Positions 1-64,000 are shown, numbered from the stretch's first letter. The stretch is 64,000 nt of DNA from Utricularia gibba (GCA_002189035.1 NEEC01000012.1:992001-1056000); one strand, 5' to 3'. Notes: a model not told the origin generated them from the sequence alone. A program made the numbers and translations.

Positions 1-614
1 GAGAAAATTTTACTCTCCTTGGATAAGAAATACAATCATATTGTCATTGCAATTGAAGAAGCCAATTATATTAATGAATTAACATTGGATGAACTTGATG
101 GATTGCTCCAAGCATATGAGGAATGCTTGAAGTAACATGATGAGGCTGGTGCACAACTTCTACAGGTTAAAACCTTTGAGAGTGGAAAGACCACTTGAGA
201 ATGAGGCAAGGGTCGAAGTCATGGCAGAGGTCGTGGAGTTGGATGCAGAACACGACCTCTACTGATCAGAACAATGAAAATATTGACGGTTCATGCAGTA
301 GGGGCCGCTAGAATTGGAAAGGAAGGGGAGGAAGGAGAAATTAGGCCGAGACATTCAAACATGTTGATAAATCAAATGTTGATCATTATACTTGTCATCA
401 GAAGGCTCATTATTCATCGGAATGCAAGAGTGATATTGAGAAGCAGTCTAGTGCTGTGCAAGAAATTCACAAAGTCACAGAAACTGAAACAAGCTCAACA
501 ATTTTTCTTATGACATGCAGAGAAATTGCAGACTCATCCTTTGATTCCAATATTTGGTATTGGAATGCATACCTCAGCAGTCATATATGTGGAAATTAAT
601 CATTATTTCATCAG
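1..614 (+). mobile_element. Ty1/copia element, 5' part: gag end, zinc knuckle, start of protease
   Basis: Frame 1 from the first base reads as the end of a copia gag (LDKKYNHIVIAIEEANYINE, then a run ending LQAYEECLK) followed by stops. Around 350-480 a decayed zinc knuckle (YTCHQKAHYSSEC) has lost its first cysteine. At about 555-614 a protease start is visible (IWYWNAYLSSHICGN, where the family has a W-x-D-[ST]-G type motif), so the catalytic Asp-Ser/Thr-Gly is gone. The reading is broken by frameshifts and stops. The 5' LTR lies outside the window. The sequence stops at 614, where the nested gypsy element begins, and resumes at 9949 in the same gene. A dead element; the copia assignment is firm, the lineage is not. 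Confidence 0.85.
610..614. repeat. Target-site duplication ATCAG, left copy
   Basis: ATCAG at 610-614 is repeated at 9949-9953. Removing 615-9953 rejoins the copia protease reading (SLFHQ then LDTSYGRSF), so these five bases are the duplication made when the gypsy element inserted. Confidence 0.85.
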
Positions 615-855
615 TGTTAAGGGCGAAAATCAGTATGCTAGATTGGGCCGATTTTCGGGTTGTGAGTGGTACCGGAGGCATCGTTTCTTTCCGTCGTTTG
701 TTCGATTTGCTCAAATGAAATGAAAGTAGGCGAGGATTTTTTACGTGGAAACCACTGTGAGGTGGAAAAACCACGGAGTTATTGGAGCTCACCGGAGAAA
801 GTTTTTACTAGATGGAGATGATGGAGAAAGGTACAGGTTGGGAGGTTTTTTTTTA
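615..855 (-). repeat. 3' LTR (element sense) of the Tat element, part shared with the 5' LTR
   Basis: These 241 bases align without gaps, by eye, to 8856-9096 with scattered substitutions; both end in a run of nine T and an A. Beyond 855 the similarity stops abruptly: this copy runs into the leader of the antisense ORF while the other copy runs into 18S rRNA-like sequence. The end of this LTR (CCTATCA expected) and its polypurine tract were not found, so it may be truncated by a deletion. Confidence 0.75.
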
Positions 856-1111
856 TGTGCCCCTCCCATTGCTTCTCCCCTTTGTTCACTTTGTTCCCTC
901 GCACGATCCCAGTGCTTTTCAAATCCCACTGTGCTCGTCCTCCACTCCACCGTCGTGAATCCCACCAGGATACAAGGTTTTCATAGGTATCGACCTATTC
1001 TTCCTCCTTTCCACTCAGTTTTGGATGTTGTGGTCACCTTATTTGTGTTTTTTGTTTCTAAGGGCTCCTTCCATTCATTCCCATTTCTATTTGTCGATTC
1101 TTTTGGTTTTG

Positions 1112-2400
1112 ATGGGTAGAAAGTCTAGCGAGCTAAACATTTCCACGATTCGGGCAAAATACTCGATCCCTGGTGAGTATGTTGTCAATCAAGCCAGGGA
1201 TTGGCAGATTCCATGGGGGACGGGGAAGCGACCCCTCCCCTGATTTAGCCTTCCAATTCCCCTAGCTTATCTGGAAAGCAGTCTTCGCTTTCCTCTTCAT
1301 CTCCTCATTGCCCATTTCTTGAACATGTTCGCCACTCCTCTTTTTTGCCTTTCCCCCAATTCAATATTTTGTTTTACCACCTTTCTCTTCTATTTGGCGG
1401 GTTTGGACCCGAATCTGACCCTGGTGGATTTTTTCCAACTTTTTAAAGTCGCTGTCTGTAAAGCTAAACGTCCGATGCATGGTTTTTCTCACTTCCAATT
1501 TTGCCGGTTTGAGGATCACCCCGATTTCATTCTCAAAGCTCCCGATACTCACCATAATTGGTGGACATCCTTTGTTTGAGTTGCTCCTCCGTTTGGGGCT
1601 AGATGGAATTTTCCAATCAAACCCCCACTCCTTTTAAGATAAAACTTTTCAGTCGCTTTCGCCCTTCTAAAGACTCTCGTAGAGATGTATATCAGAGACT
1701 GGCTGAGTGTTCCGTTAGATTCGAGTTTTGAGCCTCAATGCTTTCGTATGCCACCTTATTGACATGTGGCATCGTCGGCTGTAATCAGGACGGGCAATGG
1801 CCCGATTTTCTTATTCCCCCAGGCTCCGCTTTGGAATATCGGCACCTCTTGCAGTCTCCATGTAATGTTCCTTCTAATCCAGCTGCACTCTCCAGCCCCG
1901 ACCCGATACCCCCTTTTCCTTCTGATCTGACTCTTCAGATGGGGAAGGCGATCGACGATGCCAACTCCGAAAAGGAAGACTTTAAGACGCATTCTGAGAA
2001 GGTTGAGGAGGATTTGAAGTAGAGCAAAGAACATGTTTTGGCCTTAGAGGCCGAACTACTCGAGCAATAGGAGTCCCGGAGGGAGGTTTTGGAGAACTTT
2101 GTAAACTCAGCATGCTTCTCCGAGTTGTCGGAGAACGGCGCTAGATCAATAAGGAGTTTGGGCTATCCATTATGGATCCTCGTTTTGACAAGATCAACTT
2201 GTTGACGAAGGACGAGAACATGTTTGACGTTGTCTCGGATATCTCTCCTGCACCTAAATTCGTCTTCGAAGTGGATCGTGAACACCTAGGTGCACTTATT
2301 TGGGCCAGAGTCAATCGGGAGAATGAAACTAGGCTGTGGGCAAGACTACATGGGCATGTTGGCCCTTCAAATGATCCTCCTTCTCCTGAGCTTAAGTTGT
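1112..2400 (+). pseudogene. Antisense extra ORF of the gypsy element (gypsy-type 'Transposase_28'-like protein)
   Basis: Read on the plus strand, opposite to the element's gag-pol. From ATG 1112 the product begins MGRKSSELNISTIRAKYSIP. After a stop the frame continues with a segment rich in family-like phrases (LRFPLHLLIAHFLN, then FLFYLAGLDPNLTLVDFFQL, AKRPMHGFSHFQF and NWWTSFV). A charged, probably coiled-coil part follows around 1930-2110 (ANSEKEDFKTHSEKVEEDLK). The C-terminal part is near 2172-2390 (SIMDPRFDKINLLTKDENMF). Several stops and frame changes show it is dead. Tat-lineage elements are known to carry extra ORFs between pol and the 3' LTR, some antisense. The function of this protein class is unknown. 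Its position matches that pattern; the Pfam-type name is my recollection and needs a profile search. Confidence 0.6.
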
Positions 2401-3119
2401 TTTTTTTACTTTTCTACTATGCAGAAACAACATTCTTTTTCCCCGATGTTGGGGTTTTTGGATCTTTTTGGGAATTCCAACTTAGTTTGCCTAGTTTGTT
2501 TTCTTACTACTTCTTGTTCCGAATTGGTTTACGGTGCCCTTAAAGGGGCTTATATTTGGAGGGTTCACCGATGCCTTTGTGACCTGGGGGTAGGTGTTTT
2601 TGGGTCAGCTCTCGGGCTAGGCTTTTTGATCTTTGCATGCCTTAGGGTTTCCTTGCACGAGCGGGACCGCCGCTAGGGAAGTAGACTAAGACCCCTCATG
2701 TTTTGAGTGACTTCCCCGATCCGATTGGGCCCTCTTCTGGGTAGAATCCCGTTGTTTGGAACATGGGCGGATTTGCTCTGGGTGCTCTTGCCATCTCGAG
2801 ATTGGGTAGTAAGGTTTTGATCTAAGGGATTTTTTAGGGGTTTACACCGATGGTTTTTAGAGAACTGTTGCTCGAGTTATATCGGGGCTTATCCTCATCA
2901 CGGGTGCCCGGGTTTAGAAAAGCATGTGTAAACCAAGGGGGAAACCTTGAGTTGATCTACTGTCCCTGGGAAGGGCCACGGACCTAGAGTCAAGGCTTAT
3001 GACCTAGGTTGGGAGAGATTGCCTGGGCTTACGCAATTCGGCCAGAGCTTGTGTTTTCTAGCCAACTCTCCTCCGCTTTGGAGGAATGTTTTATCGTTTG
3101 AGTGTTCAAAGAAAAGAAA
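2401..3119. other. Spacer between the integrase and the antisense ORF
   Basis: GC-moderate sequence with ORFs only by chance. It starts with a pyrimidine-rich stretch (2398-2430). No domain was recognised. It is probably the untranslated spacer of the gypsy element, between the end of pol (minus strand) and the 3' end of the antisense ORF (plus strand). Confidence 0.4.
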
Positions 3120-4432
3120 TTACCAAATCCAAAGAGGACCCATGATAGATATTGGTGTCCAGATGGCTAGGCATAGAATCTCCTCAAATGTATCGCATTC
3201 CAGGATCTTGGGAGTTCCACACCATCTAACTGCTCTAGTCAATATGCTCCCTTTCCAGTTGCGATCTAATTTTCCCATGTGTCTCTGTGGTTGGATGCTC
3301 CGGAGGATCAAATCTCCTTCCGAGAATTCCCTAAAGGATACAGACTGATTGTAGCTTCGTTGTGTTCTTCTCTGATAAGCCCCTAATTGACTATAAATAT
3401 TTTGTTGCTTTTCTTCCAACAGTTCCAATTCCAGTCTTTGTAAGTCGGCGTCTCCTCCTCATTATAGTGTTCAACCCTGTAGCTCTTCAATGTTAGTTCA
3501 ATCGAACACACTGCTTCCAACCCATAAACCAGCAAGAAAGGAGACTCTTCCGTAGTGGTCTGAGGGGTGGTACGATACGACCACAACACCTCATCCAGCT
3601 GATCCGCCCATGATCCTCCGTAGTCTTCGAGTTTGGTCTTCACACCCTGCTTGAGTGTTCGATTCGTTACCTCCGTAAGGCCATTACTCTGAGGGTGGTA
3701 CACCGAAGTGAAGTTATGCTTGACTGAATATTTGTTTAAGAATGCGTCCATTGTTCCTCCCGCAAATTAGGTCTCATTATCGGTCACTAGTTCTCGAGGA
3801 ATCCCAAACCGGATGAAGATGTTTCTCCAAAGAAATCGGATAACCATCTCCTCTGATATCTTAGTCACAGATTCGGCCTCCACCCATTTGGAAAAATACT
3901 CGACTCCTACGATAACAAATTGTTTTTGACCTGACGTTTGGGGGAATGATCCCATAATATCTACCCCCCATTGTTCAAATGGGCATGAGAGTGGAAGAAC
4001 GGTCAGATCGTTTACCTGTTCTCTCGGAATGTTGGCGTGGTATTGGCACACCTTACACTTCCTCACCATTTCAGGAATATCGTGCTTCATGGTTGACCAA
4101 TAATATCCACTTCTCAAAGCCTTGCGGCATAAGGATCGCACACCAATGTGAGCTCCACACTCTCCCTTATGCAAGTCGGTTATAAGTTCTTGAGAGTGCT
4201 CCTTCCCTATACACTTCATTAGGGGTCCGTCAAGGGATCTACGGTAAAGATTCTCGTTCACTAGTGTATATCTCTTCGTCCTAGACTCCAACCATCTGGC
4301 TTCTAGTTTTATTGGTGGTGTTTCTCCTCTTTGTTGGTATCGAATATAGGGTAGGGTCCAATCCTCAAAAAGGTTCAGTTGCGATGAGATGTCGTTCCTT
4401 GGTTGTTGAGTAATATGATTTACTGCCCGCAA
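3120..4432 (-). pseudogene. Tat gypsy integrase (zinc-binding, catalytic core, C-terminal part)
   Basis: From 4432 leftward: an H2C2-type zinc-binding region (the H-x-G form ECGAHIGVRSLCRKALRSGY, then CKVCQYHA), then the DDE core. The first Asp is in WGVDIMGSFP, the second in LVTDNET, and the Glu in HPQSNGLTEVTNRTL. A stop or frameshift at about 3760 separates the second Asp from the rest (3751-3383, with WADQLDEVLWSYRTTPQTTT), and a third piece (3428-3120) carries the C-terminal SEGDLILR region. The catalytic residues are visible, but the chain is broken in at least two places. It would have joined the element's cDNA into host DNA; it is not functional now. Confidence 0.85.
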
Positions 4433-4559
4433 GGTTCCTGACTGTGAACCCTACAGCCGGACTGTCACACTTCCCTCCTTTAGTTCCGGAAGCCCTGCGG
4501 CAAACTTGGCGAGACTATCCACGAGTCCGTTTTCCTCTCACGCAACATGGGATAAGGTG

Positions 4560-5300
4560 AACTCCTTGAAAGTTTTGGCCAGCTTCTTTACCTTGACACA
4601 GTATAGAGCCATGAGGGGGTCATGAGCTTCATATTCGTCCGAATTCTGTCCTTACACAAGCCGTGATATAAATGTTGGAGGGCTTCATATTCGGCCACAT
4701 TGTTTGAGGCGGGGAACAGGAATTTTACCGCGATATAAATGTGTTCCCCATCCAGAATCCAGATGTCTATGCCTCCTTCAACCCCATTGTATGTTGAACG
4801 GTCGTTAATTTCCATAAAACGGTCAATAGGCTGGGTCATCTCAACCACAAAATCGGCAAGTTGTTGGGCCTTGATTCCTGTTCTCGATTTGAACTTGATA
4901 TCCATCATGCTCAATTCGACCGCCCATTTTGCGACCCTTCCAGAAATCTCTGGTCGAGATAGGATACTCTTCAAGGGCTGATTAGTGAATATCATGATGT
5001 GTCGATACTAGAAATATGATTGGAGCTTGGTGGCCGCCATTTTCAAAGCCAAGATGAACTTCTTTATCACTGTATCGAGTTTCGGCTAGCAGCAAGACCT
5101 TGCTCACGTAATACACCACCAAGTGTTTATCTCCCAAGATAGTTTTCAGGACTACACTCACAAGAACGGGGGATATTGATAGGTAAAGCCCTAGGGGCTC
5201 CCCTTCCCTCGGGGAAACTAGAAGCGGAGGCAAGGAGAGATATTCTTTGAGCTTCTCAAAAGCGATTTGTTAGTCTTCGTACCATTCTAAGGCATTTCCC
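4560..5300 (-). pseudogene. Tat gypsy RNase H and second (archaeal-type) RNase H
   Basis: The 5233-4982 piece holds the end of the first RNase H (VVYYVSKVLLLAETRYSDKE). Next, 4995-4588 reads IFTNQPLKSILSRPEISGRV and WAVELSMMDIKFKSRTGIKA, and then the second RNase H with LADFVVEMTQ and NNVAEYEALQHLYHG. The duplicated RNase H is the lineage mark. The usual acidic residue of the G-[AS]-G region is not clear, and the frame is lost after about 4620, so the domain is incomplete. Confidence 0.8.
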
Positions 5301-5397
5301 TTTCTCAACGCCTTGAAGAAAGACGCCGACTTATTGACTGACCGAGATATGAAAGGGGTGAGGGCAGCTAGTTTACCTATAAGGCTCTGGTATTCCT

Positions 5398-6135
5398 TTA
5401 TGATCCTTGGGGTTGTATTTCACATATTGCCTTAATCTTCTTGGGGTCGGCTTCGATCCCTCTTTCTGTTACGTAGTGTCTGAGGAATTTTCCACTTTGC
5501 ACTCCGAAGTAACATTTCAATAGGTTGAGTTTTAATCCGTATGACCGACATAAATAAAAGCAAGAAGCTAGATAAGCCAAATGATCCTCTTCATTCCTTG
5601 ACTTAACGATCATATCATCTGCATAAACCTCCATTGAAATTCCGATCTCGGAGGAAAAGATTTTGTTCACCAGTCTCTGATAGGTCGCCCCAGCATTCTT
5701 CAGACCAAAAGGCATTGCGACATAGCACTAAACCCTGTCGTTGGTGTAGAAGGTTGTTTTCGGCTGGTCCTTTTTCGCGACGAAAATTTGGTGATACCCA
5801 GAGTAGGTATCCATGGTGCTCAAGAAGCAGGACTCGACATTGGGTTCCACCAGCTTGTCTATCTTTGGTAAGGGATAGGGATTCCTTCACAACAGGTGTT
5901 GAGATCGATGATATCGACACACATTCTCCATTTTCCCCCGAGTTTCGGGACTACGGCTACCCATTCTGAGTATTGGATTTCCCTCACGTAACCGACTTCA
6001 AGAAGCTTCTTTGTTTTCTCCTTAGAGAAGTGTCGTTGCATCTGCCGAATCGGTTTTGCCCACGGATAGGTATCGATGTGATGCTCAGCAATAGATTGAT
6101 CAATTCCTACGAAATCCACAGCATTATTCCTTAGG
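5398..6135 (-). pseudogene. Tat gypsy reverse transcriptase
   Basis: The 6119-5859 piece contains the fingers region (AKPIRQMQRHFSKEKTKKLL and PKLGGKWRMCVD). The 5715-5398 piece contains MPFGLKNAGATYQRLVNKIF, the catalytic box VYADDMIVKS and LNLLKCYFGVQSGKFLRHYV. Both Asp residues of YADD are present. A frame change near 5860-5920 and a stop before MPFGLKN break the chain. It would have copied the element RNA into DNA. Confidence 0.87.
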
Positions 6136-6508
6136 GTTTCCGCTAACCTTTTTTCAAACTCGCCTTTTGTGTATCTCCCGATAAGAGCTGCAAGGATTTA
6201 TACCCCACCGGTTCCATGGCTCGCCTAGGAGGTTCCTGGGATTCCTTCTCCACCATCATTACTCTCGGTTTCTTCACGCAGGGGTCATGGCAAGAGGACA
6301 CATAACAAGACTGAGCGGCTGGACGGTCGATATCTAGCATGCAAATTCCCCTAGGTGTTGGGAATTTCACTTTCAAGTGCACAATTGAGGGCAGCATACC
6401 GAATTGGTTGATACCGGGTCAATCGAAGATCACGTTATATGAGACTTTCGAATCTAGAATCAGGAATTCTAATCTTTCGGTCCGGCTTTGCCCTGCCGCA
6501 CTGAACGT

Positions 6509-7011
6509 TGTTGGGTTTCTTTTAGACATCGTATGTTTCAAAAGCAGCAAAATTTTAAAAATTTTGAGAAACTCCAAACGCAGATCTTGGATGTTCAAAA
6601 TACCTTTTAGATGACTTCATTGTTCACCAACCGCCAATAGTAGACGGCCTTCATGGTATCCACACGTGGAGCACTCCGTCAATAACCTTTTCAAGGTTGT
6701 TAAATGCTGGTCGAATTCCTCAAATGCTAGCAAAGAGAATAGCCCCTTGTGGATCAATCTCAGAGAGCACGAAGAACAATACTCTTGTGAATTCCTCAGG
6801 GAACTTAATATGTGCCAGCCTATCCGTATTTGTGATATCCTCATTTAACAAACACTCTAGCTAGGGAGTTTTTAATTTGAGCATAAGTGCTTAAAGAACC
6901 TCACATTATGATCTCATCATAATTTTTATAGCACATAGATCAAGTAGAAGATTTTATCAATGATAAGATTTTCCAGTGAATTGATTGTCTATAAGAACAC
7001 ATACACCAACA
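6509..7011 (-). mobile_element. Solo LTR, family X copy A, inserted in the gypsy element
   Basis: It starts TGTTGGG and ends CCAACA, and is flanked by AACGT (6504-6508) and ATCGT (7012-7016), a 5-bp target duplication with one change. The reverse complement matches both ends of copy B (12198-13697): the end with 'gtgtatgtgttct' and the end with 'gtgctccacgtgtggatacc'. It lacks about 1 kb of B's middle. It interrupts the gypsy pol between protease and reverse transcriptase. Confidence 0.82.
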
Positions 7012-7027
7012 ATCGTGATGGGTATGC

Positions 7028-7216
7028 TTATTTTCCCAACAATTTGCACAGCCTGTTGATCGAATGCATATAACTCCATACGGATCGACGGATATCCCCC
7101 TCTTTAGATGACGCTAGTAGCTCGTCAACTTCCTTTTTCATAATGTTGCAGGAAGACCCTTGATCGATGAGGATCCTCCTCACCGTGGTTCTCCCGCATA
7201 TCCCGGTTACCACCAA
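7028..7216 (-). pseudogene. Tat gypsy aspartic protease
   Basis: The segment reads VVTGICGRTTVRRILIDQGS then SCNIM. The active site DQGSS fits the D-x-G-S-S form of Tat proteases. The remainder is cut by the solo LTR at 7011; protease-like sequence may resume left of 6508. It would have processed the gag-pol polyprotein. Confidence 0.7.
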
Positions 7217-8777
7217 AGATTCATTTCGTGCGGCTGCGCCAATGAGAATGTCTTTGTTAGAGAAATGGATCTCCTCCGTCTCCCATGCAGCTCTCTCAGA
7301 CTATCATTTCTCGATTTCGAAGATCTCTCCTTTTCTAGCCTCCTCCATATATCTCTTTCGTGATTTCTGGACTCGTCAATCTCGGTCCGCCCAGACACCA
7401 TGTGGATTTCACGGACGTAGGGGGGACTACCCTGCCCTCGATTCGTGTCTCTTGAACTTTCCGGTCTATCTTGGTCCCCTTCGTGGTTTGAGACTTCGCT
7501 AGCTCGCCAGATTCCTCCTATTGGTTTTGGGGGGAACTTCGGGTGTCGGCTGCCCTTGCTTCCCGTCTGGCTATCACGTCCCCTTTTTCGTTCTATCATC
7601 TGTGCAGGGTTCTGTATTGCATTGCTCATTCCACCACCCGTATGATACTACTCGATCATCTCTTCATTATTCGGCAGTTGACGGTGTCGTGTCCCGTGGT
7701 TTTATGTATTTCACAATAGGCCTCAGTTCTGGTTGGTTCCACCTGATATACCTCACGGCGTTTATTCGGTCGAGAGGGCCGGATAGGTTGCACTTCTTGT
7801 TGCGGTGCTGGGTGGATCTCTATGCAACTTTTCATCTCGACCTTGAGGTTGTTTTCAACTCAAATATACTTCATGATTTTTTGTAGCAATTCTCCGAGAT
7901 TCTTTGGTGGGGATTTAGATAGACTTTGACCCAACTTTGACGTTCCCAAGGCCCGCTTCATTATTTGTACCCTTTCCTTCAAATCTAGCTTGACGTCGTG
8001 TGCCATACAGTTGAATCGATCAATGAATTTCTTTAAGCTTTCTCTTCTATGGTCGTACCGAATGGAATACAATGCTGCCTTTAATGGTGGGGCTTTGATA
8101 TTTACAGCATATCGGGTGGTGAAGAGTAGCACCAACTCCCGATAGGATCCCACACTACATGGCTCTAATTGTTTGAACCAGATCTTGGCTCCCTTTTGGA
8201 GCGAGCATATAAACAGCTTACACTTTATGGCTTCCAAATGCTGCACCGTAGCCATCCTCATGTCAAAATCAGTCACGTGAGATATAGGGTCTCCCTTCCC
8301 ATCATATGTGGGCAGCCTATCGGTGACTCTGAATCCCCTTTCAGGCTCTTCTCGAATCAATTCATCCGGGAAGGGATCAAAGCGAAGTGCAGGGGTCTTT
8401 CCCGGATCTAATCCAATTCTCTCTTCAGTTCTTCTTCCCTTTTTTCTAGGACTTCATTACTCACGTCTTTCCTATCCGTTCCGGGCTCATAAATGACTTG
8501 GTTGCGCCTTTTCCTTCGCAGTATCTCCTCCTCGATTTCAGACTCAGTCTCCATGTCCGGGGTATTCTGGAATAAGAGGTTGCTTCTTCGCTCCTAGTGC
8601 AGTTTTGGGTGTTCCCTCTTGGGCGTTGGAGTTCAGACATGAAGGTGTCCTGAAGTCGGCAAGGATTTCTGTTAGCAGGGCCTTCAATTGTTCCCAACTG
8701 GTGATCATAAGACCAAGGTCTTGCACGTCGGCGCTTCCATCATTAGTCGGGTTGGTGGCTATGCTATTTTCCGCCAT
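7207..8777 (-). pseudogene. Tat gypsy gag
   Basis: Three pieces. 8777-8544 is the N-terminus starting MAENSIATNPTNDGSADVQD. 8360-7860 is the capsid region (RVTDRLPTYDGKGDPISHVT, GAKIWFKQLEPCSVGSYREL, FIDRFNCMAHDV), which fits the retrotransposon gag family. 7629-7207 is a basic Arg/Ser-rich tail, likely nucleic-acid binding. The start at 8777 lies about 60 bases from the primer-binding site, a usual distance. Stops and frameshifts separate the pieces. Confidence 0.82.
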
Positions 8778-8833
8778 GATCTGTGCTTAACAGGTGGCTC
8801 TTGTGGATTAGTCGAGTGGGACTGTGGAACGTA

Positions 8834-8851
8834 GCCCCATGATGGGTGCCA
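8834..8851 (-). promoter_or_regulatory. Primer-binding site of the gypsy element
   Basis: On the minus strand TGGCACCCATCATGGGGC follows the LTR end (TTATCA) after four bases. Plant gypsy elements commonly have a site of the form TGGCGCCC-N-GTGGGGC here. It would bind a host tRNA 3' end to start minus-strand DNA synthesis. Confidence 0.6.
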
Positions 8852-9102
8852 ACAATGATAAGGGCAAAAATCAGTATGCCGGATTGGGCCCATTTTTGGG
8901 TTGCAAGTGGTACTAGAGGTATTGTTTCTTTCCTTCATCTGTTTGATTTGCTCGAATGAAATGAAAGTAGGTGGAGATTTTTTACGAGGAAACCACCATG
9001 AGTTGGAAAAACCACGGAACTATTGGAGCTTGCCGGAGAAAGTTTTTATTAGACGGAGATGATAGAGAAAGGTACAGGTTGGGAGGTTTTTTTTTAATCC
9101 AA

Positions 9103-9183
9103 TCCGCCGGCACCTTATGAGAAATCAAAGTCTTTGGGTTCCGGGGGAGTATGGTCGCAAGGCTGAAACGTAAAGGAATTGAC
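9103..9183 (+). rRNA. 18S rRNA fragment, 3' piece
   Basis: The 81 bases from TCCGCCGGCACCTTATGAG to AAAGGAATTGAC match the conserved plant 18S rRNA core (the stretch around GGCTGAAACTTAAAGG), with very few changes (for example CGTAAAGG for CTTAAAGG). In intact 18S this follows directly the sequence found at 9341-9390. Far too short to be a working rRNA gene. Confidence 0.88.
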
Positions 9184-9340
9184 TGTCCCACATGGGGTTT
9201 TAAAATATCCCGGAAGTGTTTATAAGCAAAGAATGGAACAATTGAGTCCTTCGCGAAGCCTTTCATCTTTTCCATGTCGTCCTCCACTAGTTTCTGTGCG
9301 AAAGAGTTAATCAAATCCATAGCTGAACTCATGTGAAGCC
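9184..9340 (-). other. Unidentified coding-like stretch between the two 18S pieces
   Basis: The minus strand is open from 9347 through and beyond this stretch and reads for example SSAMDLINSFAQKLVEDDME and then FAKDSIVPFFAYKHFRDILK. Composition looks protein-like, but I recognise no family. It may be a captured host exon or chance. The ORF runs on into the antisense of the 18S piece. Confidence 0.3.
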
Positions 9341-9390
9341 CAACCATAAACGATGCCGACCAGGGATCGGCGGATGTTGCTTTTAGGACT
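9341..9390 (+). rRNA. 18S rRNA fragment, 5' piece
   Basis: CAACCATAAACGATGCCGAC to TTTTAGGACT matches the conserved 18S stretch just upstream of the piece at 9103-9183. In 18S the two abut at GGACT|CCGCCGG, so their order here is swapped. Confidence 0.87.
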
Positions 9391-9494
9391 TCTTTTCATA
9401 TATATATTTTAATTATAATAATATTATATGATAAAAATAATTTGAAATATGTTATTAACCAACGATGTCTCAGAGCTCGAATTATTGCCTTAAA

Positions 9495-9730
9495 TTAGCC
9501 TTTAATTGTGCCACAAAGTGGCCATGACGTCTGCTTCTTCCTCAATGGCATTGAGTAGCTTTGGGCACTCCAACTGACGTGCACGCCAAGGAGCATGCCG
9601 AAGCTCCCGTGCCATGACCCCCCGCGCAACCGGTTTCTCAAGCGCCACCCCCGATCACCGAATCGCCGCGCCCCACGCATCCTCGAGCATGGCGTGCGGA
9701 GGACCGACCCGACCGAATCATGAGCTTCGC
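9495..9730 (-). other. GC-rich coding-like island, unidentified
   Basis: A GC-rich block in AT-rich surroundings. On the minus strand one frame reads HAMLEDAWGAAIR, one stop, then ALEKPVARGVMARELRH and RARQLECPKLLNAIEEEADV ending at a stop just after. The phrase LLNAIEEEADVMATLWHN looks like real protein. No family recognised; a decayed captured gene or part of the LTR. Confidence 0.3.
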
Positions 9731-9948
9731 AGGTGTCAGCTACCTTTTTGCACTAGTGCTATGATCTTGCTTTTCAGACATTCGCCGCCCATTCTACCAT
9801 GATTCAGTTACTCTTCAGATTGAGCCATGCCGCTCTTCTCAGATCCTCTAACAGATATCGATCTGTCAACAGACATTATCTCATCGAAAACCCTGCTTGG
9901 CATCCTTTTTGACAAACTGATTATCCCCAACTGGTTTGTATCCTATCA

Positions 9949-9953
9949 ATCAG
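9949..9953. repeat. Target-site duplication ATCAG, right copy
   Basis: Partner of 610-614; the copia gene resumes exactly here. Confidence 0.85.
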
Positions 9954-12197
9954 CTTGATACTTCTTATGGAAGAAGCTTCTCTATTTGAGGTTTTTTTAA
10001 ACTTCAAGTGGTAGATAGAGGAGATATTTCATTCTCTTTGAAGGATGGCAGTCATAAAATTATCATGGATGTTCTGTACATTTGTGGGTTGAAATGCAAC
10101 ATATTGAGTCTTGGATAATTGCTTGAGAAGGTCTTTGAAATGATTTTAATAGATAATAGGTTGGAAATCATGGTTGAGAAGAAACGGTGAATTGTCAATG
10201 TGCAAATGACATCCAACCATATGTTCTTGTTGAAAATTAATCATGCCTCCCCAATATGACTGAATTTATGCTATGATTCAAAGGCATGCAAATGGCATAT
10301 GAGGAATAGTTATCTAAATTTTGATGATTTTTCTATACTAAGTAGAAGGGACATGGTTAGAGAACAGTCAATTATATCCTATCCCAATCAATTATGTGAA
10401 GTATGTGTTGTAGGAAAGCATGATAGGATTCTGATTCCCAAACATTCCACCTTTCTTGCAACTAAGTGCATGGAACTAATTCATGGAGACGTGTGTGGGC
10501 CTATCAAACCAAGTATACTTGGAGAAAATAATTATTTCCTATTATTTGTTAATGATTACTCTCGGAAGACATTGATTTATCCAATGAAAAAAAAATCTGA
10601 GGTCTTTGGTTTGTTTCAGCAGTTTCATGCCATGGTTGAATGTCAAAGTGGCTTGAAAATCAAGTCTTCAAAGTGATAGAGGTGGTAAATTTATTCCAAA
10701 TGATTTTAATAAATATTGCAAAGAACTTGGTATTCATAGATCTCTTACAACTTCACGAACAGCACAACAAAATGTGGTGGTGAAGCGCAAAAATCATATT
10801 GTTTCGAATATGGCTCACAGGTTACTATACTAAGCAGATGCCTAGTAAATTTTGGTGTTATGCTGTAACTACTGCCGTTTATTTGATGAATAGATCAGTC
10901 ACACAAAGTCTGAATGGTCTAACGCCACAAGAAGCTTGGAGTGGTGTAAAGCCAAGTGTATCTCATATATTTGGATGCATCTGTTATGTTCACATTACTG
11001 ATGCTTTACAAAAAAAAACTTGATGAAAAAGAAGTCTGAAGATGGTCTTTTTTTGCTATGAGCAGAACTCCAAGGGTTATAGAGCCTTTAATCCTGTTAA
11101 AAAAGAAGTGATTTTTATTAGAGATGTCACTTTTGATGAGACATCTAATTGGGGCTGGCAAGCTTCACGATAGGAAATTGATTCCTATATTTACGTTAAT
11201 GACAATGATGAGTAGCAGCCACTACATGCAGGTGATAATAATCTCCAGCATTAAGAATAAATAGTTGTCAATGCCAATGCATCCCAATCCATTCCAAGGA
11301 GGAGAGTTAGAAGTATTCCAAGGTGCTTTGATGACTTTGTCGTGAACTTCCTTGAATCCTTACGTGCAAAAGGAGAAAATTCCAATATTCTGCATGAAGT
11401 GAGCAATTTCTCACACTTTTTCTTTATAGAGATTGATAATTCTAGAATTCAAAGATGCAATCCTAAAATAAGAATGGAGGGATGCAATGGATGAACAAAT
11501 CAGTGCCATTGAGAGGATTAATACCTAGGAATTGGTTGACAAAATTTTGAATAAAACCATCATTGGAGTCAAATGGGTGTATCAAGTTCAAGTCCAAAAT
11601 TGTGGCCAAAGGATACAAATAAAAGGAAGGGATAGATTTTAAAGAGGTCGTTGCTCCAATGGCATATTTGGAGACTGTTCATTTGATTCTGTCCATGGCC
11701 ACTCAACGTGGATGAAAAGTTCATCAAATGGATGTCAAGTCAGCATTTTTGAATAGGGAGTTTGAGGAAGAAATATACATTGAGCAGTCTTTATGATTTG
11801 TGAACAAGTTGCATAGAGATAAGATATAAAGCCCTTATATGGTTTGAAGCAGGCTCCTTATGTTTGGAATATGAGGATTCATTCTTATTTGATAAAATCC
11901 AATTTTCACAAATGTCCTCATCAACATGCCCTGTATTAAAGTGCAGTAAGGAGGTGATATTTTTTCTGAACTATTTATATACGTTGATGATTTGCTCTTA
12001 ATAGGCAGCAATCCTCCAAATTTTGATACTTTCAAGCAAGCCATAAAATCTGAATTTGAGATGTTTGATTTAGATCTGATGAGTTTTTATCTTGGTATCC
12101 AAGTAACACAAAAGGATGAGAGAATTTTTATCTCCCATCAAAGATATGCATAGGGCATTCTAAAACATTTTGGAACTGATTATTGTAAGAAAGATGA
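9949..12197 (+). mobile_element. Ty1/copia element, middle part: protease end, integrase, reverse transcriptase
   Basis: The copia gene resumes with LDTSYGRSF and FSLKDGSHKIIMDVLYICGL, the protease end. The GAG-pre-integrase domain follows (RNSYLNFDDF, then LCEVCVVGKHDRI). The integrase core has HGDVCGPIKPS, with the first Asp, and the reading is open over 10299-10676 and 10799-11023 (LTGYYTKQMPSKFWCYAVTT). The reverse transcriptase starts near 11490 (IIGVKWVYQ; KVHQMDVKSAFLN) and carries the catalytic YVDDLLLIGS at about 11980. There are many frameshifts and stops. It ends at 12197, where the solo LTR inserted. Confidence 0.88.
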
Positions 12198-13697
12198 TGT
12201 TAGTGTATGTGTTCTAGAGACAATCAACTCATTGAAAAATCTTATCTTTTGATATTTACTTTGAATTGTGATCAAATTTATATCATTGATAAAATCCTCT
12301 ACTTGATCTATATGCTATAGAAATTATGATGAGATCATAATGTGAGATTCTTTAAGCACTCATGATCAAGTTAAAACTCCCTACCTAGAGTATTTGTGAA
12401 ATGAGGATATCACAAATTAGGATAAGCTGGCACACATTGAGTTCCTTAAATTGTTTAGGCAATGGTTCTCATAATTGATGTAATGAGATTACTAGAACCT
12501 ATGTGTGGGTGTCGATTAGAGAATCGATTTACTAGATGACTCATCTTCAAGATGCTACTATGGGAAGCTAACCAAGTGTCAGTAGCAAGATCTCGAATAT
12601 GACAGCCGTGCAAGTAAGCTTAGACTTGAAGTCAACAAAGTTATCTTGATCTTAAGCTCACATTTTCGCTCATTACTAATGGGAGCCTAACCATGGCTTT
12701 CCTAGTGTGGATGAGTAGGGATGTGACTCCTTAAGGTTGGAGATAATTGATTGATCAATAAAGGATTCATCACTCATGTTAGCGATGAGATCATATCTCA
12801 AGTAATTGCATCAAACCCTAACAGTAAGTTCTGGGCCCAGGGTAATGACACTCAAATTGTTTGAGTAGGTCATTGAGTGTTAGTGCTTGAATGCAATTAT
12901 AAGTTCAATACATCAGAAAGACACACACCCATGTTTTGGTATCGAATGAGATATAAGAATGATGAAAGCTATTCATTGCATGGTGGCTTGGTCATGGAAA
13001 GGCTCAATCAGTTCACCTGATTATTCTTTAACCCTGGGGATCATGATATGTTGCTAGACATCACTTATGATCAATAATGATGGATTTGATTAATCAAGAG
13101 TTAATTAATAAATCCATTCTTATGGCCTTGATTGAAGAAGCCTATAGGGTCACACACAATAGTGCAGTCACTCATCGATATAAAGTAGGATGACACAATT
13201 ACATAAGATGTAATTGGTAAAGTGGATAAATTAAATAGAGAGCTATTTTGAGATTAATATTGATTAAACTCAAAATAAAAGATCTCACATAGATAAGATT
13301 TGGAACATATACATATCTCTACAAGATACGATCTTTATGGAGATATGATTTGATATGTCACAAAATATTTATCAAAAAGATTTAGATCTTGAGATCTGCT
13401 CCAAGGTCTTCATACTCTTAAAGATTGATCCACAAGGAGGCGTTTTTCTCTACTAGCACCTGAGAAATTCGACCAGCATTCAAGAGCCTTGAAAAGGTTG
13501 TCGACGGAGTGCTCCACGTGTGGATACCATAGAGGCCGTTTGCTATTGGGTTGGTGAACAACGGAGTCATCTAAAAGATATTTTCAACATCTCTTTGTCT
13601 GATGTATACCGTATTCCAAGATCTGCGTTTGGGGTTTCTCAAAATTTTTAAAATTCCGCTGCTTTGGAGACATACGATGTCCACGAGAAACCCAACA
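12198..13697 (+). mobile_element. Solo LTR, family X copy B, inserted in the copia element
   Basis: It begins TGTTAGTG and ends CCCAACA. It is flanked by GATGA (12193-12197) and GTTGA (13698-13702), a 5-bp duplication with one change. The copia reading rejoins across it (CKKDD then VETPM). About 1.5 kb, the longest copy of the family; copies A (6509-7011, inverted) and C (38245-39325, truncated) share its ends or its first 1.1 kb. No coding region seen. It could be a solo LTR or a short non-autonomous LTR element. Confidence 0.82.
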
Positions 13698-14390
13698 GTT
13701 GAAACACCCATGACTGTTGGCACAAAGTTATTTTTTGATGATGCAAGTTTTAAAATTGATCTAACTTTACATAAAAGTATGGTGAGAAGTTAATGTTATC
13801 TTACAAGTACATGACATCCTTTTATGTAGTGGGAGTGGTTAGCAGGTACATGGAGTCTCCAACTCACTTGCATTTTACAGCAAGAAAAAGAATTCTGCGT
13901 TACATCAGTGGAACACTTGATACAAAAATCTGAAAGCTTTGCTTTAGTTGGATACAGCGATAGTGATTGAGGAGGCAATCTAGATGATTCTAATAGCACA
14001 ACCGGGTTTTGCTTGGAGTTCTAAGAAACAACCGGTGGTTGCTCTATCCTCCTTTGAAGCAAAATTTATTTTAGCAAATTCTTGTGTAAGCCATGCCATT
14101 TGGTTAAGAAATCTGCTTGAAAATATTCGATTTGTGCATTTTGCTGCTACAAAGATAAAGATTGACAATAAATTTGCCATTGAACTCGGAAAAAATCCAA
14201 TGCTCCAAACTAGAAGCAAGGACATTAGTACAAGATATCATTTATCAGAGATTGTGTTATAGAAAAGTATGTAGAATTGGAGTATGTCAGAAATGAAGAT
14301 CAGCTTGTAGACATCTTCACAAAGCCATTGTCAAGCAGACTGTTTGTTGTGCTAAGAGGCATGATTGGAGTTTGAAAGACTTTAGCTTGA
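13698..14390 (+). pseudogene. Ty1/copia RNase H
   Basis: The frame starts VETPMTVGTKLFFDD and continues, through frame changes, to GYSDSD, then STTGFCLSWSSKKQPVVALS, ANSCVSHAIWLRNLL and STRYHLSEIVL. The segment ends NEDQLVDIFTKPLSSRLF, the usual C-terminal phrase of copia polyproteins, just before the polypurine tract GAGGGAGGA (14389-14397). Confidence 0.87.
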
Positions 14391-14397
14391 GGGAGGA

Positions 14398-14672
14398 TGT
14401 TAGAGATCAAGTCTTGAAGCCTTTCTCAGGTTCTCTGGTTATGGATATTACATAGCATGGATGGAAGAGCAGTTATGCAACTTGTGAAGGAGAAGTTTAT
14501 AAATCTTCTCTATTAGTTGGTTATGTTTGAATAAACTTAACGTTAGGTGGTTATCTGTTATAAGTGTGTTGGTTTTAATAGAATAAAGTGTGATTCTCAA
14601 GTTGAATGAATAGACATCTTCTCCAATTGGTTCTTCATCTTTCTTGCTAAAACATCAAACCTTCTTGCAACA
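14398..14672 (+). repeat. 3' LTR of the copia element
   Basis: It starts TGTTAGAGATC right after the polypurine tract and ends CTTGCAACA: 275 bp with TG...CA ends. An AATAAA-type signal (AATAAAGTG near 14582) lies inside. The 5' LTR is outside the window, so identity and the target duplication (GAAAG would be the right copy) cannot be checked. Confidence 0.8.
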
Positions 14673-16380
14673 GAAAGAAATATCAATTGCAGAAAAATAA
14701 TCCATATTATCTATCATATGGCTCCTATAGCTACTATCAATACACTATCGTCTCATGATATCACCAATGAAGCAATGAACTTTCTCACTCGTTGAACCTT
14801 CTATATTTGTTTAGTTGGTTTCAATTTAGCATCGGTATCCATTATTTACGTATCTTTAAATGTATGAGTTCATGAAATAGGATGTGTTTGATAAGTGGGT
14901 TGTTTTTATTTAGGTTTATTATTAATATTTATTTGAGATGCACGCCTATAACAAGTGATTTTTTGTGATTTTTCTATAACATTACATAAATAATTTTTGA
15001 TATTTTTATATTGTATATAAAATATCCAGTAATTCCTAATTTTTGCGCAAATTGTGCTGCCCGATGACACCCATCTCCAATCCAACACTCAACTCTCATC
15101 GTAGCTTCAGTATGCATTTTGTTTTGTGAATAATGCGATTGGATTTTATTATTCGCAAGTATCACAAAGGTTGAATTGACATGGTTTTGGATAACATAGA
15201 CACGTAATGACTATTGCAAATTTTTATATTGTTAAGAAAACAAATACAACTTGAAATTTCCAAATCATATACTCACCTCATAGTTACATAGATACATAAT
15301 GACTATTTGAAATCTTTCAATTCCTAACAAGTTCAACTAACAGCATGCTTGTTGTAATCTGACAAAGGATGATCTATCAATGACCGTTGTCCTATATGAT
15401 GGTGTGCCGTCATGCTCAGCACAATGCTTGCCTCTTGGAGATCTTGCAGAAATTTTCTTAGTTCATGCACATGTGACTCAACATTATTATGTTATCAAGA
15501 AATATAAAATAAAACATATTGCATGAGCATTTGAAAAGATATGATAGACATCTTTCTTCTAGAAGCCCATGGAAAAGATGTAGATACACTTACTTTGAGC
15601 TGGAAAAAGGTAATAGGAAGCAAGAGAGAGGAGAGGACTGATAAAAAAAAATAGGGAGGAGCATTGAGCATTTAGATCTACATTTTTCCACCAAATTTCT
15701 GCCCAAAACTATCATTTTCAACAAATCTACGACTGAGAGCAATCTCTAGACATTTTATTTCTATTTTTTGCACTTCCATTTCTGTTGTTGAACTTGCTAT
15801 TGTTACTTTTTGCATTTTCAGGCTTTGAACTTGTTTATGTTTGAGTTCTTCAGCATTTAGTTCTTGAGTTAATATGTTTAGTATTCCTATAACCCTTTGC
15901 CCTTTTTTTAAGTGTGTTAAAACTGGTTTAAGTCTATGAACACTTTTGAGTGACACAAGAGTTAGACTCTAGTGTAAAACTCAGTCAAGACACCTTCACT
16001 TTATATTTTCTATGTATCCTTGTTATTTTATGTCTTAAGCCATGAGAGCAGAACCCCCAAAAAACACCTTGTTTTCAGTAAATGTGATCGATTTCAGGAA
16101 ATGGCAATCGTTTCCTGTAGATTCAACCCTTGCTTAACACATTACATTAATTCTTGTAATTTATGTAGTAAAATAGCTAGGTTTATAAATTTTTTTTTAT
16201 GCGTTAAATGTGCTAAACCACGACATTCAGCAAATAAATTCAAGCGTTCATCAATTATGCATAGCAATTAATAGGCTAGAGACATGCCACGAGACGTAGG
16301 ATGCTTAATCTAAAATTACAGATGTACCTTCCAAAACATTGGCTGTTTGAAGAATTTTTACATTATGTTGCTTGTATTGC
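14673..16380. other. AT-rich stretch without a recognised gene
   Basis: No domain recognised. The longest open stretch (15678-15956, minus, 92 aa, Lys/Glu-rich) has no known motif and no sign of being a gene. Low-complexity A/T runs are common. Confidence 0.4.
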
Positions 16381-16389
16381 TTCCAAAGT

Positions 16390-17420
16390 TAGGGTTGTAG
16401 AAGTTGGAATTTAGAATTTGAGTGTGGCACCATTCCTTTATGTATTTGAATACATAAAGGAGAATTTGAGTCAGTTGCTACATTCACCAACATTAATTCA
16501 ACAAGGTCTTGAATTTCATCATTTGACACTTTTCTTGAGCCATTTCTATTCCAAAGTTTCACATTGATGGAATCAATGCCATTAAAAAACACAAAAAGTA
16601 CAAGATGTTTCATTTGGAAACCAAACCAGCAAAAACCATGGGTGCTTATCATACCACACTTGAAACTCTCCAATAATCATTAAGTTTAAACCAGCCAAAC
16701 AATTCTCCCAAAATAGGAAGTAAGAGATACAAACAATGATTGCTAAAGCTCATGTGGCATATCTCCAGTTCGCTTTCTTCAATCATAGTGATGGGTCGAA
16801 AATTATTAAAGGTGTTATGGACCTAAAGATTTTTCCCATCAAATATTATTTATAAAACTGAATAAACAATGTACATCATATTCATGGAGAAAATAGTTTT
16901 TAGTTGTAAGTCATACTCGTAAGTGGGATAAAATAGGGTGTTTTTGTCAAGAAGTGCGTTTCTACTCTAAACAAATTATAAAACTCTTAGAATGGGTTCT
17001 ACACTAAAAACAAACAACAGATGAGTAGATTAACATTTCTTGAAATTTAAAAGTAACCATTTCACAAAATCAAAACATTAATCATACTTAAAGGAAGTTA
17101 AACATTTTTAGGTTACTATTCCAATTCATGTGCAAAAATAGTAGAGAAAACTATGAAAGAAGCATGATTGGTTAATGAAGACACTCAAACAAAGTTCATG
17201 TTCAAGCAAGAAATGTAAATACTAGCAAGTTCATGAAAGTGCAGAAAATAAAGAGTTTGTGCAATTCTCCAAGTTAGTTTTGTGTGTGAGTCGTCATTTT
17301 CTTGTCGTGCAGACTAGTTCTAAGACTTTGCTATGAAGGTTCCTAGTTTTGCTGTTGTTCTGGGTGATGGGGGTAGTTCGAATATCACTCTAAAACTACT
17401 TCCGTTGTTTCCTTCTTAAC
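16390..17420. repeat. Dispersed repeat, copy 1
   Basis: 16900-17420 aligns in the same orientation with 43990-44470: both hold 'gttactattccaattcatg', similar 'gtttctact...aaactct' parts and the same order of blocks. The minus strand of 16389-16673 is open for 94 aa (starting MESFKCGMISTHGFCWFGF) without a known motif. It may be the decayed end of the PIF/Harbinger or FCP1-carrying sequence seen more clearly at 43830-45240. Confidence 0.5.
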
Positions 17421-18250
17421 AAATAGGTCTCTGTTTCTACAAGGCTTTAGGCATTGAAGGTATGTTCTACTATAAGTTTGGAACTATTCCTCCTTCATCT
17501 TCCTTCCTGAAAACTTTTCAAATGCACCTAAAATCACCTTCTAGCATTGGAAACCTCCCTTCTCAGTCTACCTACCCCAATATTGTTTTCTTTTGCTTGG
17601 TAAGCACTTTTTGTTCCCTATTTTCTGCAAGGTAGTTTTATTTCATCACGCATGCAAACATGTAATTCCCATTTTGCTCATAGACTAATAATTATTATGC
17701 AAAATGGTCAGAATACATGGTCCAACCCAAATGGACTGGGCATTCTTAGGCCTAGATGAACAGTAAGTTCACCCCCAACAAACAAATCAAAGAAAAATAG
17801 GCCCAAAAATAGGTTCATGCACAAAATAAATTCACTAATACTCATTTTGACATTTTTACCTATTCTAACTAGCTTAATGCCTTATACGAACACTAAAAAT
17901 ACCAAAAATATAACTCATTTTAACACAAAATCATACATATTGAATGTATTCCTAGATGGAGACATATCTTAGCAACCAATCAAGAATTTTTGAGACATCG
18001 AGCTCTTGAGATGCTCCTCTGATTGATGTAAACAGCCACACTCATTGGCCATACTTGTAATCTCCGATATTTGGGCTCCAAAAAAATGTAAGTTGGATTT
18101 GGGTAAGGCCGATTTAATCTAAGGCCCATCTAAATAGGAGAAAGTTGCTAGACTAATTGTTTCAGTGTTGGTGACTTCATGTTTAACAAATTGTAATGCA
18201 AGCATCACCACCTCTACATTTCAGTCCTAACGTTTTCATTGCACTAATAT
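17421..18250. other. Noncoding stretch, nothing recognised
   Basis: No ORF, repeat or RNA gene supported. It lies between the dispersed repeat and the 59-bp tandem array. Confidence 0.4.
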
Positions 18251-18486
18251 GAAGGCACAAGCACCATGAATGCTTGATTGTGGTGTTGGCAGATCACGTC
18301 TAAAAAGATGAAGCTGCAAGCACCACAAATGCTTAGTTGCAGTGTTGGTGATTCACATCTAAAAAGATGAGTCAACAAGCACTGCGAATGTTTGATTGTG
18401 GTGTTGATGCATTGCATTCAAAAAAATGAAGCTACTAGAATTGCGAACGCTCAATTGCGGTGCTAACTCTCTGCATCTAAAATAGA
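18251..18486. repeat. Minisatellite, four units of exactly 59 bp
   Basis: Units start at 18251, 18310, 18369 and 18428 with the phrase GAAG/GAGT and run to 'tctaaaaagat' or a close variant. Each contains a 'caagcac...aatgctt...gtggtgttg' block. Unit length is constant although the units differ by substitutions, and a weaker partial unit may precede at about 18197. Confidence 0.85.
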
Positions 18487-18716
18487 GAATTTCACACAGT
18501 TGTCCAAATTTGAATGCTTGCAAGGTGTTTATAATACGACAGGGAAGCAAAAGCACATGTGACTACATTAGACTGAAAATGGCATTGCATAAGTTTAGGT
18601 AAACTCATACCTATGGGTTTTTAGTTGGTTTGTCTAAATTTGTGAAGTAAATTTAAACCTAACAGTACCCTATAGACGAAGCATAGGTAAAACATTAAAC
18701 TTATATATAAAACCAA

Positions 18717-18960
18717 CTAAACCCATGAACAAAACAAGCACTCAGAGCTTGCCTCACATTCAATTGTAACCAACGAAAATCCAACACATGGTTTTAAGGA
18801 AGAGCCCTCATAATTAGCTAGATTGGCTTTAGGTTTCATAAATGACAAAATCTTAGTAGCACAAATCCCGATGAGCTCAAAAAGAAGAGTGAAGTTGCAG
18901 AATATGTGGACAGAAGCTGAATGAAGTTCATCAAATCCCAAGTTAAAGAAAAAAGAGTAT
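18717..18960 (-). mobile_element. Short gypsy-like fragment
   Basis: The minus strand reads MKPKANLANYEGSSLK, close in wording to FKKPKCNLANLRVLPHKPTD read on the minus strand near 59760-59830. It is therefore a small relative of the gypsy-type remnant at 58900-59850. No catalytic motif seen. Confidence 0.4.
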
Positions 18961-20196
18961 TTTCAGAATGATAAGAAAGTGAAAATATCTGCACACATGG
19001 AAGAACACGCCATAGACTTCTAGGAGGGGGATCTGAGGAAGAACTTACAGGATGGAATGAAGAACATGAACCAAGAACCAAATCCTCTTTTGAAGACTTC
19101 TTTCGCTTCTGAAAAACATTACTCCTATCTCAAAATAGTTTTAGCTTTTTCATGTAACTGTTTACGATTATAGTATATTTTGTTTCTTTTCTTGTTATTA
19201 AGTTGTGGAACAAAGATGATTTTTATGTTATGTTATGAAAGTATTTTATTTTCCCTTAGTGTGAGTAGCTAGTCACTTAGGGGTGCCTTGGTACTAAAAA
19301 AGGATAATGTGCAAATCATCATTTTGATTTTATTAATCATAAATCACACAACTTCCTTACCAAATAGGATAGATCCAAAAGGAAGAGGTAATGAGACTTA
19401 TCTTAAACAATTCTAATGAGAGGTAGATCAAAGATTAGAAGAAAATAAGAGTTTAGGTAGACCTAAAGAGTGATATGAAAAACTTCTATGCTGAACTTTT
19501 AGTTATGGAAAAGTAAAAGATATATTTTTTTCAAAACATCATTATTTTCAAATAATAAAAGTATTTTTAAAATCATATGATAAAAAAAACTTTTGAAGAA
19601 GTCATAACGTGTGTGCTTTTTCAAAAATTTGTTGCCCAACATGTGGTACAAAATTGAAGAGTACTTTCTCTTAGGGCTGTTGCTTACGATATGGTGTGAA
19701 TTTTTTCTGTTTTCCCTTTCTTTCCTTATTTTTCTTCTATTTAGGTGGCTGCATTCCATAGGTCACTAATTGGAGTTCTTCAATATCTCAACTAGTTGTT
19801 TGATTGTAATTCTTTCTATTAGCAGGCCTTTCACATCACGATATTGAATGTTATATCTTGTTTTCTAAAGTTTTGATTTTGTTTTTATTTTTCTCTATCT
19901 CATTCAAAAGAATGGGGCGATTTTGTAACTGAGGACTTTTCAATTGAATTCATTGAAGAAATTTACCCTAGTACATTACATAAGATGAACTCAATTAATA
20001 CCTACATTTTCAATGGAATTAATCCATTTTTTTGTTTGTTGTTTCACCTTTGAGCTTGGTTGGTCCACATCTACATCCTCTGTGATCAAGTTAGGCACTG
20101 TAGTGGGTCTGTGAACCATAGGTCACCTTCTATTGATCCTTAGCAATTGTATATGGATCACTTTCACATATATATATTTATGGTGTAGAGATATGC
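18961..20196. other. AT-rich stretch without a recognised gene
   Basis: Noncoding by inspection; nothing recognised up to the left target duplication of the MULE. Confidence 0.35.
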
Positions 20197-20205
20197 CTCA
20201 CCGGG
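20197..20205. repeat. Target-site duplication of the MULE, left copy
   Basis: CTCACCGGG at 20197-20205 matches CTCACCCGG at 28187-28195 in eight of nine positions. Nine bases is the length typical of Mutator-like elements. Confidence 0.6.
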
Positions 20206-21400
20206 GGAGTTTTTACCAAATCCACCCACTACAAAAAAACTCAGTTCAAAACCATTCACTTTGTACATCTCACCTCAATTGCATGTCAAAACCACCCATC
20301 CTACCGATTTTCTTTTTTATTTTTGAATTTCTTTTTGACAACATATTTTGATACTATTATATTTTTTACAAAAAAATAAAAATGTATTACATTCGTTTTG
20401 CAAATATTGTAATAAATATTATTAAAGTATCTTTTTTAGAATTCAAAAATTATATTAAAAAAAATAAAATAAAATTATATTTTTCATAATTATTATATAT
20501 TCAAAAATATATACAATTAAATAATGGAAAAATAAATAATTTAAACAAAACGAAAAATCAAATTATATTATATATTCTTTTACAAATAATAAATCAAATT
20601 AAAAACCATAAATATCGCTTCATTTAACTTTTTCATTTTAATATTTTTTATTTATGTTGATTGGTGTAATTCATTAATTACAATTATCAGAAATAAAAAA
20701 AACATATATAAAAAAAACAACAATTACATATTTATATCGATCACTACAATTCATCAACTATACTTACCAAAAATGAAACTAATAGAAAGAAAATGATAAT
20801 TACATATTTCTTCCAATAGCTATAATTCATCAATTACGGTTATCAGAAATAAAATTAATATAAAAAAAAATAATAATAGCCCATTTCTAACAATCACTAT
20901 AATCATCAATTATAGTTACCACAAATAAAAATAATATAAGAAAAACCACAATCATTTATTTCTGTCAATCACTATAATTCATCAATTACATTGATTAGAA
21001 AACATGGTGATAGTAGTCTATTAAGCAAAAGTGTTCCGAACAAACATAAAAGAGGAAATAAGAATTACTCGAGTAATAGCATGTATCTCTAAATTTTACG
21101 GTCACCGTAATTACCGATTACAGTTACTAGAATTGAAAGTAATATAATGAAATGATAACCAATTTCTACGGATCACCGAAATCATTAATTACAGTTACTA
21201 CAAAAAATGTTTATAATACTTCATTAAGCTAAACGATGATTACCTATTTCTGCTGATCATAGTAATCATCAATTACAGTTACCAGAAAATATGCTTATAG
21301 TATTCTACCAAGCAAAATGACGATTACCTATTTTTGCTGATCACCGTAATCATCAGTTATAGTTACTAGATAACAATAAAGAAAAAGTGCTCCTAATATG
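20206..21400. repeat. Left terminal inverted repeat of the MULE with internal tandem units
   Basis: After the terminal block and an AT-rich stretch, the phrase 'atcatcaattacagttacca' or a variant recurs from about 20660 to 21375. The last units are about 85 bp (each with 'gattacctatttctgctgatca'). The mirror-image array lies at 26985-27410. Confidence 0.75.
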
Positions 21401-21423
21401 CATAATGAAATAGAAAATTAAAA

Positions 21424-23021
21424 TTACTCTGGTAATGCTTTGTAATGCTCCCAGTCTGGATGGTCTTCATTCATTGGGGCTTGACCATTACGAAAATCAC
21501 GCACAAAGGATGGTATATCAGATGCATCTATAAGTTCATCAAGAAAAGTCTTCATCTCACCCCCTTCCATAAAAGATGAATCTTTTTTATGATCCATGTG
21601 CTTGTAGGAGTATGGAAATATGACATTGTCAACCTATTTGAGAACCATTAAAGTATAATCTAAACTAAAAAAAATAAAATTTCACTTATGAAATTTTTAA
21701 CTAAAATTATTACCGGATTTGTTGTAGACTCGTATTGGGAATCATCTACCAACAAGGTGTTACCATGTATATACTGGCTATGAAAAGCATCATCCTCCCA
21801 TATTTTTCGCAACTCTCTCAGCAAAACCATACTTGGTGGCTTCTTGAGGACTCAAAGGTTTATGATGGTGCATTTCGTTCCATCCCATATGAATGCCAAA
21901 TTTGACATCTTCTCGCCAAACATCCAGTTAATGACTTGGCTTAGTTGTGCACTGTTACAAAAAGAATAACATGTAAAACATATATATAAAAAAGATAATA
22001 TAATATTTTGTATATTACCCTCCACGTGAGGACCTTAATGCAACATCAAAATGTTGCATACACAATTCCATGAACTTCCTAGCATTTGGTCTTAGAAACA
22101 CTGAAAATATAGGGTTCAGTGTTTCTAAGAATGAAACCAATATAGCATTTGTTTCATTCAAGTCAATAAATTAGCAACTAAACATATGTTGCAAATGTGT
22201 GAAATACTAAATAAATACCATATTTGCTCGCCCATAAATCCACTTACCGGGATGCCCTTTGATGGTTGATGATGAATGAAAAATAATATCAGCAAAACTG
22301 CCATTGACGTCGAATACTACTAATTTCCGCACCATTGGAATATGACTACTTGATTCACAGAAAGAAGGCCATCTGGATTGATACCACTTTAGTTGTTGCT
22401 TCAACGCCTTATTTTCAGCTGCCAAATCATTGGTTTCATTGTAAACTACCACATCTTCGTGTAAATCATCAGCATCATTTCTACTTTGATCATCCACATC
22501 ATCATTTTTCTTTGTAATCCTTTTTTTCCCACACCAACACTTGGCTGTGTCCCGGACTCTAAAGATGGGAGGTAGGATTGTAGTCAATAACCTAGTCTGT
22601 CCTTTAAAGGAAGCAATGAATTCATCAACGACATCCCTTGGTAACATCTCAACACCTAATAGCAAGCATAAGTAAATTAGATCAATAAAATCAGAACAAT
22701 TCACATAAAAAAACATAGTATAAAAAATTGTTTAACACATAAAATACCTTGTGGTTTTCTCATAAGATGAGAATTTGGAAGTGTGCGTGGAAAATCATTT
22801 GGTAAATCTTCAGGAGGAGAAACCCATACAAAACTTGTCCACCAACTATCATAGTCACTTCGTAGAACTTTCACTAATTTAATTGTAGACTTACTCTTTA
22901 TCACATAATTTGGTGAATTCTTTATTCGACTAAACATGCACACAGCAAAGAAATAAGCAATTCTAGGGAAATGCTTTCCTCGCAGGCAATGTAAATCGAT
23001 GCCAATATATATGCCACTCAC
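21424..23021 (-). pseudogene. FCP1/HAD phosphatase-like gene inside the MULE, five exons, one stop
   Basis: Exons on the minus strand: 23021-22748, 22655-22248, 22100-22019, 21951-21714, 21633-21424. Every junction has GT...AG and phases match throughout (1, 1, 2, 0), giving 404 codons including the TAA. Seen in order: an N-terminal part with DSWWTSFVWVSPPEDLP, an Asp-rich acidic part, a coiled-coil-like LAAENKALKQQLKW, HAD motif I KLVVFDVNGSFAD, motif II HFDVALRSSR, then WDGTKCT, motif III NTLLVDDSQYE and IFPYSYKH. Motif I has D-x-N rather than D-x-D, as some plant FCP1-like proteins do, so catalysis is uncertain. One in-frame TGA in exon 4 (after CTIINL) fits a CpG change. It would be a nuclear-type Ser/Thr phosphatase relative. 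Start is provisional; further 5' exons are possible. If the stop is a sequencing error the gene is intact. Confidence 0.8.
22091..22129. repeat. Perfect hairpin over an intron acceptor of the FCP1-like gene
   Basis: Arms of 15 bp (CTTAGAAACACTGAA at 22091-22105 and its reverse complement at 22115-22129) with a 9-base loop. The acceptor AG of intron 2 (22101-22102) lies inside one arm. Confidence 0.85.
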
Positions 23022-24009
23022 TTATGAGTCAAATGTGAAAATGAAATTTGAAGGCATTTCAAAACTTGCAACATAAATGGTACCACTAGTACACGCAAGC
23101 CACATCTAAGGTGCTTAGTGCTGATAGCAAAACCCTACAACATAAAAAGAAAGAATGCCATCTATTCTTTTTAGATTTACTCACAACATTGATCAATACA
23201 GTGTCAAAAAGTTTCAGATAAAACAAATGTTGTATGTTTTTAGATCCTCGTGAAATAGAGAACCCAATGCTATGACCATTAAGATATAAAAAACAAACAA
23301 AAATTACACATAAAGCATACCTGTTCTTGATGATTAAACCTTTGAAATGTGAAGATTGACACGGTAGTTGAAGAAGAAAGAGACGAATTGTGTAAATAAA
23401 TTTTTAAATTAATTAATTTGTTTTGTAAAACCCAATTTAATAAATTCAGGAAAATTGTCAGTCTGTTTAATCGGGAACCAAATGATACTTTTTCAATCAG
23501 AGATACTGAAGCATGTGATAAGTGGAAGGCACGTGAAGTAAAATTAGATGTGATTCTGCTAAAAATAGCAAATTTACAGATGGTCACCATAATTGAATAT
23601 AGTTATGATCATATATATCTTTTTTTACATCTATTAATGTTTTGAACACCATAAAACCTATAAATGCATCTGATTAATGTTTTGAAGATGGGATTATAAA
23701 ATATAATCATATATTGAACATAGTTATGAATTACATATGATTTTCAACTTATTACAATTTTTTTTACATACATGAATAAGATTCAAAAAAATGTGAAATG
23801 AATGTGTATGTAGTGTTTTTGATATAGTAATGAGAATGTGTTTCATTGTAAAAAATTCTTCGATTTCGACTTTTTTTACTCAAAAAACAGGAAAAGTATA
23901 TACATACTTTCTATTGCATCATACACATACACTTAATCACAAGTTTTTAGGTTGTTAAACATACTAAACCTTAATTAATTTGTGTAATTTTGATTATATC
24001 TTTAGATGC
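23022..24009. promoter_or_regulatory. Shared spacer between the divergent FCP1-like and transposase genes
   Basis: About 1 kb, AT-rich, between the FCP1-like gene start (minus) and the first recognisable transposase codons (plus). It must hold the promoters of both if they are transcribed, and perhaps 5' exons. Scattered TATA-like runs exist, but none can be singled out. Confidence 0.35.
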
Positions 24010-26953
24010 TGACTGGTTTCTCCATTACGGTGTGCCGCCTATATTCCATTATCAGCCGAAAAACACCGACAACTACATGTTCCAAGATCAATAAAGTCTA
24101 CTGACATGTGTCCCCATGTTTTGGACTCACATGCCTCAATCACATGACCGAATTGTTCAAATTGAAAGAATTTTGAAAACCATTCTTCCATCCCTCTCCA
24201 GAACCTCATCTTCTTTCAAGCTCATTCTTAAATATCTCTCTATTTGGATGGCTTTCAGATCACTCTCATACAAGGTCTTCTTTGGAGGTCAAATCTATAA
24301 TTACGGGAATTACATAAGTTATAGTGTGGCACCAATCTAGTTTTTTAGTCAGATGCCGATATTTCATTGGAAGAATTAAAAGCAAGGTTATATGAGATTG
24401 TTCAATTGTCTTCTTCGAGGTTCAATCTTAGATTATCAGCCCAGTTTTTTCATGTTGTGACTAGAGAAACGAGGTATTTGAATTTAAAGACACAGAGCAA
24501 CCATGATTATCTTCATGAACCTAACCATGTTATTACTTTGCTGGATTTATTTGTGGAATACGACCCATTTTCTTAAGAAGAACCTCACTCACAATTTGGA
24601 GAAAACGGTAATGACTATTTCTTTCTTGTAAATTTAGAAATTGTATATATTTTTTTTAATTTTATGGTATTCTATTTTTCTGTAGATGAATATATGGATT
24701 ATGATTTCGATCCAGTCCAAAATATTGATGGCGATTCATTTATGCAATTCATTAATGAAAATGAGGTTCCCGATATTGATCATACTCCTCAAAACTCAGA
24801 AGGCGAAAAGAATGTGCTTGAAGGAAATGCAAGTTGTGATTCGGAATGGTTTCCTAACTCAGGTTTACATGATATAGAGGAAGAATCAAGTAATCATGGA
24901 GTATATACACATCAATATGAACCGAGATTCAAGGAAGGTGATCTATTTGAAGATAAAGAAGATTTTTGAAGACAAGTTAGAGAATTTTCCATTGAAATTG
25001 AAAAGGAGTTCATTGTTGGTGATACTGAGCCTAGAGTCTTAGAGATGTATTGCAAACAACGTGATACTCAAAATTGTCACTAGAGGATTCGCGCATTGTA
25101 AACGATTGGGAAAATGGAAGATCTCAAAGCTTATTGAGCCTCACACATGCAAGTGACAAGGGGCGGGATTCTTTTATCACAGAAACATCAATCATGATTA
25201 TATCTCTGAGATTGCTAAGCAATATATTGAAGCAGACATTGGGACCAAAGTGTCAACTATTATTGCAGCTGTATTGGATAGAACTGGTTATGAAGTACCA
25301 TATAAACGTGCATGGTATGGAATGGGAAAGGCCTTTGAGAAGGTGTATGACACATGGGAGGAATCAATGAAGAAACTTCCAGCTTTCTTAAATGAAGTTG
25401 CCTTACAAAATCCAGGCACCGTAATCCAATGGAGGAATAAGGAAGATGGAGTCACATGGCACTATTACTTTTAGGCATTTGGACCATGTATACATGCCTA
25501 CCAGCACACCCGTCCGGTTATTTCAGTTGATGCAATGCACTTGTATGCAACATACAGGCACAAAATGCTCATTGCAGTGACTATCTCTCAATGTGGAAAG
25601 ATTTTGCCACTTGTCTTTGCCATAATAGATGAAGAAATTGATGCTTCTTGGCTATGGTTTCTAGAGCTAGTGGAAACTTACATTGCTTTAGGAAAACCCA
25701 CGTGCTTGATTTCTGATAGATGTGACTCTATTCGAAAGGCAACAATAAGAGTTACAGCATTCAGTGAAGAATTCAGAGGATGTCATCGCTATTGCTTTCG
25801 TCATTTTCGAGCAAATTTCTTTGACAGATTTAAATCTGAGACGTTCACTGGGTACGTGGAGAAATTCTATGATTATATAGAAGAGCTCAGAATGATAAAT
25901 ATTGCGGCTTGGAACTACTTAATGAATGTTGCTCCTAAAGCTTGGACAATATCTCATGATGGTGGCCGAAGATATGGAACAATAACTACCAATCAAGTTG
26001 AAGGAATGAACGGTGTTTTGAAAGAAGCACGACATCTCCCACTTACGGCTTTGGCTCAGATATGATTAATTTGTGTTTTTTGTTTTAAATTTAATGAAAA
26101 TTTTGAATGCAAGCTACATTTGCTCGATGCAAAAAGTATATTTCAAAAGGTTTGGAGTTGGCATTAGAGGCGCAAAGGAAGAATCAAGTCCTTTCGACAC
26201 AAGCGCAACGACTGTTTGATAATTGGGACAAGCCTAATCCTTATTCAAGAGTAGAGATTTATGATCGTTATAAAATGATTGTTCAAGTAATCACCTGAAA
26301 GAAAGCAAATGGGAAAGATAGCATTTGCGTGGTGCGCATCAAGGAGGGCACATGCACATGCTGCAAATAGCAAAATTATGGAATACCATGCTCACATGCA
26401 CAATAGGTTAGACTATTATTTAATAATGTTCATTTATTCAATATGAAAGTCATGTTTATTTTAGGCGTGCAAAAGACTTGGAGTTGATTCACGACAATAT
26501 GTGGATCCCATACACTTACAACAACATTTTTTGAAAGCATACAAGGTCCAATTCCATCCACTTCGAGCAGAGAGACATTGGCCAGCAACAATGCCTCTCA
26601 TTCATGATCCTACATGTAAAAAGGTGATTAGACATGATGGTACATTTAGTTCACGATATAGGATGAATATGGATAGGGGAAGGAGCATAGGAAGGAGAAG
26701 TGGACATAATGGGAGACCAAGATTTTCACAAGATACAGCTTCACATGCACATAGTCCACCTCAGAGCCATTGGGTATCTATTGATGTACCATATCACCGT
26801 GATTTCGAAGGTGTTTCTCAACAACCACGGTCATCTCTTCAAGAACGACCTCAAGGTATGAACACTAGGTTTGATCTTCCTAGCTCGTCTACTCAACAGC
26901 CTAGGAAGCAGAAGTCACTTATGCATAAATTTTTTGGGTCGTTTATGAAATAA
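24010..26953 (+). pseudogene. MURA-type MULE transposase
   Basis: The N-terminal part (FGGQIYNYGNYISYSVAPI; ELKARLYEIVQ) is followed by an acidic region (24664-24969). The MULE transposase domain spans 25250-26060: VDAMHLYATYRHKMLIAVTI, IDEEIDASWLWFLELVETYI, CFRHFRANFFDRF. A short intron-like gap follows at 26061-26107. At 26300-26405 is a SWIM-type zinc finger (GTCTCCK...YGIPCSH). After a second gap comes the C-terminal tail VDPIHLQQHFLKAYKVQFHP, ending at the stop at 26951-26953. Stops are seen near 24969, 25080, 25130-25200 and 25472 (TAG where the family has Trp). It would cut and join the MULE ends. Dead or nearly so, but the domain core is well kept. Confidence 0.85.
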
Positions 26954-26984
26954 AGATAAATATTATCAATATGTAAAATACTAT

Positions 26985-28186
26985 TTGCCTGGTAACTGTA
27001 ATTGATGAATTACAGTGATTGGCATAATTATGCACTTATCGTTTCTTTTATATTACTTTTGTTTTTGGTAATTGTAATTGATGATTACAGGAATTGTCGA
27101 AAATAAACAATTTTCGTTTTGGTTACATTACTTTCATTTCTGGTAACTATAATTTATGAATTACAGTGATCACCAGAAATAAGTAATTGTCATTTTCTTT
27201 ATATTACTTTCATTTTAGGTAACTGTAATTGAGGAATTACAGTGATTGGCAGAAATATGCAATTATCATTTTCTTTATCTTATTTTTATTTCAGCTAACT
27301 ATAATTTATGATTGCATTGATTGTAAAAAATAGAGAATTATTGTATTACCTATATTACTTTCTGGTAACTGTAATTGATGAATTGTAGTGATTGGTTAAC
27401 ATAAATTATCATATGTAAAATTTGTTTTCACTAATTGAAATACAATTAGTATATAGTAAAACATGATTTCTATTATTGTATTATAAAAGAAATCAACACA
27501 TTATAGATATATATGTATTATAATGATTCATATAAGATATATCTTTGTATTTTTTCAAAAAAATCCAATATCTTGTGGAATATTATAAATATAAATATTA
27601 TATTTTTTTTCTATTTTAAAATTGTTGTAGATTTCTAATAACTGTAATAGATTATTACGATGCTTGAAAGTCTCGGATACTGTAATTTATATTGTAGACA
27701 TCAATTTTAATATAAATTAATATATGTAAAATTTGTTTTCATTAATTGAAATATAATTATTATATATAGGAAAACATGATTTCTATTATTATATGTTCAA
27801 AAATAATGATACATATAATATATATGTATTATATTTGTAATTTCAAAAAAACGTAAATATCTTGAGGAATATTAGAAATATAAATATGTGTATTTTTTAT
27901 TTTAAAATTATACAATTATAATTATGAGTAAGTTTTTTGAAAATATTTTATTAATTTGTTAGTTTGAGTGACATAAACAGTTTTTTTAAAAAAATTGACA
28001 TATTTATAACAGAAATTATATTATTTACATGTATATATTTATTACATTTAAATGTGTACGATATCTAAGAAGAAAAGCAATTGAAAAAAGAATAGAAAAA
28101 GTTAGGATAGGTGGTTTTGTCCAAGTGCACACAGTGAGTGTTTTTGGAATTATGTTTTTTGTAGTGGGTGGTTTTGAAAATGACCC
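26985..28186. repeat. Right terminal inverted repeat of the MULE with internal tandem units
   Basis: From 26985 to about 27410 the phrase 'ggtaactgtaattgatgaattacagtgattgg' and variants recur about six times, with unit length near 76 bp, inverted relative to the left array. AT-rich DNA and the terminal block (28085-28186) follow. Confidence 0.75.
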
Positions 28187-28195
28187 CTCACCCGG
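28187..28195. repeat. Target-site duplication of the MULE, right copy
   Basis: CTCACCCGG, partner of 20197-20205 with one mismatch. Confidence 0.6.
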
Positions 28196-28399
28196 GTTTG
28201 AAGCTTTCAAGCTAGCCACTTCATTGAATATAGACCCCATTAATGGTGGTTCTTCTCTGTTGTTTTACCATCTCTTTTCTCTTTACAACTTCCTTAGTTC
28301 CTCAACTAGTTGTTTCTATTTTTATTTTATCATTGAAAATTTATAGCATGTTATTAATTATTGTGTATTATTATTGCAAGTTTTTATAGAGGGAAAAAG

Positions 28400-29110
28400 T
28401 GATAAATGGAAAAACAGGTCCACTTCAAGTGCCAATACTCAAAAGAAACATACAACTAAAAGTATACGTGGGATTTACATAGTATGGAAATCTACCTTCG
28501 ACTTGCTATAGAAGAGATTGAAAAAGGAAATTTTTGAAATGCAGCATTCAACAAGGATGGGATAATCTACTAAAAGGATTCAACAAGGATGGGATAATCA
28601 TTCAACTAAATTGGATATGAAGCAACTCAGGAATAGATGGAATACTTTTCGAGAGCATTGGTCATTGTACAAGAGGCTGAGTTATATGACATGTGTAGGA
28701 TGGCATGAGGATAGTTGGACTATTAAGATGGATGAGAAGTGGTGGAAACTTTGAATTGAGGTTAGCATTTAAGTTTTTTTTGTATATTTGTTAAAAATGT
28801 AATGGTTTATTACATTTATTTGGTACTTTAAAATTCATTATTGATAGTTTTCTAAATATGATGATGTATTATTGAGTATTGTATTATCCTTTCTTCTTTA
28901 TATGACATTATTGATACTTTCTAAATATGAAAATGTATTATAGTAGGAAAGTTCAAAGGCTAAGGATTTTAAGGATACGCCAACACTACTTTCTTCAATG
29001 ATGGAAAAAGTTTTTGATTCTGTGGTTGGATATTCTCCAGAGCACTATGTACCAAATGCTGGTTTAGTTGATGGTGATCCCTCTTCACCCATTTGAGATA
29101 GTATCTATGG
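28400..29110 (+). pseudogene. PIF/Harbinger Myb/SANT-like DNA-binding protein, remnant
   Basis: Across frame changes the sequence reads FNKDGWDNHSTKLDMKQLRN, RWNTFREHWSLYKRLSYMTC and VGWHEDSWTIKMDEKWWK. These are the QLKNRW...LY...L and GW...T...WW landmarks of the Myb/SANT-like domain encoded by ORF1 of PIF/Harbinger elements. A C-terminal part follows at about 28950-29095 (SSMMEKVFDSVVGYSPEHYV). The helper ORF1 protein assists the transposase at the element ends. 'Ttcaacaaggatgggataat' occurs twice (28551, 28577), a local 26-bp duplication. Not functional. Confidence 0.72.
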
Positions 29111-29639
29111 TTGCAAGTAGAAAGGAAACATGTTACATTGTAAAGTGTATAAAAGAGTTGAAGGCTACCCCAAATATTGTTTAAGGAAGTAAGTTATGGT
29201 TTCAAGCTTTGGATTTGTTTCACAGACTGAGGAATAGGGAAATTTTCCTTTCAATTGATGGTCATGAGGACTGCTACACTTGAATTGTGCATGCATCTTC
29301 CAGGAACGAAGGTAGCACTTCTACATATTCACCCGATGTTGCTTGCTTAGATCAAAATGATTCAAGAAGTATATTTGATTAGTTTTTCTATTAGATATTA
29401 TTTGTTTATTAGAATGTATGCTAATTTTCAATTAGAACATTGCAAACTTTCCCATTATGTCATTCTTTTGTATTTGAAAGACAACGCTTATGGAAATATA
29501 TCGACTTATGATGGAGATGTTAACCACATAAAACATATATTTTTTGATATCTTAATTCATTTACAATTATATAATACCTATATTTTTTTTATGTCTACAT
29601 TTATTTCTAACCACACATTATATATATTTTTTAATTAAT

Positions 29640-29848
29640 TAATTCATTTATAATTATATAATATCTAGATTTTTTTTAATTTATTCATTCATTTTTAACC
29701 ACATAATATTTAGATTTATTTATTTATATATTCATTTTCAACCACATAATATCTAGATTTTTTAATTTATTTATTCATTTTTAACCACATAATATCTAGA
29801 TTTTTTTATTTGTACATTCATTTTTAATCATATAATATCTAGATTGTT
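29640..29848. repeat. AT-rich tandem repeat, units of about 52 bp
   Basis: The phrase 'aaccacataatatctagatttttttaattt' and variants recur four to five times. It lies between the ORF1 remnant and the transposase remnant and probably expanded within the element. Confidence 0.75.
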
Positions 29849-29849
29849 T

Positions 29850-30415
29850 ACGCAATGCTAAAAATGAGTTCCCACATTCACCACCAGGTACCTCATTTTA
29901 AATCAAGTATTTCATACCATAATATTTGATACAATCTTACTTGTCTAACTTTGTGATCAAAGGAAAATATTACTTAGTTGATACTGGTTTTTCCAACATA
30001 AATAGTTATATGGTACCATATCGTAGAACGCACTAGCACTTACAAGAATTTCAATGCTCAAGACATGGATATACTTGGCCTGAAGAGTTGTTCAACTATA
30101 TACATTCATCACTACATTCAGTCATTGAAAGATCATTTGGTATGTGAAAAAAACATTTTCACATTATGAATGACATTTCTTGCAACTTGAAGCTATGCCA
30201 TCAAGTGCATTTGGCAAATGCAACTATGGTTATTCATAGATTTCTTCGGCAAGTTAACGTAGAAGATGATGGGCATGATCTGAGTGAATACAATGATCCA
30301 AATCCATTATCTAAAATTGATGAAGATCCAATCGAAGAAAATGAAGACACTACATAAAGAAATTCAATGGAAATCATTCGTGATGCAATTTGTGATCAAC
30401 TTTGGAGAGCTTGAC
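29850..30415 (+). pseudogene. PIF/Harbinger (DDE_4) transposase, C-terminal remnant
   Basis: It reads KNEFPHSPPG, KGKYYLVDTGFSNINSYMVP with the catalytic Asp region, YRRTH, WPEELFNYIHSSLHSVIERS and FGM, and then a tail ending IIRDAICDQLWRA. These match the D-x-G-Y/F and H-S-S-L-R-x-V-I-E-R landmarks of the family. The N-terminal half is missing or displaced. Stops within. Together with 28400-29110 it marks one decayed Harbinger element. Confidence 0.8.
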
Positions 30416-30419
30416 ATGT

Positions 30420-31069
30420 AATAGTATAAGAATTATTTTGTTTTCAACTTTGTTTGTATTTTAAAATATCTAATCTAAGGATTCAATATTTTGAATGTAA
30501 TAAATTAAAGTTGATGAATATTATAAATAAAAATAAATTTAGTTCAAAAGTAAATAAATTTTCAGAATAGTAGAATCTACTTTTGCATTTATTAAGTTTA
30601 CTTCAACTTTTCAAAAGTATATCTACAAAAGTAAAAGTAAACTATAAAAGTTTTATAGAACATTGTTCTAAATTTTTGCTTATTAGATACGTGATTTGTA
30701 GGTTAGAAGAGGTTATTTTAGTGATAAGTTTGCAGTTCCTAAAAGTTCCAAGGTATCTTTTTGATTAATTTTATATAAAGACTTGCTTTACCCATTTACT
30801 GTTTTTCTACATTTTATCATTGAACTGCCTTAATCTTGGTATAGACTAAATTGCTTATCGTGATAAAAACAAAATGCATTAACATTTATACAATAAGCAC
30901 ATAGCTCCTTATGTTCAATCTGTATCTACCATACTCATATTTTTCGTATGATTGGTTGTGATTTTGAATATAAATTTATTTAATATGTGAATTTTTTTAT
31001 CAGGGAGAATAGGTATAACTCATGGGTAGATCTAAGTATAAAATGCATGATGACATTATGTACTAATTT
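30420..31069. other. AT-rich stretch, nothing recognised
   Basis: No ORF of interest; simple A/T-rich sequence between the Harbinger remnant and an LTR fragment. Confidence 0.4.
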
Positions 31070-31481
31070 AGTCGAAAACATGAGAAACAACTTGAGTAGA
31101 TTTAGGCTGTTTAAAGTAGATATATAGACAAATTTTGGGTTAGATTAGGAACTCCAACATCACATACTCTGCACCAACTTGAGGTATTTTAGTATTATTT
31201 TATACTTAGAACCTATATTTGTTATTGTATGCATTTATATTTGATTTTATTTATTCAATTGGCATATTGTTGTTAGTTTGAGCTTAAACTAAACATGACA
31301 TTTATTCTATGATTTTGCATATGAGAAAACACAACAAGCACTTACTCCTTGTTCAACTCCGAAATTCCATGATATATCTCGTGTTTAATTTATATTTTTT
31401 AAAAATTAAGGTTTAAAAATTTATTTAATACAGATATTTGTTTTAATTGCAACAATACTCAAAATTTTCATTTATAAGTGC
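31070..31481 (+). repeat. Degenerate Athila-type LTR end
   Basis: The order of blocks ('gtagatttaggctgttt', 'gagcttaaactaaac', 'caagcacttactccttg', 'tttatttaatacagatattt', 'attgcaacaatactcaaaatt') follows that of 48430-48815, the 3' end of a better-kept LTR. Strongly decayed. It abuts the left edge of the UGT duplication. Confidence 0.55.
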
Positions 31482-31880
31482 ACTAGGCCGTGCAAGGTTA
31501 GAAGGACTGGCTTTAACATCATTGGTAACAGATCCATATGTTTTTTCACCTAATGTTGTTAACAAAATAGCTTCAATAATTGAATTATTATTAGTTTTGA
31601 GCTACTTGCTAGTAAAATAGGATAACTATTATGCTAATATTTCAGTTTTAAGTATGCAAATTTATTATATACACAATTGATATCTATTCACCAACACATT
31701 TAAATGATTCAGCAAAACTGACTTGGATCAATTTTGTCTAATATTTAACAAACATCGTTTGTGAAAATTGGATGGATATAAGGTCATTTTTGTTATAATC
31801 CATTCCTAATATTTATAAATTAGATATATTTGATCCTTATTGTTTCGTAATTAGTGGCAACCACAGATTGCAAAATTATT

Positions 31881-31888
31881 ATATATAT
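31881..31888 (+). promoter_or_regulatory. Candidate TATA box of UGT copy 1
   Basis: ATATATAT about 150 bases before the ATG; the same place in copy 2 has TATATA (61873-61878). Weak evidence in an AT-rich region. Confidence 0.3.
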
Positions 31889-32038
31889 CGTGATATTTTT
31901 ACTGCTTAGAAATTATATGCGGAAAAAATTAAATAATTTAAAATCTTGAAAATCTTAAATCAATAATACTTGATAAAATGCTACGAAACTTTACCCGTCC
32001 GCGTCGTCTTCGTTTTCACTCAGCTGCATGACCAACAA

Positions 32039-33646
32039 ATGGCGGCGGAGGAAGAGAAGAAGCTCCACGCCATCGTCATCGCACCTCCATACCAAGGCCA
32101 CATCAATCCCATGACCAATCTAGCACTCAAGTTCGCTTCCAATGGAATTGTAGTTACCTTTGTCCACTTTCATCATATTCACCACAAACTCTTAGCAAGT
32201 CACGGCGGGGCAGATGCCGATCCTTTCTCCCGCGCACGGGAATCTGGCCTCGATATTCGTTACGAAACGGTAAGTGATGGGTTTTCTTTGGAATTTGACA
32301 GGGAGGAGCATTTCGAGGAGTACATACGAGGGGTTATTGAACGAATCCCATGGATTATGGAGGCGTTGGTGAAGAGGAAGATGGCCGAATTCGATTCGGT
32401 TTCGAATTGGGTCAATTTTTTGGTCTACGATACTGTCCATTTTTGGATTCCAGACATCGCCCAGAAATACAAAATCGTCAACGTTTCGGTGTGGACTGAA
32501 CCAGCGCTCGTGTTTTACTTGATTTGCAATTTAAAGCTTCTTCGAGAAAACCACCATTTTCCTTGCAAAGGTACTTCACTTCTAAGCTTCTTTTGATCCA
32601 CTTTATGCGTCAATTTCATTTGTTTCGTTTTTTCTTCAAACTTTCTGACATTGTTGTTTATGTGAAATGTTTACAAGCAGAGGATGCTGATGAAGAGATA
32701 AGATATATCCCAGGAATCTCTTCGATCAATACGAGGGACTTGATGACATTTTTCAGAGAATCCCAGGCATCAGGAGTCATTGCGTTGCTTCTTTCACAAG
32801 CTTTTGAACAAGTGTACAAGGCTGATTTCATTCTACACAATACGGTGGAAGAGTTAGAATCCCAAGTTCTCTCAAAACTCAATGTGCGTCAGCTAAACTA
32901 CGCCATTGGCCCACTAAATTTCGTTGAGGATTTAGTTTCATCGGAACCAATTAAGAAAAGTCTGTGGCCGGAGTTCAACTGCAGCCTGTGGCTCAGCTCC
33001 AAGCAACCTGGCTCGGTTCTATACGTGTCGTTTGGAAGTTTCGTTCATTTGAGCAATGAGACTATTGATGAGATAGCTCACGGCCTTCTTCTCTCTCAAG
33101 TGAACTTTATTTGGGTTCTTAGGACAGGCATTTCCAAAGATAGGAGTACTCTCAATTTGCCTGTGGGAATGGAGAAGATGAATGACAAAGGGATGGTAAG
33201 TTGAGGATTTGGTTTTTGTCTAATCGTTGACCACAGAGTTGATAAGTCATATTTTTGATGAACAGGTGATCCCATGGTGTAATCAGATCGAGGTTCTTTC
33301 ACATCCTGCAGTGGGAGGATTCATGACACACAACGGATGGAATTCGACGATCGAGAGCATCTGGTTCGGGGTTCCAATGATCTGTTTCCCTTGCATGAGT
33401 GATCAAGTCACTAACAGGAAGCTGGTAGTTGAAGATTGGAGTATCGGGCTGGATCTCTGCGATGGCAAGTTTGTGGATAGAATGGAAGTTGCAGAGAAGA
33501 TCAAGAGGCTGTTTGCCAGCAACGAATTGAAGCAAAAGGCAAAAGATGTGAAAGAGATCGTGCGTGGTGCTTTTCAGGTCGGCGGTACTTCCCACCGGAA
33601 CTTCGACCAGTTTATGGACAAGTTGAAGCACAAATGTTCATCTTGA
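32039..33646 (+). CDS. UDP-glycosyltransferase, family 1, UGT86A-like (copy 1)
   Basis: Exons 32039-32570, 32681-33195, 33266-33646; all introns are GT...AG and phases fit; 475 aa, normal for plant UGTs. The enzyme should move a sugar from a UDP-sugar to a small acceptor in the cytosol. The N-terminus MAAEEEKKLHAIVIAPPYQG ends at the catalytic His (QGH, residue 21). The family signature box (PSPG, 44 residues) starts WCNQIEVLSHPAVGGF and ends FPCMSDQ; the last Gln favours UDP-glucose. In the box the usual THCGWNS is THNGWNS. The phrase AIGPLNFVED precedes the linker, and SVLYVSFGSF is present. The wording (WC-Q-EVLS-PAVGG, NRKLVV-DW-IG) is closest to UGT86A proteins; the substrate is unknown. 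Start: an in-frame ATG at 31970 would add 23 residues, but the MAAEEEKK start matches copy 2. Confidence 0.93.
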
Positions 33647-33902
33647 ATTTACACATGGGGATTGCTTATTTAATTGAATATCTGATCCTCTATGTTTTAA
33701 TGCTGTTAAATGTATTGGAATACTAGGAAATACACTTTGAATTTGCTTATTGGATTAATAGTATGATCCCCGGCCACAATTTGAATGCTTTTTGTCTTGA
33801 ATGAAATACATCATTTGTTGTGATGTGTGCTCTGCGGTCGGTCTTGAGTAGCTTCTTGGAACCGTACAACTCGACCAGCAATATAAACCACCGACAATAG
33901 CC

Positions 33903-35615
33903 CAAGATCATCTTGTGATGTTAAAATCATCTATAAATCCCTGTTTTAGGTGGGTGATTTTTCAGGTCAAAATGCATTATATTTTGAATTTTAATGTACA
34001 AGATGCATTAAATAAAAATGATATTGAAGCTATTTTGTGTAATGTGTCTATGATTGTTTATGATGTGAGACATTTAGCCCAAAAAAGGTTTAAGTGTTTG
34101 TGTGAGATAAATAATTTATCATTTCAAATGATGAAAAGAGATTTGCTAACTCGATAGAATCCTACCTTATGCTTTAATTTTTTCTTACTTATAAGGAAAT
34201 TGTTTCCTTGTCTTACTTATGCATATCCATCTGAATATTTCGATTGATGATCATATGTATGCCAAGTTTGACATTTTAGTTGAATTACCTTTTGTTTTTG
34301 CAAATATAATCACTTATTTAATTGTGTTTATTATCTTGCCACACATGTTATGTTGGTTGTCTTGGTTGAAATATTTTGATGTTGATGTGGTCTATGATAT
34401 TACAAAATCTATGGTCTAAAAGTTTATGAAATATTCAGAAACTATACCTATATTTTTTCGTGTAGCAAATATGTTTGATCTTAGAATGAAGACATTTAGT
34501 TTGCAAACCTGGATAAACCTATTTTATGATTGCTCTACATTTCTTAGTCTACCTAATATTTGGCCTCATGCAGAAGTCATGTATATTACTGCTTTAGATG
34601 CTTTATCATATATGTAGACTTGTATGAGAGTGAAGCAAATATGCAATTTGGAAGTGAGGAGTCAGCACAAAGGTATCTCATCTTGTATGGAGTATTATTA
34701 TTCTATTATTTAACATCCCTAGCACCATGAGATTGGCTAGTCAGGTGGACTTGCACAATTAATGTACAATTGTATGATCATTATTCTATTTGTTGTGGAC
34801 TAAAATCGGCATTTGGTCAATCAAATTTTTGGGTATGAATCTGAATTATGTATGTGTTTTAATTATTAAGATTTCATTTTCAGCTAATGTATAAAGCAGT
34901 AAAAGATGCCAAGGATATTTGCATGAAGACCATAAGAACGGAAAAACCACAAAACTGAAGCAAGTCATCGGAGAAATGACTTCACTAAGGTGGCAAAAAT
35001 GAGGGGTTACAAATAATGTGTAGAATGCAGAATACTTTTCTCCTCAAACGCTCCCTCATTTATAAAAAAAGCTCAGCCGACCAATTTCTATGGATGTTAG
35101 TTACTTTCTGCACTCAATGGATATGTCGGTCGCACTTGTGATCTTGCTAACATATAACCATTGTCTACTCATGATTTTTACAAGTCGGCTGTTTTTAAAT
35201 TTCTATTGAAATGAATGACAATTGTTCTTCTTTGGTTCCCACAAGCACGCACTTCTGCTATAGGTTGTCAGAGTGTGTTTCCTACTTCCAAATTGATTTC
35301 ATCCTATAAGAACTGATTTGATACTCTATTCTTTTGCTGATTTATGTTGCCTTCCTGTGACTTTTTCCATGTGGTATCTTTCCATCGCTATTATTAGATG
35401 GTATCTAAAAATAAATTAATGCCAATAGTAATATATAAATAATGTCCAAACAACAAGAGGTATTCAATTATGCAAATATATAATATGTGAATACATAATT
35501 ACCAATAAACCATAGAATTTTGTATAACAAAATTAATAAATATTTATTATTTTGATTTTATAAAAATATGTGAAAATTTTTTAGTTTAATTTTATTAAAA
35601 TATGCGTATGAAACA
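33903..35615. other. AT-rich stretch with unidentified ORF scraps
   Basis: Open pieces at 33915-34157, 34219-34419 and 34426-34617 (plus) are hydrophobic and lie close together in one direction, which might mark a decayed element gene. No motif recognised. The rest is AT-rich noncoding sequence. Confidence 0.35.
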
Positions 35616-37815
35616 TGATAAACGGAAATTTTAGCAATGTCATTGCAATAAAAGCAAATTTTCGTATAAAATAAATTTATAAGTCATAATCTACATGATA
35701 ATTGATTTTGTATCGTTTCAAAGCATGTTCTTCCACTGTTCTTGAATGTTGTTTTTACTTATATAAGACCCTACTTTCTCATTATTCTCAATTGATTTTG
35801 CGTCTTTCACACTACTTTGATCTTTTTAGAGAGAAAACGTATTTTGTAGATTTTTAGGGTACTTTTGGATCAATTTGAGAAGAAACAAGATCCACCAAAT
35901 TATAGACTTGATGGGCCACGAATCCCAACCCAAGACTCGGTCAAACGTTGAAGATTTGGTCCAAGATTCGTGGATACGATAGAGATGTGAATAAGATCTT
36001 CGAAGATTTAGATAAAAGATTTAGATAGAAGATCTTATCCAAACCCATCGAATAAGCTCAAACGAAGACTGGGATCTATTCTCTTATAAATACCCCACCC
36101 CTCAACCATTTGAAACGTCTTTGACTACTTTTACTTTGAATCTTTCCTATTTTCGTGTCTATTTTCATGTTTGAGTCGAGTCTGTGCGTGTAGGCACTTG
36201 CGGCTGAGTATCTGTGGTGATGCCTTGCTTGCGCAAGTCCTGCACGTGTGACTCTTTTACTATGTTTTCGACATTTAAATTGAGGTTTGATTCTTTTTTT
36301 CGCAACGTTTTCTTTACCAACGTGCTCTTTAGTACCATATAACCCTAAAGGAGTGTGAGAAAATCAAAAGTTGGCCTTAAGCACCTAAGAAGAATGGCTC
36401 AATCGAACATAGTTGGTAAGACATATTCTGTCTAATCTATCTGCGAAGTGTGAGATATTGGGGTTAGATTTTGGTGTGGGAAAAACATGGGTTATCACAA
36501 GAGGTGAAATGCCTCTGGTGGCGTTGTTGATTCCATAATCCCACAAAACAAGGAATGGTGCTATAAAGGTCACCGAGTAGCACCACTTTAGAATAACACC
36601 CCCAGAGCTTGTGCAAGCAGATCAGTCTTCAAGGTTCGCTCACACACATGGATGAGTTTTAAGTAGGTAGATCTTAAATCTAATGCCACTTTCCTTATTG
36701 TTTTCAAAACCAAATCTTTCTTTTGTTTTGAGTCTTTTTAAGTCTTTGTTTTGAAAAGAAAATTCCAATTACAATTCCCTGTGGATACGATCTTATTTTC
36801 TTACTTCGACGGTTTCTGTGTACTTGCAGAATCATCATCACTACACAAAATACAAATTTAGAAAACTTGTATAGTAGATGTCAGGGTCGATCATGAGGAG
36901 CTTGTTCTTGCTAAATGTTTCAGTAGATGCATAATTAAGGATAATAGTAGGTTTTTGTCTAAGGTCGGACTAGCAGTGGCAAGTAAGTTCAGTAAATGAA
37001 ATCATGTTTAAATGCAAAAGGTAACAAGTAATAGTTCTAACTCAGAATAATATGAAAATGTCATAAGAGTTTGCAAGTGATGTGGTGCTAAAATGTCTAA
37101 CTTAAATTACTATATTACCATACTCATAACTTTAAATAACCTAAGTCTACACAAGTCATTTGTCATATTTTCGGCTAAGCTAGTCCTCAATATCATCATC
37201 AACCTTACAATTAGGTCTACCCGCATGCAATGTGTATAAAACTAGGTCTATCCGGCTCTACTAGTTCTACCCTGAACTAACACCCACTGCGCCCATCTTG
37301 ATTTGTTGATCTACCATTAAACCAAGCTTCTTAGTCATGAAGTTACGTGTTCCCCTCGTTAAGTCTACCTATGAAATGATAGAAAAAAGAACTAAGAAAC
37401 AATGATAAATTTTACTAAGAATCCTAGACCCACACCACCATGCTTCACCTTAAGACATTCTTAGAGTTCTAATTACTCATACTTTGAAGGTAAAACATGA
37501 TAACCTTAACATAAAACAACGAAACTATCAAGAACATTATGAAAAAGTTGCGTGCAAAAACTGAAAACATCAACAAACTAAAATAAAACAGTAAGTCTTC
37601 TGGTTTCCGTTTGCTACTATTTCTTGGCCAGAACAGTAATGCTAAACTAGTTCTGATGCTGTTCTTGAGGGTGAAGTTCTTCTTCTCCTCTCCTGGTCGG
37701 TGTTCTTCGTGTTCGAGCTGTTTGTCGGTGGAGAAGTTCTTCTTCCCAACGTTGGAGGTTGGTGGAGTTGGAGGGAAAACCCTCGTGTGTATTCTAAAAA
37801 CTTCTTGTCTCATTT
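35616..37815 (-). repeat. Athila-type LTR, minus orientation, split by a solo LTR
   Basis: The reverse complement of 35616-35695 plus 36841-37810 matches 47740-48815 along its length (for example 'gtccgtttatca' end, 'ttgctttta.tgcaatgacattg', 'ggtgaagcatggtggtgtggg', 'ggtcggtgttcttcgtgttc' on the other strand). The element end is TGATAAACGG at 35616. Its start beyond about 37810 is not clear. An RT fragment of the same type and strand lies at 39326-39745. Confidence 0.78.
35696..36840 (+). mobile_element. Solo LTR with perfect CTACA target duplication
   Basis: It starts TGATAATTGATTTTG and ends AATCATCATCA, imperfect inverted ends with TG...CA. CTACA at 35691-35695 is repeated at 36841-36845, and the host LTR reads through when the insert is removed. 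1145 bp. A promoter-like CTTATAAATACCCC lies at about 36091, which sets the plus orientation. No coding region. Confidence 0.88.
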
Positions 37816-37924
37816 CATCACTCAAATGTGCATAAGTAGATTCCTCTTAAAAAGTGTTTTCGAAGATCACATGTTATAGAATTGATCCCTTCAAGGTCAC
37901 TAAAGATCACTGTTGCCAACCCAT

Positions 37925-37972
37925 TTTTTCTTCTTCTTTTTTTTTTCTTTTCGTTTCTTTTTTTTTTTGGTA
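37925..37972. repeat. T-rich low-complexity tract
   Basis: Runs of T broken by C and G over about 48 bases. Confidence 0.7.
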
Positions 37973-38244
37973 GTGGAGGGGTAGCTTGTTCCAAACTAAT
38001 CCGGGCATAATTTGATTGCCCCTTTTCTTCGACAGAGTGTTGACCAAGCACTTACACCTTATAACACCAGACTCCTTCATTCTCCTCTGGATTTGTCTAT
38101 CCTTGCTCACCCTTTCACTACTTATTGAGTTTGCATATATTCTTTTAATATGTGCTACTCTTTAGGACTTGGGTCTCAGGTTTTTTCTTTTTGTTTTTTT
38201 TCTTCGACACTTTATTCTCCTCTCTTCTTGTTTTCGTGGTTGGC

Positions 38245-39325
38245 TGTTGGTTTATGTATTCTAGAGACAATCAGCTCATTGGAAAATCTTATCTTTTGAT
38301 GTTTTCCTTGAATTGTGATCAAGTTTATATCATTAATAAAATCCTCTACTTGATCTATGTGCTATAGAAATTATGATGAGATCATAATGTGATATTCTTC
38401 AAGCATTTATGTTCAAGTTGAAAAACTCCCCGGCTAGAGTATTTGTGAAATAAGGATATCACAAATACGAATAAGCTCACACACATTGAGTTCCCTAAAT
38501 GACTCATCTTCGAGATTACTAGAACCTATATGTAGGTGTCTATTAGAGAATCGATTTACTAGATGACTCATCTTCGAGATGCTACTATGAGAAGCTAACC
38601 AAGTGTCAGTAGCAAGATCTAGAACATGACAACCGTGCAAGTAAGCTTAGACTTAAGGTCAACAAAGTTATCTTGCTCTTAAGCTCACATTTTCGCTCAT
38701 TACTAATGGGACTCTAACCATGGCTTGCCTAGTATGGATGAGTAGGGATGTGACTCCTTAAGATTGACGATAGTTGATTGATCAATAAAGGATTCATCAC
38801 TTATGTTAGCGATGAAATCATATCTCAAGTAATTGCATCAAAGTCTAATAGTAAGTCCTAGGCTCAGGGTAATGACACTCGAATTGTTTGAGTAGATCTT
38901 TGAGTGTTAGTGCTTGAATGCAATCATAAGTTCGATACATCAGAAAAGACACACACCCTTGTTCTGATATCGAATGAGATACAATTATGATGAAAGTTGT
39001 TCATTGCATGGTGGCTGGTCATGGAACGGCTGAATCTGTTCACCTTATTATTTTTACATCTTGAGGATCATAATATGTTGCTAGACATCACTCATGATCG
39101 ATAAAGATGGGTTTCATTAATTAAGAGTTAATTAATAAAGCCATTATTACGTCCTTGATTGAAGAAGCCTATAGGGTCATACACAATAGTGGAGTCACTC
39201 ATCGATATAAAATAGAATGACACAATTACATAAGATGTAATTGGTAAAGTGGATAAATTAAATAAAGAGTTATTTTGAGATTAATATTGATTAAACTCAA
39301 AATAAAAGATCTTATATAGATAAAC
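38245..39325 (+). mobile_element. Solo LTR family X, copy C, 3' truncated
   Basis: Starts TGTTGGTTTATGTATTCTAG and follows copy B (12198-13697) closely through 'aaaataaaagatctta.atagataa'. It lacks B's last 370 bp and runs directly into a minus-strand gypsy RT fragment at 39326, so a deletion joined the two. Confidence 0.8.
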
Positions 39326-39745
39326 CCTTCCCTAGTCCTGCCCTGAAATAGGAACCTGATTATATCTAGAATATCCATCTAAAGAACAATAAAACGATTT
39401 TCCATCTAATTTTTCCAACATCTGATCAATTAAAGGCAAAGGATCATGATCTTTCTTTGTCACTTCATTTAATTTTCGATGATCTATACAAAACCGTCAT
39501 CCATTTTGCACCCTTTGTGGAACAAGCTCGCCTCTCTCGTTCTCTACCACGGTCATCCCAATCTTCTTTGGCACAACGTGAATGGGGCTCAATATACTTC
39601 AAGAGAGTTAAATTCAATTGAGTGTTCCCCAATGCTTTCAACATTTTCTCCTTCTCGGTTTGCTCTTCTTTCAACTTCAGCCTTCCTAGAAAAGAAGGTT
39701 GGGTCACCTTCATCGTGACATGTTCTAGTAGTACCTCCACTTCTA
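39326..39745 (-). pseudogene. Athila-type gypsy reverse transcriptase, fragment
   Basis: The minus strand from about 39505 leftward reads FCIDHRKLNEVTKKDHDPLP, LIDQMLEKLDGKSFYCSLDG and YSRYNQVPISGQD. That is the region before the catalytic YADD box, which is missing because the piece ends at the LTR copy C junction. Upstream (39740-39510) the reading is broken (VVENERGEL-like part in another frame). It overlaps in content with the plus-strand fragment at 50614-50912. Confidence 0.8.
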
Positions 39746-40130
39746 CATTTTGTGGGTTTAAAAATATTCATGTTTGATGATGGGTGTAATTTATTTCAAT
39801 TTAACATGAAAAGATATTTCGTATGTAAGTATAAATATTGGGTAATTGATAATTTTATTTATAAAATAGGAAGGGCACGTTTGGTTGGTGGGTAATACCT
39901 AAATCTGGATTTAGTTTATTTAAGTGTAGACAAATAGGTTTTATAGATCTACAAAATTTTTCGTGTTTGGTTGATGGAGTTAATTTATTTGGTTTTAAGA
40001 TGAAAAGATGTTTGGTACGTGGGTATAAAATTAAATATATGATCAATGTTTACATGAAATTACCAATATACGCTTTCAAAGAAAAAACCACCCCTTTATA
40101 TAAGAATTAGTTTTCTCGCTCCCCCACCCT
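39746..40130. other. Noncoding stretch with a Harbinger-like end motif
   Basis: 'Gggcacgtttggttggtg' (about 39871) and 'cgtgtttggttgatgg' (about 39961) resemble PIF/Harbinger terminal motifs and lie left of a Harbinger ORF1 fragment. Suggestive only. Confidence 0.35.
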
Positions 40131-40156
40131 CCCCCCCCCCCCCCCCCCCCCCCCCC
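40131..40156. repeat. Run of 26 C
   Basis: An uninterrupted C run preceded by C-rich sequence from 40112. Such runs are rare in plants and prone to assembly error. Confidence 0.85.
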
Positions 40157-40269
40157 AACTCTATTTTTTAGTGTGTTCACTTGCTTGGACTCAAGAATTT
40201 GTTGATTTCAGAATCAATTCGTGGGTTTAAATGTTGTATGTTGTCGCTGGTTTTGCTTCTTCTTGCTTC

Positions 40270-40495
40270 ATTTCCTCTGATCTAGACCACAAGAAAAATG
40301 AATAGTGGAAGCTAGATGAGGAGGACTTGTTCCACACTATAAAGTAGATAGAGAAAGAAGGTTGGAAGATCGAGAATAGTTTTAATGGTAGGTATCACCG
40401 AGTGCTAGAGTCAAAGTTCTCGAAAGTCCACCTAGGAACTAACATCCACACATCCACACATATCCTCTAAGGTGTATACATGGAAAAAGGATTAT
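40270..40495 (+). pseudogene. PIF/Harbinger Myb/SANT-like ORF1, fragment
   Basis: Reads LDEEDLFHTIK, then EKEGWKIENSFNGRYHRVLE, SKFSKVHLGTN and HISSKVYTWKKDYYL. This is the family's first half (W-x-x-E...G...F..G....LE, HI-SKVK-WK). It is cut at 40500 by an LTR. A relative lies at 45800-46090. Confidence 0.65.
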
Positions 40496-40500
40496 TATCT

Positions 40501-41765
40501 TGTTGCATGTCGTTTTCCTCAACAAATTTTAAATATATAAAATGTAAAATACAAAAGAGCATAGTACAATTATCGATCTCAAGGAATTGAGTTTTGTAAA
40601 AAGTATTTTGTAAGAAACTTTTACAAAATGTCACAATTTCGCAAAAGGGGATTTTTAGTACATAAATAAAAGTTTCAACCTAATAATGAACCTTGACTAT
40701 GGGATGCAATTCCTAGGAATGAGATTCATCTCCTTCCTTTGTCTATCCTCACCTCGATTTTCACTAATTTCTTCTGAATAGCTGGTTATAGGAGCAAGGA
40801 ATAGCTTACTCTCCCTTACACTCATGTGATTCTCCTTTGGATGATTTAGGAAACAAAAGGATTGCCGTTGACTGCCTTCAAAACCAAATTGCGTGTGTGC
40901 GCCCAACCATTTCCAATGGCCAATGGCCAATGGCGAGCATGAGGCCACTACTCATCCATTTTCACGGTACCTTAGTCACAAAGAATTTGCTACTTCCCTC
41001 GAACCGGTTGGGTTGGAGTTGGTGCTCTTTGCCTTGCTCTTTATCAAAATTCACGAAGAGTGGCTTGCTCCTCATGGACTGAACAAGGAGTCATTACAAA
41101 AAGATTGTAACAAGACGCATGAAAGTATGCAAAATCCAGAATGAATTCAATGAAGAACCGATTGGAGTGCTCAAGATTTTGAAGGAAATTTCATCTTCTC
41201 CAAGAAATAAAAAGAGTTTAGCCCAAAAGAGCCATAAAAACAGAAACAAAAATGGAAGCTAAATGCTCTTCCTCCTTAGAGGAAAGGAAGCACCCAAAAG
41301 TTCTAATTCTAGAAAGAAAATATTAAAAGTCCAAAAGTCCAAAAGTCCTCGAAATAAGTGTTCCAAGTTGATTTTATATTACTCCCCACGTGCATTAACT
41401 CCTTCTAGCCCCTTCCCATCATTCCTTCTGTCTTGCATGCACCACCAGCTTTCCTTTGCATGCAAGTTAGCGCCCAATCATATCTGGAGACTCTGACATG
41501 TCATAAGTTAGGGGCCTTGACCAGTATTAGTCTTCTACCCACAATTGTTCCATGTCGCGTGCAAGGCACAAAAAGTCAGAGTCTGACCTCCTACAACACT
41601 CCACGATTGCCTTCTGACATATCTCGGTCAAAGTGCACAAACAAAAACAAGGAAAATATATACAAAATAGAAAAAGAATAATTTTCTAATAAAATCAAAT
41701 ACTTAACAATAAGACTCCTAATTTGGGTGACTTAATACTAGATTAACACCAAATAATACTTAGCA
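40501..41765 (+). repeat. LTR family Y, copy D
   Basis: Starts TGTTGCATGTCG and ends TACTTAGCA. It shares with copy E (53951-54485) the blocks 'aattatcgatctcaagg', 'acaaaatgtcac', 'ataggagcaaggaatag' and 'ctcctaatttggg'. Copy D keeps a 700-bp middle that E has lost. No matching target duplication (TATCT against AGGCC), so it is not a clean insertion. No coding region. Confidence 0.72.
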
Positions 41766-43829
41766 AGGCCGGTCATTAGTTTCAATGAGTTAACCAATAC
41801 TGTAGATACTGAGAGGAGGCCAAAAAGGAGATCGAACAAGTACTTATCTGTTATAGTCAGCAGTGTTATACTCGGTACTCATTTTATGCTTATGTCAACA
41901 TGTACCGAGGTTGCGCGTACTAGGATATAAAGTGTGGGCTAATTAGACGAAGTGACAACAAATGTTTGGAAATGATCAAGCTATCGAAGATAATATTGTG
42001 AGCTTTGTAGACGTGACCAAGAATAGAAAATTTGTCAAAGAGTTTGGTGAGCTTTGTAGACGTGACCAAGAATATGAGCTTTTCCTACCTTGACACATCT
42101 TATGACCCATCTGGTTTTGGTGTTGATTGTATTAATGTCACCCATAGAGTAGGGACTTCAAATCACACAATAGCATAGTTTCCTTGCGGTGTTTTGGGTG
42201 ACGCGCATGGGGGTTGAGGGGAAGCAATGATTCTATGCAATTCTTTGTCTAAATGGAGGAGCTTAATATGCAGACATGTAAGGAGTTACATTGCTTGGGG
42301 TCAACAATGGTGCAACAAGCTTGAGACTTGGTAGAGAACTAGCATATGGCTGGGAAGATCCTCATTGGTATGTCGTAGCAACTGTCTATGATTTAAGTGA
42401 CTATGAAAGAGAACCTATTGTGCATAGCCTAGCCTTTGACCTTACACCTTGAAATAGTTGTGTGGTTTTTATCTTGTGTTGGAGTTCAGGAATGGCTGTA
42501 TGTCTATCTTTTGTTACATCTATCCACTTGTTAGTTTATACACTGAATATTTTAGCTTTTAAGACAATGTGTATGGTATTGCACATGAAAGTTGGGGCTG
42601 AAGATGAAAACATGTAGCTTCTATATGCAACAACAGATTAAAATTGGGAAGGTTTTATATAGGGATGAACATTGTATTATCGGATAAGTAGTGTTCCAAA
42701 AGCACGTTGTTAGGAATGAGAGCACCGCATTGGCATTAACTATTGTGATGTCATCTACAAAAGCACTACATATGGGCATACTCTATGCAATGCTAAGTTG
42801 TGGCATTGGATCGAAAGATACTAGATAGTTGTTTGGAGTAATGAAAAAGTTATACGATGGTTTAAGCAATATCCATGCAAATTAAGACAACATCGTCTAT
42901 CAGGTAATAACCTTGTAGTTCTTCCACAACAGCTGCTCCTCATTCATCGAACGTTGACCTACCCATCGGCAATCGATGAATGTGAGAACCTCCATCTACT
43001 CAATGAGCTTTTCTAGAAATGCTCTAATATCACCCCCCCCCCCCCCCCGAACTAGAGAAAATTCATTGACTGAGGTGTGTAGGTGGTTGAGCACATGATG
43101 ATCTTGGACTGTCTAATGAAAGTATACAATCTCCAAACATGTGATGGAGTGGTGCAAGGAGTGTTGAGACACTCATTGAGTTGGCAAGTGACTTGTATGG
43201 TGTATCATCGATGTGTAGAGTATTTGCCCTTGAACTCTGTGTTGGGACCACTGTTGCAACTCAACATCTTCAGCTTAATAGTGCTTCTCTTGTTGTCATG
43301 CACGGGATAACTAGTGTCATATGTCTTGGATCCATGCCATTGGAAGACAAGCTTGCCAGTGGCCTTTGGTCAAAATCACCACTAGATGACGTCATACAAC
43401 TATTTTGTGAAAGATGTTACTCATAAAATGGAACAATAGCATCATGCATCCTCACCACATAATCATTGTATGAACTTATCGGGCTCTTGAAGACCAGATC
43501 GTAACATGAAAGTGTTTCATGCAACACTGTATCAACTCTTGTGCTCTTGGTGGGATATACAATACAACAACAAGACAATTGAAACATGAAAAAGAAATTG
43601 ATATCAAATTCAAAAACTTCATTCTACTCTTACAAAAGGTGGCAAGATGTGTTTAAGTGACTTCACTCTACTAGAGAACAAATTTAAAAACTTCTTCACT
43701 GCAGGCTTTGGCAAAACCTCCAAATCTAAAACAAGTAGAGAAAAATAGTATGTCATCTCACCCCCATAGATTAATTATAAATAAGCACATGCATGTGATT
43801 ATGTGATGACTCTCCAACATTCTACGAAA
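41766..43829. other. Stretch without a recognised gene; local 49-bp duplication and a C run
   Basis: The 28-base phrase starting GTGAGCTTTGTAGACGTGAC occurs at 41998-42025 and 42047-42074, a 49-bp tandem duplication. A run of 16 C lies at 43033-43048. Around 42300-42450 (plus) the reading LGRELAYGWEDPHWYVVATV looks protein-like, but no family was recognised. Confidence 0.4.
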
Positions 43830-43945
43830 CCATCATTCTTGTCGAACATTCTGGATTGTTTGGTAGGCACACCCATACAAAATTAGTCCATCAATCATCA
43901 TATGTGCTACTAACATCTTTAACAAGAATCACACCTAAGGGATGA
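43830..43945 (-). pseudogene. Fragment related to exon 1 of the MULE's FCP1-like gene
   Basis: The minus strand reads ILVKDVSSTYDD, a stop, then WTNFVWVCLPNNP. The MULE gene has IKLVKVLRSDYDSWWTSFVW in the same order. One stop replaces a Trp. It adjoins the dispersed repeat at 43990-44470. Confidence 0.5.
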
Positions 43946-43989
43946 AAAATTTTATAATGCAGTAGTGGCAAATCTAAGTGGAACCACCG

Positions 43990-44470
43990 AGAGCAAACGG
44001 TTTTGAATTGCAAGTCGTATACGAAAGCAAGATTAAACAAGGGGTTTTTGATAGAAGGTGGGTTTCTACTTTAAAGAAATTCATAAAACTCTGAAAAGGG
44101 GTTTCCACACTAAAGAAAAACAACAAAATACGTAAATCAGCATTTCTAAAGTTTAAAAGTAAACATTACATTTAATACAAAAATTAACCATGTTTATAAG
44201 ATAACCTAAACATGCTCCAGTTACTATTCCAATTCATGCGTGAAAATAGTAAAGAGCACGACAAAGAAAGCATGCTAAGTTGAAGACTCTCAAACAAGGT
44301 AAACATTCAAGTTCATTAATGTAAGCGTGGAAAGAAAGTGTAGAAAATAAACATTTTTTTAGATCTGCAAGTCTGTTCAATGGGTCGTTCATCTTCTTCC
44401 TCTCATGTAGATAGTGTTCTGTTGTCATTCTCGGGGATGGAAGTAGCTCTAGTGTCACTCTGGACTCCCT
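43990..44470. repeat. Dispersed repeat, copy 2
   Basis: Aligns with 16900-17420 in the same orientation. It lies between the FCP1-like fragment and a PIF/Harbinger transposase remnant. Confidence 0.6.
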
Positions 44471-44479
44471 CATCTCCTT

Positions 44480-45240
44480 CTCTTTCTAGGGTATTCTAAT
44501 TCCTTGTCCCCACTCCTTCAAGTGATAATGCACTCCTCGGTATGATGCCAAGAAGCCTTCCATATTAGCATATCCATTATCGCATAGGTAGTTTGCTCTT
44601 GCATCATCATGTATCCATCTAATCTTGAGAGTACATCATTTAACATTCTATCTATAGAAGACCCATCCCACCAAATATGCAGTTATATAAAATATTGTGT
44701 CCTCATCACATACACCCAACACAATTTAAAATATCACACCCTTTTGATTTCTATACCTAGCATTTTCTGATGTCTTTATTCATATATTGATATACATACT
44801 GTCTATGGCTTCAACAGAACTCCACAAATAGATAATCAATTGTAGCCATATTTTAAAAAATATGTATGAAAGATTTGTCTACCTAGAAGAATTTGAAACT
44901 TCCAAGGGATGTAGATTCTCAGTGCCACATGCAACATCAATTGGAAGTACCGTGAAACACTCTCAGTACTCTTCCTTAAAATATGCGTTTGAATTCAAAT
45001 TTTTTTATGGTCAACTAGAATTGCTTAAAACATGCAAACCATCTCTAGCTCAGCAACGTATTTCCCAACCCTTAAAAATGAAGAATTTTCTGATGGGCTA
45101 CATAAAATAACAAAAGCATCTATAGTGATTCTCAAGTTCTCTATTGTTGTTCTGTTCACATCACTGACCAATCTACTCATGTACTCAACTTGTTTAGAAA
45201 TCTTATCAATGAGAGAATATCTGCGTCTCACCCTTTATCC
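44480..45240 (-). pseudogene. PIF/Harbinger transposase remnant, minus strand
   Basis: From 45231 leftward: VSDVNRTTIENLRITIDAFV and GKYVAELEMVCMF, the N-terminal landmarks. A broken middle follows. Then YLCDNGYANMEGFLASYRGV and HYHLKEW at about 44590-44490, the region after the second catalytic Asp. Frameshifts and stops within. Divergent from the ORF1 fragment at 45800-46090, a common layout of Harbinger elements. Confidence 0.72.
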
Positions 45241-45799
45241 CATGGTAATTTCCCTAATATAAGTATATTAACACATTCATCCTAATTAAGTATTCAGTTA
45301 ATAGTATCAGAGCTGCACTCAAGATGACATGACTTTCACTAGAAAAATTATTTTCCTCACAACACTGAAACAATCAAGGAAAATAAATCCACACACACAA
45401 AACTACTGATTTTGAAATTGAAAAATAAATCAGTTACAAGAACCACAATATGCATTGGCATTAGATAAAACCCATCAACAGCAAAAAAAAAAAAATGTAC
45501 TAGAAGACCCACTTGTCTACTCCCAATCAATACACAAATGTGATACTACCGGTAATTTGCGTTGCTTGCGGCTGGTTTCTGGTGGATCTATGTTGAAATT
45601 CAGAGTAATGTGAGGGCAAAATTGGAAGCTGCCACACTTTTTTACGTAAACCAATCACCCCCTCTTACTCCACGTCGGTCGTGTAGACACCATCATTGGA
45701 AATTCCTAGGTAAGTAAGAGCCTCGAGCTACTTTGTTATATGTTCTCACTTCGTTACTCTCTTCTATCGTTTTGTTTCCTTCATTGTAGATCATAGATA
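45241..45799. other. Spacer between the divergent Harbinger remnants
   Basis: No gene recognised; it would hold the former promoters of both ORFs. Confidence 0.35.
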
Positions 45800-46090
45800 T
45801 CCCAGAAAAAGATACAAAGCAAACCCAGAACCATAATGAGGAGAAGTACCTCTTACAAGCAAAATAGCTAGTGAATGATGGTGGAAAGATCGAGAATGGT
45901 TTTAGACATGTATCACCAAGTGCTACAATCTCAATTCAAGAAGCTTTGTCCATGGACTGATATTTGCCATATCTGCAGATATCGAGTAAGATGCATACAT
46001 CAAAAAAAGACTAGCTATCTTCTTGTGAATTTCTTAGTCAAATTAGATGCCAGTTTCTATGAGGCAAGAAAACACAAGAAATTTGAGTAG
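45800..46090 (+). pseudogene. PIF/Harbinger Myb/SANT-like ORF1, fragment
   Basis: Reads GGKIENGFR, YHQVLQSQFKKLCPWTDI and, in another frame, ISSKMHTSKKD, then LVNFLVKLDASFYEARKHKK. It parallels 40270-40495 (GWKIENSFNGRYHRVLESKF; ISSKVYTWKKD). Two frame changes. Confidence 0.6.
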
Positions 46091-47194
46091 TAGGTAATGG
46101 CCATCATCTATGAATTTGAGTAGTAAACAAATTTCTAATTTCATTATAATCTCTTTTAGATGCAAAAGTATTAGTTGAGATTGGAGTTGGAGAGAATTCA
46201 GTTCAATTAATGCTTTGAAATAACATGTTATTTTGATTTTGGAAACTTTTGATTGCAAAAGAATGTTGGTGTTTTATTTTGCTTGTATAGCAAACAATTT
46301 AGCTATGTGTTAAGTTGGTGTGTGTATAAAATGCAACAATAGGCACATGTATCTTACATGCACACCATGTTGGCAGTAAAATTGAATCAAATTAGATTTT
46401 GTAGGTGTGAGGCAATCAAAATTAAAATTATTTGATTATGAAATGTGACGTGACCCTCTAATCTAATGAAATTAGCAACCCATGAATATGAGGTGATTTT
46501 GATGCTTAGAAAGAAACCCACCTAAGTCTACCCTCAAGATAATGAATCTCTTGCAACCAGATAATGAAAAAAAAGGGAAATTAGGAGCCACACTTCAGAA
46601 AGAGAAGAAATTAGAAGCGATAATCCTCAGACACCACAAGCTCTAAAGCTTGATAAGTCAAAAAAGGAAATTCCTCGCAAGATTGATGAAATGAACTAAA
46701 AGGTCCTCAAAGAATACATCTCTAGAGTATTTATACCCTAAAATTAGATTCTAACATTACAAAGCCTAAATTAAAAAAAAAAAGCTAACTAGTCCAATAA
46801 CATACATCAAAGATGAAGAGATGTTTGAGACTCTAAAGTAGATGTAGCTTCAAGTAGTTGAACTCTTTTGATGGTAAGTCTTCAAGCCCAAGTTCGATTC
46901 CAATAGTGTCGAGTAGAACCTTGAGTGTAGTTTCAACCAGCTTGCTCTTGCTCGTTATCATTGGCTCTAGTGGAATGATCTTACCATCCAAAGTATTTAC
47001 TTGTGCAACATCCTCATCATTTTTTAAATATTCTTCATCATCTTGCTGGGGCTCCTCAACATGTAATTTCATCCTTTTTCTTCATGAAGTAAGCAACACA
47101 TCATGAGAATACTTGTATTTCATATCATAAAAACCATTCTATTGAGGATCGTGAAACAATCAAATGATGCTTTATGCCAAAATCTCTCTATAGC
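46091..47194. other. AT-rich stretch, one unidentified ORF
   Basis: A minus-strand ORF (47072-46833, 79 aa, acidic, MKLHVEEPQQDDEEYLKNDE) is open but unrecognised and may belong to a retroelement. Otherwise noncoding. Confidence 0.35.
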
Positions 47195-47520
47195 ATGTTT
47201 TTTTTTAATTATAAAAAATGTAAAAAACAATTTATTGTAGTGCAAGTGTTGATCACAAGGAGTTTTGTTTTGTAAAAAGTGTTTTGTGTTAAATTATTAT
47301 GAATGGTTACAGGTTTGTAAAAGGGGTTTAAAATACTGAATTTTGATATGAACAATAAGTAATGAACCTTGATTAAGGCAAGATGTTTGTGGGAAAGAAA
47401 ATCCGCTTTATTCTTTATCTTTAGTTGCCTAGTCTTTCACTAGTTGATTTGGAATAACACCTTATAGCACCTAGGAATAATCAACATTTCATTACACTTT
47501 TTTACAAAGAGGAGTGAAAA
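47195..47520 (+). repeat. LTR family Y, truncated copy H
   Basis: Shares 'gtgttgatcacaaggag', 'gtaaaaagtgttttgt' and 'gtttgtaaaagggg' with copies D and E. Clear ends are missing. Confidence 0.55.
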
Positions 47521-47739
47521 TAGCCACATGTGATTCCCCCTATGATGATTGTGAAGACAAGATTAAGCCCACTAATGTTCTAACCCAATTTTGAGCCCAG
47601 CAGCTACCTGAAAATCATGGAAAAGTCAAGGATTTCGTGCAACTCACTGCATGTCAGGAAGCAATGAATGCATTGTCTCGAAAACCGTCTGCAAGTTAGA
47701 GGTAGGAGCAACAGAACTGTCAAATAATGTACTTGTCTT

Positions 47740-48815
47740 GGGTAGTGAGAGGAGAGAGAATTGCAAAGAGACTAAGAGTTTTCGGAATACACACGAGGGT
47801 TTTCCCTCCAACTCCATGAAACCCCAACATCAGGGACGAGAACTTCTCCACCGACCAACAGCTCGAACACGAAGAACACCGACCAAGAGAGGAGAAGATG
47901 AACTTCATCCTCAAGAATAGCATCAGAACCAATTCACGCTACTCTTCAAGTGAGGGAATAGTAGTAGAAAGAAACCAGAACTCTTACTGCTTTATTTTAG
48001 TTTGTTGATGTTTTTAGTTTCTGCACGCAACTCTTTCACATTGTTCTTGACATTTTTGTTGTTTTATGTTAATGTTATCATGTTTTACCTTGAAAGTATG
48101 AGTAGCTAGAACCCTATGGATGTATTAAGGTGAAGCATGGTGGTGTGGGTCTAGGATTCTTAGTAAAATTCATCATTGTTTCTTAGTTCTTATTTCTATC
48201 ATTCCATGGGTAGACCGAAGGAGGGGAACAAGTAACTTCACAACTAAGAAGTTTGGTTTAGAGGTAGTCCAAGAAGTGAAGGTGGGTGCAGTAGGTGTTA
48301 GTCTGGGGTAGAACAAGTAGAACCAGTAGAACTTGGTAGACCTAGTTCTATACACTTTGCATGTGGACAAACTTAATTGTAAGGTTGATGATGATATTGG
48401 GGACTAGCTTAGCCAGAAATATGACCTGGGTAGACTTAGGTTATTTGAAGTTGTGAGTGTAGTAACATGGTAATTTAAGTTAGATATTTTAGCACCACAC
48501 CACCTACAAACCCTTAAGATATCTTTGTATTATTCTGAGTTAGAACCATTATTTGTTACCTTTCGCATTTAAACCTGATTTCATCTACTGAACTTACTTG
48601 GCACTGCTACTCTGAGCTTAGACTAAAACCTACTGTTATCCTTAATTCTGCATCTACTAAAAGACTTACCAACTACAAGCTCCTCGTGATCGACCCCCTA
48701 CATCTACTATACAAATTTTCTAAATTTGTATTTTGTGTAGATTCTGACTTATAAATTTATTTGATATGGAAATTTGCTTTTATTGCAATGACATTGCAAA
48801 AATGTCCGTTTATCA
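47740..48815 (+). repeat. Athila-type 5' LTR, plus orientation
   Basis: Ends GTCCGTTTATCA at 48815, just before a primer-binding site, and is inverted relative to 35616-37815. The 5' boundary is uncertain: similarity with the other copy begins near 47740. Confidence 0.75.
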
Positions 48816-48817
48816 AA

Positions 48818-48836
48818 TCGGCACCGTTGCCAAGGA
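48818..48836 (+). promoter_or_regulatory. Primer-binding site of the Athila-type element
   Basis: TCGGCACCGTTGCCAAGGA follows the LTR end after two bases. Athila-type elements typically carry TGGCGCCGTTGCCGGGGA here; the present site has a few changes. Confidence 0.72.
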
Positions 48837-49149
48837 GCGGTGTTTAATTTTTTTGTGTTTCTAGTTGATGCATTTACGTTCTTCTGGTGCAGATAGTCTC
48901 ACCTTCTTCCGAAAAATTGAGACAACTATTAGCAAGAACAGGATCAGAGTTAGGGAAGCAAGCAGATCAAGGCAGCTCCCACCCGAGACCAATAGTAATT
49001 TAAGAATGGATGAATGTGAGAAGAACTTGAACGAATTAGATGCTGCTGATCACACTCACAGGGGTGTGTGCATCAGATTTGCAGAGGATGGAGCAAACGA
49101 GTTGAAACCGACAATGAGCATCTTGACAATGTAACAACGGTATGCACAT

Positions 49150-49640
49150 CATTCAAGGGAGCTTGAATGACCGAAGATTCAATTTGTTTAAGAGCTTTCC
49201 AATTGACTGTGTAAGGAGGAGCTAAAAAGTGGTTCAACTCACTAAAGCCTGGAAGCATAACCGATTGGATTGGAATAAAGAAGGTGTTTTTGAGCAAATA
49301 TTTTCTGGCTTGCGAGGCTGAAGGAATTAGAAAAGAGATTAGTGATGTTGAACAAATGAGTGGCGAATCATTGCACGAATATTGGGAAAGATTTAATCAT
49401 CTTTTGGGTTCTTGCCCACACAATGATTTTCACACCAATGCTTTGGTCAAATATTTCTATGATGAACTCTTATGCATTAACCGAGCCATGATAGATTCAG
49501 TGGTAGAAGGATTTCTAAGGAAGAAGACACTAACCGAAGCTCTTTCCTTGCTTGATGAGCTAGCTGAGCATTCTAAACATATTATCAAGAAGCAAACCTC
49601 AAACAAGAGGGTGTATAAAGTAGAGACTAAGCCTAGGATT
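49150..49640 (+). pseudogene. Athila-type gypsy gag
   Basis: Reads FKSFPIDCV, then WIGIKKVFLSKYFLACEAEG, IRKEISDVEQMSGESLHEYW and ERFNHLLGSCPHNDFHTNAL, ending VYKVETKPRI. The phrase SGESLHEYWERF is the gag signature of this lineage. A frameshift lies near 49260; the C-terminal 120 residues are open. It would form the particle shell. Confidence 0.82.
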
Positions 49641-49829
49641 TAAGAGACTGAACTCACAAAAAATGTTGCTGCTATGTCTGAAATGATGAAGGAGCTGTTC
49701 TTATTCGAAGCTAAGAACATGCCATGTGGAAACTACCACAGAACAAGACATGTTGTGAACAAGTGTCCAGATTTATTTGAAGAAGAGCATGTCAAGGCTA
49801 TGTGATATTTGGAAACTACCCCAAAAAGC

Positions 49830-50343
49830 GTAAGGATCCGGGTGGGTTTATTATCCCATGCAAAATAGGAGATTTGCACATCAGGAGAGCCATGGCAGAT
49901 CTAGAAGCTTCTATAAATGTCATGTCGGAAATTCTGTTTATGAGGCACTTATGTTGGGTCCTTTGCAAGCATCAGTTATACAAATTGAGCAAGTTGATAG
50001 GAGAGCAATTTCTCCCAAAGGTTTTGTTGAGGATGTTCTGGTGAAAATTGAGCATCTTGTATTCCCAACTGATTTTTATGTGGTGAGCATGCCCACTAGA
50101 GGATCAAAAGACACGACCATCATCATGGGGAGACCATTCTTGAGCACTTCAAATGCTATCATCAATGTCAAAATGGGAACCATTGAGCTTTCTATTGATG
50201 AAGACAAAATCACACTAAACATGAAGGATGTGAAGAATTATCCCAGTGATTTTGAGAGCATTTTTGTTGTGGATGTCATGGATGGACTAATTGATGAGCA
50301 CTTGAAGAAGGAAATTCAAGAAAAAGAAGAGACTCATGAATAA
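49830..50343 (+). pseudogene. Athila-type aspartic protease region
   Basis: Reads FIIPCKIGDLHIRRAMADLE and ASINVMSE. The active site is DLEAS where the lineage has DLGAS, so the conserved Gly is lost. After a frameshift near 49930 it continues FVEDVLVKIEHLVFPTDFYV and TIIMGRPFLSTSNAIINVKM, the usual I-x-LGRPFL flap-side motif. Inactive. Confidence 0.82.
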
Positions 50344-50391
50344 TCTTTATTTGCAAAATTAGAAGCTGAAGAAAAATTTGAGCAACTAAAT

Positions 50392-50915
50392 GTGGTGCAA
50401 GCCAAGACTCAAGAAGAGAGCTTAGCTAAATTGAAACTACTGTCTAACTATTTAAAATATATTTTTCTTGATGCAGAGTTCAGGAACCTTGTTATCATCT
50501 CTACTGGTGTGAGCCCAAACCAAGAGTTGCGATTGCTCGAGGTGCTGAATAGAAACAAGAAGGCAATAGGTTGAGCACTTGATGACATTGAGGGGATTTG
50601 CTCATTCATATGCATGCACAGAATATTCCTAGAGGATGGTGCAAAACTAGTTCGTCAACCTCAAAGATGCCTCAACCCGAACATGATGGAGGTGGTAAGA
50701 AAAGAAATTGTTAAATTTCATGATGCAGAGATTATTTATTCTATCACAGATAGTGAATGGGTGAGCCTCATTGACGTTTTGCCAAAGAAGACAGGGATGA
50801 CTGTGATGGAAAATGAGAAAGGCAAGCTTGTTCCACAAAGGGTGCAAAATGGATGGCGCATTTGCATAGATTATCGAAAATTAAATGAAGTGACAAAGAA
50901 AGACCATGTCGTTGT
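50392..50915 (+). pseudogene. Athila-type reverse transcriptase, N-terminal part
   Basis: Reads KLLSNYLKYIFLDAEFRNLV, RNKKAIG, a stop, ICMHRIFLEDGAKLVRQPQR and GWRICIDYRKLNEVTKKDH, then stops matching at about 50912. The catalytic YADD part is missing from this end of the element. Confidence 0.82.
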
Positions 50916-52544
50916 GCAACAACAAGAAAGAAACATAAACAAAGATAGAAGATGATAAATAGTCCACGTTGAAAGCTAAATCTATTCCTAATTAGGAATA
51001 ATATTCATGATAAACGAAAAGTTCAAGTGTAGCTGAAATCTTCTTCTTCATCCTCCATGATTCTTCTATGACTTTTCCCCTCAAAAAACCGTCTCCAGAA
51101 AGCTGTGTCGTGTGCTCCAATTGGGGAGCTATTTTCTCTCTCCATCTTGTCCTCCTTTTTATCCAAAATCCTCCTTTTTCTCTTCCTTGGATTTGGTGTG
51201 TACTCTTTTTCAAACTTTTGCCCCATCCTCTGCCACTACACTGTTCATATCTGACTCCTTGGGATTCGTGTTGCCGACATGTGCTGCATTGCTCAAAGGA
51301 AACTATTAGAAGTAAGGTTGGGACTAAATTGTAGATTTAGTCCCAACTAAGACTAAAATAACTCAACTACAGTACTATACGCAAAAATACATAACTAGGT
51401 AGTAAAACTTAATTTTTGTAGCACAATATGAGTCATTTCCCTATACTCAATCACTCAAAAATATGTGTTTTCAAGAACAAAAGTAATACAAAGTTCAATT
51501 AAGAAAAGTGAATCAAAGAACCTAAGTATGATTGATCCTAAAGTCTTAACCTTAGTCATCATAGAAGCAAATCTATTTGACAAGCAAAACAAGGATGGTT
51601 TCATAAATGAAAACGAAAAACGAAGAATGAAGAAAATTAGCACAATGGTCCCAATGCTAAAAAAAAACTAACTAAAAATAAAAGGAAACATAAACTCCTC
51701 CCAATACTTAATTTTGAGGATTTCCTCATCACCAAGTACAAGGTTACCTAAGTCATGTGGTAGTACAGAGTTTTAGATGGTGGTTATGAAAGAGTCCAAT
51801 TTGTTGGAAAGTGCTAGATTGGGGTGGATTGAGTAGTGCTCAATGGAATGTCTTGTAGTCATTGTAGGGGTTGAAAATTGTCAGAAGCATGAAAGTGATG
51901 GCACTCTTGATGCCTCCTTGCACAAAAACGGCTTTCTTGTCTACTTCCTTCAGTTAGCTACAAGAGAAAAGATCATTAAAATCTTGATAACAGATCTTAT
52001 TATCTACTTGAAGGGTGTGTTTGTCCAAATTCACATTGAGATGCTAGGTGAACTTGGTGATGAGAATCCATTTGGGTAGCAATCCACCATCTAAGATTTC
52101 TGGGAAGCTTCTTCATCATTACCTAGAGTAAGAGCACAATGACCTTGGCCATGATTCTAGTTCCTTTATGGCATTGTAACACTCACTAAAATACCTATTT
52201 AAAATGAAAAGAGCATGGGCTTTCAAGCAATGGATATTGAATTTGCATGCAGAAGAAGAGGGCTCATAAATAGACATGGAACATTTTAATTGGAGAATTT
52301 GAGCCACAATGAGAGAAATGGGGTCTTTGTTACCTAAGTAGGCAACAATTAGGTAAAGATAGGGATTTGAAAAGGTAGATGGATAAGGGAGATTAGGAAT
52401 TTGTGAAATGAAAGCAATCTAAGGGTAGTGAGTGTTAAAAACAAAAGAAGAGTGAGGACTTCTAAAATCAAAAACATGGTTTACCTCACATGCAGCAATA
52501 ATTTATGGTTCTTTGGTCGATTGTAACACTTTAATGAACCTCGA
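50916..52544. other. Stretch without a recognised gene
   Basis: Only short chance ORFs. 51310-51420 looks LTR-like ('gactaaattgtagatttagtccc', a 9-bp inverted motif), but no pair was found. It separates the plus-strand Athila fragment from a minus-strand integrase fragment. Confidence 0.35.
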
Positions 52545-53298
52545 CTAGCAGTAGGTAGTACATCGTGTGCGGCTACAATTTTCATAGAATGGTTTCAATT
52601 GATATTCATTTATCTTGATGCTTTTTCTTGTCTCAAATGAACGAATAACAAAAGTATCAAAGGGAAAAACATGCATAACTTTATAAGCTCCAAGCCACTT
52701 GGAACATAACATTTCTGAAAAAAGTTTCAATGTGATGTCAAACAAAATAACTTTTTGACTAACTATAAAATGCTTCACATGCAACTTATTAGCATGGAAG
52801 CATTTTACATTTTGCTTGTCCAGAAGTTGGTTGCTATAGGCATTGAGATGAATGTATTTTAATTCATTCAAGTCTAAAAGCATATTTTTGCCAGCTTGGT
52901 CACTAGTAATATTGTATACTTTGATTGGCCCCATATGTGCTTTGATGAAGTTCGACAGGAGAATGGTAAGTCTTACCACAAATCATGTGGTATGGAGATA
53001 TCCCAATTGAATTCTTGTAAGCAATGCAATATGCTCATAATGCATCATCTAATCTTAAGTTCCAATCTCATTTATTTGAGTTCACAATCTACTCAAACAT
53101 CCTCTTCACTTCTCAATTTGATATTTCCACCACGGCATTTGTTTGAGAATGTCTATTTATAGAAAGGTGATGAATGACTCCATAATTGACTAGTGCACTT
53201 TTTATGGCATGATTCATGAAATGGGTGCCACGATCATAGATGATGATTTTTAGATGACCAAACCATGGAAATAAGATATTGATTAAGAAATAGCTCAT
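52545..53298 (-). pseudogene. Athila-type gypsy integrase, fragment
   Basis: From 53298 leftward: IIIYDRGTHFMNHAIKSALV holds the second catalytic Asp region, then YGVIHHLSINRHSQTNAVVE ISN with the Glu. A gap follows, then 52979-52545: LNELKYIHLNAYSNQLLDKQ, LLFDITLKLFSEMLCSKWLG and YKVMHVFPF, the usual C-terminal KLFPGKL-SRW-GP region. Several breaks. Confidence 0.78.
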
Positions 53299-53945
53299 GA
53301 TTTTTATTTATGTGACCATATTCTTCTTCTTTCCCCAAATCTGTGGCCCAGTTCTATCACCATCCAAACTCCAGAATTTTCCTCAAAACAGAATCTTTAT
53401 GAGTGCGACTCAGTAACCAGGAAATAATCACTTTGTTTACTGCTTTTTCGGAATTTACATTGATAAATGTATTGATTTTTGTAGATTTAGGTTTCTTCGA
53501 GAGATTGTTTACTGCATTTATTTGTTAATTAATTTAAAACCCTAGAATTTAGGTTGAATTGAGTGATTTTATGTGAATATGTTTGGTGGATGATCTTTCT
53601 TCTTAGAATTTATGAAGTTCAATAAAGCTTCAATAAATATTCCATTAATTACCTACAACTTATGATTATTGTAACTATGATGTTCGTTTAGATAAAAAGA
53701 AGATATATGTAGAATATTGAACTAAAGAAGAAAGGTTTCATGAATTTTAATTCATGAGTTTGAATACATTAACAATGCTAAAAATATTGAATAAATGATA
53801 GATTTTACTTAAAATGTGGATTTTCTTTGTAGAATCATTGTGGAACTTGAAGAAGAAGAGAGTATAGAGAATGAAATTTCCTTTATGGGTATATTGCAAA
53901 GATCCAAAAAATGAGATAAGGTTGGCGGTGGAAATGATGATTTGG
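53299..53945. other. AT-rich stretch, nothing recognised
   Basis: Noncoding by inspection. Confidence 0.35.
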
Positions 53946-53950
53946 TATAT

Positions 53951-54485
53951 TGTTGCGTGTCGTTTACTCAACAAATTGTAAATATTTAAAACGGAAAACA
54001 CTAGAAAGCGTAGTATGAGTATCGATCACAGGGAGTTGTTTTTCGTGAAAAGTGTTTTGTAAACAACTTCTACAAAATGTCACGGTTTTATAAAAGGGGG
54101 TTTTTAAGATACAGAAATGAAAGATACAACCTAAGTGATGGGCTCTGACTACGGTACGCAGTTTATGGGAATAAGATTCCATCTCTTTCCATTATACGTC
54201 CTTGCCTCGATTTTCACTGATTTCTTTCAAATAATTGGTTATAGGAGCAAGGAATAGCCTACTCTCCCTTACACTCTGATTGATAGGGAGGCACGGGAAT
54301 ACACTCTGATTGACATATCTCGGTCAAAGTGTGAGAAAAAAGATATAAAATATACACAAAATAGGAAAATTGGAATTTTCTAGTAAAAATAAAATACTTA
54401 ATAATAAAACTCCTAATTTGGGCGACTACATTCATAATTAACACATAATAATAACTAATAATTAACTAGAAAATGATACTTAACA
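53951..54485 (+). mobile_element. Solo LTR, family Y copy E
   Basis: Starts TGTTGCGTGTCG, ends ATACTTAACA, 535 bp. TATAT at 53946-53950 is repeated at 54486-54490, a perfect 5-bp target duplication in AT-rich DNA. No coding region. Confidence 0.82.
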
Positions 54486-54499
54486 TATATTGTTTTTTT

Positions 54500-54940
54500 G
54501 GTAAAAAATTTACAACATTTTATTTTCGAATATGAGCTCATTTATTGCATCTTAAAGGTGCTGGTATAGGAATATCTTCAAAGATACCTCAAGTAATTCA
54601 TGACGAATTGAAATAAAAGAATAAGGAAGCACAAAAACAGAATTTGAATAAAAATTTTGGAGCAAGTTCAAAAGATTTTGGGTCTTCTAATATTTTATCT
54701 TTTACTCCAATACTAGGTTACTATTGAAGACTTGGGTATGGATCCTCTTATTAGAGGAGTTAACACAAGAGTACAGTAAAAGATTGATGAGGTTTTTAGT
54801 GGTTATCAAGGACACACAAAAGAGTTAGACTCATTAATTTCCTGAATGTTTTATAGTGATGGATTACCTTTTAATCTTGCTCAAAATCTGTATTATGTGA
54901 ATGGTTTTTCATATGCTACTATAATGACCATTGTTAAGTG
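54500..54940 (+). pseudogene. hAT transposase remnant, N-terminal piece
   Basis: Reads GIGISSKIPQVIHDELK and KEAQKQNLNKNF, then FYSDGLPFNLAQNLYYVNGF with SYATIMTIV. This is the phrase FF-G-G-PFN-ARNPYF of plant hAT proteins just before the DUF659 region. Stops interrupt it. Continues at 56340-56605 and 58120-58555. Confidence 0.68.
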
Positions 54941-56339
54941 TCATTTTGTCACTATTCTTTAGATCAGTTTTACATCTAAATGTAATTAAAGTTGTTTAGT
55001 TTAGAGTTTATAATATAAGTTTTATGTTTTATCTAGATTAGGTTAATTATCTTAATTTAAGCATTTTCTCTAATATTTTTTCTACATTTGTTTAAGTTTT
55101 GTTAGACACGAACACGTGATATGAAGTGTGAGAAAGGGAGCTTCACATGGCAACAATATAGATCTTCGTGACTTGACGTTTTCTTGATTTTTGAAAAGAT
55201 ACCGAATAATGAGCCTTGACGTGTAGTACACGGGAGCCTATGATAGATGTAATAATTAATGTACTAGTGTTAGAGCAAGAGCTTCCTTGTAAGTCACTCT
55301 ATTCCATAGCAAGGTTACGTGGACATGAAAACTCAGACAAAAGAAATTTACTTTCAATTATTGTTTTTCAATTTCATTATTAGACTTACTTTATCTCTCT
55401 TAAGGGTTTTCCTATAACTTCTTTATAGAATTTGCTTTCCTTTTCTTTTATATGGTCATTTGTCACTAAAAATTCTTGTTTTTGGGTTGAGAGACTCCCC
55501 ACTTACGTTTTATTAGTTAAACTACACTTCTTCTTTGAATTTGATCAGGTTTCAAATGTGTCCATGCGATCATGTTACAATCTTTCTGTGACAATCTCCT
55601 TATTCAAAATTGATGGTAAACTGATCACTACTGACTAGTTTTGAAGAGAAACAAGGTGAAAAGCATGAACTCACGCTCTTTTGGTTCAAAGAAACAACAT
55701 TTTGTTTATTGCCGTACTTCAAGATTAATGGACAATTAGTGGTATCGAATCTGGACCTATTGGGTTATTCACAACACTCGAACAAACATGCACAATTCGA
55801 TCGTGAGGATAACAATGCAGAATCTCTTATCTTCTCGTTCGTCCAAGGGGGAGCAACATTGGGTTATTCGCATGCCTCTTAGCATGAGAGCGTAATGAAG
55901 AGTAGGATATTTTTTACTCCTACAATCAAGTAATTGAGAAGATTAGAGAAGAGTAGGTAATTTTTTACTCCAATCACAGGAACGTTCTCTTTATTTAAGC
56001 TTTATTACTTAAATTCATTCATGTTGTTTGTTTACAATTTCCTTACTCAAGCTTCATCATTCACATTTCTAACATCATTTACTTTATAAACCCATTTATA
56101 AATCATGACAGTTGTATTTGGTATAACTTCACATTTGATTAGAAAAACAACTCATAGTTGTTCGACATCCGTACTATACATTTTGTGTTTTATGAATTTT
56201 AAAAATCTTTAAAATCTATTGTGCAAATGACACACATCAATGATTTTCATATATAAGCCTTGATCTTTTAATATTTTAATAACCAAGTTATTGCAACAAG
56301 AAAAAAGTCAGAATGAGAAATGTTTAGAAGTTCTAAAAA
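54941..56339. other. AT-rich insertion between hAT pieces, unidentified
   Basis: Contains a short duplicated phrase ('agagtaggatattttttactcc' at about 55900 and 'agagtaggtaattttttactcc' at about 55953). It could be an LTR or MITE insertion; no ends or target duplication identified. Confidence 0.35.
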
Positions 56340-56605
56340 GTACATGAGAGACAAAAGGAGTTAGTCTAACATGCGACGGTTGCTCAGATTCTCAAAAAAG
56401 ATCATTAATCAATTTTATGATCATCAATGAAAGTGGAACAATGTTTATGGAAGCTGTGAACTATGAAGCTCACAAAGATGCCAAGTTTATTAGTTTATTG
56501 AAGAAAATACCATCAGAAAAGTGCAAATAATGAATGTAATACAAATGATCGTAGATAATGCTATGGTTTGCTCAGCAACTCATCTTCTTATTGAGAAAAG
56601 CATAT
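56340..56605 (+). pseudogene. hAT transposase remnant, DUF659-type piece
   Basis: Reads LTCDGCSDSQKRSLINFMII, NESGTMFMEAVNYEAHKDAK and, after stops, VIQMIVDNAMVCSATHLLIE. The family has GWTD...R-LINF...G--F--SVD and V-TDNA here; the first acidic position is present as the Asp of CDG. Confidence 0.7.
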
Positions 56606-56627
56606 CAATTAAGTACCTACTAATATG

Positions 56628-57249
56628 TGTTGTTCCATAACAAATTTTAAAAGATTTTTTAGATGTAAAACAATAAAAGTATAGTATGGGTGTCGATCAC
56701 AGTGAATCGATTTTCAAGATAATGGTGAGGTTTTGAATTGAATATAACTTGTCACGATTTTGAAAACGTGTTGGTAAAAGTAAATGGCATTTAAGATGTA
56801 AATGATGAAACTCAAATAAAGAAACTATAAGATAAACAATACAAGTGAACTTAACGATGAAACTTAAATAAAAGTTATTCTGAGGATTGAAATCTTATCC
56901 AACTACGTTTCTTTTATTTCCAGTCTTCTCTAATTCTCTCGAATACTTGGCTATAGGAATAAGAAGATGCCTACCTTCCCTTATATTCTATTGCAATGAG
57001 GCATGGGAGTTCTGCGATGTGAGGTCAAGTTGTCACTATCCTTACATTCTCTTATATGAATGGGAAGATAATAAATCTTGTTGTCATTATCACGCATGTG
57101 CCTAGTGTTTCCAATTACAAAATGGTCCTGATACGAGATCATTATCTATCCATTAACCTAGGGTACGACCACAAAAGAAGCATTGTCTCTCTCGAACCAA
57201 AAGGGTGTAAGTTAATGTTTTTCACCTTTCTGCTCTTCAAGACTCGTTG
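56628..57249 (+). repeat. LTR family Y, copy F
   Basis: Starts TGTTGTTCCATAACAAATTT and shares 'gtgtcgatcacagtga' and 'cttggctataggaataag' with copies D and E. Truncated; inserted in the hAT remnant. Confidence 0.6.
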
Positions 57250-57255
57250 GCAGTC

Positions 57256-58115
57256 TGTTCATTGTCATTTTCTAGTTATTATTATTATTATGTATTAATC
57301 TAATATTCAGTCATCCAAATTAGGAGTCATATTGTTAAGTATTTAATTTTATTAGAAAATCCCTATTTTTGTATTTTATACATATTTTGTTGTTTTTTTT
57401 CGTTCACTTTCATCCAAAATACCAGGAGGCAAGTTTGAAGTATTGCAGAAGACTTACAGGAGACCAGGCACTACCACTTCATGCCTTTCACACGACTTTA
57501 GTCAATTGTGGGTGGAAGACTGACACTAGTTAGGACCCTTGACTCACGACATGTTAGAGTATGCAGCAATGATTGGACGCTTACTTGCATGCATGAGAAA
57601 GCTTTTGGTGCATGCAAGACACAAAGAACGATGGAAGGAGCGTAGGAAGAGTTGATGCACGTAGAGAGTGAGATAAAACCAACTTAGAACAATCTCTTTC
57701 GAACTTTTGGCACTTTCTTTTGGCACTTAGTACTTTGGGTTCTTCCTCTCCTCCAAGGGAGAAAGAACAATTTATATTTTCTTTATACTTCCTCTCCTTC
57801 AAGGGAGCGGCAATGAGTAGGAGGCCACTTCTTACGGATTTTGATGAAGAGCAAGATGAAGAGCACCATCTCCAACCCTACAGGTTAAAGGGAAGTAGCA
57901 AATTGTTTGAGACCGAGGTACTGCAACAATGTACAGGTAGTGACCTTATGCCTGCCGTCGGTCATTTGCAATAATTGGGCACATGCAACAGTTTGAAGAT
58001 AATCGACGGCAATCCTCTTGTCTTCTCAATCAGCCAAGGGAGAATTACATGAGGCTATTCTTGTGCCTCCTGTCAATCATAGTGTAAGGGAGTGTAGGTT
58101 ATTCCCTTCTCCTAT
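57256..58115 (-). repeat. LTR family Y, copy G, inverted
   Basis: The reverse complement matches copy D: 'ctcctaatttgg' end at 57320, 'tttgctacttccct', 'ggttggagatggtgctcttc', and 'ataggag...aataacctacactccctta' near 58100. It lies tail-to-tail with copy F. The part corresponding to the first ~330 bp of D is missing. Confidence 0.68.
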
Positions 58116-58119
58116 AGCC

Positions 58120-58555
58120 TTGAATTTGCTTAGTCATGTTTCTTCTTCCTCAACATGTGAGCAAAATTGGAGTATGTATAAGATGATTTCTTCTTCCTTA
58201 ACATTTGAGACATTGATTGACTTCTAAATATGCTGAAGATTTAGTATATGTGTACAATAATCTTCAAATATTATCTCAAAAAGTTCTAGAATATGATACA
58301 GGTGATACAAAGTTATGGGATTTCAAGAGTAATTCTGATGATATTGATATATCTCCTCTAGGAAAATTGAAAATTTATCATTAGATGAGCCTATACTTAA
58401 AAGAATGATTTTATAGGAACAAGTGTATGAAGATGTTTAGCAGCCAAATTCAAGTGAGAATCTTAATCACTCTTTTGACCTGGAGTTGTATGAGTATGAA
58501 GATGAAGATGATATAGAAGAATAGATTGTTAACTCTAATAATTATATTTAGTTAG
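58120..58555 (+). pseudogene. hAT transposase remnant, dimerisation-domain end
   Basis: Reads LLSHVSSSSTCEQNWSMYKM, the hAT dimerisation motif (L-S---SSS-CERNWS). Then KYAEDLVYVYNNLQILSQKV and KLWDFKSNSDD, the usual C-terminal end, and an acidic tail. The link to the DUF659 piece is lost. Confidence 0.8.
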
Positions 58556-58899
58556 GATATTTTTATCTCAAGTAAATCTTTCATTTTCCTTTATTTTAGT
58601 ATGTATGAATTGTGAATTGATTAGTTTTTTAATATTTCATTTATTTGGAAATATAATTTGTTTTCTAATTTAAAAAGTATAAACTTTGTATATATGAATA
58701 CTACTATGAATCTTATAGGATTCTTCTATACTTTACGAATCTTGAATCCAACATAGCAGAAATGAGATAGATTATACCTGCGATCAATAAATTTAGAATC
58801 TACTTCTTTACCACTTCAATCATGAGAAGATTGAATCTTTTTTGCGGCTGGTAAATTTTTTCATTCTCTGGTTTTTAACTCTGGTAATGGAGTATGAAT
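58556..58899. other. AT-rich stretch, nothing recognised
   Basis: Noncoding by inspection. Confidence 0.35.
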
Positions 58900-59850
58900 A
58901 ACACAAGGAATCAACTATTTTTCAGATATTTCTAAACTTAGCAAAGCAATATCATGAAATTCAGATTTTCAAGACAAATACTCTAGATAGCTCAAAACTT
59001 CAAAATCAGAAAATGAAATGTTTTCAGAATTAAAATACACTAGATATCTCATTGATCTAATCATGTTATTTTATGCCCTTATCAAGATTGAAGTCGAGTA
59101 CATGTCCATCAAATTGTAAAGATATTGTACTTGCTTAGACATCAATTTTTGAATTTGCTGCAGTCATAAACGGTAGTCCCAAAATGATGAACTTTGAGAT
59201 TCAAGAATTTTCACTCTCCATGAGAATAACTAAAAAGTCAACAAGGGAAATTAAAACTTTAAGATGAATAAATACATCATTAATTCTATCATCAAACTTA
59301 ACATATGATCTATCAAATTGACAAACAACATTAATGTGTTCAAGTTTAGTTAGTTTAGAGGCAAGAGAAAGGTACTAAGATCTAGGCATGATATTAATCA
59401 AAACTTCAAAATCTTCCATGGCAACTTAAATTTTTTTGTTTCACCAATAGTCAAAAAAATAGAAAGCATCTAGGATCCTTACATTTTCTTGGAATTCTTT
59501 TTTGGATAAATACTGAAATATTTTTTTTCAGTAAAAGAGATCAATTATTCCACTTTGACCTTCTTCTTGGAGTCAAACAAGTCTTTCAACATCTTCACAT
59601 ATTTGGGCTATACCAATGAGATATTATAATTTCATGTGTTTAGCTAATCCTCTATAATAAACATAGGCATAATCTCATATCCATGGGATTAAAGGGGTAC
59701 ACCGAGCTAACAAACATGGCCTTAAATTCACCTGAAACCAAGACAATTTCATCAGTTGGTTTATGGGGAAGAACCCTCAAATTAGCCAGATTGCATTTAG
59801 GTTTCTTGAATGAGAAAATCCTATCAAGATGATCATATTGTCAAGAGATA
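58900..59850 (-). pseudogene. Gypsy-type protease region, decayed
   Basis: From the right on the minus strand: DRIFSFKKPKCNLANLRVLP, then further left NVMPRSLYLSLKLTKLEHTN, VVCQFDRSYVKFDDRINDVF and ISKFIILGLPFMTAANSKID. This follows the order of the Athila-type protease (INVMP...IE-DVLV...IILGRPF). The catalytic Asp region is not readable. Ends at the left edge of UGT duplication copy 2. Confidence 0.68.
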
Positions 59851-59984
59851 AAACAACGTGCACTAGGCTCTTGAAAGTCACGACGACCATTTGCGTTGGC
59901 ATCACTAGTAACAGATTCATAAGTTTTTTACCTAATTGTTTAAGAACTTTAGAAAAACTGACCATGATAGTTTTAATAATTGAA

Positions 59985-60700
59985 ATCATTTTATTAGTTT
60001 TAACCTACTTGCTATTAAAATAGATATAACTATTATACTACTATTTCAGTTTTAATTATGTAAATTCATTATATATACATAAATAATATTTATTTTTATA
60101 TTAAAATGTTAGTTTTGATCAATAAATTTAATTGATTTGGAGAAACTCACTTAGGTCAATTTTGTCAAACATTTAACTAACATCGTTGGTGAAAATTGGA
60201 TGTATATAAGGTCATTTTTTTTATTTGACTAACTTGTTTTAATACCAATCGATCCTCACTATTTGTAAATTAGATATATTTAATCACTGTTGTTTTGTAA
60301 TTTGATAAAATTGATTGTCGCCTAACTGATCGTGCGTCACCACCGACCACTATTCCACCTGCCACCAACCGACAACCGCCACCTGCCACCAACTGCCAAC
60401 CAGCAGTTGCCACGTCACCAACAATCGGTCACCATCAATCGTTGGATGTCGTCGACCATTTGCTATTGCTCACCAATGTCCATTATTAATATTAAAAGAG
60501 GCTAATCAAATGATTAAAATGGCAAATTTTTATACTCAACTTTTACTAATGTTCGTAAAACGTTAGAAAAAGTGATTACGTTAATTCTGGTGAAATTGAT
60601 AAAAACTGATACATGATAAACTAACATGATGAAAATTGAAATATTGATATAATAGTTATTCCTATTTTACCAACAAATAGGTCAAAACTAACGAACCCGT
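59985..60700. repeat. Inverted-repeat (fold-back) element upstream of UGT copy 2
   Basis: The arms at about 59985-60065 and 60610-60695 are inverted copies, with shared blocks such as AGTTTT-ACCT--TTG-T, AAAATAG and ATAACTATTATA. By eye about three quarters of the positions agree. UGT copy 1 has only the left arm (31587-31660). The loop contains a CCACC-rich stretch (60340-60430). Confidence 0.65.
60340..60430. repeat. CCACC/CCAAC-rich stretch
   Basis: 'Ccacctgccaccaa' occurs twice with 'ccgacaaccg' and 'ctgccaacc' variants, an irregular short repeat that stands out in AT-rich surroundings. Confidence 0.6.
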
Positions 60701-60719
60701 TAAGTTTAGGCGATCATTT

Positions 60720-61864
60720 TATTGAATCGGATAAGTAATTGATAGTCGTACTTGCCAAATTCGTAAAAACTTTGGTCTAAGTAGATACCATCCCATAATG
60801 GATTAAGAAGCACCAATGGCTTCATCAATATTCGTTTCTCTTCTCTGCGGTCAAGTTTTGCTTCCAGTGATTGCAACAAGCACCAACTCATCAAGTTCCA
60901 TGTCACATATTGGAGCGAAGAGGGATTTGAATAAGATAAAATAGAGAAGACAGCTCAAGAGAAGATGCATGATAACCAACAATCAAAAGGCCCGGTGAAA
61001 TCTACCCGAAGGCGATTCTCTAAAATTGTAAGTTGGCATTCAAGATTAACTCAAGTGAAGCTTTTGGAGATAGCCATGATCATGTGTAAGCGTAGACTAG
61101 GTTTGCAGATGACCCTTTCAATGGCCTCCTTGGTGATACATCGTTTTCACAAAAGTAAGATCGTAAAATATCAGATTTTTTATTTAGTTTGTGAAATCCC
61201 TTGGTGAATGAATATATGTGAATTTCTTCATGGTTGTTAAGTAAAGCCTCATCCAAGCTCCCGATTTTACAATCATCATTTTCCCTCCCCTTGTTCCTTC
61301 CATCAAACAAAGCTGAATCCTTGCTCCTCAAATGTCTTCTACTCCGCAAAGCCACATCTTTCGCCCACTTAAAAGAAAAAAGGGAAACATACTACAAACC
61401 CAGTAGACCAATCCACGCGTGCACCCCTCATATCACACCCATACTTGATATATCTTTCCCCGACGGCTGAGAACATGTTGGTAAAAACCAAACCAATTCC
61501 TGATTGCAAAAGCTGCCAAATGATTGAGTAGCATTACCTCAACAATTAGTAGTCATTTAAATTTATGTTCTATTTTGATTGATTAGCTATTATTTTTTTA
61601 ATTTTAAACTTGTGTTACGTTTTTTCGAGTTAAATAACATGTTCTAATATCTTTACTTCTGACAATATGATAGAAGATATTTCACAAATTTACTCACCTT
61701 TCAAAAGAATTTATAGCCATAAACATATATCCCTTTGACAGACTCAGTATTTTGTTACCTTCTTCCCCTTTCTTATTCTTCTACCCACCTCCTCCTTCCT
61801 ATCAATTAACTAGTGAAAGTAGAGAACTCGCTACAGAGATTTTAGACACAATCTCAATCGAGCA
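60720..61864. other. Extra DNA upstream of UGT copy 2, unidentified
   Basis: Not present before UGT copy 1. A minus-strand ORF at 61355-61080 and a plus-strand ORF at 60965-61207 overlap. Both look protein-like in parts, but neither was recognised. Confidence 0.35.
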
Positions 61865-61872
61865 TCAATTAT

Positions 61873-61878
61873 TATATA
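61873..61878 (+). promoter_or_regulatory. Candidate TATA box of UGT copy 2
   Basis: TATATA about 150 bases before the ATG, at the position matching the copy 1 candidate. Confidence 0.3.
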
Positions 61879-62022
61879 TGTCGTGATATTTTTTGCTTAA
61901 AAATTATATGCGAAAAAATTAAATAATTTAAAATCTTGAAAATCTTAAATGAATAATACTTTATAAAATGCTACGAAACGTTACTCGTAGTCTTCGGAAT
62001 CACCCTGCTGCATGACCAACAA

Positions 62023-63623
62023 ATGGCGGTGGAGGAAGAGAAGAAGCTCCACGCCATCGTCATCGCACCTCCATACCAAGGCCACATCAATCCCATGACC
62101 AATCTAGCACTCAAGTTCGCTTCCAATGGAATTGTAGTTACCTTTGTCCACTTTCATCATATTCACCACAAACTCTTAGCAAGTCACGGCGGGGCAGATG
62201 CCGATCCTTTCTCCCACGCACGGGAATCGGGCCTCGATATTCGTTACGAAACGGTAAGTGATGGGTTTTCTTTGGAATTTGACAGGGAGGCGCATTTGGA
62301 GGATTACACGCGAGGGCAAATTGAACGATTCCCACGCATTATAGATGCGTTGGTGAAGAGGAAGATGACCGAATTCGATTCGGTTTCGAATTGGGTCAAT
62401 TTTTTGGTCTACGATACTTTCCACTTTTGGAATATAGACATCGCCCAGAAATACAAAATCGTCAACGTCTCGGTGTGGACTGCACCAGCGCTTGTGTTTT
62501 ACTTGATTTGCAACTTAAAGCTTCTTCGAGAAAACCACCATTTTCCTTGCAAAGGTACTTTACTTCTACGCTTCTTTTGATCCCTTTATGCATCAATTTC
62601 ATTTGTTTCGTTCTTTCTTCAAACTTTCTGGCATTGTTGTTTATGTGACATGTTTACAAGCAGAGGATGTTGATGAAGAGATAAGATATATCCCAGGAAT
62701 CCCTTCGATCAATACGAGGGATTTGAGGATGTTTGTCAGAGAAACATCAGGAGCCGTTGCGTCGCTTGCTTCACAAGCTTTTGAACAAGTGTACAAGGCT
62801 GATTTCATTCTACACAATACGGTGGAAGAGTTAGAATCCCAAGTTCTCTCAAAACTCAATGAGCATCAGCTAAACTTCGCCATTGGCCCACTAAATTTTG
62901 TTGAGGATTTACTTTCATGGCAACCAATTAAGAAAAGTCTGTGGCCGGAGTTCAACTGCAGCCTGTGGCTCAGCTCCAAGCAACCTGGCTCGGTTCTATA
63001 CGTGTCGTTTGGAAGTTTCGTTCATTTGAGCAATGAGACTATTGATGAGATAGCTCACGGCCTTCTTCTCTCTCAAGTGAACTTTATTTGGGTTCTTAGG
63101 ACAGGCATTTCCAAAGATAGGAGTACTCTCAATTTGCCTGTGGGAATGGAGAAGATGAATGACAAAGGGATGGTAAGTTGAGGATTTGGTTTTTGTCTAA
63201 TCGTTGACCACAGAGTTGATAAGTCATATTTTTGATGAACAGGTGATCCCATGGTGTAATCAGATCGAGGTTCTTTCACATCCTGCAGTGGGAGGATTCA
63301 TGACACACAACGGATGGAATTCGACGATCGAGAGCATCTGGTTCGGGGTTCCAATGATCTGTTTCCCTTGCATGAGTGATCAAGTCACTAACAGGAAGCT
63401 GGTAGTTGAAGATTGGAGTATCGGGCTGGATCTCTGCGATGGCAAGTTTGTGGATAGAAGGGAAGTTGCAGAGAAGATCAAGAGGCTGTTTGCGAGCAAT
63501 GAATTGAAGCAGAAGGCAAAAGATGTGAAAGAGATCGTGCGTGGTGCTTTTCAGGTCGGCGGTACTTCCCACCGGAACTTCGAACAGTTTATGAACAAGT
63601 TGAAGCACAAATGTTCATCTTGA
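62023..63623 (+). CDS. UDP-glycosyltransferase, family 1, UGT86A-like (copy 2)
   Basis: Exons 62023-62554, 62664-63172, 63243-63623, GT...AG introns, 473 aa. Same architecture as copy 1: catalytic QGH near residue 21, SVLYVSFGSF, PSPG box starting WCNQIEVLSHPAVGG with the same THNGWNS variant. It differs mainly in the N-terminal, acceptor-side half: EAHLEDYTRGQIERFPRIID for EEHFEEYIRGVIERIPWIME, and RMFVRETSGAVASLA, two residues shorter than the copy 1 counterpart. From 62922 to 63459 it has no base difference from copy 1. It starts at ATG 62023; no longer in-frame start is open. Predicted cytosolic UDP-sugar transferase, acceptor unknown, possibly different from that of copy 1. Confidence 0.93.
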
Positions 63624-63876
63624 ATTTACAAATGAAGTTTGGCTATTTAATTGAATGTCTCACTCATCCTGTGTTTTTAATGCTGTCAAAAGCATTGGAC
63701 TACTCTAAAACACGCTTGGAGTTTGGTTATTGGATGAAAAGTATGATCCCCGGCCACAATTTGAATGCTCTTTGTCTTGAATGAAATGCATCTTGTTGAG
63801 ATGTCTGCCGTCCGTTTTCTGTAGCTTCTTGGAACCGTACAACTGGACCAGCATTATTATCCACCGACAGCGGCTG

Positions 63877-64000
63877 ATGCAGAGCTGAGCACATGCATGT
63901 TTCTCATCCACATTTTATTAGTGACTACGCATCTGCCTTGTGCTGCATTTATAGTCGATGTTGCATGCTCGCTAACCGACTAACACTCTATCCGCCGTGA
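63877..64000. other. Downstream flank of UGT copy 2
   Basis: No feature recognised up to the window end. Confidence 0.4.

Follow-up and report, generated by a model that had tools for sequence, protein, structure and literature searches.

A Transposase_28-HAD gene is carried by MULE, hAT and PIF/Harbinger transposons in one plant genome

In one plant genome, the same gene, here termed the T28-FCP gene, is carried by at least three unrelated kinds of DNA transposon, namely two families of MULEs, hAT and PIF/Harbinger. Its product combines a Transposase_28 domain with an FCP1-like HAD domain, and the gene must have passed between these elements. Its fixed places beside the transposase genes suggest that it is a common helper or a device for escape from silencing, not host DNA acquired by chance.

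The window, that is, the whole stretch of 64,000 nucleotides that was analysed, corresponds to C244:992001-1056000 of a 100-Mb plant assembly, the single genome covered in this study. It contains a MULE with the following features (window coordinates):

20196..20204, unstranded: left target-site duplication CCTCACCGG, differing from the right copy at one position, exact register uncertain by 1-2 bp
20205..28185, unstranded: whole MULE element, 8.0 kb, delimited by the left-end loss of sister-copy homology and by the terminal inverted arms
20643..21408, unstranded: subterminal palindromic repeats in tandem, spaced at 76 and 84 bp, immediately 3' of the T28-FCP stop codon
21424..21633, minus strand: fifth exon, terminating with TAA
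21714..21951, minus strand: fourth exon, HAD motif IV (LVDDS), in-frame TGA at 21852-21854
22019..22100, minus strand: third exon, HAD motif II (LRSSR)
22248..22655, minus strand: second coding exon, encoding the coiled-coil-like linker with its CWCG motif, and HAD motif I (FDVNG)
22743..23134, minus strand: remnant of the Transposase_28 (PF04195) exon, first ~39 codons lost, one frameshift and one stop
23135..23144, unstranded: deletion point, 733-904 bp absent here and present in six sister copies
24349..26953, plus strand: MULE transposase gene, broken by stops and frameshifts, with PF10551 at ~25517-25811, start not fixed
26984..27420, unstranded: subterminal palindromic repeats in tandem, spaced at 76 bp, immediately 3' of the transposase stop codon
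28186..28194, unstranded: right target-site duplication CCTCACCCG, pairing with the left copy

A preliminary description of this DNA had placed the element at 21424-26953, which is too small, the real span being approximately 20205-28185, but it had correctly stated that inverted repeats enclose both genes, as these were found on either side. When sister copies were compared, left-end homology stopped at 20204-20207 in about 15 other copies, and the terminal inverted arms lie at 20206-20267 and 28126-28187; these inverted ends are accompanied by a target-site duplication of 9 bp with one mismatch, within the 8-11 bp of MULEs. The FCP1/NIF-like gene and the transposase gene are arranged head-to-head, and PF10551, the MULE transposase domain, is recognised in the plus-strand gene above the Pfam cut-off (E 1.7e-12).

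Re-reading of the gene left several elements of its original description in place: all four introns have GT..AG, the HAD motifs FDVNG, LRSSR and LVDDS are all present, and the exons of the 404-codon reading hold a single stop, the TGA of exon 4. The view that the gene is nearly intact had to be abandoned, as it missed an upstream Transposase_28 exon that is cut by a deletion of ~730-900 bp and carries a frameshift and an in-frame stop. The window gene matches NIF PF03031 in Pfam (E 2.5e-5, 24.5 bits, cut-off 21.8), and the joined reading of the upstream exon, the start of which is taken away by the 5' deletion, matches PF04195 below the cut-off (E 0.0013, 19.4 bits, cut-off 26.2). Because this exon has a stop and a frameshift and 733-904 bp are missing, the window copy is a 5'-truncated pseudogene, a dead member of its family.

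The upstream exon is better preserved in relatives, in which PF04195 scores 31.8-42.8 bits against the same cut-off of 26.2 (L069, E 3e-8; L071, E 1.7e-7; L072, E 7e-10; L073, E 6e-11). The full protein consists of Transposase_28, a linker with a CWCG motif and a coiled-coil-like stretch, and a HAD/FCP1 domain with a DxNG motif, in this order. The gene is not merely an FCP1-like host gene, as its N-terminal half is Transposase_28. The protein resembles the FCP1/SCP-type phosphatases (NIF, PF03031) in HAD motifs I, II and IV and in the overall NIF profile, and differs from them in possessing a TE-type N-terminal domain and DxNG in place of DxDx(T/V). A second Asp in motif I is typical of active HAD phosphatases. 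In every clade examined, damaged copies excepted, motif I is D-x-N-G, so that the catalytic DxDx(T/V) of FCP1/NIF phosphatases is lost through replacement of the second Asp by Asn; for this reason phosphatase activity appears doubtful, and the Asn argues for a docking function or a weakened enzyme. Folding of Transposase_28 in silico gave a poor model (pLDDT 55) with no significant match in the PDB; when the HAD half was searched against PDB sequences, no meaningful match was returned, and a search of NCBIfam returned none.

The same head-to-head pair of gene and transposase occurs in at least nine further copies. Close copies (75-90%) in this arrangement lie at C414:307-311k, C244:739-743k, C3:5.056-5.062M, C451:3.998-4.002M, C317:872-877k, C98:2.923-2.927M, C244:1.115-1.119M and C413:3.177-3.182M; L042 is a deletion derivative, in which the transposase is retained and the gene is gone. 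The preliminary description had proposed asking whether the pair recurs inside shared repeats; it does so in these copies, and the window gene is therefore not a passive single capture.

Genome sequence searches yielded, among the matches listed, about 112 clustered loci of the T28-FCP gene. Neighbours were taken from the match coordinates of MULE, hAT, Myb and DDE_Tnp_4, the resulting geometry counts being lower bounds, and distant loci were read as sampled stretches. Among the matches listed, such a neighbour lies no more than 7 kb away at 85 of the 112 loci, whereas a control in which loci were moved 20-200 kb along their own contig, so that regional density was kept, averaged 19 and reached at most 29 over 300 trials. 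MULE transposases lie upstream on the opposite strand at 11 loci or more (head-to-head) and upstream on the same strand at 6 or more; L060+L073 is a second MULE family, in which the gene stands in tandem. hAT transposases lie upstream on the same strand (tandem) at no fewer than 17 loci and downstream and convergent at no fewer than 5. Also among the matches listed, DDE_Tnp_4 is upstream on the same strand in 32/35 cases and Myb is downstream and convergent in 22/26, which corresponds to a Harbinger order of transposase > gene < Myb; both Harbinger genes flank the T28-FCP gene, in the same order and orientation, at 13 or more loci. Some of the 27 loci outside the assigned element types may be fragments or host copies.

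Individual loci illustrate these arrangements. At L070 and L071, the hAT transposase lies upstream, with Dimer_Tnp_hAT (E 1.9e-21), a hAT RNase-H and a weak BED finger (zf-BED), and at L069 the end of a hAT transposase is convergent, downstream of the gene. An 8-kb homologous unit, in which the hAT transposase stands next to the gene, occurs at two sites; no clear TIR or TSD was seen at the ends of this unit. At L072, the gene has a Myb/SANT ORF1 (PF12776, E 4.8e-12) on one side and, on the other, a DDE_Tnp_4-like transposase piece, the match of which is weak alone (E 0.013). For CACTA elements, Transposase_21 gave no matches in the genome, and since the control was equally silent, this search is uninformative.

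The carriers also share repeats. hAT and Harbinger carriers have in common a 33-34-bp palindrome, CCAGGCACC-N15/16-GGTGCCTGG, which occurs in tandem arrays and lies internally, between the genes. Genome-wide, each strand reading gives 16 exact sites; when as many as two mismatches are allowed at a fixed 16-base gap, the number becomes 121, compared with 0 for the reversed-pattern control. The listed sites form 35 arrays, 22 of which are within 4 kb of the T28-FCP gene (null mean 1, maximum 5, 500 trials); most of the remaining arrays belong to PIF/Harbinger copies in which the Myb-DDE distance leaves no space for the gene, and exact palindromes are present in at least five such copies. The palindromes of the window MULE form a family of their own, CTGGTAACTGTAATT-GATG-AATTACAGTGATCACCAG, placed right after both stop codons, and differ from those of hAT and Harbinger; the likeness of the MULE half-site CACYGTAAT to the hAT/Harbinger half-site CACCGCAAT is only suggestive.

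In a maximum-likelihood tree of 31 copies, MULE-A, MULE-2 and hAT-B are single groups with full support, and the PIF/Harbinger and hAT-C copies form further groups, the deep branching order not being resolved. The gene tree largely tracks element type, and the labels require the minimum number of changes; this grouping indicates that the gene moved between superfamilies at least two times, long ago, and was then retained. Between superfamilies, pN is 0.29-0.45 against a saturated pS of 0.72-0.86, from which we conclude that the protein has been constrained over deep time. Among pooled close pairs, by comparison, the FCP part has a dN/dS of 0.61 (simulated neutral 0.64-0.69), although a few pairs are constrained, which suggests that purifying selection on the gene is weak or absent among recent pairs, and the MULE transposase has a dN/dS of 0.39 (simulated neutral 0.74). 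The claim that the gene is better preserved than its transposase therefore fails, the gene being near neutral (0.61 against 0.64) and the transposase below its neutral value. Neutral evolution of the copies had been named in advance as a sign of passive capture; it is approached by the recent pairs, but the deep divergence of the protein is constrained.

The alternative raised in the preliminary description, that the gene encodes an accessory protein of the MULE, is supported and widened by these results, because a second MULE family, hAT and PIF/Harbinger carry it as well. Presence and linkage being observed, the function that we would assign to the gene is that of an accessory regulatory, possibly anti-silencing, factor exchanged between superfamilies, a reading that we hold tentatively and with somewhat more doubt than conviction. 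In the mechanism proposed, the Transposase_28 half, as a dimer, would bind the tandem palindromes at the 3' ends of the genes in the element. The HAD half would act on or bind a phosphorylated nuclear partner, such as a silencing factor or the tail of RNA polymerase II; the element's genes might in this way stay transcribed or unmethylated, by analogy with VANC for VANDAL. A broader version, in which one Transposase_28-HAD family is a general exchangeable cassette for anti-silencing or transcription control in plant DNA transposons, operating via a palindrome common to unrelated superfamilies and reaching Retand via its first domain, seems to us rather unlikely. Since the palindrome is shared, a single binding assay could put the protein-DNA hypothesis to the test.

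The main rival reading is a role in transposition itself. The gene would then be an accessory partner of the transposase, comparable to Myb ORF1 in PIF/Harbinger or to MURB in MuDR, and the palindromes would be transposase or end-binding sites; such a role would agree with the place beside the transposase, which is fixed in every family, and with the position of the window repeats inside long terminal inverted repeats. PIF/Harbinger, however, already has its Myb ORF1, many relatives lack the gene, the palindromes of hAT and Harbinger lie internally, and a single partner suited to the chemistry of three unrelated transposases is hard to picture, so that we regard this reading as unlikely, if still a serious one. 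We consider it improbable that gene and repeats are instead selfish, forming a module that moves from element to element through recombination or nested insertion and brings its carriers no benefit: presence in unrelated superfamilies and the near-neutrality of recent pairs would be expected of such a module, but within each element type the deep clades hold to a single order and orientation, comparison across superfamilies gives a pN far below pS, and the loci that were read showed no terminal repeats of the gene's own on its flanks.

It is very improbable that a single MULE passively captured an FCP1-like gene of the host as cargo of the Pack-MULE type. MULEs do take up host genes, and the HAD half is a member of a host protein superfamily, but about 112 TE-linked copies in three superfamilies, with a TE-specific Transposase_28 half, stand against this reading; the further head-to-head copies and the genome-wide linkage led us to reject it. 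The copies do occupy transposon-rich stretches, and co-occurrence could in principle reflect mere clustering of transposons in repeat-rich regions. That this is the explanation has next to no probability when the density-preserving null reaches at most 29/112 against the 85/112 observed and strand and order are fixed, and it was rejected on account of the shifted controls and the fixed geometry.

An accessory regulatory gene common to unrelated transposons is of a kind already known, because fungal transposons share TET/JBP genes. These dioxygenase genes occur in heterogeneous DNA transposon superfamilies of fungi, including hAT and Harbinger, with transfers between lineages, and an anti-silencing role has been proposed for them (PMC12730594). 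The likeness lies in one accessory gene being present in several unrelated DNA transposon superfamilies, with transfers; the present case differs in its plant host, its Transposase_28 + HAD protein, the involvement of MULEs and the palindromic repeats common to families, and whereas TET/JBP is a demethylating enzyme, the T28-HAD protein is without known activity. Our literature search, outside which subscription papers lay, found no paper joining MULE, FCP1 and transposase and none describing the T28-FCP gene; as far as it shows, the protein, the host kingdom, the involvement of MULEs and the shared palindrome are new. If the reading as an exchanged accessory gene is true, unrelated plant transposons would trade non-transposase tools, as those of fungi do with TET/JBP.

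Within MULEs, a close parallel in layout is VANC of VANDAL elements (PMC5735166, PMC10398659), a protein that removes methylation and whose binding sites are short motifs built up in tandem repeats (PMC5735166). Both systems combine a non-transposase gene with short-motif tandem repeats in non-coding parts, and a gene of this type was indeed found together with motif-bearing tandem repeats in the element; VANC, however, is described from VANDALs, whereas T28-HAD is also found in hAT and PIF/Harbinger, and the two are likened here by layout. MULEs carrying ULP1 (Kaonashi / CUMULE) have likewise been reported (PMC13317346); they too have a conserved enzyme-type domain as an extra gene, in their case a SUMO protease domain.

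Transposase_28 itself is known from the TRP28 antisense ORFs of Retand LTR retrotransposons, which are predicted to bind DNA, lie near tandem repeats and have an unknown function (PMC11963269). TRP28 and the present protein have in common PF04195, a TE-borne location and nearby tandem repeats; no HAD domain has been reported for TRP28, whereas PF04195 is fused to HAD in the genome studied here and resides in DNA transposons. Transposase_28, widespread in Retand and with an origin that is an open question, would in this way gain a partner domain and candidate DNA target sites. According to the Retand study, known TEs of other kinds show no similarity to TRP28 (PMC11963269), an absence that, for this genome, the domain matches reported here contradict.

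The Transposase_28-HAD gene was not detected in five PIF/Harbinger copies or pieces of the genome assembly (G000) that bear the palindrome, which sits in these near the convergent Myb and transposase genes:

C1:4.169-4.173M
C413:2.341-2.345M
C2:2.094-2.098M
C328:99-102k
C304:78-80k

L042 (G000:C317:1896877-1900470) is a deletion derivative of the window MULE; it has lost the Transposase_28-HAD gene, and its left end is fused directly onto the transposase.

At L069, a genome stretch carrying another copy of the Transposase_28-HAD gene, an ACX4-like gene, named by eye from its sequence, lies immediately upstream and is apparently a normal host gene:

L069 (G000:C402:1725500-1734000), 2400-4440, ACX4-like acyl-CoA oxidase/dehydrogenase gene

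The window MULE itself is surrounded by fragments of LTR retrotransposon polyproteins, and the window additionally contains two UDP-glycosyltransferase-like genes in the same orientation, which are spaced 30 kb apart and share 93.6% identity across 2.0 kb:

3383-5007, 7207-8453, 10260-10676 and 49215-52982, LTR retrotransposon polyprotein pieces
31874-33896, UDP-glycosyltransferase-like gene, copy 1
61867-63869, UDP-glycosyltransferase-like gene, copy 2
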